Assembly (NCBI GenBank): GCA_016871255.1
Contig: VFZH01000014.1
Span: forward strand, 1 to 43,969
Source: Acidimicrobiia bacterium
GTDB lineage: Bacteria > Acidobacteriota > Vicinamibacteria > Vicinamibacterales > UBA2999
Reading direction: 5' to 3'
Length of the DNA: 43,969 nucleotides
Shown here: positions 1 to 43,969 of the stretch, one piece after another
Position numbering within the stretch: position 1 is the first letter of the stretch
How the letters are laid out: every line of letters begins with the position of its first letter
The notes under the pieces: generated by a model
Told to the model about the DNA's origin: nothing
Databases searched by the model: none
What the model saw: only the letters and a program-made list of their open reading frames with translations
Translations under genes and position numbers: made by a program

Positions 1-618
1 CGCAACCCCGGCGCCACGTCACCCCTGCGCACGGGGAAGGGGACGCTGGACAGCACGTCGCTGCTCGGCACGCTGCTGGCCGCCGGAGCCGATCCCAACG
101 CCCGCACGGCTGAAGTCCCGAACCGGCCGACGAACGAGCGCGCGATCCTGATCGACGTCCAGCTCAACACCGGAGGCGCCACGCCGTTCCTGTTCGCGGC
201 GCGCGGTGCGGACGCCGAGGCGATGCGGCTGCTTCTGGCTGCCGGAGCCAGTCCGGCGATCCGGACGATCGAGGGTGTGACGCCGCTGATGGTGGCGGCC
301 GGTGTCGGCTACGTCGAGACGAGCGACGCGGGGGCCAACACAGAGCAGGAACTGCTCGAGTCGCTGGAGTTGCTGCTGGAGGTGGGCGGCGACATCAACG
401 CGGCCAGCTCGCATGGCCAGACGCCGCTCCACGGCGCCGTCTATCGGGGCATCGACTCCCTGATCCGCCTGCTGGCGTCGCGCGGCGCGCGTGTGGACCA
501 GGCCGATGTCTACGACCGGACGCCGATCGTCCTGGCAGAGCAGGGGTTCAACAACATGGGGCACTACCGCCGCGAAGATCAGGCGAGGCTGCTGCGGGAG
601 CTGTACCGGCTTCCTTGA
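1..618 (+). CDS. Ankyrin-repeat protein, 3' part only
   Basis: The reading frame is open from the first base of the window to a TGA at 616-618, so 205 codons of a longer gene are visible and the start lies outside. Ankyrin features are clear: an LLAAGADPNAR turn near residue 25, then TPFLFAARG with LLLAAGASP around residues 61-85, a TPLMVAA repeat near 95, and TPLHGAVYRG with LLASRGARVDQAD near 141-170. Ankyrin repeats are protein-interaction solenoids; no catalytic domain or signal can be judged from this fragment. The insert between the second and third repeats is longer than the standard 33 residues. Its partner and role are unknown. No gene follows on the same strand for more than 350 bases. 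Confidence 0.85.
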   Translation, partial: RNPGATSPLRTGKGTLDSTSLLGTLLAAGADPNARTAEVPNRPTNERAILIDVQLNTGGATPFLFAARGADAEAMRLLLAAGASPAIRTIEGVTPLMVAAGVGYVETSDAGANTEQELLESLELLLEVGGDINAASSHGQTPLHGAVYRGIDSLIRLLASRGARVDQADVYDRTPIVLAEQGFNNMGHYRREDQARLLRELYRLP

Positions 619-980
619 GACCCTGGCCGGATAAGGTTGCCATCTCGGCCGACGATGCATCCCGCCTCGCGGCGTTGCTCGTCAGTCACAGGCACCCGGC
701 CTGCTCCCTCCTCGCGCCTGGCGATCCGGGCGCCTCGCCGCCCGAGAGTCGGCAACCGTATTCCCGCCAGGGCCCTTATCAACCGGTGTCACGACGCCCC
801 TGGACGGGTCCTGTCGCCGGACAGGCCCGTCCGGCGCCGCCCGCGGGAGGGGTTGTGAACCGGCTTCAGGGACTCGGGACGGAACCAAACGACGGGTGAG
901 CGCGTAAAGCAGTGAAGCGAAGGCGGGACGACGTGGCCGGGGGCGCCGGTGGAGTGGAACTCGGACTACTGAGGTGTCAC
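619..980. other. Non-coding gap with a strong hairpin
   Basis: No convincing gene is seen in these 362 bases. The main structure is an imperfect inverted repeat at 802-832: GGACGGG (802-808) pairs with CCCGTCC (826-832), and CCTGTC (810-815) pairs with GACAGG (820-825), with one unpaired T. There is no T-tract after it. The 16-mer CGGGTCCTGTCGCCGG at 805-820 recurs exactly at 26279-26294, so this may be part of a dispersed element rather than a dedicated terminator. Confidence 0.5.
802..832. terminator. GC-rich hairpin, possible terminator or repeat
   Basis: A 13-bp interrupted stem (7 + 6 bp) closes a GCCG loop about 185 bases after the ankyrin gene. There is no U-tract, so a factor-independent terminator is only possible. 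It shares a 16-mer with the gap after 26238. Confidence 0.35.
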
Positions 981-1346
981 ATGCGACTGAGAGCACTTGC
1001 GCTGATGATGGGGTGGCTGCTGGTGGCGACGCCGGCGTGGGCGGCGTCGGCCGACGGGACGTGGAACGGGGCCGTGGACACGCCGGATGGAGCGGTGGAT
1101 GTCAGCTTCACGTTCAAGACGGCCGGGGCCGAGCTGACGGGGACGACGACCGGTCCCGATGGCTCGTCGATGGCGCTCAAGAACGGGAAGGTCGATGGGG
1201 ACAAGATCTCCTTCGCCGTGGACTTCGACTTCGGCGGCGGGCCGATGACGGTGAACTACACCGGCGTGGTGAAGGACGCCCAGATCGCGCTGACGATCGA
1301 CTTCATGGGCATGCCCCTCGAGACCGTGCTCAAGAAGGCCAACTAG
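981..1346 (+). CDS. Small exported beta-rich protein of unknown function
   Basis: This 121-residue protein begins at ATG 981; GAGG at 971-974 is a suitable ribosome-binding site. A Sec signal peptide (MRLRALALMMGWLLVATPAWA) is followed by about 100 residues of alternating short strands such as GTWNGAVDTPDGAVDVSFTF, ending in LETVLKKAN. The pattern suggests a small periplasmic beta-barrel or sandwich, but I recognise no named family. A longer start at 912 would hide the signal peptide behind charged sequence and is less likely. The stop codon overlaps the stop of the converging gene at 1343: the four bases CTAG serve both TAG codons. Confidence 0.7.
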   Translation: MRLRALALMMGWLLVATPAWAASADGTWNGAVDTPDGAVDVSFTFKTAGAELTGTTTGPDGSSMALKNGKVDGDKISFAVDFDFGGGPMTVNYTGVVKDAQIALTIDFMGMPLETVLKKAN

Positions 1347-1528
1347 CAGTCGAGACAGCGCACCTCTGCGAAGATCTCGGCGTGTTTGTCCGGGTGCTCC
1401 CGGGCGTAGTTGACCAGGCACCGCACGGCCTTGGCGATGTCCGGCAGGCCGTGCAAGGCAGCCATCTGCTCGAGGAACTGGACCTTCTCCGCTTCGAGTC
1501 CGACCGTGCAGGGGCGGAAGTCCTTCAT
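1343..1528 (-). CDS. 61-residue cytoplasmic protein, function unknown
   Basis: The protein starts at ATG 1528 with GGAG nine bases upstream. It has no signal peptide, unlike almost all its neighbours. It is predicted helical and ends with the cysteine motif VRCLDC; a second cysteine lies in AVRCLVNYAREHPDKHAEIF. The size and charge pattern would fit a small DNA-binding or regulatory protein, but no motif proves this. It is the last gene of the minus-strand operon 4088 to 1343, starting 40 bases after the aldolase stop. Coding potential is supported by the ribosome-binding site and by the compact, non-repetitive composition. Its function is not assignable from sequence alone. Confidence 0.6.
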   Translation of the reverse strand: MKDFRPCTVGLEAEKVQFLEQMAALHGLPDIAKAVRCLVNYAREHPDKHAEIFAEVRCLDC

Positions 1529-1568
1529 CGTGGTGTTCTCCGGCGGCTGACGGCGTCGTCCGGGTGCA

Positions 1569-2429
1569 TCAGCCGCCCAGCGGGAGGATGAAGCGCCACC
1601 CCTCGGCGAGGCGCTTCTCGAGGTTGCTCTTCGCGTCGCCCAGGCCGCAGATCACCTTCGTCTGCGCGCGGCACGCGCGGCCGACCCGCTGGAACAGCTC
1701 CTCGACCTCCGGGAACGGCTTGTCGCCGCGCGGGCCGAGCCCGAGGTCGATGCTCATGTCGCCCGGTACGACGAGGATCGCGCTCAGGCCTGGCGCGGCC
1801 AGGATCCCCTCGATGTTGGCGACCGCTTCCGCCGACTCGATCATGGCCACCGCGAGGATCTCGCCGGCCGGGTTGTACGGCCAGACGTCCGCCTTGTCGT
1901 AGTACTCCTCCTGGCTGATGCCCCAGTAGCGCGCCGCGCGCGCCGGACCCCAGCCGCGCAGCCCGCGCGGCTCGCGGATCTTCGACTCGAGGCGCTGCGG
2001 GTAGCGGACCGCCTTGACGATGTCCGCCGCCTCCTGGCCGGTGTCCACGTGCGGGACGAGCACGCCGAACACGCCCGCATCCAGCACCTGCTTGATCGCC
2101 CACTTGAAGTTGTCGTCCCCCTCGGTGGGGATGCGGACCAGCGGCGCGATCTTCAACCGCCCGTTGGCGTCCTTGTCCTTGGCCACCTCCTGGAGGTACG
2201 CGTCCAGGCGATCGCCCTGGAATGCGCCGTGCTCCATGTCGAGAAAGCGCCAGGTCTCGCCGCTGAGCGCGGGCTTGCCGGCCTCGAGCGCGGCGATGGC
2301 CGGGTTCAGGCGCCCGGAACTCTGGGCGCTGATCTGGATGGTCGGCCCGAAGGCCAACGCGGATGCGGCGGCTGCGGCGAGGCCGACGACGAGTCGTGAT
2401 GGACGGAATCGCGGATGAGTGAGCGTCAT
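1569..2429 (-). CDS. Exported HpcH/HpaI-type aldolase (citrate lyase-like family)
   Basis: A 286-residue protein with ATG at 2429 and AAGGGA seven bases upstream. Residues 1-36 form a signal peptide (AAAAASALAFGPTIQISAQ), unusual for a family that is normally cytoplasmic. The TIM-barrel motifs are recognisable: FLDMEHG (E66, H67) corresponds to the catalytic histidine strand, LVRIP gives R99, AMIES gives the metal-ligand E198, and VPGDMSIDLG gives the metal-ligand D224. Family members cleave or form C-C bonds of pyruvate-type hydroxy-keto acids with a divalent metal. With all four key residues present it is probably active. The substrate is unknown. It follows two exported VOC proteins in the same operon (50-base gap). 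A second, more diverged copy is at 24342-25256. Confidence 0.85.
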   Translation of the reverse strand: MTLTHPRFRPSRLVVGLAAAAASALAFGPTIQISAQSSGRLNPAIAALEAGKPALSGETWRFLDMEHGAFQGDRLDAYLQEVAKDKDANGRLKIAPLVRIPTEGDDNFKWAIKQVLDAGVFGVLVPHVDTGQEAADIVKAVRYPQRLESKIREPRGLRGWGPARAARYWGISQEEYYDKADVWPYNPAGEILAVAMIESAEAVANIEGILAAPGLSAILVVPGDMSIDLGLGPRGDKPFPEVEELFQRVGRACRAQTKVICGLGDAKSNLEKRLAEGWRFILPLGG

Positions 2430-2479
2430 TGGTCGGTCCCTTGTTCTCACGATCGGGCCGGCTGGAGCTGGCCCGTCAA

Positions 2480-3058
2480 CTATCGTCCCTGCGGCGGCGC
2501 GGCGCGGAGGAGCAGCACGGTCAGGCCGCCCAGCGCGTCGTGCATGTCGTTGTACGAATACGGAGCCGTCTTGTTGCCGAGAATGCGGTGCCCACCCCTG
2601 CTCGTCAGGTACGCGTCGGTGGCATTGACGTCCTCGACGAAGAAGTTGATGTAGTGCGCGCCGTGCCGGCGGTCGAGCAGGTCGCGCCACGGGCTCTTGC
2701 CGCCGACCGGCTGGATCACGCGCAGCACGATGTTGTCGAACCTGACCTGCGCTTCGCGCGTGTGCGCCTTCGGGTCGCCGGTGTAACCGTCGGCCAGCGG
2801 GACGGGCTTCGTGTCCCGCACGGGCGGCGCGGTCAGGCCGAACACGTCGGCGATGGCGCGCGAGGTCTTCTCCACGTCGCGCACGACCATGCCGATGTGG
2901 CTGACCGTGCGCTGATCGAACACCGTCGGCGTGGCCGCGACCGCCGGCACGGCCATCGCGACGATCACGAGCGCGGCCGCGATTCCGCACGCAGGGGCCG
3001 GCTTCCTCGGCCTGAGCCAGGAAGGCAGCCGGCCCGATCCGTGTGTCTGCACACGCAT
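2480..3058 (-). CDS. Exported single-domain VOC (glyoxalase/dioxygenase-fold) protein
   Basis: The 192-residue protein starts at ATG 3058 with AGGGAGA upstream. A long basic n-region (residues 8-22) precedes a hydrophobic stretch (25-42) typical of a signal peptide. Residues 43-186 make one VOC domain of two beta-alpha-beta-beta-beta modules: TVSHIGMVVRD (H54) opens the first and AHYINFFVED (H135) the second; the terminal strand LTVLLL lacks the usual metal-binding glutamate. Residues 43-115 closely match residues 25-97 of the neighbour at 3072, and residues 116-186 match 266-336 of the same neighbour, so this gene looks like a deletion derivative of a two-domain copy. The basic n-region is encoded by a copy of the dispersed repeat at 2991-3035. 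Function unknown. Confidence 0.85.
   Translation of the reverse strand: MRVQTHGSGRLPSWLRPRKPAPACGIAAALVIVAMAVPAVAATPTVFDQRTVSHIGMVVRDVEKTSRAIADVFGLTAPPVRDTKPVPLADGYTGDPKAHTREAQVRFDNIVLRVIQPVGGKSPWRDLLDRRHGAHYINFFVEDVNATDAYLTSRGGHRILGNKTAPYSYNDMHDALGGLTVLLLRAAPPQGR
2991..3035 (-). repeat. Dispersed GC-rich palindromic repeat, copy A (inside a coding region)
   Basis: Read on the minus strand this copy runs from GGCCGGCTGCCTTC through GGCTCAGGCC to GGAAGCCGGCCCC. The same order of blocks is found at 42306-42353, and related longer copies are at 5048-5119 and 5811-5886. Unlike the other three it lies within a gene, encoding roughly residues 9-23 of the signal n-region of the VOC protein. Confidence 0.65.
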
Positions 3059-3071
3059 GGGTCTTGTCTCC

Positions 3072-4088
3072 CTATCGCCTTGCGCCCAGCAGGAGCACTG
3101 TCAGCCCGCCGAGCGCATCGTTCATGTCGTTGTAGGAGTAGGACGCGTTCTTGTTGCCGAGAATCCGGTGGCCCCCTTTCCTCGTGAGGTACGCGTCGGT
3201 TTCGTTGACGTCCTCGACGAAGAAGCAGAGGTAGTGGCCGCCCTTGCGGCGGTCGAGCAGGTCGCGCCACGGGCTCTTGCCGCCCACCGGCTGGATCAGG
3301 TTGACCCAGGTGTTGTTGAGCGGGACGTAGATCTCGCGGTTCCGCGCGAGCGGATCGCCGGTGAAGTCGTCCGGGTACTGCATCCGCGTGCCCTCCGGGG
3401 CGCCCCGCGCCGGGTTCACCGGCACGCCGAACAGGGTCATCCATCGCTCGCGGTACAGGTCGCCGTCGTCGACCATGAGGCCGATGCGGGCCATGTGCTG
3501 GAAGCCGGGCGTCCAGGCGACCGCGGGGTTGATGAGCGGGTCGCCCGGGATGACCGGGTTCGCCGCAGCCGCCACCCCGTCGGTGCCCTTCGTGAGCTCG
3601 ATGACGAACGCCAGGTGATCCGTCATGTCGACCAGCGCGTAGTCGCCGCCCGCCTTGCCGAGCGTGCGCGTGCCGCCCTTCGACAGGAGCAGCGCCGCAT
3701 AGGCGTCCACGTCGGGCACCGGGATCGAGAGGTGATGGAGCCCCTCGCCGTGCTTTTCGAGGAAGTCGCGCCAGGGGCTCCTGCCGCCCATGGGCTGGAT
3801 GATGCGCAGCGTGATGTTGGCGAAGCGCACGTGGGCTTCGCGCGTGTACGCCTGCGGGTCGCCGTCGTAGCCCTTCGCCAGAGCCACCGGTTTCGTGTCC
3901 CGGATCGGCGGGAGCTCGAGGCCGAACACGTCGGCGACCGCGCGCGCCGTCTTCGCGACGTCGCGCACGACCATGCCGTAGTGGGTGACCGTCCGCTGGT
4001 CGAAGACCGTCGGGGTGGCAGCGAGCGCGCCTGCCGGCGCGCAAAGCAGCACGGCGACCGCGAGAGTCCGGGATGTTCGTGTACGCAT
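3072..4088 (-). CDS. Exported two-domain VOC family protein
   Basis: A 338-residue protein starting at ATG 4088 with a textbook GGAGGTGA ribosome-binding site six bases upstream. Residues 1-23 are a signal peptide (TLAVAVLLCAPAGALA). Two VOC domains follow. Domain 1 (about 30-165) keeps H36 (THYGMVV), H119 (LHHLSI) and E164 (FVIEL), the positions where glyoxalases and extradiol dioxygenases bind metal. Domain 2 (about 196-336) has H198 and H285 but ends in LTVLLL without the glutamate. It is the first gene of a minus-strand operon, 13 bases before the single-domain VOC gene and upstream of the aldolase. The internal motif QPxGGxSPWRD occurs once in each domain (about 98-108 and 266-276). Whether it is a lyase, isomerase or dioxygenase cannot be read from the sequence. 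Confidence 0.88.
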   Translation of the reverse strand: MRTRTSRTLAVAVLLCAPAGALAATPTVFDQRTVTHYGMVVRDVAKTARAVADVFGLELPPIRDTKPVALAKGYDGDPQAYTREAHVRFANITLRIIQPMGGRSPWRDFLEKHGEGLHHLSIPVPDVDAYAALLLSKGGTRTLGKAGGDYALVDMTDHLAFVIELTKGTDGVAAAANPVIPGDPLINPAVAWTPGFQHMARIGLMVDDGDLYRERWMTLFGVPVNPARGAPEGTRMQYPDDFTGDPLARNREIYVPLNNTWVNLIQPVGGKSPWRDLLDRRKGGHYLCFFVEDVNETDAYLTRKGGHRILGNKNASYSYNDMNDALGGLTVLLLGARR

Positions 4089-4410
4089 TGGGGTCACCTC
4101 CCACCGTGGGGACAGGCAGCACGGAGAGCCTACACCCTTTTCCGGCCAGACAGGAAGGTCGCCGGCCGTGCCGGCTGGCCCGGCCGCCGCGTACTGCCCG
4201 GCAGGTAGGAATCCGGGTGGTCCAGCGGGGCTTTCTGACGGCACCGATGAACCTGGCCCTCCTGGCGCTGGCGACCTCCGCCTGGTCGGGTGAGAAGCCG
4301 GCGCCTGCCGATCGCAGGCTGACGCGATCCCGCGCGGCCGATGTCGATTGAGGTAGAGTGGTCCGGATCTGCCGGCCTGCGCACGGACCGGCTCCCTGAA
4401 GGAGGACGTC
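4089..4410. other. Divergent intergenic region
   Basis: These 322 bases separate the minus-strand VOC operon from the plus-strand SnoaL-like gene and hold no gene I can support. A sigma-70-like -10 box for the plus strand is at 4354-4359. Around 4268-4300 there is faint similarity to the end of the dispersed repeat (GAAGCCGGC), too short to call a copy. Confidence 0.45.
4354..4359 (+). promoter_or_regulatory. -10 box (TAGAGT) for the SnoaL-like gene
   Basis: TAGAGT lies about 50 bases before the GTG start at 4411. The same -10 sequence stands before the epoxide hydrolase gene (19760-19765). No good -35 box is seen at 16-18 bases. Confidence 0.35.
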
Positions 4411-5037
4411 GTGAAGCTGTCTTTCTGGCACGGCGCGTTGCTGGTGCCCGCGTTCGTGGCCGGCGCCCTGTTTGGAACCGCCGCCCCCCCCGCCGGCGCC
4501 GCTGGTGAGGACGACTCGAAGCTGCTGCAGGACCTCGCGGCCAAGGAAGCCATCCGGCAGCAGATCTACAACTACGGCCGCGGCATCGACCGGATGGACA
4601 GGCAGATGACGCTCGAGGTGTGGCACGCGGACGGGACGGCCGACTACGGCGGCAAGATCGTCAACGGGCGCGAGTGGGTCGAGGGGCTCTTCAAGGGGCT
4701 GCCCAACATGACCGCGTCCGCACACCACCTGCTGGAGTCGCGCATCGAGGTCACGGGCGACACGGCCACCAGCGAGACGATCGCCAACACGTCGATCGTC
4801 AACCCGCTCGACGAGCGGTCCATCCAGGGCGTGCGCACGGGCGCCGGCGGGTTGTCGGTCAGCCTGATCCGCGGCCGCTACGCGGATCGGTGGTCGAAGA
4901 AGAACGGCCGCTGGGCGCTGGACCACCGCGCGTACATCGAGGATTTCCGGACGGTGCAGGAAGTCCCGGGCACGCCCCGGCTGGGGCGCGGCGCGCGCGG
5001 CAAGGACGACCCGTCCTACGCGATCGTGCCGTTCTGA
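4411..5037 (+). CDS. Exported SnoaL/NTF2-like protein
   Basis: A 208-residue protein that starts with GTG at 4411; AAGGAGGA at 4399-4406 fixes the start. Residues 1-30 are a signal peptide. From about residue 38 to 180 the sequence follows the cone-shaped NTF2/SnoaL fold: helix LAAKEAIRQQIYNYGRGIDR, LEVWHADGTADYGG, HHLLESRIEVTGDTA, then a strand-rich C half with RYADRWSKKNGRWALDHR. SnoaL-like proteins include dehydratases, cyclases, epoxide hydrolases and non-enzymatic binders, so the reaction is open; the conserved Asp and His positions (GIDRMD, WHADG, AHH) are compatible with an enzyme. A proline- and glycine-rich tail closes the protein. It stands alone on the plus strand, divergent from the VOC-aldolase operon, with two relatives at 14846 and 33525. 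Confidence 0.8.
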   Translation: MKLSFWHGALLVPAFVAGALFGTAAPPAGAAGEDDSKLLQDLAAKEAIRQQIYNYGRGIDRMDRQMTLEVWHADGTADYGGKIVNGREWVEGLFKGLPNMTASAHHLLESRIEVTGDTATSETIANTSIVNPLDERSIQGVRTGAGGLSVSLIRGRYADRWSKKNGRWALDHRAYIEDFRTVQEVPGTPRLGRGARGKDDPSYAIVPF

Positions 5038-5047
5038 AGCGGCGGGG

Positions 5048-5119
5048 GCCGGCCGACCACCTGCGCCAAGGCTGCGGCGGTCCGCCGAAGCCTCAGCGAA
5101 GGCGGAAGCCGGCCCTCAC
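5048..5119 (+). repeat. Dispersed GC-rich palindromic repeat, copy B
   Basis: The block order GGCCGGCCG, CTGCGCCAAGGCTGCGG, TCCGCCGAAGCCTCAG, GGCGGAAGCCGGCCC is shared with 5811-5886; the ends GGCCGG and CCGGCC are complementary. It fills the 87-base space between the converging genes ending at 5037 and 5125, where a bidirectional terminator would be expected. Confidence 0.65.
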
Positions 5120-5124
5120 GATCG

Positions 5125-5787
5125 TTACTCTCCGTCGGGCTGCGCGGACGGCGGCGTGGTGTTGTTCCGCCGGAGCTGCGCGCCGGGCAGGCCCGAGAAG
5201 TCCCTGGGCTTCGTGAATTCCCCGAACTCGGTGACGTTCCGCTGGAACGCGCGGTAGAGGTGCTGGTAGCCGACCTGCCGCTCGACACCGTTCTCCTTCG
5301 TCCAGAAGCCCATGTTGCGGCCCCAGACGGCTTCGGCCTCGGCGCGGTCGGTCACCAGGACGAGCGTCAGCTCGTACAGCTTGCTGCCCGCCTTCATCCG
5401 GACGCGCGGGTCGCGCCACACGTTGGACGTCCACAACCGATCGGGGAAGCCCTTCTCCATGCGGTACTGGGCGGAGGGGATGTAGAGCTTCGTGCCGTTG
5501 TCCCGGGAGTGCGCCGTCGTGCGTACGGAATGCGGGATGAACCAGGGTGACCGCGTCTCGATCACCACCGTCGAGAACTCCTTCAGGAACGACCAGTCCT
5601 CGACGGGCGTTGTCACCAGTTCGCCCGTCTGCCAGAAACCTGGCCGCACGAAGATGTCGAGCTGGTGCTCCACGACCGTCCGCGGGGAGACGTTCGCCGG
5701 CTCGGGCCCCACGAAACGCAGGACGACCAGGCCGAGCAGGAGGACGCCGATAGTGATGCCGCCGATCTTCAGTGCTTTCACGGTCAA
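5125..5787 (-). CDS. Membrane-anchored protein with a possible split-barrel (deazaflavin/FMN-oxidoreductase-like) domain
   Basis: A 220-residue protein whose start is TTG 5787, or GTG 5781 two codons in; GGAGG lies just upstream of both. Residues 7-26 are one transmembrane helix (IGGITIGVLLLGLVVLRFVG), leaving the rest in the periplasm. The part around residues 72-155 (VVIETRSPW, GTKLYIPSA, WTSNVWRDPRVRMKAG, LVTDRAEAEAVW) resembles the split beta-barrel of deazaflavin- or FMN-dependent oxidoreductases, where a W-x-N-x-x-x-DP-x-V-x segment is typical. Resemblance is weak and the cofactor motif is not certain. An extracytoplasmic location would be unusual for a flavin or F420 enzyme, so a non-catalytic role is possible. 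It stands alone between two repeat copies. Confidence 0.6.
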   Translation of the reverse strand: MTVKALKIGGITIGVLLLGLVVLRFVGPEPANVSPRTVVEHQLDIFVRPGFWQTGELVTTPVEDWSFLKEFSTVVIETRSPWFIPHSVRTTAHSRDNGTKLYIPSAQYRMEKGFPDRLWTSNVWRDPRVRMKAGSKLYELTLVLVTDRAEAEAVWGRNMGFWTKENGVERQVGYQHLYRAFQRNVTEFGEFTKPRDFSGLPGAQLRRNNTTPPSAQPDGE

Positions 5788-5810
5788 TTCCCTCCAATAG
5801 GATGCCCAAC

Positions 5811-5886
5811 GGACCGGCTGACTGCCTTCGCCACGGCTACGGCCAGTCCGCCGAAGCTTCAGGGGAGGCGGAAGCCGGCCCCCACA
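5811..5886 (+). repeat. Dispersed GC-rich palindromic repeat, copy C
   Basis: Starts with GGACCGGCTGACTGCCTTCG, continues with TCCGCCGAAGCTTCAG and ends with GGCGGAAGCCGGCCCCCAC. The last 16 bases equal the end of the copy at 42306-42353. It lies in the leader between the membrane-anchored protein at 5787 and the toxin-antitoxin-like pair. Confidence 0.65.
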
Positions 5887-5921
5887 TGTGTCGTTGCCCT
5901 CGAGACTCCCGGTGCCGGCTG

Positions 5922-5966
5922 CATCCGCCAGAGGCGGTTGAGCACCACGATGATCGCACGGGTGGG
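5922..5966 (-). pseudogene. Remnant of the 3' end of a DUF5916-type gene
   Basis: The minus strand encodes PTRAIIVVLNRLWRM, which matches the last residues of the DUF5916 protein at 6708 (ANRALIVKINRLWRV) at most positions. In all such proteins this is the last barrel strand and the gene should stop right after it. Here the frame runs on into repeat copy C and no barrel sequence precedes it, so only a tail fragment survives. It sits about 750 bases beyond the 3' end of the intact copy, in the same orientation. Confidence 0.5.
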
Positions 5967-5982
5967 CGCCCCGTGGCTCATG

Positions 5983-5988
5983 TACAGT
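5983..5988 (+). promoter_or_regulatory. -10 box (TACAGT) placed for a leaderless transcript
   Basis: TACAGT ends seven bases before the GTG at 5995, so a start site at +7 would coincide with the start codon. No -35 box is evident. The same geometry is seen before 19671 and 34293. Confidence 0.35.
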
Positions 5989-5994
5989 GGTGCC

Positions 5995-6189
5995 GTGGAC
6001 GAACGTGCCGCTTCCGCCGCAGGTGAGCCGCTGGCGCCGGATCCGGTGATCGAGGCCTTCAAGAAGGACGTGGATCGTACGCTGATCCGCGAGAACCTCA
6101 AGCTGACTCCGGAGGAGCGCATCCGCAAGCTCCAGTCCGTCGTGGCTTTCCTCGAGGAGGTCCGCCGGGCCGGCCGCAGCCGTCGATGA
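5995..6189 (+). CDS. Small antitoxin-like partner of a nucleotidyltransferase
   Basis: A 64-residue protein ending VIEAFKKDVDRTLIRENL and then LTPEERIRKLQSVVAFLEEV with an RRAGRSRR tail. This helical, charged sequence is of the kind often encoded directly upstream of stand-alone nucleotidyltransferase genes. GTG 5995 is preferred because a -10 box would place transcription start on it; ATG 5980 and ATG 5950 are in frame alternatives and no clear ribosome-binding site decides. Its TGA overlaps the next ATG (ATGA at 6186-6189), which indicates translational coupling. By context it may be the antitoxin or an accessory subunit. No DNA-binding motif is evident. Confidence 0.7.
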   Translation: MDERAASAAGEPLAPDPVIEAFKKDVDRTLIRENLKLTPEERIRKLQSVVAFLEEVRRAGRSRR

Positions 6190-6674
6190 CCGACTTCGAA
6201 GGGCTCCTGCGCACGCTCAATGACGGCGGTGTGGAGTTCATCCTGATCGGGGGGGTGGCCGCCGCCGCCCATGGGGCGGCGAGGGCCACGTACGATCTCG
6301 ACATCCTCTACTCTCGAAGCCCCGCGAACCTCGATCGGCTCGCCGCCGCACTGACTCCGCTGGACCCCTACTTGCGCGGTGCCGTCGCCGGGCTGCCCTT
6401 TCGGTGGGACGCCGGGACACTGACGCACGGTCTCAACTTCACCCTGACCACGTCCCTCGGGGATCTGGATCTAATGGGCGAAGTCACCCATGGCGGCACA
6501 TACGAAAGGCTCCTGCCGGACACCGAGGCCGTGACGCTGTTCGGAGCCGCGTACCGGGTCCTGTCACTGGGTCGCCTCATTGAAGTAAAGCGGGCCGCCG
6601 GGCGGCCGAAGGACCTGGAAGCGATCGCGGAGCTCGAGGCGATCCGTGACGAGTGGGCTTCCGGGCAGGCATGA
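6186..6674 (+). CDS. Stand-alone nucleotidyltransferase-fold protein (toxin-like)
   Basis: A 162-residue cytoplasmic protein that begins in the 4-base overlap with the upstream gene. FILIGGVAAAAHGAAR followed by TYDLDIL is the core of a minimal nucleotidyltransferase: a glycine-rich helix start and the D-x-D metal pair (YDLDI). A later acidic strand, GDLDLMG, fits the third carboxylate. The C-terminal helices (LIEVKRAAGRPKDLEAIAELE) are typical of this class. Such proteins occur as MNT/AbiEii-like toxins or as antitoxins that modify a partner. Together with the 64-residue partner this looks like a toxin-antitoxin or abortive-infection module; the exact class is not certain. It is one of the few cytoplasmic proteins in the window. 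Confidence 0.8.
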   Translation: MTDFEGLLRTLNDGGVEFILIGGVAAAAHGAARATYDLDILYSRSPANLDRLAAALTPLDPYLRGAVAGLPFRWDAGTLTHGLNFTLTTSLGDLDLMGEVTHGGTYERLLPDTEAVTLFGAAYRVLSLGRLIEVKRAAGRPKDLEAIAELEAIRDEWASGQA

Positions 6675-6707
6675 GCTGTCTGCCCCCTGCGAGTGACTGG
6701 TGGCGGC

Positions 6708-9002
6708 CTACACGCGCCACAGCCGGTTGATCTTCACGATCAGGGCACGGTTGGCGAGCTCGGGAAACCCGCGGACGCGCGTGTCGCGCTGATCGTTGTA
6801 CACGACGAACAGCTCGCTGCCGGGCTGGTACTCCCACCGCAGCCGCACGTTGCTGGCGAGGACGTTGGCGCTGGCGTTGTACTGCACCAGCGCGCTCACG
6901 AACATCAGCGGCGTCATCGTGAAGGTCACGCGGGTGCCGGCCAGTCGCGTCGTGAAGTCACCCTGGGGCACCGTGACCCAGTTCACCGAGAACGTCGGCT
7001 GGAGCGAAAAGCGGGGTGAGACCTCCATGCGCCCCTGTCCTACGCTGAACGAGGTTCGGGCCCCTCCGTAGAAGCTGCCGCGCTCGACGGCGACGGTGCC
7101 GGACACGCGGCGGTGCGTGCCGAACGTGTACGACGCGCGCCCTTCCTGGAAGTCGTACCCGCCGACGGGGAGCGTCACGTTCGCGGCGATCCGGAACGGG
7201 CGCGGCAGGAATTCGTGCGTGTTCGCGTACGCCACCGAGAGCCGGTCGCTGTTCTGCATCTCGATGCGGAACTCGCTCTCCACCTCGCGCGTCTCGAGCA
7301 CACCGGCTCCGTCCTGCACGTGCGTCAGCGACGTGCTGAACCAGAAGCGCCGGATGGCGGCGATGGAGGCCGGGCGCGGGCTGAAGCGCGCCTGTGCGTA
7401 GTTGCGCTGCATGTTGTCGCGCCGCACGAAGCCGATCTCCGGATTGAACTTGTCGCCGACGACGAGGCGCTCGGCCTGCAGGCCGTACCGGTCGGCGTTG
7501 TAGTCGAACTGTCCCCGGTAGCTCGTGTCGTCGCCCGCCACGCCGGGCGTGCGGGTTGTCGCCCAGTAGGTGTTGATCACCAGGTTGTCGTGGAAGGCGA
7601 ACGCGCCGTCCACGCCGAAGACGGTGTTCGACCCGGGGCCGGTTTCGCGCAGCGACCGGTACGTGACCAGGGCGCCGATGCTGCTGCGGCGCAGGACGTC
7701 ACGCTTGAGGCGGGCCACGGTGAAGTTGGTGCGCCGGGCGCCGAGCGTCTCGTCGTCTGCCGACTGGATGTTGAGCGCGCCGAGGCTGTAGCGGCCCACG
7801 CGGCCGGTCAACCGGCCGCCGACCTCGATCGGTACGACCGTGCCCTGCTGCAGGCCGATCCGCCGGCTGTAGAACAGGTTGGGCACTTCGCCGCCCCCGC
7901 CCATCGCGCCGACTGCCGCGGCGCCGAAGTCGAACGTGCCGCGGTTCTCGAGGAAGAACTCCCGCTTCTCGGGGAAGAACAGGCTGAAGCGCGTCAGGTT
8001 GACCTGCTGTTCGTCGGCTTCCACCTGGGCGAAGTCGGTGTTCACCGTCAGGTCGGCGGTGAGGCCCTGGGTGACCCCGTACTTCAGGTCGAGCCCGACG
8101 TCGGCATCGAGGTCGTTCGAGACAGCCGGGCGCACGACGTTGTCGAAGCTGACGGAGGAGGTCACGAACGGCTTGATCTCCAGGTTGCGTGCCGCGCCCG
8201 GCACTTCGAGGTCGACCACGGTAGCCGCGAGGGACATGGAAACGAGACCGAAGTTGAGCCGGGACGCCGGGATCGGCACCAGGAACGACGTCTCGTTCTT
8301 CCACGGGGTAAAGCGGCGGGCGTTGAAGCCCCAGATCTGGCCGCGGCCCGGGCGGTAGCGCAGCGACCGGAACGGCATCGCCACTTCCACCGTCCAGCCG
8401 CCGTCGAAGCGTCCGGTCCTGACGTCCCAGACGGTGTTGAAGTCACCGTTGAACTGGCGCTCATCCGTGGCCTGGCCGTCGATCTTGCCGCCGATGGCGT
8501 TGATGGTGAAGGTGACCGCGTTGCGCCGGTCGTAAAAGGTGTCGAGGGCGAAGCCGAACGCGTCGTTGGCGCTGAAGATGTTGAACGAGTCGCGGCGCAT
8601 CTCGTTGGCGACGATCCGGTCCGGGTGCTCCTCCCAGCAGCGGGCGGTGACGTAGAGGTGCTCGTCGTCGTACAGCAGCCACACGTCGGTCCGCTGCGTG
8701 GCCGGTTGACCCTCCAGAGGTTCTGCCTGGATGAAGCCCGAGAAGTGAGGCGCTTCCGCGTACGCCGCGTCGTCGAGGACGCCGTCGATGCGGGGCGGCG
8801 TCCGGACACGGACGGCGCGGATGGTGGCCCGTCCGGCGGCGTCGCGGTTGATCACGGCCGGTGGCACCGGCGGGGCTGGTCCCACGATTGCCGGCAGCGA
8901 CATACCGTCTGTCTGCGACGGACTTCGATCCTGACCCGCGGCCGCCAGCCAGGGGAATAGAACCAGGAGCCAAGCAGAGAGCAGACGGGATCGCGTCGTC
9001 AC
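6708..9002 (-). CDS. CBM9/DUF5916-type outer-membrane barrel protein
   Basis: With GTG 9002 as start the protein has 764 residues and a clean signal peptide (RLLSAWLLVLFPWLAAAGQ); ATG 9128 is possible but adds 42 residues before the signal, and neither has a good ribosome-binding site. The N-terminal third is a CBM9-like beta-sandwich (PRIDGVLDDAAYAEAP, DVWLLYDDEHLYVTARCWE, FALDTFYDRRNAVTFTINAIG, GGWTVEVAMPFRSLRY). The rest is a DUF5916 region with barrel strands and the hallmark LFFPEKREFFLENRG. The chain ends with a terminal aromatic strand KINRLWRV. The family is found in the outer membranes of Acidobacteria and Bacteroidetes; its substrate is unknown. A paralogue is at 26477 and a fragment at 5922. 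Confidence 0.85.
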   Translation of the reverse strand: MTTRSRLLSAWLLVLFPWLAAAGQDRSPSQTDGMSLPAIVGPAPPVPPAVINRDAAGRATIRAVRVRTPPRIDGVLDDAAYAEAPHFSGFIQAEPLEGQPATQRTDVWLLYDDEHLYVTARCWEEHPDRIVANEMRRDSFNIFSANDAFGFALDTFYDRRNAVTFTINAIGGKIDGQATDERQFNGDFNTVWDVRTGRFDGGWTVEVAMPFRSLRYRPGRGQIWGFNARRFTPWKNETSFLVPIPASRLNFGLVSMSLAATVVDLEVPGAARNLEIKPFVTSSVSFDNVVRPAVSNDLDADVGLDLKYGVTQGLTADLTVNTDFAQVEADEQQVNLTRFSLFFPEKREFFLENRGTFDFGAAAVGAMGGGGEVPNLFYSRRIGLQQGTVVPIEVGGRLTGRVGRYSLGALNIQSADDETLGARRTNFTVARLKRDVLRRSSIGALVTYRSLRETGPGSNTVFGVDGAFAFHDNLVINTYWATTRTPGVAGDDTSYRGQFDYNADRYGLQAERLVVGDKFNPEIGFVRRDNMQRNYAQARFSPRPASIAAIRRFWFSTSLTHVQDGAGVLETREVESEFRIEMQNSDRLSVAYANTHEFLPRPFRIAANVTLPVGGYDFQEGRASYTFGTHRRVSGTVAVERGSFYGGARTSFSVGQGRMEVSPRFSLQPTFSVNWVTVPQGDFTTRLAGTRVTFTMTPLMFVSALVQYNASANVLASNVRLRWEYQPGSELFVVYNDQRDTRVRGFPELANRALIVKINRLWRV

Positions 9003-9112
9003 GGCGTCAGCGGCGCGGCGGCAGGCGCCGGCCAGGGGATGATGGAGTGCCCGGGCGCATGGGTCAAGCGTGGCGGAAAAGTCCGATGGGTCGGGAACCT
9101 GAGCGGGAACGC

Positions 9113-9144
9113 GAGCCGTGGACCGCACAGGCGGCCCACGGCTC
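9113..9144 (-). terminator. Hairpin after the TonB-dependent receptor gene
   Basis: GAGCCGTGG (9113-9121) pairs with CCACGGCTC (9136-9144) around a 14-base loop, 15 bases after the stop at 9159. No T-tract follows, so termination may be partial and the downstream DUF5916 gene could be read through. Confidence 0.45.
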
Positions 9145-9158
9145 GGGGCTCCGTTGCG

Positions 9159-12125
9159 TCAGAAGTCCAACTGGGCTCCGAACTTCACGAGACGGCCGGT
9201 CAGGATGCTGGCCACGCGCATCCAGGCTGCGCCGTAGGTGGTGTTGAGCAGCTGAACATCGTTGGCGTTGAGCAGGTTGTAGAAGTCCACCTTGGCCACG
9301 ACGCGCGTCGGGCCCAGCCGGACCGCCTTCGACACGCGCAGATCCAGCTGGCTCTGGCGGCCTTCCCGCTCGGTCTGCGGCTCGATGAGCGGTACCACGA
9401 CGGTCGCGTTGCACACAGCGGCGGCGCCGCATGCTCCGAGGTTCCTGCCCAGCGAGGGTGCGATCGCCGCATTGCCGACGACGAGGTTGGCGAGGTGCTG
9501 CACGCCCATCAGGTTCTGATAGGTGGCAGCGACCTGCGTGCCCCACGGCATCGGGTAGCTGGCCGACAGCTTCACGTGGTTTTCCGGCGTCGAAATGTCG
9601 CAGAAGTGGAGCTGCGGGCTGTCGACGACGACGCACTGGTTCAGGCGGGTGGAGCCGATGCTGCCGCCGCCGAAGACCAGGCCTCCGTTCCCGAACCTGG
9701 CGTTCACCGAGATGTCCACGCCGTTGTACACCTCGGTGCGATCGCCGAAGTTTTTCCAGAACGTCACCTGGTTGTTGACCAGCCCGAGCCTGTTCGGGTT
9801 GAGGTCGTAGAGCCCGCAGATCCGATTGCCGCCGCCGCCAGGCAGCCGTGAATCCGTCGGGGCCGTCACGCAGAACTGGGAGTAGTCCGAGGGCGCCACT
9901 TCCAGGTTGTCGGTCGTGTGCTCGTTGCCGAACCACGTCCGGTGGTAGGCGACGTTCAGCGCCATGCCCGGCATCAGCTCCTGCTGGATGCCGGCCGCGG
10001 TCTGCCAGTTGTAGGGTCGGACGTGCCACCCCTCGAGGATGTCCGGGTCGTAGAACCGGGTGAAGCGCGTCGTGCCGAAGAAGCGGTTGGCCATCGCGCC
10101 GCACTCGCCGTTGGCGCTCGGGCTGCGCAGATCGCAGTCGGGCACGTAGTCGCCGTCGGCGTCATTCCAGACGCGGAACGTCGTGCCGCCGATCGCGTCT
10201 GCCGGGTTCGTCTCCTGCGCGATGCGGGTGCCCTGCCCGACGACGTAGCGGCCGAGGCTGGCCTTGACGGCCGTCTTGCCGTCGCCGAAGACGTCGTACG
10301 CGAAGCCGAGGCGCGGCCCGAGGTCCCTCCAGTTGGGCACGTTCGGGATCTCGTCGAACGAGAACTCGGGCGTGTAGGCGCCGGCCGGCCGCGTCTGCTT
10401 CGGGTTGTAGGCGTTCAGGTAGTCGAGACGCAGGCCGAGGTTGAGCGTCATCCGCCGCACCGTCCACTGGTCCTGCACGAAGACGCCGCCGAGCGCCTTG
10501 ATGCGCGTCCGCGAGTAGCCTGGCGTGGCGAGCTGCCAGAGGCCGATCGGCACCCGGTTGCGGAACTGGTACGCCTCGGGCTCGGGTTCGCCGGGGCCGT
10601 AGTCCTGGAAGCCCCAGAGCTGCGTCATGCCGACCTTGATGGCATGGGAACCGGTCACGTACGACACGGCGAAGCGCGTGTTGGTGTAGTGGCTCTTGGA
10701 GTGGCCGTAGTCGTTCAGCCACCCGTTGGCGTTGAACAGGTGCGGGTTCGCGCCCGAGGCCATCGAGCCGTACCACATGCCGAGGCCCGCGTCCATCACC
10801 GGCCGGTCGCCCTTCTTCACGCCCGGCGCGCGGATCGGCACGTTGTCGTCCACGCGGTACGCCGCGCCGGCCTCGAACAGCAGCCTGCTCGAGAAGGGGC
10901 TGGTCCAGGTGCCCTGGTACAGCCGCTGGGGGAACGTGCCGCTCCACGACGCCTCCGGCGCGCGCGCCGGCCCGACGCTGAGGAAGCAGAGGCACATCCA
11001 CTGGGAGTTGGCGATGAAGGATACCTTCTGCCTGCTGGTGGCCTGCCAGGTGACGCGCGAGGTCAGGTAGTCGCGCGACGGCTGGTCGTTGTACGCCGGT
11101 CTGTTGAGATCGGGTTCGTAGAACAGCGTTCCCTGCGCCTTGTTGAAGAAGGTGCCGGCCAGTTCCTGCTGCGCACCCGCCACGCGATGCGCGGTCCAGA
11201 ACCACAGCTTGTCGCGAACCAGGGGGCCGCCGAACCCGCCCGCGACCTCGTACACGTGGTTCGTTCGGTTCACGCGCGTCAGTCCGTTCGCCTTCAGTGC
11301 GTCCGAGAGGTTGCCGCTCTGCAGGTTCTTGCCGGTGCCCTCGGCGTTGAAGGTGCCGCTGAACTGGTTGCCGCCGTCGCGGATGACGAAGTTGGCGTCG
11401 GGGCCTCCCGTCGACACTTCGGCCGACATGCCGCTGGTCTGGAGCACCATTTCCTGGACGGCCGCCGGGTTGATGTTGTTGCGTCGCGTGCTCATGCTGG
11501 CCATGAGCGTCATGGTGTTCATGCCCTCGACGTTCACGCCGCCGTCGCTGCGGCTGCCGTGCGCGCGCATGAAGCCGCCGAAGTCTCCGGCGTTGCCGCC
11601 CACGTCGCGGCCGGACGTCATCGTCTGCGGGACCACCCCGAGCGAGAGCGAGATGAGCGCCGGGATGCTCCTCGCGGTGGGCACGGCATCGAGGATCTCG
11701 TTGGTGATGATCGCCTGCGTCCGGACGTTCTGCACGTCCACGACCGGGCTGGCGCCGGTCACGGTGACCGTCTCTTCCAGCGAGCCGACACGCATCTCCG
11801 CACCGACGGGTGCCGTGAAGCTGGCGGTAATCGTGATGCCCTCGCGCCGGACGGTGCTGAAGCCGACCAGGCTGAAAGTCACGCTGTAGGTACCCGGCCG
11901 CAGGTCGACGATCTGGTACTGACCCTGGCTGTCGGTCACCGCGGTCCGGACCTTTTCGATCAGCGCGGGGCTGGCCGCTTCGACGGTCACCCCGGGGAGC
12001 ACCGCCCCGGTCGTGTCACGAACGGTGCCGGCGATTGCCCCGTTCGTACTGGATTGCCCCGCAGCCGCGACCGGCCACAGCAGGGCTGCCAGGAGCAGGA
12101 TGCTCCTGAAACGTCGCGTACCCAT
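9159..12125 (-). CDS. TonB-dependent receptor, Oar type (carboxypeptidase-regulatory N-domain)
   Basis: A 988-residue outer-membrane protein with ATG at 12125 and GGAGG six bases before it. Signal peptide 1-24; carboxypeptidase-regulatory-like domain about 27-110 (GAIAGTVRDTTGAVLPGVTV, GTYSVTFSLVGF); plug domain about 115-230 (EETVTVTGASPVVDVQNVR); then a long beta-barrel ending GRLVKFGAQLDF with the C-terminal aromatic residue. An acidic loop DADGDYVPDCD in the barrel looks like a calcium-binding loop. Such receptors import large or scarce ligands using TonB energy; the ligand is unknown. It follows the coupled haem/copper pair on the same strand after a 67-base gap and precedes a DUF5916 gene. 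Paralogues are at 15530 and 36776. Confidence 0.9.
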   Translation of the reverse strand: MGTRRFRSILLLAALLWPVAAAGQSSTNGAIAGTVRDTTGAVLPGVTVEAASPALIEKVRTAVTDSQGQYQIVDLRPGTYSVTFSLVGFSTVRREGITITASFTAPVGAEMRVGSLEETVTVTGASPVVDVQNVRTQAIITNEILDAVPTARSIPALISLSLGVVPQTMTSGRDVGGNAGDFGGFMRAHGSRSDGGVNVEGMNTMTLMASMSTRRNNINPAAVQEMVLQTSGMSAEVSTGGPDANFVIRDGGNQFSGTFNAEGTGKNLQSGNLSDALKANGLTRVNRTNHVYEVAGGFGGPLVRDKLWFWTAHRVAGAQQELAGTFFNKAQGTLFYEPDLNRPAYNDQPSRDYLTSRVTWQATSRQKVSFIANSQWMCLCFLSVGPARAPEASWSGTFPQRLYQGTWTSPFSSRLLFEAGAAYRVDDNVPIRAPGVKKGDRPVMDAGLGMWYGSMASGANPHLFNANGWLNDYGHSKSHYTNTRFAVSYVTGSHAIKVGMTQLWGFQDYGPGEPEPEAYQFRNRVPIGLWQLATPGYSRTRIKALGGVFVQDQWTVRRMTLNLGLRLDYLNAYNPKQTRPAGAYTPEFSFDEIPNVPNWRDLGPRLGFAYDVFGDGKTAVKASLGRYVVGQGTRIAQETNPADAIGGTTFRVWNDADGDYVPDCDLRSPSANGECGAMANRFFGTTRFTRFYDPDILEGWHVRPYNWQTAAGIQQELMPGMALNVAYHRTWFGNEHTTDNLEVAPSDYSQFCVTAPTDSRLPGGGGNRICGLYDLNPNRLGLVNNQVTFWKNFGDRTEVYNGVDISVNARFGNGGLVFGGGSIGSTRLNQCVVVDSPQLHFCDISTPENHVKLSASYPMPWGTQVAATYQNLMGVQHLANLVVGNAAIAPSLGRNLGACGAAAVCNATVVVPLIEPQTEREGRQSQLDLRVSKAVRLGPTRVVAKVDFYNLLNANDVQLLNTTYGAAWMRVASILTGRLVKFGAQLDF

Positions 12126-12192
12126 CGTTTGCCTCCACTTCTGTCCCAGTAAGCCCAAACGATCCCGATACCGAACTACGCCGCGTGGCGAG

Positions 12193-13128
12193 CTACTGCA
12201 CGTTGAAAGTGATGTCTTCCCACTCCATGAGGCCACCGTCATGTGCCAGACACCGGAGCACGTATTGGCCAGGTTCGTGAAACGTCGCCCGGACGATCCA
12301 GCGGCCGTCGGGCGGGACGGGCGGGGGCGTCCAGCCCCACGCCCAGGGGGAGCCGGCCCGCGTGTCCATGTAGGTCTTGAACTGTGGAGGATCGAACGTG
12401 ACCCGCCCGCCGCCGCGATACACGAACCAGGACAGCCGCAGGCCCACGGCACTCGACACCGCGGCGCTGCCGCTGGACGAGCCGCGGTTGATCGGCATCC
12501 CGCGCGGCGCCGGCACGCCGTCGTCGGTGGCGATGGCGTGCAGGACGACCGGCTCGCCGACCCGCGCGGTCCGCTCGCGCGTCCCTTCGACCTCGAGCTC
12601 GGGTCCGGTGTTGGCGTTCAGCTCCAGGGTGCCGCCGCGCCCGCCGGCCGCGCCGTTGTTCGCGGTGATGATGTTGTCGTTGATCACGTAGATCGGCTTC
12701 AGCGTGCCGTAGGCTCGCTCCGTGATTCCCCTGCTCGTCAACGTCCAGACGAGTTCCTTGTCGCCGAAGTCCGCGGGTACCCGCACGCGGAACACGAACA
12801 GGTTCCGCCGGGGCTGGAAGTGGGTGGGCTGACCCTGATCCGGACCACCAGGCTCAATGTGGTTGTCCGGGCCGACCGGGACGTCGATGGCCTCGTCCCA
12901 GTTCCGGTTGAAGTAGCCGAACACGAGATCGAACGAGCCGTCGGGATTCTGCTCCCAGCCTTCGTAGGCCGGCGCGATGTTCTGGCCACGGGCGAACGTG
13001 AGATCCTGCGCGTCCGGACGGGCCCAGGCGAGCAGGAGGCCGGCGCAGGCAGCCGAAGCTGTCAGCCCCGTGCCGAACCTTCCAAGCCGCCTCGTGGTCG
13101 CTGACGCCGCCCGCGCCGTGTTCGTCAT
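12193..13128 (-). CDS. Exported partner protein of the haem/copper-monooxygenase-like protein, function unknown
   Basis: A 311-residue protein whose ATG (13128) overlaps the stop of the upstream gene by four bases, so the two are translationally coupled. A signal peptide lies around residues 22-45 after a basic n-region. The N half has YEGWEQNPDGSFDLVFGYFN and RNWDEAIDVPVGPDNHIEPGG, then RRNLFVFRVRVP; the C half has VVLHAIATDDGVP, LRLSWFVYRGGG and ends YVLRCLAHDGGLMEWEDITF. The C half is likely an Ig/cadherin-like beta-sandwich. I know no named domain for it. A clear paralogue at 40001 sits in the same order behind the same kind of partner, so the two proteins probably work together. Confidence 0.75.
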   Translation of the reverse strand: MTNTARAASATTRRLGRFGTGLTASAACAGLLLAWARPDAQDLTFARGQNIAPAYEGWEQNPDGSFDLVFGYFNRNWDEAIDVPVGPDNHIEPGGPDQGQPTHFQPRRNLFVFRVRVPADFGDKELVWTLTSRGITERAYGTLKPIYVINDNIITANNGAAGGRGGTLELNANTGPELEVEGTRERTARVGEPVVLHAIATDDGVPAPRGMPINRGSSSGSAAVSSAVGLRLSWFVYRGGGRVTFDPPQFKTYMDTRAGSPWAWGWTPPPVPPDGRWIVRATFHEPGQYVLRCLAHDGGLMEWEDITFNVQ

Positions 13129-14546
13129 CGTGAGGCGCGCGAAGACCCGGCTGCGGCGCCCTCGGGAAGATAGCAGGTGGGGCAGCCGATCGGCGTGGCC
13201 TGTCCCGCAGCGATCTTCTTCCGCCGCTCGTCCACCGCCTCCGCGAACTGCTCGTCCGTCATCGGGACCACGTACGGCAGGTTGACGATCATGTTGTCCA
13301 CCGAACGGTTTCCCCAGCCCGTCCAGTTGCGCGGCTCGTAGACCAGCGGATTCTTCGCGGTCGTGTCGAAGTACCCGGTGATCTTGAGAATGGTGCCCTT
13401 CGGCAGCAGCGGGGCCGAGTCGTCCGTGTACTGGTAGTTGCGCACCCAGTTGTGGTTGTAGCCCGCGCAGTTGAGGGTCTCGGTGCGGCCGCCCCAGATC
13501 GCCTGGAAGCACATGCCGACGCCCGTGGCGTGGAGGTGCGGCTCGAAGTTCAGGATCTTGGCGTTCTCCTGCAGCACCGTGTAGGCGTCGATTTCCTGGT
13601 TCGCCTCGTTCGGACGCAGGTCCACCTCGGTCGTGCCGAAGCCGATGCCGCGGTATTCCATCGTGGGCTTGTAACCCTTCGGGTGGAATCGGAACCCCAG
13701 CTCGAGGTGGGCGTTGGTCTCGACGACGCCGTTGGCGTGGAGGTGGTTGTCGAAGAAGAGGATGGTCGAGCCCGCCCGCAGCAGCCGTCCGGCCCGCGGA
13801 TCGAACTGGTCGGGGTTGCGGCCGACTTCGTGCGCGGGGATGCGTGACTGCGGGTCCGTCTGGCCGTCCGGGCCGGCGAGGCCGAAGTTGGCGTGGTGGA
13901 ACACGAACAGCCCCCCGACCGTCCCGCCCCTGGCCAGCTCGCGGGGATCGACATCGTTCACTTCGCGGATCTCGACGGACCTGACATAGCGGTCCTCGGC
14001 GAGGCCCGTCGGCGTCTCACCGATCGCTCCCCACCAGTCCGGCGCGACGGCCTTCACGGTGACCGTTGGCGACCTGACGATGAGATCCGGCTCGCCCAGT
14101 TCCCAGACGGGGCTGCTGGAGACCTCGGGAAGGGCGATCGGGGGTGGCAGATCACCGGGGCTGCCCTCCGGCGCGCCCGCCTCCACCCAACGCGCGATCG
14201 TGCCGATCTGCTCGTCGCTGAGCGACATGTCCGACTTGAAGGACTGGATGCCGATCGTCCTGTCGATGTACCAGGGCGGCATCGTCCGTTGGGCCGTCTG
14301 CTGCCGGATGGCACGCGCGTAGGGTCGCACCTGCTCGTAGGTCATCAGGGCCATCGGCGCGATGTAGTTCGGCCGGTGGCACGACTGACACTTCTGCTGC
14401 AGGATGGGCGCGATGTCCTTCGTGAACGTCACCTCAGCCTGCAGGCCGGCCTGGCCGGAGACGGACGAGCCCGAGCCGACCACGGCAAGCACGGTGGACG
14501 TGAGTACGGCAGACAGACGACGGAGCCGGTTCGGTGGTTCGACCAT
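13125..14546 (-). CDS. Exported c-haem protein with a copper type II monooxygenase-like domain
   Basis: The 473-residue protein starts at ATG 14546 with AAGGGA upstream. Signal peptide about 1-32. A c-type haem site CQSCH is at 53-57, with the following helix-rich region (APMALMTYEQVRPYARAI, TMPPWYIDRTIGIQ, WVEAGAPEG) typical of cytochrome domains in these proteins. The C-terminal two thirds resemble the peptidylglycine/dopamine monooxygenase fold: HH at 217-218, HLH at 268-270 and HLH at 337-339 are candidate copper ligands, followed by LLPKGTILKITGYFDTT. A CPTC pair is at 455-458. The domains suggest an oxidase or oxygenase receiving electrons through its own haem. Substrate and activity are not shown. 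Homologues in the window are at 40912 and 42583. Confidence 0.8.
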   Translation of the reverse strand: MVEPPNRLRRLSAVLTSTVLAVVGSGSSVSGQAGLQAEVTFTKDIAPILQQKCQSCHRPNYIAPMALMTYEQVRPYARAIRQQTAQRTMPPWYIDRTIGIQSFKSDMSLSDEQIGTIARWVEAGAPEGSPGDLPPPIALPEVSSSPVWELGEPDLIVRSPTVTVKAVAPDWWGAIGETPTGLAEDRYVRSVEIREVNDVDPRELARGGTVGGLFVFHHANFGLAGPDGQTDPQSRIPAHEVGRNPDQFDPRAGRLLRAGSTILFFDNHLHANGVVETNAHLELGFRFHPKGYKPTMEYRGIGFGTTEVDLRPNEANQEIDAYTVLQENAKILNFEPHLHATGVGMCFQAIWGGRTETLNCAGYNHNWVRNYQYTDDSAPLLPKGTILKITGYFDTTAKNPLVYEPRNWTGWGNRSVDNMIVNLPYVVPMTDEQFAEAVDERRKKIAAGQATPIGCPTCYLPEGAAAGSSRASR

Positions 14547-14610
14547 GGGTTCCCTTCCCTGGTGCATGCACACGTCGCTCGGCCCCCGGCGGGAGCCAGA
14601 TTGGCTGCGA

Positions 14611-14616
14611 ATTCTA
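14611..14616 (-). promoter_or_regulatory. -10 box (TAGAAT) for the haem/copper gene
   Basis: Read on the minus strand this is TAGAAT, about 65 bases before ATG 14546. TGGCAC lies 18 bases further upstream as a poor -35 box. Confidence 0.35.
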
Positions 14617-14673
14617 CACCCCGGAGTCCCGCTCGTGCCATGGCCAACTTGAGGCACTGGCGAGCGGATCGAG

Positions 14674-14685
14674 GAGTGTACACTC
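14674..14685. promoter_or_regulatory. 12-bp perfect palindrome, possible operator
   Basis: GAGTGTACACTC is self-complementary over its full length and lies midway between two divergent genes, a common place for a dimeric repressor or activator site. No second copy was noticed in the window. Confidence 0.35.
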
Positions 14686-14845
14686 TCCGCCGTTACCGAA
14701 GCGCGCGTCGAGCCGCGCATGGCCCGGGAAGGAAGCCGGGGCGTAGACTCTCGGGAATGTCCTTCGTGGCGCCTTGACAATCCGGGACTCACAGTGGAGT
14801 GGTGTCGGCCTAGACAAGCGAGGCGGCACCACCGGGGAGTGGAAC

Positions 14846-15436
14846 ATGACGAGCAGGACGAAGCTGGTGGCGGGCTGCGCCGTGCTGGTGGCGCTGGCCT
14901 TCGGTGTGGGCCTCGGACTGGGGCTGGGGTCGCGGCTGTCCGCCGCACAGGCGATCACGGGCGGGCCGATCGTGGGACCGGGCAAGCTGTCGGCGGAAGA
15001 CTGGATCGAGATTCACTCCCTGTACGCGAAATACACGCACCTGATCGACAACGGCCAGGACAAGGGCTACGCGTACGCCAACCTGTGGACCGAGGACGCG
15101 ATCTTCGAGTTCGGCGGCCAGAAGCACCAGGGCCACGACGCGCTGGCGGCCGTGGCGATGTACGGGATTATCGATCCGCCGATCGTCCGCCCGGCGCATC
15201 ACGCCTGGAACATCATCATCGAGCCGTCCCCGGAGGGCGCGCGCGGGTCGGCGTACCTCGCGATCATCGTGGCCAACGAGCCCGGTGAGCCCCACACGAT
15301 CCGCACGCGCGGCATCTACAACGACATCTTCGTGAAAACACCGCAGGGCTGGCGCTTCAAGCACCGGACGTTCACGCCGGCGGCGTCGAGCAGCGACGGG
15401 CCGACGGGGCCATCGCGCGCGAGGCCCGCGCAATAG
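14846..15436 (+). CDS. Exported SnoaL/NTF2-like protein
   Basis: A 196-residue protein with ATG at 14846 and GGGGAG six bases upstream. Residues 6-33 are an unusually glycine-rich signal peptide or anchor (ALAFGVGLGLGLGSRLSAAQ). The SnoaL/NTF2 fold follows at about 48-180: WIEIHSLYAKYTHLIDNG, YANLWTEDAIFEFGGQ, GHDALAAVAMYG, AHHAWNIIIEPSPEGARG and TPQGWRFKHRTFTP. The EPSPEGARGSAY segment is shared with the SnoaL-like protein at 33525 (TPTPEGARGSVY), so the two are closer to each other than to 4411. Catalysis is possible but not shown; families with this fold dehydrate, isomerise or hydrolyse small ring compounds. The gene is divergent from the haem/copper pair and convergent with a TonB-dependent receptor. 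Confidence 0.8.
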   Translation: MTSRTKLVAGCAVLVALAFGVGLGLGLGSRLSAAQAITGGPIVGPGKLSAEDWIEIHSLYAKYTHLIDNGQDKGYAYANLWTEDAIFEFGGQKHQGHDALAAVAMYGIIDPPIVRPAHHAWNIIIEPSPEGARGSAYLAIIVANEPGEPHTIRTRGIYNDIFVKTPQGWRFKHRTFTPAASSSDGPTGPSRARPAQ

Positions 15437-15490
15437 CGTGCGCCGCCTTCAGACCCTCTGTTCTGTGCGCCCGGCCTCGACGGCGGCGTC

Positions 15491-15520
15491 CGTGCGGGCG
15501 GGGATCATCCCGCCCGCACG
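15491..15520. terminator. Perfect 12-bp-stem hairpin between converging genes
   Basis: CGTGCGGGCGGG (15491-15502) pairs perfectly with CCCGCCCGCACG (15509-15520) around a 6-base loop GATCAT. It sits between the stops at 15436 (plus) and 15530 (minus), where a bidirectional terminator is expected. No T-tract is present on either side. Confidence 0.7.
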
Positions 15521-15529
15521 AAGCCGTTG

Positions 15530-18463
15530 CTAGAAGCTGTACTGCGCGCCGAGCTTGATCATGCGGCCGGCCATGATGGTCGTCGGCGTTCCCCAGCCCG
15601 CGCCGGCCGCGGCGGTGCTGAAGGTGTTGTTGCGGACCAGCACCGTCGAGGCGTTGGTCATGTTGAACAGGTCGAGCGTCAGGCGGACGCGGCCGAAACC
15701 GCCCCGGAGGACGCCGCCCAGCCGGAAGTCGAGCTGGTTGACCCGCTCCTCGAACTGCGTGAAGGGCTGAATCAGCGGCACGGTGACCGTGGCGCCGTTC
15801 AGGTTGCGGCCGAGCGAGCTGAACACGTCGGCGCGCGTGAACACGCCGTTGGCCAGCACCTGCAGGCCGGGCAGGTTCTGGTATACCGCGGACAGCTCGA
15901 TGCCGAAGGGCAGCGGGTACGAGCCGGCGAACTTGATCTGGCCGCCGGCATCCCACCAGGGACGCTCCACATTGCAGAAGTGCAGCTCCTGCGGGTCGTC
16001 CACCACGAAGCAGCGAACCTCGACGGTCCTGCCGAACGCCACGCCGCCCTGCAGGATCGCGCCGTTCTGGAACCGGGAGTTCACGCCGATGTCCACGCCG
16101 TCGAACACCTCGGTCTGGTTGCCGAAGGTCCTCTCGGACCGGACCATGTTCCGTACCTGTCCGAATTTCACGGGCTTCACGTCCGTGAGGCCGGAGATCG
16201 TCGTGCCGGCGCCCGGCAGCCCCCGCGGCACGACGACGCGGTACATGTCGTAGTCCGCAGGCGTCACCAGCGTGTTGTCGGTGACCGTCTGGTTGAAGTG
16301 CATCGTCCGGAAGTAGGTGATGCTGAGGCCGAGGTTGTTGTTCAGCTCGCGCTCGATGCCGGCCGAGGCCTGCCAGGTGTAGGCGCGGTTCTCCGTCAGG
16401 TAGTCCGGATCGAAGAACTGCGTGATGACCGGCCTGCCGAAATTCACGTTCGACAGCGGACCGAGCTCGTTCGCATCGGGGAACCAGTCGCCGTCCGCAT
16501 CGAACCACGTCCTGGACGCCGTCGTCGCGATGGCCAGCGCCGGGTTGGTGGGCTGCACCGTCCCGCCGCCAGCCGCGGCGATGTAGCGGCCGGCCGAGGC
16601 CTTGATGGCCGTCTTGCCGTCGCCCGCCAGGTCGTAGGCCACCCCGATGCGCGGCGAGACGTCACGCCAGGTCGGCGTGTCCTCGATGCGCTGGGTCGTG
16701 AAGCCGGGTCCGAACGCGGTATCCGGCGTCGTCTGCGTCGGGCTCCAGCCGTCGAACATGTCGAAGCGGACGCCCAGGTTCAGCGTCATCTTCCCGATAC
16801 GCCAGAGGTCCTGCGCGTAGACGCCGACGTTCTGGAAGTCCACGCGGTTGTACTTCGGGTTGGAGAAGATGTTGATCAGGATTGGCGCGCCCCGGAAGAG
16901 GATGAACGCCGCGGGGCCGAAGCCGGGCACTTCGTTGGCCTTGCCGTTCTGCTCGACGAGGCCGTGTGCCCAGGACATGCCCACCTTGAAGGCGTGCTCG
17001 CCGGTCACATAGGACAGCGCGAAGCGCGCGTTCTGCTGGCCGGCCTGCGCCGGACCGCCGCCGGGGCCGTCGTAGTCGTTGTAGGGCAGGCCGCCGCTCG
17101 GGAACGCGTTCCACACCTCGCCGGTCGTGGCCTCGATGTGCGGTATGTCACTGTGCGACCCGCCGGGCGAGAGACGGAAGCTGAACGGGTTGTGCAGGTA
17201 GCTGAAGCCGCCCTCGAACAGCATGCGGTTGTTCTGGACGCGGTTCCAGGTGGCCTGCGAGAGGTGATTCTCCGGCAGGTGGTTGTTGAGCGTCGCTTCG
17301 GGCGCGAGGGTCCGGCTGATGGCCAGGAAGCAGACGCACTGCTGGCCCAGGTTGCCGTAGTAGGCGATCTTGTCCTTGGACGTCGCCTGCCAGGTGATGC
17401 GGCCGCTGTTGTCCTGGTTGTAGTCCTCGCGGTACCCGCGGCGGCTCAGGTCCTTCGTCCAGACGTGCCCACCCTGCGTCGCGTTGAAGAAGGCGCCCGG
17501 CTGGTACTGCGAGTTCCCCCACCAGCGGTGCGCCGTGTAGAACCACAGCGTGTCGCGCTTGATCGGGCCGCCGAGGGAGCCGCCGTAGTCGTAGATGATC
17601 TTGATGCTCCCGGGCGTGCTCGTGCCGCGCGCGATGAGCTCGTCGGTCAGGTTGTCGGACTGGAGGTCTTCGTTGGTGAAGGTGGCGCGGCCGGAGCCCG
17701 TGAACTGGTTGCCGCCGTCCTTCGGGATGTAGTTGATCTGCGCGCCCGCCGTCTCCGTCTCCGCGCTCATCCCGTTGTGCGCCATGGTGACGGCCTGCAT
17801 CGCCTCCATGTTGTAGTGCTGGCCGGCGTGGAACTGCCCGCCGTTGGTCCCCATGGAGTTGTTGGTGTTCATCCCCTCCATGGTGATCTTCATGTCGGTC
17901 ATGCGGTTGTTGTGCACGGCGACGGTGCCCATCTCGCCCTGGTTGCCGCCCACGTCCTGCTGCGTGACGCCGACGTTGGTCGTGCCCAGCGTGAGCGCGG
18001 TCATGCTGGAAATCGTCTGGGCGTTCGGGAGTTGGTCGAGCACGTCGCGCGTGATGGTGGTCTGCGTGCGCACGTTCTGCACGTCCACCGTGGGGCTCGC
18101 GCCGGTGACGGTGACGGTCTCCTCGATCGATCCGACCTTGAGCTGGGCGTTCACCGGGGCGGTGAACCCCTGGATGATCTGGATGCCTTCACGCACGACG
18201 ACGGCGAAGCCGGCCAGCGTGAACGTGACGCGGTAGGTGCCCGTGCGCAGGTTGGTGACGCTGTAGCCACCGTTGCTGTCGGTGACCGCCGTGCGGACGC
18301 CTTCGATCAGCGCCGGACTGGAGACCTCGACGGTCACGCCCGGGAGCACCGCGCCGGTCGTGTCCGTGACGGTTCCTGAAATGGCGGTGTCCTGTGCCAA
18401 CGCCAGTGCAGGTGTGAAGAAGAGCACGCCCAGAACGAACCCCAGGATCCTCCGATGCGACAT
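15530..18463 (-). CDS. TonB-dependent receptor, Oar type
   Basis: A 977-residue outer-membrane protein. ATG 18463 is chosen over an upstream ATG because it is preceded by GAGG and begins the signal peptide (ILGFVLGVLFFTPALALAQ). Carboxypeptidase-regulatory-like domain about 26-110 (AISGTVTDTTGAVLPGVTV), plug about 115-230 (EETVTVTGASPTVDVQNVR, GMNTNNSMGTNGG), barrel to the end with terminal strand IKLGAQYSF. An acidic calcium-type loop DADGDWFPDANEL is present. The plug shares long blocks with the receptor at 36776, including the NTNNSMGTNGG segment, so these two are the closer paralogues. Ligand unknown. It faces the SnoaL-like gene at 14846 and shares the hairpin at 15491. Confidence 0.9.
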   Translation of the reverse strand: MSHRRILGFVLGVLFFTPALALAQDTAISGTVTDTTGAVLPGVTVEVSSPALIEGVRTAVTDSNGGYSVTNLRTGTYRVTFTLAGFAVVVREGIQIIQGFTAPVNAQLKVGSIEETVTVTGASPTVDVQNVRTQTTITRDVLDQLPNAQTISSMTALTLGTTNVGVTQQDVGGNQGEMGTVAVHNNRMTDMKITMEGMNTNNSMGTNGGQFHAGQHYNMEAMQAVTMAHNGMSAETETAGAQINYIPKDGGNQFTGSGRATFTNEDLQSDNLTDELIARGTSTPGSIKIIYDYGGSLGGPIKRDTLWFYTAHRWWGNSQYQPGAFFNATQGGHVWTKDLSRRGYREDYNQDNSGRITWQATSKDKIAYYGNLGQQCVCFLAISRTLAPEATLNNHLPENHLSQATWNRVQNNRMLFEGGFSYLHNPFSFRLSPGGSHSDIPHIEATTGEVWNAFPSGGLPYNDYDGPGGGPAQAGQQNARFALSYVTGEHAFKVGMSWAHGLVEQNGKANEVPGFGPAAFILFRGAPILINIFSNPKYNRVDFQNVGVYAQDLWRIGKMTLNLGVRFDMFDGWSPTQTTPDTAFGPGFTTQRIEDTPTWRDVSPRIGVAYDLAGDGKTAIKASAGRYIAAAGGGTVQPTNPALAIATTASRTWFDADGDWFPDANELGPLSNVNFGRPVITQFFDPDYLTENRAYTWQASAGIERELNNNLGLSITYFRTMHFNQTVTDNTLVTPADYDMYRVVVPRGLPGAGTTISGLTDVKPVKFGQVRNMVRSERTFGNQTEVFDGVDIGVNSRFQNGAILQGGVAFGRTVEVRCFVVDDPQELHFCNVERPWWDAGGQIKFAGSYPLPFGIELSAVYQNLPGLQVLANGVFTRADVFSSLGRNLNGATVTVPLIQPFTQFEERVNQLDFRLGGVLRGGFGRVRLTLDLFNMTNASTVLVRNNTFSTAAAGAGWGTPTTIMAGRMIKLGAQYSF

Positions 18464-18675
18464 GTGCAGCCTCGCTTCTGTGATGCGCGCGACGTACCGG
18501 CCCACGAGGCCGGAACGCCAGTCAGCCGGAAGTCTACCCATGCAAACGGCCCGACTCTCCGCAGGCAGCTCGGCGGTTAAAAGCCGATGCCCCTGGGAAG
18601 CCGATCGATCCTAACGCCTGGGTAGACGCACGGCGAACGGGCAGCAACGGCCGGCAGACGAACACGTCCACCGGC

Positions 18676-19671
18676 TCAGAATGCGGCTTGTTGCAGGCGG
18701 ATCTTCACCAGGCCGGTGAACGTGGTGACGTAGAGCCCCCGGCCGTCGGCGTCGCCAAAAGCCATGTTGACGTTGCGCTCGTTCAGGATGGTGCCGAGGT
18801 GCGTGCCCGCGGGAGACACGATCCACAACCCGCCGGGGCCGCCGAACCAGACGTTGCCGGCGCGATCCACCTTGATGCCGTCGGGCCCCCCGCGCTCCTT
18901 CGCCTGGCTCATGTCCACGAAGACGGTTTCGTTGGCGACGCGGCCGTCCGGCTGCACGTCGTACCGGACGATCTTCCGGGACGCGGCCACGTAGAGGTGG
19001 CGCTCGTCAGGGGAAAGCGCGATGCCGTTGGCGAAGCCGCCCTGCACGCTGCTCGCAAGGAGCTGCAGCGTGCCCTCTTTCCAGCGGTACACGCTGGGGG
19101 GCAGCTCCTTGTCGCCGAGGACGCCGAGGTCGGTGAAATAGATCGAGCCGTCGGACGCGATCGCCAGGTCGTTGGGCCCGTTCAGCTTCTTCCCGTCGTA
19201 GCGATCCGCCAGGACCGTGCGTGAGCCGTCCTTCTCGATCCGCACGAGCGCGCGGTCGCCGTGCGTGCAGAGCACCAGGCGCCCTTCGTGATCGATAGCC
19301 AGGCCATTGGACCCGAGCAGCGCCACGTACAGTCGTCCGAGGCGGTAGACGGCGCCGTTCAGGTTCACGTCACGCATGTTGCCGGTGAACCCGGACGGCT
19401 CCAGGTGGACAGAGAGCTCGCCGTCGGCCCACTTGTAGACGCGGTTCGCGGCCTGGTCGCTGAAGAGCAGGTAGCCGCCGTCTTTCACCCAGACCGGGCC
19501 TTCCGTCGCGCCGAAGTAGTCCTCCTTCAGGATCTCGATGCGCGCGTCGGGCGCGATGATCGCGTCGAGCGCCGGATCGAGCCGGACGACGTGGGAACCG
19601 GCAGGCGACTGGGCCATGGCTCCTGCCGCGGAGCCCAGAACCACGGCAGCGAAGAAGGTCAGGTTTCGCAT
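18676..19671 (-). CDS. Exported SMP-30/gluconolactonase-like protein
   Basis: A 331-residue protein; ATG 19671 begins a signal peptide (LTFFAAVVLGSAAGAMAQ). No ribosome-binding site is present, but a -10 box (TATCCT, 19679-19684) would start the transcript at the codon itself. The body is a six-bladed propeller of the SMP-30/Gluconolactonase/LRE type: FGATEGPVWVKDGGYLLFSD holds the metal-ligand glutamate, KLNGPNDLAIASDGSIYFTD the N and D ligands, and GIALSPDERHLYVA a later blade; a final D is in GGPDGIKVDRAGNVWFGG. Members hydrolyse lactones or phosphoesters. Divergent from an epoxide hydrolase 123 bases away, it may handle a lactone in the same degradative route. Substrate unknown. Confidence 0.88.
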   Translation of the reverse strand: MRNLTFFAAVVLGSAAGAMAQSPAGSHVVRLDPALDAIIAPDARIEILKEDYFGATEGPVWVKDGGYLLFSDQAANRVYKWADGELSVHLEPSGFTGNMRDVNLNGAVYRLGRLYVALLGSNGLAIDHEGRLVLCTHGDRALVRIEKDGSRTVLADRYDGKKLNGPNDLAIASDGSIYFTDLGVLGDKELPPSVYRWKEGTLQLLASSVQGGFANGIALSPDERHLYVAASRKIVRYDVQPDGRVANETVFVDMSQAKERGGPDGIKVDRAGNVWFGGPGGLWIVSPAGTHLGTILNERNVNMAFGDADGRGLYVTTFTGLVKIRLQQAAF

Positions 19672-19697
19672 GAGGCGGAGGATAGCGCGCGGACGCG

Positions 19698-19731
19698 AAA
19701 TCCCAAATCCCAAATCCCAAATCCCAAGCCC
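19698..19731. repeat. Heptanucleotide tandem repeat (AAATCCC), G-quadruplex motif on the minus strand
   Basis: CCC occurs at 19702, 19709, 19716, 19723 and 19729, mostly spaced by seven bases. The minus strand therefore has five GGG runs with 3-4 base loops, a canonical G-quadruplex pattern. It lies between the divergent genes at 19671 and 19795, and its flank GACGCGAAATCCCAAATCC recurs at the tract upstream of 34049. Confidence 0.75.
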
Positions 19732-19759
19732 AAGGCTGAAATCCCGAACGGAACCGCTG

Positions 19760-19765
19760 TAGAGT
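19760..19765 (+). promoter_or_regulatory. -10 box (TAGAGT) for the epoxide hydrolase gene
   Basis: TAGAGT lies 29 bases before ATG 19795, with CTGAAA (19736-19741) 18 bases upstream as a partial -35 match. Confidence 0.4.
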
Positions 19766-19794
19766 GGGCATGTTTCCGACCACCAGGAGGCACC

Positions 19795-21027
19795 ATGCGA
19801 CGCACCGCGCTGCCAGCCGTCTCGATTGCTCTGGTCGTGGCCGCCGCTCCCGCGGCTCAGGACTCGGACCGCGGCACGGGAGACTCGCGCGTCATCCCGT
19901 TCACCATCCAGGTCGGCGACGACGTCCTGGCGGACCTGAAGGCGCGCCTCGCACGCACCCGCTTTCCGGACGAAATCGCGGATGCGGGCTGGGGCTACGG
20001 CACGAGCCTGACCTACCTGAAGGAGCTGGTCGCGTACTGGAAGGATCGGTTCGACTGGCGTGCCGCCGAGCGGCGGCTGAACGCGTTCGACCAGTTCACG
20101 ACCGACATCGACGGGCTCCGCGTCCACTTCGTGCACCAGCGGTCACCGCACGCGAACGCGATGCCGATCGTCATCACGCACGGCTGGCCCGGCTCGTTCT
20201 TCGAGTTCGTCAAGGTGATCGGACCGCTCACCGATCCGGCCGCCCACGGCGGCAACCCCGCGGACGCCTTCCACGTCGTCGCGCTGTCGATTCCCGGGTA
20301 CGGGTTTTCGGAACGGCCCTCCCGCCGGGGCTACCACCCGGAGCGGATGGCGGAGGTCGTCGCGAAGCTGATGGCCCGGCTCGGCTACACGCGCTACGCG
20401 GTGCAGGGCGGGGACTGGGGGGCGATCATCAGCCGCCTCGTGGCGCTGCGCGACGCGCCACACGTGATCGGCCTGCACCTGAACATGTGCACCGCGCCGC
20501 CGCCTCCGGGCCCGGACCCGGACGCGGGCGTGCCGCCGGAGGAACTGGCGCGCACGAGGGCGAAGCAGGCCTACATGGTCGGCGAGCGCGGCTACGGGCA
20601 GATCCAGGGCACACGGCCGCAGACGCTGGGCTACGGGTTGAACGACTCCCCGGCTGGGCTCGCGGCGTGGATCGTCGAGAAGCTCCGGTCGTGGAGTGAT
20701 TCGAACGGCGACGTCGAGACGCGGTTCAGCAAGGACGACATCCTGACCAACGTCACCATCTACTGGGTCACCGAGACGATTACCTCGTCCGCGCGCCTTT
20801 ACTACGAAAGCCAGCAGGCCGCGGCCGCGGACACCCGGCGCGTCGAGGTTCCGACCGCCTGTGCCGCGTTCCCGGGCGAGGTGGTGCTGCCGCCGCGGAA
20901 ATACGTGGAGGCGCGCTACAACCTGCAGCGCTGGACCGAGATGCCGCGCGGCGGGCACTTCGCGGCGTTCGAGGAGCCGGAGCTGTTCGTGGAGGACGTG
21001 CGGGCGTTCTTCCGGACGCTTCGCTGA
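19795..21027 (+). CDS. Exported epoxide hydrolase, alpha/beta-hydrolase fold (EHN family)
   Basis: A 410-residue protein starting at ATG 19795 with AGGAGG five bases upstream. Signal peptide 1-21 (ALPAVSIALVVAAAPAAQ). The EHN epoxide hydrolase N-terminal domain spans about 32-140 (IPFTIQVGDDVLADLKARLA, RFPDEIADAGWGYG, WRAAERRLNAFDQF). The hydrolase core has the oxyanion motif HGWPGS (129-134), nucleophile D207 in GGDWGA, a candidate acid E362 in FPGE, and H388 in RGGHFAAFEEPE. All catalytic positions are intact, so it should open epoxides to diols. The family is widespread but a secreted form is less usual. It is divergent from the SMP-30-type lactonase. The natural epoxide is unknown. Confidence 0.92.
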   Translation: MRRTALPAVSIALVVAAAPAAQDSDRGTGDSRVIPFTIQVGDDVLADLKARLARTRFPDEIADAGWGYGTSLTYLKELVAYWKDRFDWRAAERRLNAFDQFTTDIDGLRVHFVHQRSPHANAMPIVITHGWPGSFFEFVKVIGPLTDPAAHGGNPADAFHVVALSIPGYGFSERPSRRGYHPERMAEVVAKLMARLGYTRYAVQGGDWGAIISRLVALRDAPHVIGLHLNMCTAPPPPGPDPDAGVPPEELARTRAKQAYMVGERGYGQIQGTRPQTLGYGLNDSPAGLAAWIVEKLRSWSDSNGDVETRFSKDDILTNVTIYWVTETITSSARLYYESQQAAAADTRRVEVPTACAAFPGEVVLPPRKYVEARYNLQRWTEMPRGGHFAAFEEPELFVEDVRAFFRTLR

Positions 21028-21070
21028 GGGGATCGGCTGGGTTGATAAGGTCGCTTGTTCAGCGCCATAA

Positions 21071-21087
21071 GTTCCACGTCGTGGAAC
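21071..21087. promoter_or_regulatory. Palindrome, candidate enhancer-protein binding site
   Basis: GTTCCAC (21071-21077) and GTGGAAC (21081-21087) are perfect inverted arms around GTC. Its centre is about 130 bases upstream of the start site expected from the sigma-54-like promoter, a typical distance for an enhancer-binding protein. Confidence 0.5.
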
Positions 21088-21101
21088 CTTTCATGGGATC
21101 G

Positions 21102-21123
21102 GGCCGACGGTTGGCCGACGGTT
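21102..21123. repeat. Perfect 11-bp tandem duplication
   Basis: GGCCGACGGTT occurs twice head to tail at 21102-21112 and 21113-21123, between the palindrome and the sigma-54-like promoter. It may be chance, a duplication or a further protein site. Confidence 0.5.
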
Positions 21124-21182
21124 GCCCTGAAAGCAGTGGGCGAAATCGGCCCCGGGAAGGGGTCCTGGTCCCGACTCGTCGT

Positions 21183-21198
21183 TGGAGCGGTGTTTGCA
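21183..21198 (+). promoter_or_regulatory. Candidate sigma-54 promoter of the PEP-CTERM gene
   Basis: TGGAGCGGTGTTTGCA has GG and GC at the strict -24/-12 spacing of sigma-54 promoters; the -12 half TTGCA is perfect and only the CAC after TGG is changed to AGC. The start site would fall near 21209, leaving a 27-base leader with AAAGGG before ATG 21236. Confidence 0.5.
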
Positions 21199-21235
21199 AG
21201 GCGAGTTGCGACCAGGGACGAAAGGGCTACCGGAG

Positions 21236-21928
21236 ATGACCGCAAAATCGTTGGGTGTGTGGACGCTGGCCGGGACGCTGGCGCTCTCCGCGGGGAGTGC
21301 GCAGGCCGCATCGATCACCGTCAACTCGAACACCATCGCGAACACGACGACCAACTGGTCGAACAACCTCGTGTTCAATCAGTTCGACCCGTCGCTCGGG
21401 ACGTTGACGAGCATCCTGTTGACGCTTTTCGGGAACGTGGCCGGAACGGCCAAGTTCGAGAGCCTCGACGCCGCACCGGCCACTGTCACGATGAAGCTGC
21501 AGGCGCAGATCACGCTGACCCGGCCGGACACGTCGACGCTCGTTACCGTCCTTCCGGTCGTGACCGTGATCGAAAGCGTCGCGGCTTTCGATGGCACCTT
21601 CGATTTCGGGGGCACGTCGGGCAGGACGTTCGAGGGCCTGTCGGCGGCGGCATCGGACTTCGTCACGCTCACCAGCGTGCCGGACCTGGCGCTGTTCACG
21701 GGCCTGGGCACTGTCTCGCTTGCGACGAACGCCACCGGGCAGTCGACCGGGAGCGGCGCGGGCAACCTCATCACGCAGTTCGCCACCAACGCCGGGGCCT
21801 TCGGCCAGATCCAGTACAATTACCTGCCTGACGAGGAGGTGCCGATTCCTGAACCGGTATCGCTCGTGCTCGTGGGTACCGGGTTGGCCGGCTTGGCCCG
21901 GCGCCGCTGGAAGCAGCAGCGGCCGTAG
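21236..21928 (+). CDS. PEP-CTERM exosortase-substrate protein (choice-of-anchor E-like)
   Basis: A 230-residue secreted protein with ATG at 21236. Signal peptide 1-22 (GVWTLAGTLALSAGSAQA). The body is strand-rich and Thr/Val-rich; FDPSLGTLTSILLTLFGNVAGTAKFE matches the pattern of the choice-of-anchor E domain. The C-terminus is a complete PEP-CTERM sorting signal: PIPEP, a hydrophobic helix VSLVLVGTGLAGLA and the basic tail RRRWKQQRP. Such proteins are cut by an exosortase and released or linked to exopolysaccharide. No exosortase is in the window. The TPR lipoprotein downstream and a sigma-54-like promoter upstream both fit known PEP-CTERM systems. The ATG is very near GGAG; AAAGGG further upstream is the better ribosome-binding site. 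Confidence 0.88.
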   Translation: MTAKSLGVWTLAGTLALSAGSAQAASITVNSNTIANTTTNWSNNLVFNQFDPSLGTLTSILLTLFGNVAGTAKFESLDAAPATVTMKLQAQITLTRPDTSTLVTVLPVVTVIESVAAFDGTFDFGGTSGRTFEGLSAAASDFVTLTSVPDLALFTGLGTVSLATNATGQSTGSGAGNLITQFATNAGAFGQIQYNYLPDEEVPIPEPVSLVLVGTGLAGLARRRWKQQRP

Positions 21929-21983
21929 TTCCGGCTTCTCGGTTTCCCACTCCTCCTCAGTCGGCATCGAAATCGCGAGGTGC

Positions 21984-22006
21984 TCGCGCACGCGGGGCGT
22001 GCGCGA
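21984..22006. terminator. Perfect 10-bp-stem hairpin
   Basis: TCGCGCACGC (21984-21993) pairs with GCGTGCGCGA (21997-22006) around GGG, in the 120-base space between the PEP-CTERM gene and the TPR lipoprotein gene. There is no T-tract. It may end or attenuate the first transcript so that the two genes are expressed at different levels. Confidence 0.55.
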
Positions 22007-22048
22007 CGCCCGCCTCGTGCTGACCCCCGCTCCTTGGTTCGCCCATTG

Positions 22049-24331
22049 ATGAGATCTGCTCGCGTTCCGGCACGCGTCTTCGGCCTGCTGCTCCTGGCGG
22101 CGGCACTGGCGGCCTGCGGCGCCTCGCCCGACGAGGAAAAGCAGGCGTTTCTCGAGAGCGGGAACGCCTACGCCGCTGAAGGGAAGTGGGCGGAAGCGGT
22201 CATCGCCTACCGCAACGCCCTCAGGATCGACAACACGTTCGGCGAGGCTCACGCCCGGCTGGCCGCCGCCTACCTGGAGGTCGATCCCCCCGACCTCGTC
22301 GCGGCGGCTCGCGAGCGCCTGCGCGCGGCGGAGCTGCTGCCGGACAGCCTCGAGGCGCAGGTGAAGGCCGCCGAGATCATGCTGCTCGCCGGGCGCTTCA
22401 CCGACGCGTTCACGTACGCCAACAAGGCGCTCCAGCTCGATCCGAAGAACGTCGACGCTCTGCTGATCAAAGGGGGCGCGGCCGCGCAGTTCAAGGATCT
22501 CGACGGCGCCGTGACCTACGTCCAGCAGGCGATCCGGCTCGCCCCGGACGACGCTCGGCCTCAAGCCAGCCTCGGGGCGATTCAGCTGGGACGCGAGTCC
22601 GGGGAAGAAGCCGAGGAGGCGTTCAAGCAGGCGCTGGCGCTCGATCCCAATTCCAGGGTGGCGAACATGTCGCTCGCCGGCTTCTACTGGCTGACCGGGC
22701 GGATGGCGGAGGCGGAGCCGCTCCTCGAGCGGCTCGTCGAGCTCGATCCGGACGATCTGGCGGCGCAGGAAGCGCTGGCCACCTTCTATCGGGCCACGGG
22801 TCGCCCTGCCCAGGCCGCCGAAGCCCTTCGCGCGATTGCCGCCCGAAGGGGCGACGCCGCGTCGGGCCTGGCGCTCGCCGACCACTTCCTCAGCGAGGGG
22901 CTGTGGGACGAGGCCGAAGCCCTCCTGGAAGAGCTCGCCGTCAAGGAAGGGGCGGCCAGCGGCGCGAACCTGCGGCTGGCGGCGCTCGACTTCAGCCGGA
23001 ACGAGCGCGAGGAGGCGCACCGGAAGGTGGACGGCGTGCTGGCGGCGGAGCCGGAGCACGTTGACGCGCTCCTGATGAAGGCCAGGTTCCTGCTCGCGGA
23101 AGTGAAGCTGGACGCCGCGCTCGAGCCGGCGCGCGCGGCGGTGAAGGCCAGTCCGAACTCTGCGGAACCACACTACGTGCTCGGCGCGGTCCAGGCGCGA
23201 CGAGGCGACGTCGGCCCTGCCATCGCCTCGTTCTCGACGGTGCTGTCGCTGAACCCGCTGGCGAAGGGCGCGGAGCTGCAGCTCGTGGAGCTGCGGTTGC
23301 GCGAGGGATCTCCCGATGCGGTCCGCATGGCGCGCGAGGGCGTCCAGCGCGACCCGGACGATCCGCTGGCCAGGACGATGTTGGCGCGTGTGCTGATGCT
23401 CCGGGGCGATCTCGCCGAGGCCGAGCTGCTGCTCAGGAGCCTGCTCGCCGAACACGACGGGATCAGCGTCCTGCACACGCAGCTGGGGGTGCTGCGGCTC
23501 CTCCAGAAGAACACGACCGCGGCGCGGCAGGCGTTCGACCGCGCCCTGGCCATCGAACCGGGCTCGTTCGAGGCGCTGCGCGGGCGGCTGGAGGTGGAGC
23601 TCGCTGAGGGCAACGCTTCCGCTGCGCAGGGGCTGGCGGAGGCGCACCTCCGCACGTTCGGCGATCGGCCTGATCTGCTGCTGCTGGCCGCGCGCGCGTA
23701 TGCGGCCGGCGGCGACGTGGCGCAGGAGGAAGACGCGCTCCGCCGCGTGCTCGACCTGGACGCCTCGAGCGAGCAGGCGTTTCTCTCGCTCGCGCGGCTG
23801 TACGCCGGGCAGCGGCGGCTGGATCACGCGCGGACCGAGTTCGAAGCGCTGGCCCGACGCGATCCGTCCTCCGTGATCGCGCCCACGATGGTGGCGGTCA
23901 TCCTCGAGGCGCAGCGGAAGCCGGACGAAGCGCGGAAGATCTACGAGGAAGTGCTGGCGGCCACGCCGACGGCAGGCATCGCGGCGAACAACCTGGCGAT
24001 GCTGTACGTCAACGACGACGGCAACCTCGACACGGCGCTCCAGCTCGCGCAGACGGCGAAGCTGCAGCTGCCGGACTCACCCTACGTCAACGACACGCTC
24101 GGCTGGATCTACTACAAGAAGGATCTCGTGCCGCTCGCGATCCCGGCGTTCGAGGCGGCCGTGCAGGCCGAGCCCGCGAATCCCGAGTTCCTCCACCACC
24201 TCGGCCTCGCCCACGCGCGGGCGGGCAACAGGGAGCGGGCGGTCAGCGCGCTGACCGAGTCGCTGAAGGTGGCCCCGGACTACCACCAGGCCGCCGACGT
24301 GCGCCGCGCCCTGGCCGACGTGATGCGATAG
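22049..24331 (+). CDS. prsT: PrsT-like TPR lipoprotein of PEP-CTERM systems
   Basis: A 760-residue lipoprotein starting at ATG 22049; no strong ribosome-binding site is seen. The signal FGLLLLAAALAAC places the lipid-bearing cysteine at residue 23. The rest is a chain of tetratricopeptide repeats, for example FLESGNAYAAEGKWAEAVIA, ANKALQLDPKNVDALLIKGG, LGAIQLGRESGEEAEEAFKQ, FDRALAIEPGSFEALRGRL and NDTLGWIYYKKDLVPLAIPA. Length, lipobox and repeat content match the PEP-CTERM system TPR lipoprotein PrsT, and the adjacent PEP-CTERM gene strengthens this; the family is thought to help in exopolysaccharide export. Without the exosortase locus the symbol is tentative. The stop lies 10 bases from the converging aldolase stop at 24342. 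Confidence 0.78.
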   Translation: MRSARVPARVFGLLLLAAALAACGASPDEEKQAFLESGNAYAAEGKWAEAVIAYRNALRIDNTFGEAHARLAAAYLEVDPPDLVAAARERLRAAELLPDSLEAQVKAAEIMLLAGRFTDAFTYANKALQLDPKNVDALLIKGGAAAQFKDLDGAVTYVQQAIRLAPDDARPQASLGAIQLGRESGEEAEEAFKQALALDPNSRVANMSLAGFYWLTGRMAEAEPLLERLVELDPDDLAAQEALATFYRATGRPAQAAEALRAIAARRGDAASGLALADHFLSEGLWDEAEALLEELAVKEGAASGANLRLAALDFSRNEREEAHRKVDGVLAAEPEHVDALLMKARFLLAEVKLDAALEPARAAVKASPNSAEPHYVLGAVQARRGDVGPAIASFSTVLSLNPLAKGAELQLVELRLREGSPDAVRMAREGVQRDPDDPLARTMLARVLMLRGDLAEAELLLRSLLAEHDGISVLHTQLGVLRLLQKNTTAARQAFDRALAIEPGSFEALRGRLEVELAEGNASAAQGLAEAHLRTFGDRPDLLLLAARAYAAGGDVAQEEDALRRVLDLDASSEQAFLSLARLYAGQRRLDHARTEFEALARRDPSSVIAPTMVAVILEAQRKPDEARKIYEEVLAATPTAGIAANNLAMLYVNDDGNLDTALQLAQTAKLQLPDSPYVNDTLGWIYYKKDLVPLAIPAFEAAVQAEPANPEFLHHLGLAHARAGNRERAVSALTESLKVAPDYHQAADVRRALADVMR

Positions 24332-24341
24332 CTTAGGGCCC

Positions 24342-25256
24342 TTAGAACACCTGCAGGTTCACCTGCGTCACGATGGTGAATCCCTGTGCGAGCCGCTTGT
24401 CGGCTTCCTCCTTCAGCGCTGATGGTGGCCCGGCGACCGGGTAGCCGCAGGCGAGGCCGTGGCGGCGGCAGGCGGCCAGCATCGCCTGCACGGCCTCCTC
24501 CGTTTCCGGCGCGATGACCGGCAGCTTCGAGGGCCTGCCGATCGCGCGCCCGTAGTCACCCGGACCGAAGAACAGCGCGGCCACGCCCGGCACCTTCGCA
24601 ATCGCATCGAGGTTGCGGATCGCCTCGGGTGACTCCACCATCATGATGACCACCAGCTCGCCCCGCGGCATGAGGGGCCACACGTCGGCCGCCTCCTCGT
24701 AGCGGCTCGCGGACACGCCCCAGTACCGTGCGGGCCGGCTCTCGCCCGGCAGGCGCATCGGCCCGCCGATCTGGGGCCGCACGGCTTCCACGGCCCGTGC
24801 CGCCTGTTCGGCGGTGTCGACGTGGCCGAACATCACGCCGAAGACGCCAAGGTCGAGGAGCGCCGCCACGATGGCCTCGGGGGCGTCGTTGTCGTCGCGC
24901 GGTATGCGGACGATGGGGGTGACGGGCGGACGCCCGTTCAGGACGGCCGGATCGCGCAGCACACCGAGCGAGGCGGCGAACTGCGTCATGTCGGTCGCGC
25001 CGCCCTCCACGTCGAAGACGGCGAAGTCCAGGTCGCGCACGGCGAGTGCGCGCGCGGCGTCGGTCGATCGGGGCGCCTGGCGGTTGACGGTGCCCATGGC
25101 CGCGCGCCCCTGCTCGAGCGCGCCGATCAGTCGATTGAGCCTGGTGCTCGCCGGCGCCTGGGCGCCGGTCGTGGCCGTCAGGACCACCACAATGGCGGTG
25201 GCGCAGGCGATTGGCAGGAAGGGCGCGGGAGAGCGGAGGTATGATGTGCAGCGCAT
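24342..25256 (-). CDS. Exported HpcH/HpaI-like aldolase, catalytic histidine replaced
   Basis: A 304-residue protein. ATG 25256 is preferred (GAGG nine bases upstream); ATG 25271 is in frame. Signal peptide about 8-33 (PFLPIACATAIVVVLTATTGAQ). Barrel motifs: AVFDVEGG (E84) where the intact paralogue has FLDMEHG, IVRIP (R117), MMVES with metal-ligand E208, and GPGDYGRAIG with metal-ligand D234. The histidine after the first glutamate is glycine here, so activity may be changed or lost, while the metal site and arginine remain. Overall length and the ARYWG and ADVWP segments are shared with 1569-2429. It is divergent from a two-domain VOC gene, the reverse arrangement of the co-directional VOC-aldolase operon at 1569-4088. 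Confidence 0.85.
   Translation of the reverse strand: MRCTSYLRSPAPFLPIACATAIVVVLTATTGAQAPASTRLNRLIGALEQGRAAMGTVNRQAPRSTDAARALAVRDLDFAVFDVEGGATDMTQFAASLGVLRDPAVLNGRPPVTPIVRIPRDDNDAPEAIVAALLDLGVFGVMFGHVDTAEQAARAVEAVRPQIGGPMRLPGESRPARYWGVSASRYEEAADVWPLMPRGELVVIMMVESPEAIRNLDAIAKVPGVAALFFGPGDYGRAIGRPSKLPVIAPETEEAVQAMLAACRRHGLACGYPVAGPPSALKEEADKRLAQGFTIVTQVNLQVF
25240..25245 (+). promoter_or_regulatory. -10 box (TATGAT) for the VOC gene, inside the aldolase signal-peptide codons
   Basis: TATGAT would start transcription near 25252 and leave an 18-base leader with GGGGG before ATG 25270. It lies within the coding region of the divergent aldolase, so the two transcripts overlap. No good -35 box at 17 bases. 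Confidence 0.45.
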
Positions 25257-25269
25257 CAGGGGGTACCTC

Positions 25270-26238
25270 ATGAAGCGCGTGACGTTCGTCGCTGTCGTCC
25301 TCGTTCTGGCGGGCCTGCCGTTCTCGGCGCAGCAGCCGGCACGACCTGCGGTCGATCGCCTGATCGACGGCTTCCTCGTGCACGTTGGCATCATCGTGCC
25401 CGATGTCCGCGGCGCGGCCGCGCGCTATGCCGACGTCCTGGGCGTTCCGGCGCCTTCAATCGAACGGACGGGCGAGGCTGACTCCCAGCCGCCTGCATCG
25501 TCAGTGCGCCGGTTCCCAATCGAGCGGGCTGTCCTCCCGCTGAACGGCGCTGCGATTGAACTCGTGCAGCCGGCGGGCGGTTCCGGCCCGTCGCGGCAGT
25601 GGCTCGATCGGCACGGCGCCGGGCCGCATCATATCGCGTTCGGCGCGGCCAGCCCGGCGATCGGCGACCGACTGCACGCGAGAAGTGTCCCCATGTGGCC
25701 GAGTGCCGGCGACGCCGTCACGGCCGACTTCCAGGCAGACCTGGGATTTTCCATCGAACTGAATGCGGCCGGGACGTTGCCAGCGCCCCCTCCGGGCTCG
25801 TTCGCAGCGAACGCCGTCGTGCACGTCTCGGCGATGGTGCCGGATGTCGAGGAGGCGGGGCGGCTGCTCGGCCGCATTCTCGAAGCCGACGTGCCGGCGA
25901 CCACGACGGTCAAGATGGGATCGCTGGTGTACCCGGAGTCCTACCGTGGCGACCGCGCCGCGGCACCGAAGCACGTGACCTTCCGCCTGCCGAACCTGCT
26001 GCTGGAACTCACCGAGCCGCAGGGCGGCGCGAGCCCGTGGCGGGATCACCTGGACCGGCATGGCCCGTCGATCCATCACCTGGCGTTCCAGGTGCCTGAC
26101 ATGGGCGCGGCGATCCGCTACCTGGAAGGGAAAGGCGGACGTCTGGTGCTGGGCGGGCCGACGGTGAGCTACGCGTACGTCGATCTCAGGCCCGCCGGGC
26201 TGGAGCTGACCTTCGAGCTGAACGGCCCGCGACCCTAG
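25270..26238 (+). CDS. Exported two-domain VOC family protein
   Basis: A 322-residue protein with ATG at 25270 and a G-rich ribosome-binding site eight bases upstream. Signal peptide 1-21 (VTFVAVVLVLAGLPFSAQ). Domain 1 (about 34-165): FLVHVGIIVPDV, AAIELVQPAGGSGPSRQWLD, GPHHIAFGA and FSIELN with a metal-type glutamate. Domain 2 (about 180-320): VVHVSAMVPDVEEAGRLLG, LLLELTEPQGGASPWRDHLD, SIHHLAFQVPD and LELTFELN. Unlike the VOC protein at 3072, both domains keep His and Glu at the metal positions, so both could be catalytic. The QPxGG-SPWR motif is shared with the operon at 2480-4088, showing common ancestry. Its divergent partner is the aldolase at 24342. Reaction unknown. Confidence 0.85.
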   Translation: MKRVTFVAVVLVLAGLPFSAQQPARPAVDRLIDGFLVHVGIIVPDVRGAAARYADVLGVPAPSIERTGEADSQPPASSVRRFPIERAVLPLNGAAIELVQPAGGSGPSRQWLDRHGAGPHHIAFGAASPAIGDRLHARSVPMWPSAGDAVTADFQADLGFSIELNAAGTLPAPPPGSFAANAVVHVSAMVPDVEEAGRLLGRILEADVPATTTVKMGSLVYPESYRGDRAAAPKHVTFRLPNLLLELTEPQGGASPWRDHLDRHGPSIHHLAFQVPDMGAAIRYLEGKGGRLVLGGPTVSYAYVDLRPAGLELTFELNGPRP

Positions 26239-26256
26239 AGAACTGATCACGTCACC

Positions 26257-26362
26257 AGAGGTGGCGACCCGTCTGGAGCGGGTCCTGTCGCCGGGTTTCC
26301 CCACCCCGTGTTCGGCGCCACACACGCCCCGACGGGCACGGCGCCTGCGGCGCGGGGTGGGG
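26257..26362. repeat. Intergenic inverted repeats, one shared with position 805
   Basis: Two structures are seen. GACCCG (26266-26271) pairs with CGGGTC (26279-26284) and the following CGGGTCCTGTCGCCGG (26279-26294) is identical to 805-820. CCCCACCCCG (26299-26308) pairs with CGGGGTGGGG (26353-26362) around a 44-base GC-rich loop that holds further self-complementary GGCGCC. Together they could terminate transcripts of the converging genes ending at 26238 and 26477. Confidence 0.5.
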
Positions 26363-26476
26363 AGGCCCCTCCCGGCGCCACCCGCGTGAGGACACGCCGC
26401 CCGGTAGGCCGCGGGGATCGACACGGGGAAAGGCGCCCGCAGGAACACGCTCGATGTCCGACGGTGCTTCAACTTC

Positions 26477-28723
26477 CTAGCGGCGCAGGAGGCGGGTCAG
26501 CTTCACGGCGAACGAGCGGTTGTCCAGCTGCGGGAAGCCGGCGGGCGTCGTGTCCCGGTTGTCCGTGTACACGACGAACAGATCGCTGCCGGGGATGTAC
26601 TCCCACCGGAACCGCAGGTTGGAGCTGAGCGACCGCGTGTTCGAGTTGTACTGCACCAGGCTGGCGAAGGAGAGCCGCGGCGAGGCGGTGAACGACACGC
26701 GGCCGCCGAGCAGGCGCGACGTGAAGGCGGTGTGGGTGAGGCGGACCCGGTCGATCGTGACGCGCGGCTCCACACCCAGTTTCGGCCCGAAGTCCACGCG
26801 GCTCGTCATCGCGAACGACGTCTTGGTCCCGTCGTAGAAACTGCCGTGGTCCAGGCTGAACCGGCCGGACACCCGCCGCTGCGGGCCGAGGTAGTAGAGC
26901 ACGTGCGCGTTGTGGAACCGGTATTCGCCCGGTGCGATCTGCACATCCGGACCCACGCTCAGGGGCCTGGCCAGGAACTCGTAGCTGCCCCGGTAGTCGG
27001 CGTTCAGCTGATCGCCGCTGCTCAGGTCCATCCGGAAGCCGAGGGTCTCTTCCCGGCTCTGCAGGCGTCCGTTGCGATCGGCCAGGTAGTCGACGCTCGC
27101 TTCCCACGCCATCTTCCGGATGGCCGGCAGCGAGTGCGGCCTCGGGCTGAATCGCGCGTAGCCGTACGTGCGCTTGAACGCGGCGCGCCGGAGCAGCCCG
27201 ATGTCGGGCCGGAAGCCTTCGCCGACGCTCAGGTGCTCGACGTTGACGCCGTATCGGTCGGCGGCGTAGTCCAGCTTGGCCAGGTAGCTCCGGTCGTCTC
27301 TCGTGATGCCTGGCGTCCGGCTCGCAGCGTAATAGCTGGTGACGGTCAGCGCCTCGCCGAAGCGCAGGCTCGTATCGACGCCGAACGTCCGATTCGAACC
27401 GGTCCCGGCGAGCCCTGAACTGCGCGAGGTCGTCATCATCCCGATGCTGCTGCGTTCCAGGATGTCGCGGCGGACGCGCACGACGGTGAAGTTCGTGGCG
27501 GGCTCGCCGACCCCTTCCGCGTCGCCGGTCTGGATGTTCAACGCGCCGATCGCGTAGAGGCCCGCGCGCCCGGCGACGCGTCCACCGGCGCGAATCGGCA
27601 CGACCTGGCCGCCGCTCAACCCGATGCGGCGGCTGAAGAAGAGCGACGGAATGAGCGACGAGGCGTTGCCGTTCTCCAGGATCGGGCCGAGCCCGCTCTG
27701 GCCCGGGATGCCCTGTTGCGCGCCGCCGAAGCCGAAGATGCCCTGCCCCTCGAGGAAGAAGTCGCGCTTCTCGGGGAAAAAGAGCGTCGCGCGCGTCAGG
27801 TTGACCTGGTCCTCGTCCGACTCCACCTGCGCGAAATCGGTATTCACGGTCACGTCCGCGATGAGCCCCTTCGTCAACCCGTACTTCACGTCCAGCCCCA
27901 CGCCGGCGCTCGGATCGTTGGACTGCACCGGCACGGCCCGGCGGTTCGTATCGACCGACGACTTCACGTACGGCTTCAACTCGAGCGCCGACGAGGATTC
28001 CGGCGCCACGAGCCCGGCCAGCGTAGCGGAGAACGACACCGCGAACGCGCCCCGCGTGCTGAAGGACGCCGGCACGGGTGCGAAGAACGACGTCTCGTTC
28101 TTCCAGCGCACGATGCGCCGGAAGTTGATCCCCCACGACTGCGCGGCGCCGGCGGGATACCGGAGCGACTTGAAGGGGATGACCATCTCGACGGTCCATC
28201 CCCTGTGGTCCTGCTGCGACCGTGAGTCCCACACCGTGTTCCAGTCCACGTTGGCGTTGCGCTCGTCGTTGATCTGCTGATCGCGGAGGGCGCCCACAGG
28301 GTTGGTCTGGAAGTAGAAGCCGGTGCGCCGGTCGTGGAACGTGTCGAACGTCACGACGACGTTGTCGTTCTGCATCAGGTTGCCGTCGCGCCGCATCTCG
28401 TTGGCGATCACGCGTCCGGGCTCGCTGTCCCAGCAGCGGATGGCGACGTACACGTTCTCGTCGTCGAAGAACACCCAGACGTCGGTGGGCTCGGTGGGCT
28501 CGCCGCCGTCCACCGGCTCCTGCATGGTGAACCCGCCGGTGGGCGGCGCGGTCGTGTAGATCGGCTCGTCGAGACGGCCGTCGACAGCAAGCGGGGTGGA
28601 CAGCCGTACAGCCACGAGCACGCGGGCCGGGGCGGCGGCCGCAACGGTGTCCTGCGCAGCGGCGGGGGCGGGCGCGGTCAGGACCGCGCCGAGCCACCAT
28701 GCCGCGAGAAGCCGGAGACGCAA
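26477..28723 (-). CDS. CBM9/DUF5916-type outer-membrane barrel protein
   Basis: A 748-residue protein. The only start that gives a signal peptide (LLAAWWLGAVLTAPAPAAAQ) is TTG 28723; it lies 10 bases after the upstream stop and has no clear ribosome-binding site, so coupling to the upstream gene is likely. CBM9-like domain at about 40-240 (PLAVDGRLDEPIYTTAPPTG, DVWVFFDDENVYVAIRCWD, VTFDTFHDRRTGFYFQTN, GWTVEMVIPFKSLRYPAG). The DUF5916 part follows with WKNETSF, LFFPEKRDFFLEGQG and many barrel strands, ending VKLTRLLRR. It is the last gene of the haem-propeller operon, which suggests that its outer-membrane barrel serves the same substrate or electron route. Paralogue at 6708. Confidence 0.87.
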   Translation of the reverse strand: MRLRLLAAWWLGAVLTAPAPAAAQDTVAAAAPARVLVAVRLSTPLAVDGRLDEPIYTTAPPTGGFTMQEPVDGGEPTEPTDVWVFFDDENVYVAIRCWDSEPGRVIANEMRRDGNLMQNDNVVVTFDTFHDRRTGFYFQTNPVGALRDQQINDERNANVDWNTVWDSRSQQDHRGWTVEMVIPFKSLRYPAGAAQSWGINFRRIVRWKNETSFFAPVPASFSTRGAFAVSFSATLAGLVAPESSSALELKPYVKSSVDTNRRAVPVQSNDPSAGVGLDVKYGLTKGLIADVTVNTDFAQVESDEDQVNLTRATLFFPEKRDFFLEGQGIFGFGGAQQGIPGQSGLGPILENGNASSLIPSLFFSRRIGLSGGQVVPIRAGGRVAGRAGLYAIGALNIQTGDAEGVGEPATNFTVVRVRRDILERSSIGMMTTSRSSGLAGTGSNRTFGVDTSLRFGEALTVTSYYAASRTPGITRDDRSYLAKLDYAADRYGVNVEHLSVGEGFRPDIGLLRRAAFKRTYGYARFSPRPHSLPAIRKMAWEASVDYLADRNGRLQSREETLGFRMDLSSGDQLNADYRGSYEFLARPLSVGPDVQIAPGEYRFHNAHVLYYLGPQRRVSGRFSLDHGSFYDGTKTSFAMTSRVDFGPKLGVEPRVTIDRVRLTHTAFTSRLLGGRVSFTASPRLSFASLVQYNSNTRSLSSNLRFRWEYIPGSDLFVVYTDNRDTTPAGFPQLDNRSFAVKLTRLLRR

Positions 28724-28733
28724 GCGCGGAGCG

Positions 28734-30866
28734 CTACCGATCGAGCGGACTGCCGCGGAGCTGGAAGTGCACGGCTTTGCTGGTGGCGCCGCGGCCGCCT
28801 TCGTAGTGCCACGGCGTCATGCTGCTGTAGGAGGCCCAGAGGCCGCGTCCCTTCCAGCCGCCCTCGGGGTCGTCGATGCGCCCGTCCATGCCCCGCGTGT
28901 AGAAACCGAGCGGATACGGCACCCGCAGCACCACCCAGGTGCGGTTGGGCCCCAGGGCCAGCAGGGCGTCGGAGAACGTGCCGTTGGCGATCGGCGTGTT
29001 CGCGCCCAGGCCGAACGTGTCGAACTGGTCCACGAAGTTGTAGTAGTGGAAGTCCGCGCTGCCGCCGTCGGCCACGTTCCTGAAGTTCGGCCCCGGCGTC
29101 TGGTGCAGGCTCCAGCCTTCCGGGCAGTGCCGGCCGGTCGCCGTCGGGCCGTTCAGCACCGCACACTTCCTGCGGTCGAAGCTCGCAAGATGCCCGCTGT
29201 TCAACGCGGCCCACACGAGGCCGTTGCGGTCGACGTCGATGCCGCGCGTCGTGTGGCCGGGCAGCGGCGGGATGTAGGCCTCGGACAGCTTCGTCGCCGG
29301 GTCGACCCGGATAATCAGGCCGGGAGTGCCGGAGGCGGACGTCCAGATGCTTCCGTCGACCGGGTTCTCGATGATGCCGTAGCTGCCGCCGCGGATCCGC
29401 TTGTCGCGCGCCGGATCGGCCGCCTCGTCGGGCGTCCCGACCTCGTCGAAGGCGTCCAGCCGGCCGTTGCCGTTGTTGTCGAGGACGAACGGCAGCCAGC
29501 CCTGCGAGGCTTTCGCGTCCTTCGTCGCGTCCCACTGGCGCGTGTTCAGCCAGCCGATGTAGGGCGCGTCGGCGGTGCTGAACCACAGCGTGTCGTCCGC
29601 GTCGTCCGCGAAATAGAGGTGGTGCGTCATGAAGCAGGTGGGGATCGTGTCCACCTGTCCGCTCTTCGGGTCGTACACCGCCGCGTGGCGTGCGCTCTGC
29701 CTGATGGGGAAGAGCTTCGCCGACGGGTGCAGCGCGCCGTCGGTACACCAGGCCGGGTTCTCCGGCGGCCGGACCGTGGCCGTCACCCACAGCCGGCCGT
29801 GCTCGTCGAGCATCGGGTTGTGCAGGTTGGCGCGGTTGGCCCAGATGATCTCCTCGCCCCAATAGGGCGACGGCTGCGAGACCTGCTGGCCGGTCGAAAA
29901 CGGCGTGGTCGGGTCCTCGATCGGGATCGTCACCGGGCGATCGGTGACGTGGCGCACCGGGTCGAGCCGGCTGACGTCGGGGGCGTTGTGCCGATCGGCC
30001 GCGTAGACCGGGCCGTACGCGTTCAGCGTCGGCCTGCGCTTGTCGGTGGACACCAGATCGTGGATGAAGGCGTGCGGGTGCGCCCAGTCCCACTGCGTGA
30101 TGACCACGTTCCGCTCGACGCCGGAGGGACGTGGTGGCGCCGGCGGCACTTCACCGTCCGCGATGCGATCCGTCCAGTCCGCGAACGCGGCCCGCCGCTC
30201 GCCCAGGCGCCGGAAGCCGGCCGCCATGCCGGCGCCCATCTGGCCCGAGTCCACGCGGCGGTCCCAGGCTTCCAGCGACGTCTCGAACGAGCCGAGGTGC
30301 TTCGGGGGCTCGCGCGTGATCGTCGAGCCCATCTGGTGGCAGACGCTGCAGGCGCCTTTCAACTGCCCGACGTATTGCCACTGGGCCGTGAAGCTGGCGC
30401 CGATGCCGTTGCCGCCTGCCCCGGTGCCGGGAAACTCGTCGGCGCGGGGCATCTCCAGGAGCGAGAACCAGTAGCTGCCAGGGTAGATCGCGGCGGCGGC
30501 CTGCGCGGTGGGCGCGACGATCGCCTGGAGATCCTGCGTCCGACCCGGCGCCGCGGTGACGCGCGGCGAGTCCACCAGCCCGTAGCCCCGGACCCAGAGG
30601 GTGTAGGACCCCGCGGGGAGGTCGGGCACGAGGTACCGCCCGTGCTCGTCGGTGACGACGATCTTCCGGAACCCGGCGGGCAGGTCGCTCGTCTCCGCGA
30701 TGACCCAGACGCCCGCTTCCGGACCCTTCGCACTCCGGACGATGCCGCCGATGTCGTCGGCGTCCACGGTGACGGTGGCCGCCTGGCGGGCGGCCGGCGT
30801 GGCGTACCACCCCAGGACTGCGGTTCCGGCGAGACCGGCGAATGCGGCGAGCGCCCGGAGCGTCAT
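28734..30866 (-). CDS. Exported haem-c protein with carboxypeptidase-regulatory and beta-propeller domains
   Basis: A 710-residue protein with ATG 30866, four bases after the cytochrome stop; GAGGA upstream lies in that gene's end. Signal or anchor about 1-30. A carboxypeptidase-regulatory-like domain (about 38-110: IGGIVRSAKGPEAGVWVIAE, GSYTLWVRGYGLVDSPRV) is followed by a single c-haem site CSVCH at 173-177. Further on, NNGNGRLDAFDE resembles an EF-hand-type calcium loop, and blades such as GIIENPVDGSIWTSASG and RGIDVDRNGLVWAALNSGHL show a Vgb-like propeller. It ends WHYEGGRGATSKAVHFQLRG. Closely related to 31278-33440 over its full length. The family is common in Acidobacteria without a known function; haem suggests a role in oxidation. 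Confidence 0.82.
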   Translation of the reverse strand: MTLRALAAFAGLAGTAVLGWYATPAARQAATVTVDADDIGGIVRSAKGPEAGVWVIAETSDLPAGFRKIVVTDEHGRYLVPDLPAGSYTLWVRGYGLVDSPRVTAAPGRTQDLQAIVAPTAQAAAAIYPGSYWFSLLEMPRADEFPGTGAGGNGIGASFTAQWQYVGQLKGACSVCHQMGSTITREPPKHLGSFETSLEAWDRRVDSGQMGAGMAAGFRRLGERRAAFADWTDRIADGEVPPAPPRPSGVERNVVITQWDWAHPHAFIHDLVSTDKRRPTLNAYGPVYAADRHNAPDVSRLDPVRHVTDRPVTIPIEDPTTPFSTGQQVSQPSPYWGEEIIWANRANLHNPMLDEHGRLWVTATVRPPENPAWCTDGALHPSAKLFPIRQSARHAAVYDPKSGQVDTIPTCFMTHHLYFADDADDTLWFSTADAPYIGWLNTRQWDATKDAKASQGWLPFVLDNNGNGRLDAFDEVGTPDEAADPARDKRIRGGSYGIIENPVDGSIWTSASGTPGLIIRVDPATKLSEAYIPPLPGHTTRGIDVDRNGLVWAALNSGHLASFDRRKCAVLNGPTATGRHCPEGWSLHQTPGPNFRNVADGGSADFHYYNFVDQFDTFGLGANTPIANGTFSDALLALGPNRTWVVLRVPYPLGFYTRGMDGRIDDPEGGWKGRGLWASYSSMTPWHYEGGRGATSKAVHFQLRGSPLDR

Positions 30867-30870
30867 GGCT

Positions 30871-31266
30871 CTATTTCCTCAGGGAGCGGATGAAGTTGAC
30901 CAGGTTCCAGATGTCGGGGTCCTTGATGCGATCGCCCCACGGCTCCATGGCGTACTCCGGTGGAATCCCCGACTTGATCGCCGTGAAGATGGCGCCGTCC
31001 GTCGAGCCGTGGTCCCACCTGGTGTCCGTGAGGTTCGAGGGCGGCGGCAGCCCTTCGGCGCTCGGCCCGCCCTGGCCCTTCGGCCCGTGGCAGGCGCCGC
31101 AGTAGCGGGCGTAGATCTTCTGGCCCGCTTCGATCGAGACAGGTGTCGCCTGGACCGGGTTCTTCAGGCTGGCACCCTGCCCGCCGGCCGCGTGGGCGTC
31201 CTGCGCCGAGACGGCCGCCAGGGCGACGAGGGCGACCGCCGCGGTCAGGGCCGTCGTGGTGTGCAC
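30871..31266 (-). CDS. Small periplasmic cytochrome c
   Basis: A 131-residue class I cytochrome c. GTG 31266 is the best start because GAGGTGA stands five bases upstream; an in-frame GTG at 31275 would add three residues. Signal peptide 1-26 (ALTAAVALVALAAVSAQDAHA). The haem site is CGACH at 56-60, preceded by GQKIYARY, and the sixth ligand is probably M107 in PEYAMEPWG, followed by the C-terminal helix DPDIWNLVNFIRSLRK. It lies between the two large haem-propeller genes with gaps of 11 and 4 bases. The likely role is to shuttle electrons from one or both of those proteins to the respiratory chain. Confidence 0.9.
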   Translation of the reverse strand: MHTTTALTAAVALVALAAVSAQDAHAAGGQGASLKNPVQATPVSIEAGQKIYARYCGACHGPKGQGGPSAEGLPPPSNLTDTRWDHGSTDGAIFTAIKSGIPPEYAMEPWGDRIKDPDIWNLVNFIRSLRK

Positions 31267-31277
31267 CGTCTTCACCT

Positions 31278-33440
31278 CTACTTGGCCAGCGGATCGGGCC
31301 GGACCTGGAACTGGATGATCTTGTTCTGCTGTCCCTTGCCGCCCTCGATGTGCCACATGACCTGGCCGGCGTAGGCCGACCAGAGCCCCCGGCCCTTCCA
31401 CCCCGCGTTCGCGTCGTCGATGCGCCCGTCCATTCCCTTCGGGTGGAAGCCTCGCGGGTAGGGCACATTGAGGAGGATCGTCTGGCCGTCCGGCAGCGTG
31501 GCCTTGAGCGAGTCCGAGTTGTTCCCCAGGCCGATCGGGATGTTGTCGCCCAGGCCGGCCGTGTTGAACTGGTCCACGAACGTGTAGTAGTTCGGGTCCG
31601 CGCTGCCCGAGCCGGTGACGCCCTTGAAGTTCGGGCCCGGCTGCTTGTAGAAGGTCCAGCCCTCGACGCAGTGCTGGCCCGTGGCCTCCGGTCCGTTGGT
31701 CACGGTGCACTTGCGGCGGTCGAAGCTGGCCATGTACCCGGCGCCCGTGCCGGCCCAGATGATGCCGTTTCTGTCGATGTCGATTCCGCGCGTGCCCCAC
31801 ACCTCGACCGGGGCGTCGGGATTCATGTACGGCAGCTCGTAGATCTCGGTGAGCGCGGTCGCGGGCGGGTTGTCTCCGGGCACCACACGCAGGATGGTGC
31901 CGGGCGCCGCCTGCGAGGCCACGACCCAGATCGAGCCGTCCATCGGGTTCGGGATGACGCCGTAGTTGCCGAGCGCCACCCGCTTGTCCTTCGCCGGGTC
32001 CACCGGATCGTTGGCCTCGACGAATTCGTCCCGCTGGCCGTTGCCGTTGGTGTCGAGGACGAACGGGAACCAGCCCTGCGATGCCTGCAGGTCGCCGGAC
32101 GTTTCCCAGGTGCGGGTGTCGAAGTACGCCAGGTAGGGTCCCAGGGTGCTGAACCAGAGCCGGTCGTTCTGATCGAACTGCACGTGGTGCGTGTTGAAGC
32201 AGGAGTCGATGGCGGTCCACTTGTCCGCGGCCGGGTCGTACATCGAGATCTGGCGGCCGCTGTTGTTCAGCGGGAGCCTGGCCGCCGACGGGTGGCTCGA
32301 CCCTTCCTTGCACCAGTCCGCGTTGTCGGACGGCCGAACGGTCGAGGTGAACCAGACGCGGCTCCTGGTGTCCATCATCAGGCTGTGCGCGTTGGTGCGG
32401 CTCGTGAAGACCGCCTCCTCGCCCCAGGCCGGCGAAGGCATCGTGGCGCGCTGGCTCCACGAGTGCTGCGGCGGGTTGTTCTCGTCGAGGAACGGCGGCA
32501 TCATCTGCGTCGTGACGTGGGTCTTCGGATCCAGCACCGGGATGTAGTCCGAGCTGTACTCCGTGCCGGAGTAGACCGGGCCGTATCCGTTCACGGTCGG
32601 ATCGCGCTTGTCGGTGCTGACCGTGTCGTGCACGAACTGGTGGCCGTCCATGCCCCAGTCCCACATGTTCAACACGACGTTGCGCTCGAGGCCCGCCGGC
32701 CGCGGCGGCCGGGACGGGAGCTCGCCGGCGGCGATCCGGTCCGCCCAGTCCGCGAACATCTCGATGGCGCGCCCGCGTCCGAAGCGGCTCAGGAAGCTGC
32801 TCATCACGGCGCCGCTCTGGCCCGACGCCACGCGCCGCTCCCAGGCGGCAACCGTGCTCTCGAACTCGCCGAGGCCCTGCGGCATCCCGCGCGTCCCCTT
32901 CGTGCCCATCTGGTGGCAGACCACGCAGCCGTTGATCGTCAGATCGCCGAGGAAGTGCCCCTGGCTCTGCATCGCCGGCGACAGGCCGTTGCCTTCGGGG
33001 CCGGTGCCCGGGAAGTCGCTCGGGGGAGGCGGCTCCAGCAGGGAGTACCAGTAGTTCGCCGGGTAGACCTCGGCGGCGGCGGCCTCGTCCGGCGCGACGA
33101 CGGCCGTCAGGTCGAGCGCGCTGCCGGGCGTGGATTCCACGCGGGGCGAGTCGACCAGGCCGTAGCCGCGGACCCAGATCGAATAGGTGGCGCCGGGGAG
33201 ATCGGGAAGGACGTACCGGCCCTCGTCGTCGGTGACGACGATCTTGCGGTACCCGGTCGGCAGGTCATCCGTCTCGGCAATGACCCAGACGCCGGCTTCC
33301 GGGCCGGCGGCGCTCGAGACGACGCCTCCGATGTCGTCGTCGTCGATGGCGACGCCGCCACCGCTCGAGCAGGACGACACGGTCAGCAACGCGACGCAGC
33401 CGGCTGCCGGCAGCAGCCACGACGCTTTCGGCATGTGCAT
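31278..33440 (-). CDS. Haem-c lipoprotein with carboxypeptidase-regulatory and beta-propeller domains
   Basis: A 720-residue lipoprotein: ATG 33440 is backed by GGAG eight bases upstream, and the lipobox VSSC puts the acylated cysteine at 24. Carboxypeptidase-regulatory-like domain about 37-112, c-haem site CVVCH at 172-176, a helical segment (WERRVASGQSG), then propeller blades with the calcium-type loop LDTNGNGQRDEF and GIDIDRNGIIWAGTGAGYMA. The end MWHIEGGKGQQNKIIQFQVR with PDPLAK is nearly repeated in the fragment at 39891-39995. It differs from its paralogue at 28734 mainly in being lipid-anchored. The pair and the small cytochrome probably form one envelope electron-transfer or oxidase unit. 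Confidence 0.85.
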   Translation of the reverse strand: MHMPKASWLLPAAGCVALLTVSSCSSGGGVAIDDDDIGGVVSSAAGPEAGVWVIAETDDLPTGYRKIVVTDDEGRYVLPDLPGATYSIWVRGYGLVDSPRVESTPGSALDLTAVVAPDEAAAAEVYPANYWYSLLEPPPPSDFPGTGPEGNGLSPAMQSQGHFLGDLTINGCVVCHQMGTKGTRGMPQGLGEFESTVAAWERRVASGQSGAVMSSFLSRFGRGRAIEMFADWADRIAAGELPSRPPRPAGLERNVVLNMWDWGMDGHQFVHDTVSTDKRDPTVNGYGPVYSGTEYSSDYIPVLDPKTHVTTQMMPPFLDENNPPQHSWSQRATMPSPAWGEEAVFTSRTNAHSLMMDTRSRVWFTSTVRPSDNADWCKEGSSHPSAARLPLNNSGRQISMYDPAADKWTAIDSCFNTHHVQFDQNDRLWFSTLGPYLAYFDTRTWETSGDLQASQGWFPFVLDTNGNGQRDEFVEANDPVDPAKDKRVALGNYGVIPNPMDGSIWVVASQAAPGTILRVVPGDNPPATALTEIYELPYMNPDAPVEVWGTRGIDIDRNGIIWAGTGAGYMASFDRRKCTVTNGPEATGQHCVEGWTFYKQPGPNFKGVTGSGSADPNYYTFVDQFNTAGLGDNIPIGLGNNSDSLKATLPDGQTILLNVPYPRGFHPKGMDGRIDDANAGWKGRGLWSAYAGQVMWHIEGGKGQQNKIIQFQVRPDPLAK

Positions 33441-33524
33441 GATTCGCTCCTCAGGGAATTGGGGTCAGGCCGTTCATTGTCTCCGAAGTGGTCCGATGGC
33501 GCGACCTCTGGCGCCGCAGCGGGC

Positions 33525-34049
33525 TCAGAAGGCGCCGAGCGGCAGACCCGGCTCGAACGCACCGCTGGGCTTGAAGATCCGCTTCTTGAAGCGCCAGCCG
33601 TCCGCGGTCTTCACCAGCGTGTCCTCGTAGACCCCGGAGTGGTCCACGAAGGGCGGGCGCGTCGTGACGTTGAAGATCAGGGCGTAGACCGACCCGCGCG
33701 CGCCTTCCGGCGTGGGCGTGATCATCAGCCCCGCGTAGGTGTGCCGGCTCGACCAGCCGTTCTTCTTCAGGCCGGCATGGAAGCCCGCGATCATCCGCTT
33801 GAGGGCGTCGGGGCCCCTGTTGATCCGGCCCGACTGCTCGAACTCGCCGTCAGGCGTGAACAGCGCGGCGTAGTCGCTGCCGTCGCCGCCGCCGCCCATG
33901 TCGGTGACGCGGACGTAGGTGGCGTAGAGCTGCTCGATGTCGACGTAGTCCTGCGCCGTCAGCGCAGGCGGCTCGGCGCGAACGGTCGAGCTGAGGGCGC
34001 ACAGGCCGACGAGGGCAAGGCAGGTGGTCAGGGCCGTTGTGCTTCGCAT
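33525..34049 (-). CDS. Exported SnoaL/NTF2-like protein
   Basis: A 174-residue protein starting at ATG 34049, with AAAGGA upstream. Signal peptide 1-25 (ALTTCLALVGLCALSSTVRA). The SnoaL-type fold follows: LTAQDYVDIEQLYATYVRVT, DYAALFTPDGEFEQSG, PDALKRMIAGFHAG, HTYAGLMITPTPEGARGSVY and TADGWRFKKRIFKPSG. The last two blocks match the protein at 14846. An inserted glycine run GGGG after the first helix is unusual. It is the first gene ahead of the haem-propeller operon, 84 bases from the next start, and may be co-transcribed with it. A TATAAT box is present 48 bases upstream. The function is unknown, an enzyme acting on a small ring compound being one option. Confidence 0.8.
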   Translation of the reverse strand: MRSTTALTTCLALVGLCALSSTVRAEPPALTAQDYVDIEQLYATYVRVTDMGGGGDGSDYAALFTPDGEFEQSGRINRGPDALKRMIAGFHAGLKKNGWSSRHTYAGLMITPTPEGARGSVYALIFNVTTRPPFVDHSGVYEDTLVKTADGWRFKKRIFKPSGAFEPGLPLGAF

Positions 34050-34096
34050 GGCCGGGATCCTTTCGATGCTCAGGGCTCGGGGCCGCAGACGGCGCG

Positions 34097-34102
34097 ATTA
34101 TA
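34097..34102 (-). promoter_or_regulatory. Consensus -10 box (TATAAT) for the SnoaL/haem-propeller operon
   Basis: Perfect TATAAT on the minus strand, 48 bases before ATG 34049. TTGGGA, supplied by the heptad-repeat flank, lies 19 bases further upstream as a possible -35 box. Confidence 0.5.
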
Positions 34103-34117
34103 CAGTCGCGCAGACGC

Positions 34118-34256
34118 GAAATCCCAAATCCGGAAGCCCAAGTCCCAAGCCAACTCCCAACTCCCAAGTGCCAACTCGGATCCGAATCCCCAATCCCCAA
34201 TCCCCAATCCCCAATCGCCAATCAATCATCAATCCCCAATCTCCAATCACCAATGT
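34118..34256. repeat. Degenerate heptanucleotide repeat tract (CCCCAAT), G-quadruplex motif on the minus strand
   Basis: Irregular AAATCCC and ACTCCCA units pass into clean CCCCAAT heptads: CCCC at 34188, 34195, 34202 and 34209. The minus strand thus reads four GGGG runs separated by ATT, a strong G-quadruplex motif. The tract fills most of the space between divergent genes at 34049 and 34293 and begins with the same GACGCGAAATCCCAAATCC as the tract near 19698. Confidence 0.8.
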
Positions 34257-34257
34257 C

Positions 34258-34286
34258 TTGACCTCGCCCGACCCGCGGCGTAAGGT
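34258..34286 (+). promoter_or_regulatory. Promoter TTGACC-17-TAAGGT giving a leaderless mRNA
   Basis: -35 TTGACC (34258-34263) and -10 TAAGGT (34281-34286) are exactly 17 bases apart. The start site seven bases after the -10 box is the G of the GTG at 34293. No ribosome-binding site precedes that codon. Confidence 0.6.
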
Positions 34287-34292
34287 CGCGGA

Positions 34293-36557
34293 GTGAGGCG
34301 TCTGCTGGTTGCGGCGATCGCCGCTGCGGTGGTCTGGACGGGCTCGGCCGCGTCGGCCGAGGACTGGCCCGAGTTCCGAGGCAAGGGCCGCCGAGGCGTC
34401 TGGACCGAGACCGGCATCCTGCGAACCTTCCCGCCCGGCGGGCTCGAGGTGCGGTGGCGGACGCCGATCAGGGGCGGCTACAGCAGCCCCAGCGTGTCGG
34501 AAGGCCGCATCTTCCTCACCGACTTCACCGCCGGCACGGGCCTGGAGGGGACCGAACGGGCCCTCGCCCTGGACGAGGCGACGGGCCGTGTGCTGTGGAC
34601 GCAGGAATGGCCGACCGACTACGCCGGCCTGATGTGGGCGCACGGTCCGCGCGCCACGCCCACGGTGGACGGGGACCGTGTGTACGTCGTGGGGGCCCGC
34701 GGGCGGCTCGTGTGCCTCGATGCGCAGTCGGGCGAGATCCGCTGGAGCGTGCAGGCGGTCGAGGACTACGGCGCGCCGGTGTCGATGTGGGGCGCGGCCA
34801 GCGCGCCGATCGTCGATGGCGATGTCCTGGTTGCCGTGATCAACGGCCCGCCGGATGCGCTGCTCGTGGGGTTCGACAAACACACGGGCCGGGAGCGCTG
34901 GCGCGCGCTGCGCGGGCTGGCGGAGCCGGGCCTGAATCAGCCGCTGGTCATCACGGCCGGCGGCGCTCGCCAGCTGATCTACTGGGGGCCCGACGCGATC
35001 AACTCGCTCGACCCGGCCACGGGGAAGGTCTTCTGGCGCCATCCGTGGCAGGTCGGCGACGCGATGAACCTCGCGCTGCCGGTCCACCACGATCCGTACC
35101 TGCTCCTGTCGCACTTCGGGCGCGGCTCGATGCTGCTCGAGCTGCACCGTGACCGGCCGGGCGTGACCGAGATCTGGCGGGGGACCAGCAGCAGCGAAAT
35201 CCTCACCGACGGCCTGCACTCGATGTACGGCACGCCGATCGTCCAGGACGGGTTCATCTACGGGCTGTGCAGCTACGGACAGCTGCGCTGCCTGCGGCTC
35301 GACAACGCCGAGCGGGTGTGGGAGACGCAGGCGGTCACGGTGGAGCGGGCGCGCTGGGCGTCGGGGAACATCGTCCGGCACCAGGACCGCGTGTTCTTCG
35401 CGAACGACCGGGGCGAGCTGGTGATGGCCAGGCTGACGCCCGAAGGGTACGAGGAGCTCGACCGCACGCAGCTGATCACGCCGACCACGCCGCCCGGCGT
35501 GCGGCGCCGCCTGGGCGCCGTTCAGGTGTCGCACCCGGCCTTCGCGAACCGCCACATCTACGTCCGCAACGACGAGGAGGTCATCGCCTACTCGATGGAG
35601 GCGACGGACGCCGCATCCCCGCCGCCCTCGCCGGTGTCGCGGGCCGAGCCGGCCGCCGCGCCTTCGGCGGCCGTGGCCGCCGTGGAACCCAGCCGCAGGG
35701 TCCACATCCAGTACATGCCCGGGCTGCCCGACGTCCGCAGGCTGGCCGACCCCAACAACACGGCCTACAGCACGCTGTACCTGCTGAGCGGGGGCGGGGC
35801 GAACACGATCGCCTTCGCGACCGACGAGGGGGTCGTCCTCGTCAGCGCCAAGCGCGCCGGCTGGGGCGAGGCGCTCCTGGCCACGCTCGGCCAGGCGACG
35901 AACGAGCCGGTGCGCACGATCATCAACACGGCACCCGATCCCGAGTACGTCGGCGCCAACGGCGAGTACCCCACGGTCACGTCGATCGTGGCCCACGAGA
36001 CCACGCGCACGGCGATGGCCGTGCAGCCGGCCTTCAGCGGAGACAGGGCCCGGTTCCTGCCCGGGCGGACGTACACAGGTGAGCTGTCGCTGTTCGAGGG
36101 GCGCAGCCGGATGCTGTTGCGCGCCTTCGGAGCCGCGCACACCGCGGGTGACACCGTGGTCCACATCCCGGCGTTCCGCCTGGCCTACCTCGGGGAGCTG
36201 TACCCGGGACGCATGCTGCCGCGCATCGACCGGGCCCACGGGGGCAGCGCGCTGGCCTTCGCCGACACGCTCGACAAAGTCATCGCCACGCTCGAGGGGG
36301 TGGAGATCGTGGTCCCGGGGCGGGAGGCGCCGGCGAACCGCGGGAACCTGCTGACCGGCATGCCCCCGCTGGCGGCGCTCGAGGCGTACGGCGGGTTCGT
36401 CCGCGCGGTCGTCGATCACGCGCGCAAGGCGCACGCGGCCGGGACGAACGCGGCCGAGGCGGCCCGGACGCTCGCCCTGCCGGAGCGGTTCGCGTCGTAC
36501 GACACCTCGGGCGCGCAGACGTTCATCGAAACGGTCTACGACGAGCTCGGTCGCTAG
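34293..36557 (+). CDS. Exported PQQ-like propeller fused to a degenerate metallo-beta-lactamase domain
   Basis: A 754-residue protein with GTG start 34293. Signal peptide 1-22 (LLVAAIAAAVVWTGSAASA). Residues about 23-440 form an outer-membrane/quinoprotein-like propeller: DWPEFRGKGRRGVW, GYSSPSVSEGRIFLTD, RATPTVDGDRVYVVGARG, LVCLDAQSGEIRWS and SAPIVDGDVLVAV. A proline-rich linker (about 445-470) leads to a metallo-beta-lactamase-like domain (about 500-754). Its usual T-H-x-H-x-D-H metal motif is replaced by T-A-P-D-P-E-Y (546-552), although the later AAHTAGD (H616) is kept. The fusion is thus probably a binding or scaffold protein rather than a hydrolase. It precedes a TonB-dependent receptor, and a 21-bp inverted repeat overlaps its stop codon. 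Confidence 0.8.
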   Translation: MRRLLVAAIAAAVVWTGSAASAEDWPEFRGKGRRGVWTETGILRTFPPGGLEVRWRTPIRGGYSSPSVSEGRIFLTDFTAGTGLEGTERALALDEATGRVLWTQEWPTDYAGLMWAHGPRATPTVDGDRVYVVGARGRLVCLDAQSGEIRWSVQAVEDYGAPVSMWGAASAPIVDGDVLVAVINGPPDALLVGFDKHTGRERWRALRGLAEPGLNQPLVITAGGARQLIYWGPDAINSLDPATGKVFWRHPWQVGDAMNLALPVHHDPYLLLSHFGRGSMLLELHRDRPGVTEIWRGTSSSEILTDGLHSMYGTPIVQDGFIYGLCSYGQLRCLRLDNAERVWETQAVTVERARWASGNIVRHQDRVFFANDRGELVMARLTPEGYEELDRTQLITPTTPPGVRRRLGAVQVSHPAFANRHIYVRNDEEVIAYSMEATDAASPPPSPVSRAEPAAAPSAAVAAVEPSRRVHIQYMPGLPDVRRLADPNNTAYSTLYLLSGGGANTIAFATDEGVVLVSAKRAGWGEALLATLGQATNEPVRTIINTAPDPEYVGANGEYPTVTSIVAHETTRTAMAVQPAFSGDRARFLPGRTYTGELSLFEGRSRMLLRAFGAAHTAGDTVVHIPAFRLAYLGELYPGRMLPRIDRAHGGSALAFADTLDKVIATLEGVEIVVPGREAPANRGNLLTGMPPLAALEAYGGFVRAVVDHARKAHAAGTNAAEAARTLALPERFASYDTSGAQTFIETVYDELGR

Positions 36558-36617
36558 TGCAGCGCAGGCGAGATGGCGTCAAGGAGGATTGATGCGATCT
36601 CGCCTGCGCTGCACTAG
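36554..36617. repeat. Perfect 21-bp inverted repeat with a ribosome-binding site in the loop
   Basis: Arms 36554-36574 and 36597-36617 are perfectly complementary and start and end with CTAG; the TAG stop of the preceding gene is inside the first arm. The 22-base loop contains AAGGAGG (36580-36586) and ATG at 36592. No T-tract follows. It may be a terminator, a small mobile palindrome or a regulatory element. Confidence 0.75.
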
Positions 36618-36675
36618 GGCACGGCGAGTCGTCTGTGCTCATCGGGCCAGGCCGTGTCGGCTTCTCAGGCCGTGA
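36592..36675 (+). CDS. Possible 27-codon leader peptide
   Basis: AAGGAGG five bases before ATG 36592 is one of the strongest ribosome-binding sites in the window. The frame encodes 27 residues, ten of them arginine, starting MRSRLRCTRARRVVCAHRAR, and stops at TGA 36673-36675. Its first eight codons lie in the second arm of the 21-bp inverted repeat, so translation would open the hairpin. It may equally be chance; there is no other support. It lies about 100 bases before the TonB-dependent receptor gene. Confidence 0.25.
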   Translation: MRSRLRCTRARRVVCAHRARPCRLLRP

Positions 36676-36683
36676 CTCAGCCA

Positions 36684-36712
36684 TTGCGGCGGTCCTACCT
36701 CATCCATTAAAC
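36684..36712 (+). promoter_or_regulatory. Promoter candidate for the TonB-dependent receptor gene
   Basis: TTGCGG (36684-36689) and TTAAAC (36707-36712) are 17 bases apart, in a locally AT-richer patch. The start site would be near 36719, immediately before a hairpin in the leader. Confidence 0.4.
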
Positions 36713-36719
36713 TGCGCCA

Positions 36720-36741
36720 GGCCGGGGTTTCGCCCCCGGCC
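36720..36741 (+). promoter_or_regulatory. 5' leader hairpin of the receptor mRNA
   Basis: GGCCGGGG (36720-36727) pairs with CCCCGGCC (36734-36741) around a 6-base loop, at the expected 5' end of the transcript. It may stabilise the mRNA or control its elongation. The ribosome-binding site GAAGGGGG is outside it. Confidence 0.45.
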
Positions 36742-36775
36742 GGCACGTACTTGTCGGATTCTTGAAGGGGGACAT

Positions 36776-39700
36776 ATGGCACTTGGGAAGACGTGGGCCC
36801 GCCTGGGCCTGCTCGTGGCGGCACTGGGCCTGGCCGGCAATGTTGAGGCGCAGACGCTGGGCGCGATCGCCGGTCTGGTGACCGATGCCACCGGCGGCGT
36901 GCTGCCGGGGGTGACGGTGGAAGCCTCCAGCCCGGCGCTGATCGAAGGCGCCCGGACGGCGGTGACGGACGGACAGGGGCGATACAGCATCGTCAGCCTG
37001 CCGCCCGGCACCTACGCCGTGAACTTCACGCTGTCGGGTTTCAGCGTAGTCCGGCGTGAAGGCGTGACGCTGAACGCGGGCTTCACCGCGCCGGTGAACG
37101 CCGAGCTGAAGGTCGGCTCGCTCGAAGAGACCGTGACGGTGACCGGCGCCAGCCCGACGGTGGACGTGCGCAACGTCCGCACGCAGGCCGTGATGGAGCG
37201 CGAGACGCTCGACCAGCTGCCGTCGGCGCAGAACGTGACCTCGTTCGCGTCGCTGACGCTGGGCGCCACGCTGAGCGGGAACGGCAGCGGCGCGGGCGTG
37301 GACGTGGGCGGCTCCGGCGGTCCGATGGGTCTGGCCTCGGTGCACAACAGCCGGGGCAACGACATGAAGACGTCCCAGGACGGGATGAACACCAACAACT
37401 CCATGGGGACGAACGGCGGCATCATGCACTTCGGCCAGGTCTACAACATGGAGGCCGTGTCCGAGGTCGTGCTGTCGCACACCGGCATGAACGCGGAAAC
37501 GGAGACGGCCGGGCTGCAGATCAACTACATCCCGAAGGACGGCGGCAACCGCGTGTCGTTCTCCGGCCGGGCGACGTTTGCCAACGAGGACTTCCAGTCG
37601 GACAACCTCACCGACGGGCTGCGCGCGCGCGGCGTCACCACGGCGTCGACGGTGAAGGAGGTCAGCGACTACGGCTTCGGCCTGGGCGGGCCGATCCAGC
37701 GCGACCGGCTGTGGTTCCACACGGCGCACCGCTGGTGGAAGGCCGACACCTACGCGCCGGGCAGTTTCTGGAACGCGGCGCACGGGCAGAAGGCGGCCAA
37801 CGGCGTGCCGCTGTACGTGGCGGACACCAGCCGGCGCGGGTTCAACTCGGAGCCGTCGCGCGAGAACTCGGTCCGCCTGACGTGGCAGGCGTCGAGCAAG
37901 GACAAGATTGGCTACTACGGCAACCTGGGGCACCACCTGCAGGTCCGCGGGGTCAGCGCGACGCTCGCGCCCGAGGCGGAGCAGATCGCCAGCACGCCGG
38001 CGAACCATCTGAGCCAGGCCACGCTGACGCGCACGCAGTCGAACCGGCTGCTGTTCGAGGCTGGGCTCACGGTGCTCAGAAATCCCTTCGAGTTCCAGTA
38101 TCCGGACGGTGTCGGCGTGGCGGACGTGTCGATCGTGGAGCTGTCGCCTCAGCTTTCCTACAACGCGCGGTCGTCGTCGGCCATCCCCTACAACGTCGGG
38201 GATCCGAGCGACACGGACCAGGTGAACTGGCGCGCGTCGATGGCCTACGTGACCGGCTCGCACAACGTGAAGGTCGGGATGCAGTGGGCGCACGGCTGGA
38301 TCGAGAACAACGGGTCGAACAACCCGATCCCGAACTTCGGGCCGGTCCAGGTCGTGACCAACCGGGGAGTGCCGATCAGCCTGACGCTGTTCGTGCACCC
38401 GCAGTACGTGCGGAGCGACTTCCGCAACATGGGCGTCTACGCGCAGGACCAATGGACGGTCGGCCGCGCGACGCTGAACCTCGGCGTGCGCGGCGACTTC
38501 TTCGACGGCTGGAGTCCGGACCAGACGACGCCGGAGAACCCATACGTGCCGGTGTTCCGCACGAGCCGCGTGGATGGCACGCCGCGGTGGCGTGACATCT
38601 CGCCGCGCCTCGGGTTCGCGTACGACCTGACCGGCGACGGCAAGACGGCCATCAAGGTCTCGGCCGGGAAGTACATGGCGGGCATGGGGACGCAGCTCCC
38701 GCTGCAGAACAACCCCGGCAACGCCATCTCCAAGACGACCACGCGGACGTGGAACGACGCCAACCAGAACTTCTTCCCGGAAGGCGATCCGCGGAACCCG
38801 GCCGCGAACGGCGAGCTGGGGCCGAGCACGAACGCGGCGTTCGGCACGTCGGTGATCACCAACTTCTTCGATCCGGCAATGCTCACGGACAATCGGCCCT
38901 ACACCTGGCAGATCTCCACGTCGGTGGAGCGCGAGCTGCGCGAGGACCTGCGCCTGTCGGTCGGCTACTTCCGGACGTCGCACTACAACCAGACCATCGT
39001 GGACAACACGGCGGTCACGCCGTCCGACTACGACTCGTTCTGCATCACGACGCCGTCGCACGCGGCCCTGCCGGGCGGCGGCGGCCAGCGGGTGTGCGGT
39101 TTCGCGGACGTCTCGTTCGCCGGCCGCGCGCGCGTGCCCCGCAACACGACGAAGCCCGACTCGACCTTCGGCGACCAGACCGAGGAGTTCAACGGCATCG
39201 ACGTCGAAATGCGATACCGCTTCGGCGAGGGTGGCCTCCTCCAGGGTGGCGTGAGCCTCGGCCAGACGGTCAACAACAGCTGCATCGTCGTCGACTCGCC
39301 GCAGGGGATCTCCGGCTCCGTGCCGTTCGACTTCTGCAAGGTGACCGTGCCCTGGTGGGACGGCAACGGGCAGTTCAAGGTGAGCGCCGCCTACCCGCTG
39401 CCGTACGGCGTGGAGTTCAGCGCCATCTACCAGAACCTGGTCGGTCCGGCCATCCAGGCCACGGCGACGATGCTGAACGCCTCCATCGCGCCGGCGCTGG
39501 GACGGAACCTGTCGGCGTGCGCGTCACCGGTCGGCGCGTGCATCGCCACCGCCTCGCTGAGCCTGATCGAGCCGAACACGCTCTACGAGGAGCGCGTGCA
39601 GCAGATCGACCTCCGCTTCGCGAAGGTGTTCAATACGGGGATCGGCCGTACCCGCGCGACCTTCGACCTCTACAATGCGACCAACGCCTCGTCCGTGCTG

Positions 39701-39805
39701 AACCGCAACAACGCGTTCGGCACGAGCGGCGTGGGCTGGGGCCGTCCCACCGCCATCATGGGCGGGCGGCTGATCAAGCTGGGCGTGCAGCACAGCTGGA
39801 ACTGA
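36776..39805 (+). CDS. TonB-dependent receptor, Oar type
   Basis: A 1009-residue outer-membrane protein; ATG 36776 follows GAAGGGGG and opens a signal peptide (ARLGLLVAALGLAGNVEAQ). Carboxypeptidase-regulatory-like domain about 28-112 (AIAGLVTDATGGVLPGVTVE), plug about 115-235 (EETVTVTGASPTVDVRNVR, DGMNTNNSMGTNGGIMHFGQ), then the barrel with last strand LIKLGVQHSWN. The loop that is DADGDxxPD in the other two receptors reads DANQNFFPEGDP here, so that acidic calcium-type loop is lost. The terminal residue is N after W rather than F. It is on the same strand as the quinoprotein-like fusion gene, and a relic of a haem-propeller gene lies immediately downstream. Ligand unknown. Confidence 0.9.
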   Translation: MALGKTWARLGLLVAALGLAGNVEAQTLGAIAGLVTDATGGVLPGVTVEASSPALIEGARTAVTDGQGRYSIVSLPPGTYAVNFTLSGFSVVRREGVTLNAGFTAPVNAELKVGSLEETVTVTGASPTVDVRNVRTQAVMERETLDQLPSAQNVTSFASLTLGATLSGNGSGAGVDVGGSGGPMGLASVHNSRGNDMKTSQDGMNTNNSMGTNGGIMHFGQVYNMEAVSEVVLSHTGMNAETETAGLQINYIPKDGGNRVSFSGRATFANEDFQSDNLTDGLRARGVTTASTVKEVSDYGFGLGGPIQRDRLWFHTAHRWWKADTYAPGSFWNAAHGQKAANGVPLYVADTSRRGFNSEPSRENSVRLTWQASSKDKIGYYGNLGHHLQVRGVSATLAPEAEQIASTPANHLSQATLTRTQSNRLLFEAGLTVLRNPFEFQYPDGVGVADVSIVELSPQLSYNARSSSAIPYNVGDPSDTDQVNWRASMAYVTGSHNVKVGMQWAHGWIENNGSNNPIPNFGPVQVVTNRGVPISLTLFVHPQYVRSDFRNMGVYAQDQWTVGRATLNLGVRGDFFDGWSPDQTTPENPYVPVFRTSRVDGTPRWRDISPRLGFAYDLTGDGKTAIKVSAGKYMAGMGTQLPLQNNPGNAISKTTTRTWNDANQNFFPEGDPRNPAANGELGPSTNAAFGTSVITNFFDPAMLTDNRPYTWQISTSVERELREDLRLSVGYFRTSHYNQTIVDNTAVTPSDYDSFCITTPSHAALPGGGGQRVCGFADVSFAGRARVPRNTTKPDSTFGDQTEEFNGIDVEMRYRFGEGGLLQGGVSLGQTVNNSCIVVDSPQGISGSVPFDFCKVTVPWWDGNGQFKVSAAYPLPYGVEFSAIYQNLVGPAIQATATMLNASIAPALGRNLSACASPVGACIATASLSLIEPNTLYEERVQQIDLRFAKVFNTGIGRTRATFDLYNATNASSVLNRNNAFGTSGVGWGRPTAIMGGRLIKLGVQHSWN

Positions 39806-39890
39806 CCTCGCCTTTCGTTCGCTGATCAGCGGGGCCGCCTCACGGGCGTGGGGCGGCCCCGTGCTGCGTACGTGCCCGGCCGTGCTCGAC

Positions 39891-39995
39891 ACGTGGACGA
39901 CGGGCATGAGCTGCACCGTGTGGCACCAGGAAGGCGGGAAGGGGCAGAAGCCGCTCGTGCTGAAGATCCAGACGCGGCCGGACCCGCTCGCGAAG
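39891..39995 (+). pseudogene. Remnant of the 3' end of a haem-propeller gene
   Basis: The plus strand reads TWTTGMSCTVWHQEGGKGQ and, a few codons later, QTRPDPLAK. The lipoprotein at 31278 ends with MWHIEGGKGQ and QVRPDPLAK at the same spacing. Upstream similarity breaks down and the frame runs past the expected stop, ending antisense in the gene at 40001. It is therefore a truncated relic of a third member of this family, placed directly behind the receptor gene. Confidence 0.6.
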
Positions 39996-40000
39996 TCGTG

Positions 40001-40915
40001 TCAGCGGACAGTGACGGTGACGTCCTGGTAGGTGCCGAGCCCGCCGTCGTGGGCAAGGCATCGCAGGACGTACGTACCGGGCGTCTCGAACGTGACCCCG
40101 ATCCTCCACCGGTTCCCTTCCGGCACCGGGGGCGGGGCCCAGCCCGGTGACCAGGGCGATCCGCCTCTCAGGTCCACGTACGGCTTGAACTGCGGCGGGT
40201 CGAAGCGCACGGCGGCGCCCTCACCCCGGTACACGAACCAGGTCAGCCGCAGGCCCGCAGCGCTCTGGAGCGTACCCAGCGCGCTCGAGAACGGCGAGCC
40301 GAAGAACGCCGGCAGCGGCTCGGCTCTCGGCAGACCGTCGTCAGCGGCCTGCGCCGAGAACCGCAGCGGTTCGCCGACGCGCGCGGTCCGAGGGGCGCCG
40401 CCGCCGTCCAGTTCGAGTGACGGTGGCCGGTTGTCGCGCGATGCTTCGGCGGTCGTCACACCCGGACCCACGGCTCCGAGCGTGGCCGTCATCACGTCGG
40501 CGTTGAGCAGGTAGCCGGGGCGCAGCGTGCCGTATGCGCGCTCGGTGACCCCGTGGGTCGTCAGCGTCCAGATCACGTCCCGATCGCCGAAGTCCTTCGG
40601 CACGCGCACGCCGAAGAGGAAGAAGTTCCGGCGGGGCAGGAAGTGCGTGGGCTGGCCGAGGTCCGGGCCGCCCGGCTCGAGGTGGTTGTCCTGTCCGACC
40701 GGCACGTCGATCGCCTCGTCCCAGTTCCGGTTGAAGGTGCCGAACACCATCATGTGGGAGCCGTCCGGATTGGTCCCCCAGCCTTCGTAGACCGGCACGA
40801 CGCTTCTGCCGCGCGACCAGGTCGTCCCGGGCTCCTGCGCGGCCGACAGGTGCAGCGTCGTCCATGCGGCGGCGATCGCCAGCAGGGCCCATCGGCCGGG
40901 TCGCGCGCAGGTCAC
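40001..40915 (-). CDS. Exported partner protein of the haem/copper-monooxygenase-like protein, second copy
   Basis: A 304-residue protein starting with GTG 40915 inside a 4-base overlap (GTGA) with the upstream gene, so it is translationally coupled. Signal peptide about 8-26 (WALLAIAAAWTTLHLSAAQ). It shares with 12193-13128 the blocks VYEGWGTNPDGS, FNRNWDEAIDVPVGQDNHLE, GGPDLGQPTHFLPRRN, ERAYGTL, LRLTWFVYRGEG and the end YVLRCLAHDGGLGTYQDVTV. The central part with GEPLRFSAQAADDGLP may be an Ig-like sandwich. I recognise no named domain. That the pair of genes is kept in the same order and overlap in two places suggests a functional complex with the haem/copper protein. Confidence 0.78.
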   Translation of the reverse strand: MTCARPGRWALLAIAAAWTTLHLSAAQEPGTTWSRGRSVVPVYEGWGTNPDGSHMMVFGTFNRNWDEAIDVPVGQDNHLEPGGPDLGQPTHFLPRRNFFLFGVRVPKDFGDRDVIWTLTTHGVTERAYGTLRPGYLLNADVMTATLGAVGPGVTTAEASRDNRPPSLELDGGGAPRTARVGEPLRFSAQAADDGLPRAEPLPAFFGSPFSSALGTLQSAAGLRLTWFVYRGEGAAVRFDPPQFKPYVDLRGGSPWSPGWAPPPVPEGNRWRIGVTFETPGTYVLRCLAHDGGLGTYQDVTVTVR

Positions 40916-42276
40916 CGGCTGCCTCCCGCCTCGCGCGCGAAGGGCAGGGTGCAGGGCAGGCAGCCCAGCGTGCTCGCCGTCCCGGCCCTGGCCTTCGCCG
41001 TCCGATCCGTGACGAGCTCGCGGAACTGGTCACCCGTCAGCAGGATGACCTTCAGGTAGCTCATGAACATGTTGTCGACGGGCCGGCTGCCCCAGCCGGT
41101 CCAGTTCCGGTAGTCCGTCAGGTAGGGATTGCCCGGGTTGGGCGTCGTGTCCATCCAGCCGACCAGCCGCAGCAGCGTGCCGCGGGGCAGCAGCGGAGCC
41201 GCGTCGGGCTCGTACGCGTAGGCCCGCACCCACTCGGGATCGAACCCGAGGCAGGTCAGCGTCTGGCGTACCACACCCCACACGGCTTCGAGGCACATCC
41301 GCGAGCCGGCGGCGTGCATGTGCGGCTCCAGGCTCACGAGCTTGATCGGCTGCTGGAGCGTCGTGAACGCCTCGACCATCTGGTCCGGCGTGTTGCCGCG
41401 CACGTCCAGCTCCGGGTTGCCGAGCGTGATGCCCGTCGTCTCGAACCTCGGCCGGTGCCCGATCGGCAGGAACCTGAATCCGACACGCAGGTGCGCGGTC
41501 GTCTTCGAGCCGGTGGCGTGGAGGTGTGCGTTGTTGAAGACGATGGTGCTGCCGGCGGTGAGTGGTGGCGCCGCATCGGGATCGAACAGCTCGGCGTTGC
41601 GGCCCACTTCGTGGATGGTGCCCATCTCGAAGCGGCCGTCGGGGGTCAGGGCCTGCAGGCCAGCGTGGTGGAACACCGCGCCGCCCGTCGTGTCGCTGAT
41701 CTCGATCGTCTCCACGGCGGCGATGTAACGGTCTTCGGTCAGTCCGGTCGGGACCGCGCCGATGGCGCCCCACCAGTCGGGCGCGTTCGCGTCCACGGTG
41801 ACGGCTGGTGATTCGACGATCAGGTCGGGCTCGCCGATCGTCCAGCCCACGCCGCCGGGAAAGGACGGGGCGGGTGGCAGGTCGGCCTCGTCACCCTCCG
41901 GGGCTCCGGTCTCCGCCCACGTCCCGAGCAGCGCGATCTCCGCATCGGTGAGCGACGGGTCATCCCGGTAGTGCTGAATGCCCACCGCCTTGTCGATGAA
42001 CCAGGGCGGCATGGCCCTCCGCGCCGTCTCGCGCCTGATGGCAGCCGCCCAGGGGCGGACCTCCTCGTAGGTCATGAGCGCCATCGGCGCAATCGAGCCG
42101 GGCCGATGACAGCGCTGGCAGCTGCGCTGGAGGATCGGCGCGACGTCGCGGGTGAAGGTTGGACCAGACTGGCGGGCGCGGGCCGCCGGGGCCGGGTCGA
42201 GCAGGATTCCGGCCGTCAGCAGCAGCAGAACGGAAACCGGCGGCCGCGGGGTGTCGGGTGAAGCAGGGGCTGTCAT
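40912..42276 (-). CDS. Exported c-haem protein with a copper type II monooxygenase-like domain, second copy
   Basis: A 454-residue protein with ATG 42276 and GAGGGA just upstream; a TATGAT box a few bases further away would give a very short leader. Signal peptide about 12-35. Haem site CQRCH at 53-57, then APMALMTYEEVRPWAAAI and MPPWFIDKAVGIQHY as in the homologue at 13125. The copper-type histidines are present as FHHAG, NAHLHATG and EPHMHAAG, followed by LLPRGTLLRLVGWMDTT. A C-terminal CLPC parallels the CPTC of the other copy. The overall identity of motifs and the coupled downstream gene show that 40001-42276 and 12193-14546 are duplicates of one module. Substrate and activity unknown. 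Confidence 0.82.
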   Translation of the reverse strand: MTAPASPDTPRPPVSVLLLLTAGILLDPAPAARARQSGPTFTRDVAPILQRSCQRCHRPGSIAPMALMTYEEVRPWAAAIRRETARRAMPPWFIDKAVGIQHYRDDPSLTDAEIALLGTWAETGAPEGDEADLPPAPSFPGGVGWTIGEPDLIVESPAVTVDANAPDWWGAIGAVPTGLTEDRYIAAVETIEISDTTGGAVFHHAGLQALTPDGRFEMGTIHEVGRNAELFDPDAAPPLTAGSTIVFNNAHLHATGSKTTAHLRVGFRFLPIGHRPRFETTGITLGNPELDVRGNTPDQMVEAFTTLQQPIKLVSLEPHMHAAGSRMCLEAVWGVVRQTLTCLGFDPEWVRAYAYEPDAAPLLPRGTLLRLVGWMDTTPNPGNPYLTDYRNWTGWGSRPVDNMFMSYLKVILLTGDQFRELVTDRTAKARAGTASTLGCLPCTLPFAREAGGSR

Positions 42277-42287
42277 GTTCCCTCGCG

Positions 42288-42293
42288 ATCATA
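42288..42293 (-). promoter_or_regulatory. -10 box (TATGAT) for the second haem/copper pair
   Basis: TATGAT on the minus strand lies 12 bases before ATG 42276; the start site would fall near 42281, giving only a few leader bases. No convincing -35 box. Confidence 0.4.
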
Positions 42294-42305
42294 CCGATGC
42301 GAGGG

Positions 42306-42353
42306 GCGGCCGGCTGCCTTCGACCTCGCTCAGGCCAGGGAAGCCGGCCCCCA
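42306..42353 (+). repeat. Dispersed GC-rich palindromic repeat, copy D
   Basis: GGCCGGCTGCCTTCG, GCTCAGGCC and GGAAGCCGGCCCCCAC follow in the same order as in copy A read on the minus strand (2991-3035). The terminal GGCCGGCT and GCCGGCC parts are complementary. It lies just before a TonB-dependent receptor relic. Confidence 0.65.
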
Positions 42354-42393
42354 CAGGTGTCCCCGGCGCTGACCGGCTTGAGCGGCAGCGCCG

Positions 42394-42534
42394 CGGATCG
42401 ACCTCTGCAACCTGTTCAACGCCAGCAGCGTGATCGTGCGGAACAACACGTACGGAACGGCGTGAGCACGCCGACCGACGTGCTCGCGGGCCGGATGCTG
42501 ACGTTCGGCGCGCAGATGTCGTTCCAGGCAGGAC
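42394..42534 (+). pseudogene. Frameshifted remnant of the 3' end of a TonB-dependent receptor gene
   Basis: Frame one reads RIDLCNLFNASSVIVRNNTY followed by GTA and a TGA at 42463-42465; a shifted frame continues STPTDVLAGRMLTFGAQMSF. Joined, these are the last strands of an Oar-type receptor (compare KVDFYNLLNANDVQLLNTTY and ILTGRLVKFGAQLDF at the end of 9159-12125). About 45 codons remain, with a frameshift and with nothing of the barrel upstream, so this is a dead fragment. Confidence 0.65.
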
Positions 42535-42542
42535 AGGTGGGG

Positions 42543-42572
42543 CGTGCCCGGCGCGAGAGGGCGCCGGGCACG
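42543..42572. terminator. Perfect 12-bp-stem hairpin
   Basis: CGTGCCCGGCGC (42543-42554) pairs with GCGCCGGGCACG (42561-42572) around GAGAGG, 11 bases beyond the minus-strand stop at 42583. It can serve that gene, or it may be the old terminator of the receptor relic ending nearby on the plus strand. No T-tract. Confidence 0.65.
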
Positions 42573-42582
42573 CTTCTGATCG

Positions 42583-43878
42583 TCAGCGGCCGGTCTTCCT
42601 GCCTTCCATCATCAGCTGCTTCCGCTCTTCGACCATGCGGGCGAACTCCTCGTCGGAGAGCCGCATGCCCTCGCCCATGGCGATTGCCATGTCGTCGACG
42701 GTACGCTGGCCGAAACCGGTCCAGTTCTTAGGGTCCGGATTGTATTTGTTGCCCATGGAATTGTCGTGGTAGTTGATGACGTGCAGGATGGTCCCCTTGG
42801 GGATCAGCGGCTGCGCGTCCTCCTCGTACTGGAACACGAGCTGCCACTGGAAGTTGAACTCGAAGCAGTTGAGCATCTGCACCTGCCCGGTCTCCGGGTA
42901 GATCAGCTCGATGCACTGCCTGCTGCCGCGGATGTGCATGTGCGGCAGATAGGTCATCAGGCGGAAGTTGTCGCGGATGAGCGCGTAGCCGTCGCTCCTC
43001 GCGTTCGCTTCGCCGACGGGGATGTCCAGGTCGCCGAGGCTGGCCCAGTTGAGGCGGACGACCTTGTTCGGCGGCTCGTACCCCTTCGGGTAGAACATCA
43101 GCCCCACCATCGGCCGGTCGGTGACCTCGGTGTCGTACGAGCTGTAGTGCATGTCGAACTTGATCTTCGAGCCCGCGCGCAGCAGGAAGCCGGCGCCCTC
43201 CTGGTAGATCGTGGCCGGCTTGCCGGGCACGTAGTGCAGCCCGTAGCCGTCGGTCTCGCCGTCGGGCTTGATGATGTAGGCGACCATGTGATGCACCACC
43301 TTCACGCCGTCCTTCGACGGGCGTGACTGGTAGGCGCGCACCCAGCGGTCTTCCGTGAGCGGCACGTCCGCGTAGAGCTCGGCCCAGGCTTCCTGCGCGT
43401 TCGCGGCGGTCGTGAACGGCGGGGAGGTGATCACCAGGTCGGGCTCACCCGGCAGCGACCACTCGATCTCGTCGGTGAAGACCCGCGGCGCCGGCATCTC
43501 GGCGAGGTTCCCGAGCGGCGCGCCCGCATCCACCCACTTCGAGATCGTGGCGATCTCCTCGTTGTTCAGCGAGAAGTCGTTCTTGAACCTCTGGATGCCG
43601 ATGTTCGGATCGACACCCCAGGGCGGCATCTCCCGAGAGACGATCTTCTGCTTGATCGCCCGCGCGTAGGGCCGGATCTCCTCGTAGGTCATCAGCGACA
43701 TCGGCGCCATCTGGCCCGGCCGATGGCAGGTCTGGCAGGAACGCTGCACGATCGGGGCAACGTCCTTCGCGTAGGTCGGCTGCGACGAGGCGCCCTGCGC
43801 GGCGGCCGGAGCGCCGAACGCCAGCAGGCCGGCGAGCGAGGCGGAAACCGCCGTCCATCGTGGAATCGTGCGTGACAT
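42583..43878 (-). CDS. Exported c-haem protein with a copper type II ascorbate-dependent monooxygenase-like domain
   Basis: A 431-residue protein; ATG 43878 has AGGAGG six bases upstream, which rules out the ATG 21 bases earlier. Signal peptide 1-28 (AVSASLAGLLAFGAPAAAQ). Haem site CQTCH at 48-52, followed by APMSLMTYEEIRPYARAI. The copper-monooxygenase pattern is the clearest of the three homologues: HH at 196-197 (VVHHMVAY), H244 in DMHYSSYD and H313/H315 in LPHMHIRGSR, then IPKGTILHVINYHDNSMGNK. These match the two-copper histidine layout of peptidylglycine/dopamine monooxygenases; the methionine ligand is uncertain. It has no unknown-function partner downstream; a different gene ends 29 bases upstream. 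Probably an oxygenase or oxidase fed by its own haem. Confidence 0.83.
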   Translation of the reverse strand: MSRTIPRWTAVSASLAGLLAFGAPAAAQGASSQPTYAKDVAPIVQRSCQTCHRPGQMAPMSLMTYEEIRPYARAIKQKIVSREMPPWGVDPNIGIQRFKNDFSLNNEEIATISKWVDAGAPLGNLAEMPAPRVFTDEIEWSLPGEPDLVITSPPFTTAANAQEAWAELYADVPLTEDRWVRAYQSRPSKDGVKVVHHMVAYIIKPDGETDGYGLHYVPGKPATIYQEGAGFLLRAGSKIKFDMHYSSYDTEVTDRPMVGLMFYPKGYEPPNKVVRLNWASLGDLDIPVGEANARSDGYALIRDNFRLMTYLPHMHIRGSRQCIELIYPETGQVQMLNCFEFNFQWQLVFQYEEDAQPLIPKGTILHVINYHDNSMGNKYNPDPKNWTGFGQRTVDDMAIAMGEGMRLSDEEFARMVEERKQLMMEGRKTGR

Positions 43879-43907
43879 GCTGTCCTCCTGACTGAGCACC
43901 TGCGAGC

Positions 43908-43969
43908 CTACCGCTGACTGGACAACCGCGCCGGGCCGTCCACCGTCACGGTGAAGTCGGCCGGCGCCG
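43908..43969 (-). CDS. 3' end of an upstream gene, product unknown
   Basis: The last 19 codons before a TAG at 43908-43910 read APADFTVTVDGPARLSSQR; the rest lies beyond the window. Alternating DFTVTVDG suggests a terminal beta-strand of an exported or surface protein. It would be co-directional with and 29 bases upstream of the haem/copper gene. With so few residues it may also be a chance open frame. Confidence 0.4.
   Translation of the reverse strand, partial: APADFTVTVDGPARLSSQR

Follow-up and report, generated by a model that had tools for sequence, protein, structure and literature searches.

Gene pairs in the window

The window (the whole stretch of DNA that was analysed, 43,969 nucleotides) comprises two gene pairs, A1/B1 and A2/B2, in which a gene for a haem/copper protein (A) is followed by a gene for a predicted exported partner protein (B); all of these genes lie on the minus strand. 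The features of the pairs and of their surroundings are as follows.

9159-12125, minus strand: outer-membrane receptor-like protein (CarboxypepD_reg; SusC/TonB-receptor type), starting 67 bases after B1
12193-13128, minus strand: B1, open reading frame of 311 aa
13125-13128, minus strand: stop-start overlap of A1 and B1, ATGA
13125-14546, minus strand: A1, open reading frame of 473 aa
13290-13292, minus strand: predicted CuM ligand M419 of A1 (81/81 pairs)
13530-13538, minus strand: predicted CuM ligands H337-x-H339 of A1 (81/81 pairs)
13743-13745, minus strand: predicted third CuH ligand H268 of A1 (81/81 pairs)
13893-13898, minus strand: predicted CuH ligands H217-H218 of A1 (81/81 pairs)
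14376-14390, minus strand: haem c motif CQSCH of A1 (C53, C56, H57)
40001-40915, minus strand: B2, the second partner, GTG start, open reading frame of 304 aa
40912-40915, minus strand: stop-start overlap of A2 and B2, GTGA
40912-42276, minus strand: A2, the second haem/copper protein, open reading frame of 454 aa
42583-43899, minus strand: third A-type gene, upstream of A2, without a B of its own

The first-pass annotation had described a duplicated pair with gene order, four-base overlap and sequence preserved; its coordinates are exact, both overlaps are present, and the identity over the length is 50% for A1/A2 and 58% for B1/B2. The c-haem motif and histidine pairs that it named were recovered in A1 and A2 (CQSCH/CQRCH; HH, HLH and HLH/HMH), as were the blocks YEGW, NPDGS, FNRNWDEAIDVPVG and LRCLAHDGG in B1 and B2. 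It overlooked the third A-type gene, which is 39-40% identical to A1/A2 and retains the ligands in an alignment of A homologues, and the wider set of pairs across the genome.

The receptor-like gene that trails B1 is possibly an operon partner of A1/B1 at this locus, without being a conserved part of the pair. Four such CarboxypepD_reg outer-membrane-receptor-like genes were found in the window (9159-12125, 15530-18541 and 28734-30866 on the minus strand; 36635-39805 on the plus strand), and a DUF5916/CBM9 gene is located at 6708-9128, beyond the receptor-like gene.

Predicted domain structure and metal ligands of protein A

A1 is predicted to consist of a signal peptide, a monohaem cytochrome c domain (residues ~38-125), a PHM/DBH-like copper monooxygenase part (~150-433) and a C-terminal CPTC motif. 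The curated libraries (Pfam, NCBIfam) gave only weak matches for A: A1 scored 15.2 bits against Pfam Cytochrom_C / Cytochrome_CBB3 (cut-off 27), a match that recurred in 58/66 A members at E <=0.1, and the proteins of the window did not match the Pfam copper type II monooxygenase families, for which the divergent homologue L041 reached 23.6 bits with Cu2_monoox_C (Pfam cut-off 23). Profile comparison of an alignment built from 66 A homologues with rat PHM alone gave no significant match, and neither A nor B had a significant sequence match among solved structures. By these comparisons A appears remote from PHM in sequence, and since the profile of A failed against rat PHM alone, the sequence link to PHM/DBH rests on divergent members and on the structure model.

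The AlphaFold model of A1 (mean pLDDT 79.7) was aligned by VIA-align to DBH with a Z-score of 18.2 (rmsd 3.9, 295 residues aligned) and to PHM with a Z-score of 17.6 (rmsd 3.3, 245 aligned); this match spans residues ~151-433, and the best unrelated fold reached a Z-score of only 8.7. The top 31 Foldseek matches of the model were all DBH/PHM, with moderate TM-scores of 0.4-0.6 to these enzymes.

Ligand conservation was scored over 81 distinct A-B pairs. All six predicted copper ligands are invariant (81/81), the haem CxxCH is present in 79/81 pairs and falls into a gap in the remaining two, and the candidate axial methionines of the haem domain are conserved in 80/81 (M65) and 81/81 (M89). Aligned to PF03712, the HxH of L041 begins at position 53, as does H242-x-H244 of rat PHM, and M406 of L041 and M314 of rat PHM are both found at about position 128. 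Furthermore, the order of the copper ligands equals that of the published DBH set (H262, H263, H333, H412, H414, M487; PMC4846438), at similar spacing. A carries a signal-like N-terminus, and genes for c-cytochrome maturation are present in the source genome.

The fold match, the ligand conservation, the Cu2_monoox_C alignment and the c-cytochrome maturation genes together indicate that A combines, in one chain, a c-haem domain with a modelled PHM/DBH-type (copper type II) monooxygenase fold. The label 'haem/copper oxidase-like' given to A at first therefore has to be replaced by a more specific one, the copper part having the PHM/DBH fold in the model and the haem domain being separate; a membrane-bound haem-copper oxidase, with haem and CuB in one active site, was ruled out on the same grounds. 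The accompanying idea of a self-fed haem plus copper oxygenase stands as far as its design is concerned, which is real and conserved, the histidine pairs included.

A late CxxC is present in 74/81 paired A proteins and is possibly a redox disulfide or an additional metal site. In A1 this is the C-terminal CPTC (13173-13184, minus strand), a CxxC without the haem histidine; the third A-type gene of the window (42583-43899) lacks it.

Partner protein B

B1 is predicted to be exported and to be composed of an Ig-like N-domain (~44-146) and a PKD-like C-domain (~173-311); its model (pLDDT 85.2) contains two Ig-like beta-sandwich domains. No Pfam or NCBIfam family matched B above cut-off. PKD matches were weak (17/64 B homologues, best 3.3e-5), and matches to DUF6538 were judged to be spurious (8/64 homologues, best 9e-4, covering ~25 residues of B1). 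The model matched Ig-like domains in general, with Z-scores mostly of 6.5-8.5, which in the model comparison appears to reflect the common beta-sandwich and nothing more. The C-domain resembles PKD and other Ig-like beta-sandwich domains (weak PKD matches; Z up to 8.5), whereas the two-domain arrangement and the motifs GGPDQGQPTHFLPRR and FNRNWDE are B's own, and B appears to be a widespread protein family without a name in Pfam or NCBIfam.

The invariant residues of B are Gly, Pro, Trp, Asp, Asn, Arg and similar. The B alignment has no His, Cys or Met that is conserved throughout, and no column of these residues exceeded 64%, which argues against a metal carrier; B as a copper carrier or known copper chaperone was dropped for this lack of conserved ligands. 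In 14 genomes of one other genus of the phylum (f51 g91), matches cover the N-domain only, mostly as frames of ~190 aa directly upstream of A, and the N-domain seems, by these matches, to be the essential part of B.

Pairing of A and B across genomes

A search for B in 84,980 species genomes yielded 72 loci, which belong to Acidobacteria, Gemmatimonadetes and Gammaproteobacteria (e.g. Pseudohongiella), besides a few odd bin labels. A adjoins B on the same strand in 70/72 of these independent loci, in three phyla (the exceptions being L035 and L072); A is nearly always upstream of B, and the two genes usually overlap or are spaced by anything from a few bases to several tens. An exhaustive pairing search in nine genomes gave 103 B matches, and in 96 of these an A lies no more than 1 kb away (A is the upstream gene in 79 and B in 13, and the two are on opposite strands in four); among the seven B without a near A, some sit at contig ends. 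Hence, by both counts, B is seldom found without the haem/copper gene, and the partner described at first as an undescribed subunit or maturation factor is undescribed indeed and almost always beside A.

The reverse count depends on the similarity of A: in the nine genomes, B was found beside 26/26 A proteins scoring >600 bits and 41/43 at 400-600 bits, and beside only 8/27 distant ones, so B goes with one large branch of the wider haem-copper family. A phylum survey of 396 genomes found B in 39 and A in 86.

The source genome (3.9 Mb) contains nine B-type genes and 11 A-type matches, most of them side by side and one in the order B-A (C3:36013-38236). By a rough estimate, the chance of a given B adjoining one of ~11 A among ~3,500 genes is well below 1%, and about 8/9 were seen to do so; adjacency of A and B is far beyond chance. 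Some genomes hold ~20 A-B pairs. A very large paralogous expansion was observed in two genomes of 4.8 Mb (G077) and 4.4 Mb (G229), with 24 and 18 B-type matches, respectively. No relatives were found in viral contigs or plasmids.

Co-divergence is apparent within genomes: for seven pairs of the source genome, the distances among A and among B correlate with r 0.82, a value reached by 57/5040 permutations, and in a second genome with r 0.67 (45/5040 permutations). A natural A-B fusion, a single case from a draft genome, occupies one uninterrupted reading frame of 791 codons (L122:944-3316, G221:C79), from which the signal peptide of B is gone. At G229:C6:49747-52094, in-frame stop codons interrupt the A gene three times and its B gene once, as if the pair had decayed together.

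Gene neighbourhoods

The families that flank A-B change between loci, the next commonest neighbour being far rarer than A is beside B. No constant third member was found, any other family recurring in a small fraction of the loci at most, and a gene cluster with such a member was dropped as an explanation. The contexts include receptor-like proteins, PQQ dehydrogenase, PIG-L deacetylase, the creatininase family and molybdopterin oxidoreductase, a variety that would fit several substrates. In Gammaproteobacteria (L083, L085, L089-L094), a gene with a CopC domain is located divergently upstream of A, and B is followed by an AraC regulator and CtaA; the CopC and CtaA neighbours are in keeping with the use of copper and haem.

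Receptor-like genes near both pairs of the window, and at some other loci, could suggest that A and B are mere neighbours in mobile or polysaccharide-use clusters (SusC/TonB-type receptors) without joint function; this is very improbable and strongly disfavoured, for A and B are the only genes common to the loci while flanking families change, and their pairing is kept in three phyla and among paralogues; the pairs also show co-divergence and, in one case, a fusion.

Comparison with known systems

A shares with PHM/DBH (PF01082/PF03712) the two-domain jelly-roll fold, the order and spacing HH..H..HxH..M and, by prediction, the export. It differs in its N-terminal c-haem domain, in its low identity (~10-14%), in being bacterial with many paralogues, and in its obligate-looking partner B. 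In contrast to PHM, A also lacks a conserved arginine at the carboxylate-binding position: Arg240 of PHM, two positions before HxH, binds the peptide carboxylate, and in A1 Glu335 appears in its place, so peptide amidation by A seems unlikely from the alignment.

The DOMON domain of DBH has been aligned with the cytochrome domain of cellobiose dehydrogenase (CDH) (PMC4846438). The DBH DOMON domain and the CDH cytochrome domain that feeds LPMOs resemble the haem domain of A in being redox or haem-type domains that accompany a copper monooxygenase, either joined to it or as its partner; the haem domain of A, unlike these, is c-type (CxxCH), mostly helical and fused to a PHM-type part, which it would feed by analogy.

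No description of the A-B pair was found in a library of open-access papers, although haem-copper A proteins may carry automated annotation in databases. The fold of A and its set of ligands are already known; a version fused to haem, together with an apparently unnamed partner that looks obligate, did not turn up in these papers.

Proposed function

The reading that we consider reasonably probable is that A is a copper monooxygenase of the periplasm which receives electrons by way of its own c-haem, and that B is its dedicated non-metal subunit. It builds on gene structure, predicted fold, ligand conservation, near-obligate pairing, co-duplication and one fusion, from which we infer periplasmic export (signal-like N-termini), copper and haem loading, hydroxylation, the electron route, contact between A and B, and the role of B. 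A and B would thereby form a two-gene module for a secreted (periplasmic) enzyme. A would be a two-site copper monooxygenase, with CuH bound by H217, H218 and H268 and CuM by H337, H339 and M419, in which the N-terminal c-type haem domain would stand in for ascorbate: electrons of the respiratory chain would pass through the haem to CuH and on to the O2-activating CuM, which would hydroxylate a C-H bond of the substrate. B would be a two-domain, Ig-like non-metal subunit bound to its cognate A; its most likely task would be to shape the access of substrate, or to dock the substrate or the electron donor. The presence of a separate B for each A paralogue suggests that the paralogues act on different substrates.

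Alternatively, B might be a maturation or secretion factor that aids the folding, copper uptake or placement of A and then leaves. The tight coupling of B behind A, the need of A for haem attachment and two copper sites, and the divergent CopC-domain gene in Gammaproteobacteria are in line with such a helper; yet B has no conserved His, Cys or Met to carry copper, a helper that all pairs share would not have to be duplicated along with every one of ~20 paralogues, and the natural fusion keeps B on A. We regard this as unlikely: one B per A in ~20 pairs, co-duplication, the fusion and the lack of a conserved metal ligand favour, between the two roles first proposed for the partner, the dedicated subunit.

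Somewhat less likely still, A may have retained fold and ligands of PHM as an electron-transfer, copper-storage or nitrite/peroxide-handling protein that is no oxygenase. Fold alone is no proof of activity, and A has not retained the residues with which PHM binds its substrate; however, the six copper ligands, including the methionine of CuM, are invariant in the 81 pairs, as expected of a working oxygen-activating site, and supplying electrons is a sensible role for a separate haem.

Under the preferred reading of a haem-fed monooxygenase with B as its subunit, there is significance beyond the window. PHM and DBH are textbook enzymes that depend on ascorbate, and the electron transfer between their two distant coppers has long been debated; a bacterial version with built-in haem would be tractable, as the copper-to-copper transfer could be watched optically. 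With the A family, the C-H hydroxylating enzymes would gain a large and as yet unexplored group, and the B family, nameless in Pfam and NCBIfam, now has a near-obligate context. More tentatively, and with somewhat less than even confidence, haem-fed copper hydroxylases with an Ig-like subunit may be a widespread bacterial class, expanded to ~20 pairs per genome in Vicinamibacteria and relatives, wired to respiration and with each pair adapted to a different substrate that is acquired or converted at the cell envelope. If true, a chemistry that is driven by ascorbate in animals would here be wired directly to respiration.

Follow-up and report, generated by a model that had tools for sequence, protein, structure and literature searches.

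What do the two large haem proteins that flank a small cytochrome c in this acidobacterial DNA do, and are the five genes among which they stand the parts of one machine? The window (the whole stretch of DNA that was analysed, 43,969 nucleotides of contig VFZH01000014.1) carries five open reading frames on its minus strand between positions 26477 and 34049, with intergenic gaps of 84, 11, 4 and 10 bases, in the order and spacing described by an earlier sequence-only reading. "BIG" is used here as a name for the two large haem proteins (BIGA and BIGB) and their homologue family. In order of transcription, the genes are:

33525..34049, minus strand: SnoaL-like exported protein of 174 aa, the first gene of the run (Pfam SnoaL_4, 1.7e-19)
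31278..33440, minus strand: BIGA, a large haem protein of 720 aa with a lipobox-like N-terminus, a CarboxypepD_reg-like domain, one c-haem and a Vgb-type propeller
30871..31266, minus strand: small mono-haem cytochrome c of 131 aa (Pfam Cytochrome_CBB3, PF13442, 3.4e-15; PF00034, 1.4e-11)
28734..30866, minus strand: BIGB, the second large haem protein, 710 aa, a BIGA paralogue of a different old clade, with a signal peptide
26477..28723, minus strand: CBM9-like plus DUF5916 protein of 748 aa with a TTG start (PF19313, 2.3e-18)

An alternative GTG start of the cytochrome c gene at 31275 would shrink its gap to BIGA to 2 bases. Shine-Dalgarno-like sequences were recognised by eye upstream of BIGA, cytochrome c and BIGB, and the corresponding sequence of the DUF5916 gene is ambiguous. 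A scan found no promoter-like and no terminator-like site on the strand of the five genes, which is compatible with a single transcript without proving one. The proposal that the five genes form a fixed unit did not hold up, since their order was found in the window and in 0 of 77 other loci (78 including the window); among the loci examined the order was thus seen only in this genome, and a conserved five-gene operon was rejected on this basis.

BIG proteins combine a CarboxypepD_reg domain, a c-haem and then a propeller, a domain order for which the copies of Pfam and NCBIfam used here contain no model. Neither BIGA nor BIGB matched any Pfam family above threshold or any NCBIfam model; both gave a sub-threshold CarboxypepD_reg match in Pfam, and BIGA also a weak Reg_prop match. 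The CarboxypepD_reg match of BIGA reaches 22.9 bits against a threshold of 32.3, and all 17 members of alignment A1 match the same family. The sequence-only reading, which had placed two proteins of this make-up on either side of the small cytochrome c, is borne out in this respect, and the haem site is strongly conserved. The sites discussed below, with their conservation in a 75-row alignment of the family where counted, are:

33102..33332, minus strand: BIGA CarboxypepD_reg-like (transthyretin-type) domain, residues 37-113 (Pfam, sub-threshold)
32913..32927, minus strand: BIGA haem-c site CVVCH, residues 172-176 (CxxCH in 72/75 rows)
32802..32804, minus strand: BIGA Met213, the probable distal haem ligand (Met in 71/75 rows)
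32625..32630, minus strand: BIGA His271-Asp272, putative funnel motif (H in 73/75, D in 75/75 rows)
32184..32201, minus strand: BIGA CFNTHH, residues 414-419 (C414 in 75/75, H419 in 75/75, H418 in 65/75 rows)
32025..32054, minus strand: BIGA calcium-type loop DTNGNGQRDE, residues 463-472 (D463 in 74/75, N465 in 66/75, G468 in 74/75 rows)
31087..31101, minus strand: haem site CGACH of the small cytochrome c, residues 56-60
30336..30350, minus strand: BIGB haem-c site CSVCH

The 75-row tree and alignment exclude BIG frames shorter than 450 aa or with stops, and row L016_1520, which was mis-extended and 19% filled, was taken out ahead of the conservation count; a separate 43-row BIG count excludes two contig-cut rows of 45. 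Cys377, Cys578 and Cys591 are kept in all rows of the 75-row alignment with letters at those columns (73 each). The calcium-type loop that had been noticed in the sequence is present, with D463 and G468 nearly invariant, and the CxxCH sites, whose conservation among homologues had been proposed as a check, are kept throughout most of the family. The three exceptions are L023, which has CGLACH (CxxxCH), and L063 and L065 from one genome (G027), in which the haem site is lost. In the latter two paralogues both CxxCH and Met213 are gone, and His271-Asp272, His418-His419 and Cys414 are retained. This joint loss fits Met213 as the distal ligand of an electron-transfer haem, and the retention of the propeller motifs indicates that the haem and the propeller site are separable modules. 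We infer that the haem may be an electron-transfer module and that the propeller pocket may be the functional site common to the family. The N-terminus of BIGA carries a lipobox-like VSSC, and no such Cys was seen by eye in BIGB; BIGA is probably lipid-anchored. Lipoboxes appear to be rare in the BIG family (about 7 of 75 rows by a loose pattern), a rough count because the pattern hit a different site in BIGA.

The family is large in the source genome (3.9 Mb), where a search with BIGA finds 14 near-full copies and three pieces at contig ends. Of the 43 genomes of its taxonomic family, 31 have matches to BIGA (E 1e-20), as do 44 of the 396 genomes drawn from the phylum, 33 of these 44 lying outside the taxonomic family; a rescan of 26 of these 33 genomes gave as many as 12 matches in a genome. 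The identity between BIGA and BIGB is about 52-54%. In the trees, the copies of the source genome are scattered across the family, which indicates that the BIG duplications are old, and BIGA and BIGB fall in different supported clades, which rules out a recent local duplication as the origin of the pair.

The nature of the propeller was traced through a second haem-propeller family (cluster c18) from the same genomes, whose members join a CarboxypepD_reg domain and a single CxxCH to a propeller that matches SGL and, weakly, Vgb_lyase. A profile comparison between BIG and this family gave a probability of 99.5% (E 2.8e-22). With the BIG propeller region alone, hhalign still reached 99.0% (E 7.6e-18) against the haem-plus-propeller set by which the second family was represented, and at most 6.5% against eight other sets, four of them propeller families. 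When the BIG haem region was included, SGL reached 17.1% and the c6 set (a haem protein) 45.9%, the latter match covering the haem region. His271-Asp272 of BIG aligns with an HD pair that is invariant in the four-row alignment of the second family. The profile of the second family in turn matches streptogramin B lactonase (2qc5, 4e-17) and Vgb lyase (2z2n, 2e-16) in the PDB, as well as Pizza designs and BT4663-type propellers. Homology between the BIG and Vgb (PF24684) propellers is seen via this intermediate family only, and PF24684 itself matched neither BIGA, BIGB nor the 17 members of alignment A1. Because the kinship is remote (19-21% identity), Vgb catalysis is not transferable to BIG.

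The second family comprises 16 proteins in the source genome, each with one CxxCH, so that together with the 14 BIG copies this genome encodes about 30 haem-propeller proteins. It was found in 18 of the 43 genomes of the taxonomic family (E 1e-30), across which its copy numbers are lower bounds because no more than 31 candidates were scored in each genome. Direct searches of the PDB contributed less. BIGA alone gave no match by sequence, and a 17-row BIG profile retrieved only SdrD-type domains, at the N-terminal part, with the propeller unrecognised. The structure model of BIGA, built with three sequences as input, has a mean pLDDT of 42 with the CarboxypepD_reg domain as its sole confident portion, and a fold search with it returned the carboxypeptidase-regulatory domain and weak propellers. 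Since this model is poor, the funnel geometry used below is taken from the sequence.

Linkage to the small cytochrome c is the part of the locus that recurs, in some copies of the family. The 131-aa protein has the CxxCH motif and profile match of a class I mono-haem cytochrome c. Homologues scoring 100 bits or more numbered nineteen in the 43 genomes of the taxonomic family and 33 others, and 18 were examined (G042:C55 being left out). Ten of these 18, including the eight best homologues, have a BIG gene no more than 200 bp away, in the window and nine other loci. Both cytochrome c homologues found in the source genome at E 1e-10 adjoin BIG genes. Seven of the ten pairs have the cytochrome gene downstream of the BIG gene on the same strand; the other three are convergent and thus not co-transcribed. 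The remaining eight homologues are divided between four that adjoin alternative complex III genes and four that adjoin neither. In the former loci a gene for a pentahaem-type protein is present, together with molybdopterin-type, NrfD and ActD genes where the contig shows them (ActD match 8e-27 in one locus). Neighbour labels are clustered on the tree of the 18 cytochromes (4 changes versus a shuffled mean of 7.4; deep support is weak).

The source genome also encodes alternative complex III, and its ActE-like gene is 31% identical to the window cytochrome. Kin beside this complex, and the complex in the same genome, suggest that the relatives of the window cytochrome serve respiration. Like ActE and the other mono-haem cytochromes tied to alternative complex III, the window cytochrome is related to genes beside that complex, but it stands between two BIG genes and not in an alternative complex III operon. 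A study on Flavobacterium discusses ActE-type cytochromes as possibly feeding more than one acceptor (PMC8552683).

Other redox genes occur near BIG genes without a clear association. PQQ-dehydrogenase genes adjoin BIG in five loci, of which one genus accounts for four, and three loci (L009, L016 and L022) have a DUF1592/DUF1552 haem cassette and a TonB-type receptor beside BIG. In a test from which 14 loci reached via cytochrome hits were excluded, redox genes made up 19 of the 109 neighbours no farther than 400 bp from BIG and 63 of the 567 remaining genes of these loci, which is not a significant enrichment (p = 0.077). With clear linkage seen only for the rare cytochrome c family, the other redox neighbours are no proof of function.

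The order of the domains, the conserved haem, the kinship of the propeller, the expansion of the family and the cytochrome c gene beside some copies lead us to favour, with a probability of about 0.45, a reading of BIGA and BIGB as exported mono-haem propeller oxidoreductases (or oxidative lyases) that hand electrons to a dedicated cytochrome c. In each protein the carboxypeptidase-regulatory domain comes first, then a mono-haem c domain, probably with Met/His ligation, and then a beta-propeller of the Vgb-lyase type. The propeller funnel, lined by His271-Asp272, His418/His419, disulphide-type cysteines and the calcium loop, would bind a small organic molecule and oxidise or oxidatively cleave it outside the inner membrane. 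The haem of the BIG protein itself would accept the electron and pass it to the small cytochrome c, which would provide the link to the respiratory chain. The substrate may differ between BIG paralogues. The presumed DUF5916 barrel and the SnoaL protein are probably local companions for the same substrate and no fixed parts of a machine; the window is the sole locus with a SnoaL gene no farther than 400 bp from a BIG gene. Several points weigh on this reading: most BIG copies are without a redox neighbour, three of the ten cytochrome pairings are convergent, the Vgb enzymes do no redox chemistry, and the two haem-less paralogues indicate that electron transfer is not essential to every BIG member.

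Two rivals carry the most weight: a non-redox enzyme of the Vgb kind whose haem is accessory, and a calcium-tuned protein that binds rather than catalyses, comparable to PilY1 with TfcP. The Vgb enzymes are lyases that work without redox chemistry, and a BIG protein of this kind would use metal-assisted elimination to open a lactone, an ester or an ether, its haem being structural or regulatory (gas or redox sensing). The passage of the propeller kinship through a Vgb/streptogramin-lyase-type family, the motifs retained in the haem-less paralogues and the absence of a redox partner next to most copies all fit such a lyase or hydrolase. We nevertheless consider it unlikely, given that 72 of 75 rows keep the haem with a matched Met, that the cytochrome c kept beside some copies has kin in respiration, and that the kinship invoked is remote.

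The neighbourhood itself might be historical, with the genes sharing a transcript or a substrate theme and forming no physical complex. Every gene type is found elsewhere in other company, and BIGA and BIGB come from different clades, but the BIG-cytochrome portion recurs in nine other loci, which makes chance a rather improbable account of the whole.

A calcium-dependent binding or adhesion protein, in which the haem and the partner cytochrome tune calcium binding, is suggested by the conserved calcium-type loop within the propeller region and the single c-haem; a study on Myxococcus PilY1.1 and the cytochrome TfcP offers a precedent for cytochrome-tuned calcium binding (PMC8833165). No pilin or pilus gene was recognised among the five genes, however, TfcP has His/Cys ligation where BIG has a conserved Met, and the varied, catabolic-type neighbourhoods suit enzymes better, so that we regard this rival as distinctly improbable.

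The DUF5916 protein of the window, which we take to be an outer-membrane barrel by family membership, scores 66.7 bits against PF19313 (cut-off 22.6) over profile positions 5-86 of 572 only, and its structure model (pLDDT 26) is too poor for geometry. Porin-cytochrome conduits of the MtrCAB/PCC type have one or more multihaem cytochromes in or against a barrel and linked barrel and cytochrome genes. That the two haem proteins, the cytochrome and the barrel together carry electrons across the outer membrane, as five consecutive genes with small gaps might suggest, is very improbable, and the idea was rejected on linkage and haem count. Each haem protein has a single CxxCH and the DUF5916 protein none, leaving no multihaem chain. 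The gene order occurs in none of the other loci examined, and a DUF5916 gene stands no farther than 400 bp from BIG in just three loci (the window included), against about 20 such genes in the source genome; the conserved barrel-cytochrome linkage of MtrCAB/PCC is lacking.

Propellers combined with c-haem are already a known kind, as in cytochrome cd1 and the Pirellula-type proteins. The latter are fusions with many paralogues per genome, a feature shared with BIG, but their haem follows the propeller whereas that of BIG precedes it, and BIG has no NCBIfam match. PQQ quinoprotein dehydrogenases are exported propeller enzymes with a neighbouring cytochrome c. BIG proteins are exported propeller proteins too, some with a cytochrome c neighbour, and some BIG genes adjoin such dehydrogenases; they differ in that the BIG haem lies inside the same chain, and no PQQ-family match to BIG was found in Pfam or NCBIfam (hhalign against two PQQ sets, 0.1-0.3%). 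Compared with Vgb/streptogramin lyase (PF24684), to which its propeller is kin via the intermediate haem-propeller family, BIG adds the N-terminal carboxypeptidase-regulatory domain, the c-haem domain, conserved cysteines, the calcium loop and large insertions, and lacks a PF24684 match of its own.

A literature search of titles and abstract openings found no description of the BIG family. It is possible, and we propose it tentatively from sequence comparison, that these proteins are exported enzymes of a new class, propeller oxidoreductases of the Vgb type coupled to haem c, of which one small genome would encode about thirty paralogues (14 BIG and 16 of the sister family), each acting on a different small molecule and sending electrons via dedicated cytochromes into respiration. 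If they are oxidoreductases, they would parallel the quinoprotein dehydrogenases and make a part of the oxidative catabolism of these bacteria, so far uncharacterised, accessible to direct tests, for which the haem-less paralogues and the cytochrome-paired copies are ready-made comparisons. Whatever their activity, they form a large family of exported haem proteins for which neither Pfam nor NCBIfam has a model, with about thirty copies here when the sister family is counted, and it recurs across the order of the source and, more rarely, across the phylum. A scan of viral contigs found no relative, and a scan of genome contigs found one, in a metagenome-assembled genome titled Acidimicrobiia; another copy lies on a Microvirga plasmid.

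Members of the expanded family of exported haem-propeller proteins (BIG) were identified that carry an altered haem site. Two paralogues of one compared genome, G027 (L063 from 15662 and L065 from 5740), are naturally haem-less, having lost both the CxxCH motif and Met213 (BIGA numbering), the probable distal haem ligand, and they retain the propeller motifs. In the paralogue at L023:7305-9992 of the own genome (contig C8), CxxCH is replaced by CxxxCH (CGLACH); CxxCH is present in its sister, L104.

BIG genes also occur in a cassette together with genes encoding a TonB-type receptor, a DUF1592/PSCyt haem protein, a DUF1552 protein and an ankyrin protein (loci L009, L016 and L022). Two of these three cassettes are in the own genome, and the other is in a MAG titled Acidimicrobiia. 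A single isolated BIG gene (L010) is located on the alphaproteobacterial plasmid NZ_CP016619.1 of Microvirga ossetica, with an arsenic-resistance gene group approximately 5 kb away.

The window holds several other genes of note besides the five-gene run:

6708-8855, minus strand: second CBM9-like/DUF5916 gene of the window
12193-14483 and 40001-43899, minus strand: pairs of c8 and c6-related genes
34293-36557, plus strand: fusion of a PQQ_2-type propeller with a C-terminal part resembling a metallo-beta-lactamase

The fusion gene is divergently oriented relative to the five genes, and the C-terminal part of its product has a weak, SoxH-related NCBIfam match. The second DUF5916 protein is 49% identical to that of the five-gene run (26477-28723). 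Each pair encodes an exported protein (cluster c8) and a relative of the mono-haem, Cu2_monooxygenase-like family c6, of which the window contains three copies; Pfam matches for the pair proteins are few to none. The pair also adjoins BIG genes in four genomes (L090-L093).

A third BIG gene survives in the window as a relic (39894-40001, plus strand) of approximately 25-34 residues of the BIG C-terminus (WHQEGGKG...RPDPLAK), positioned after a TonB-type receptor gene.
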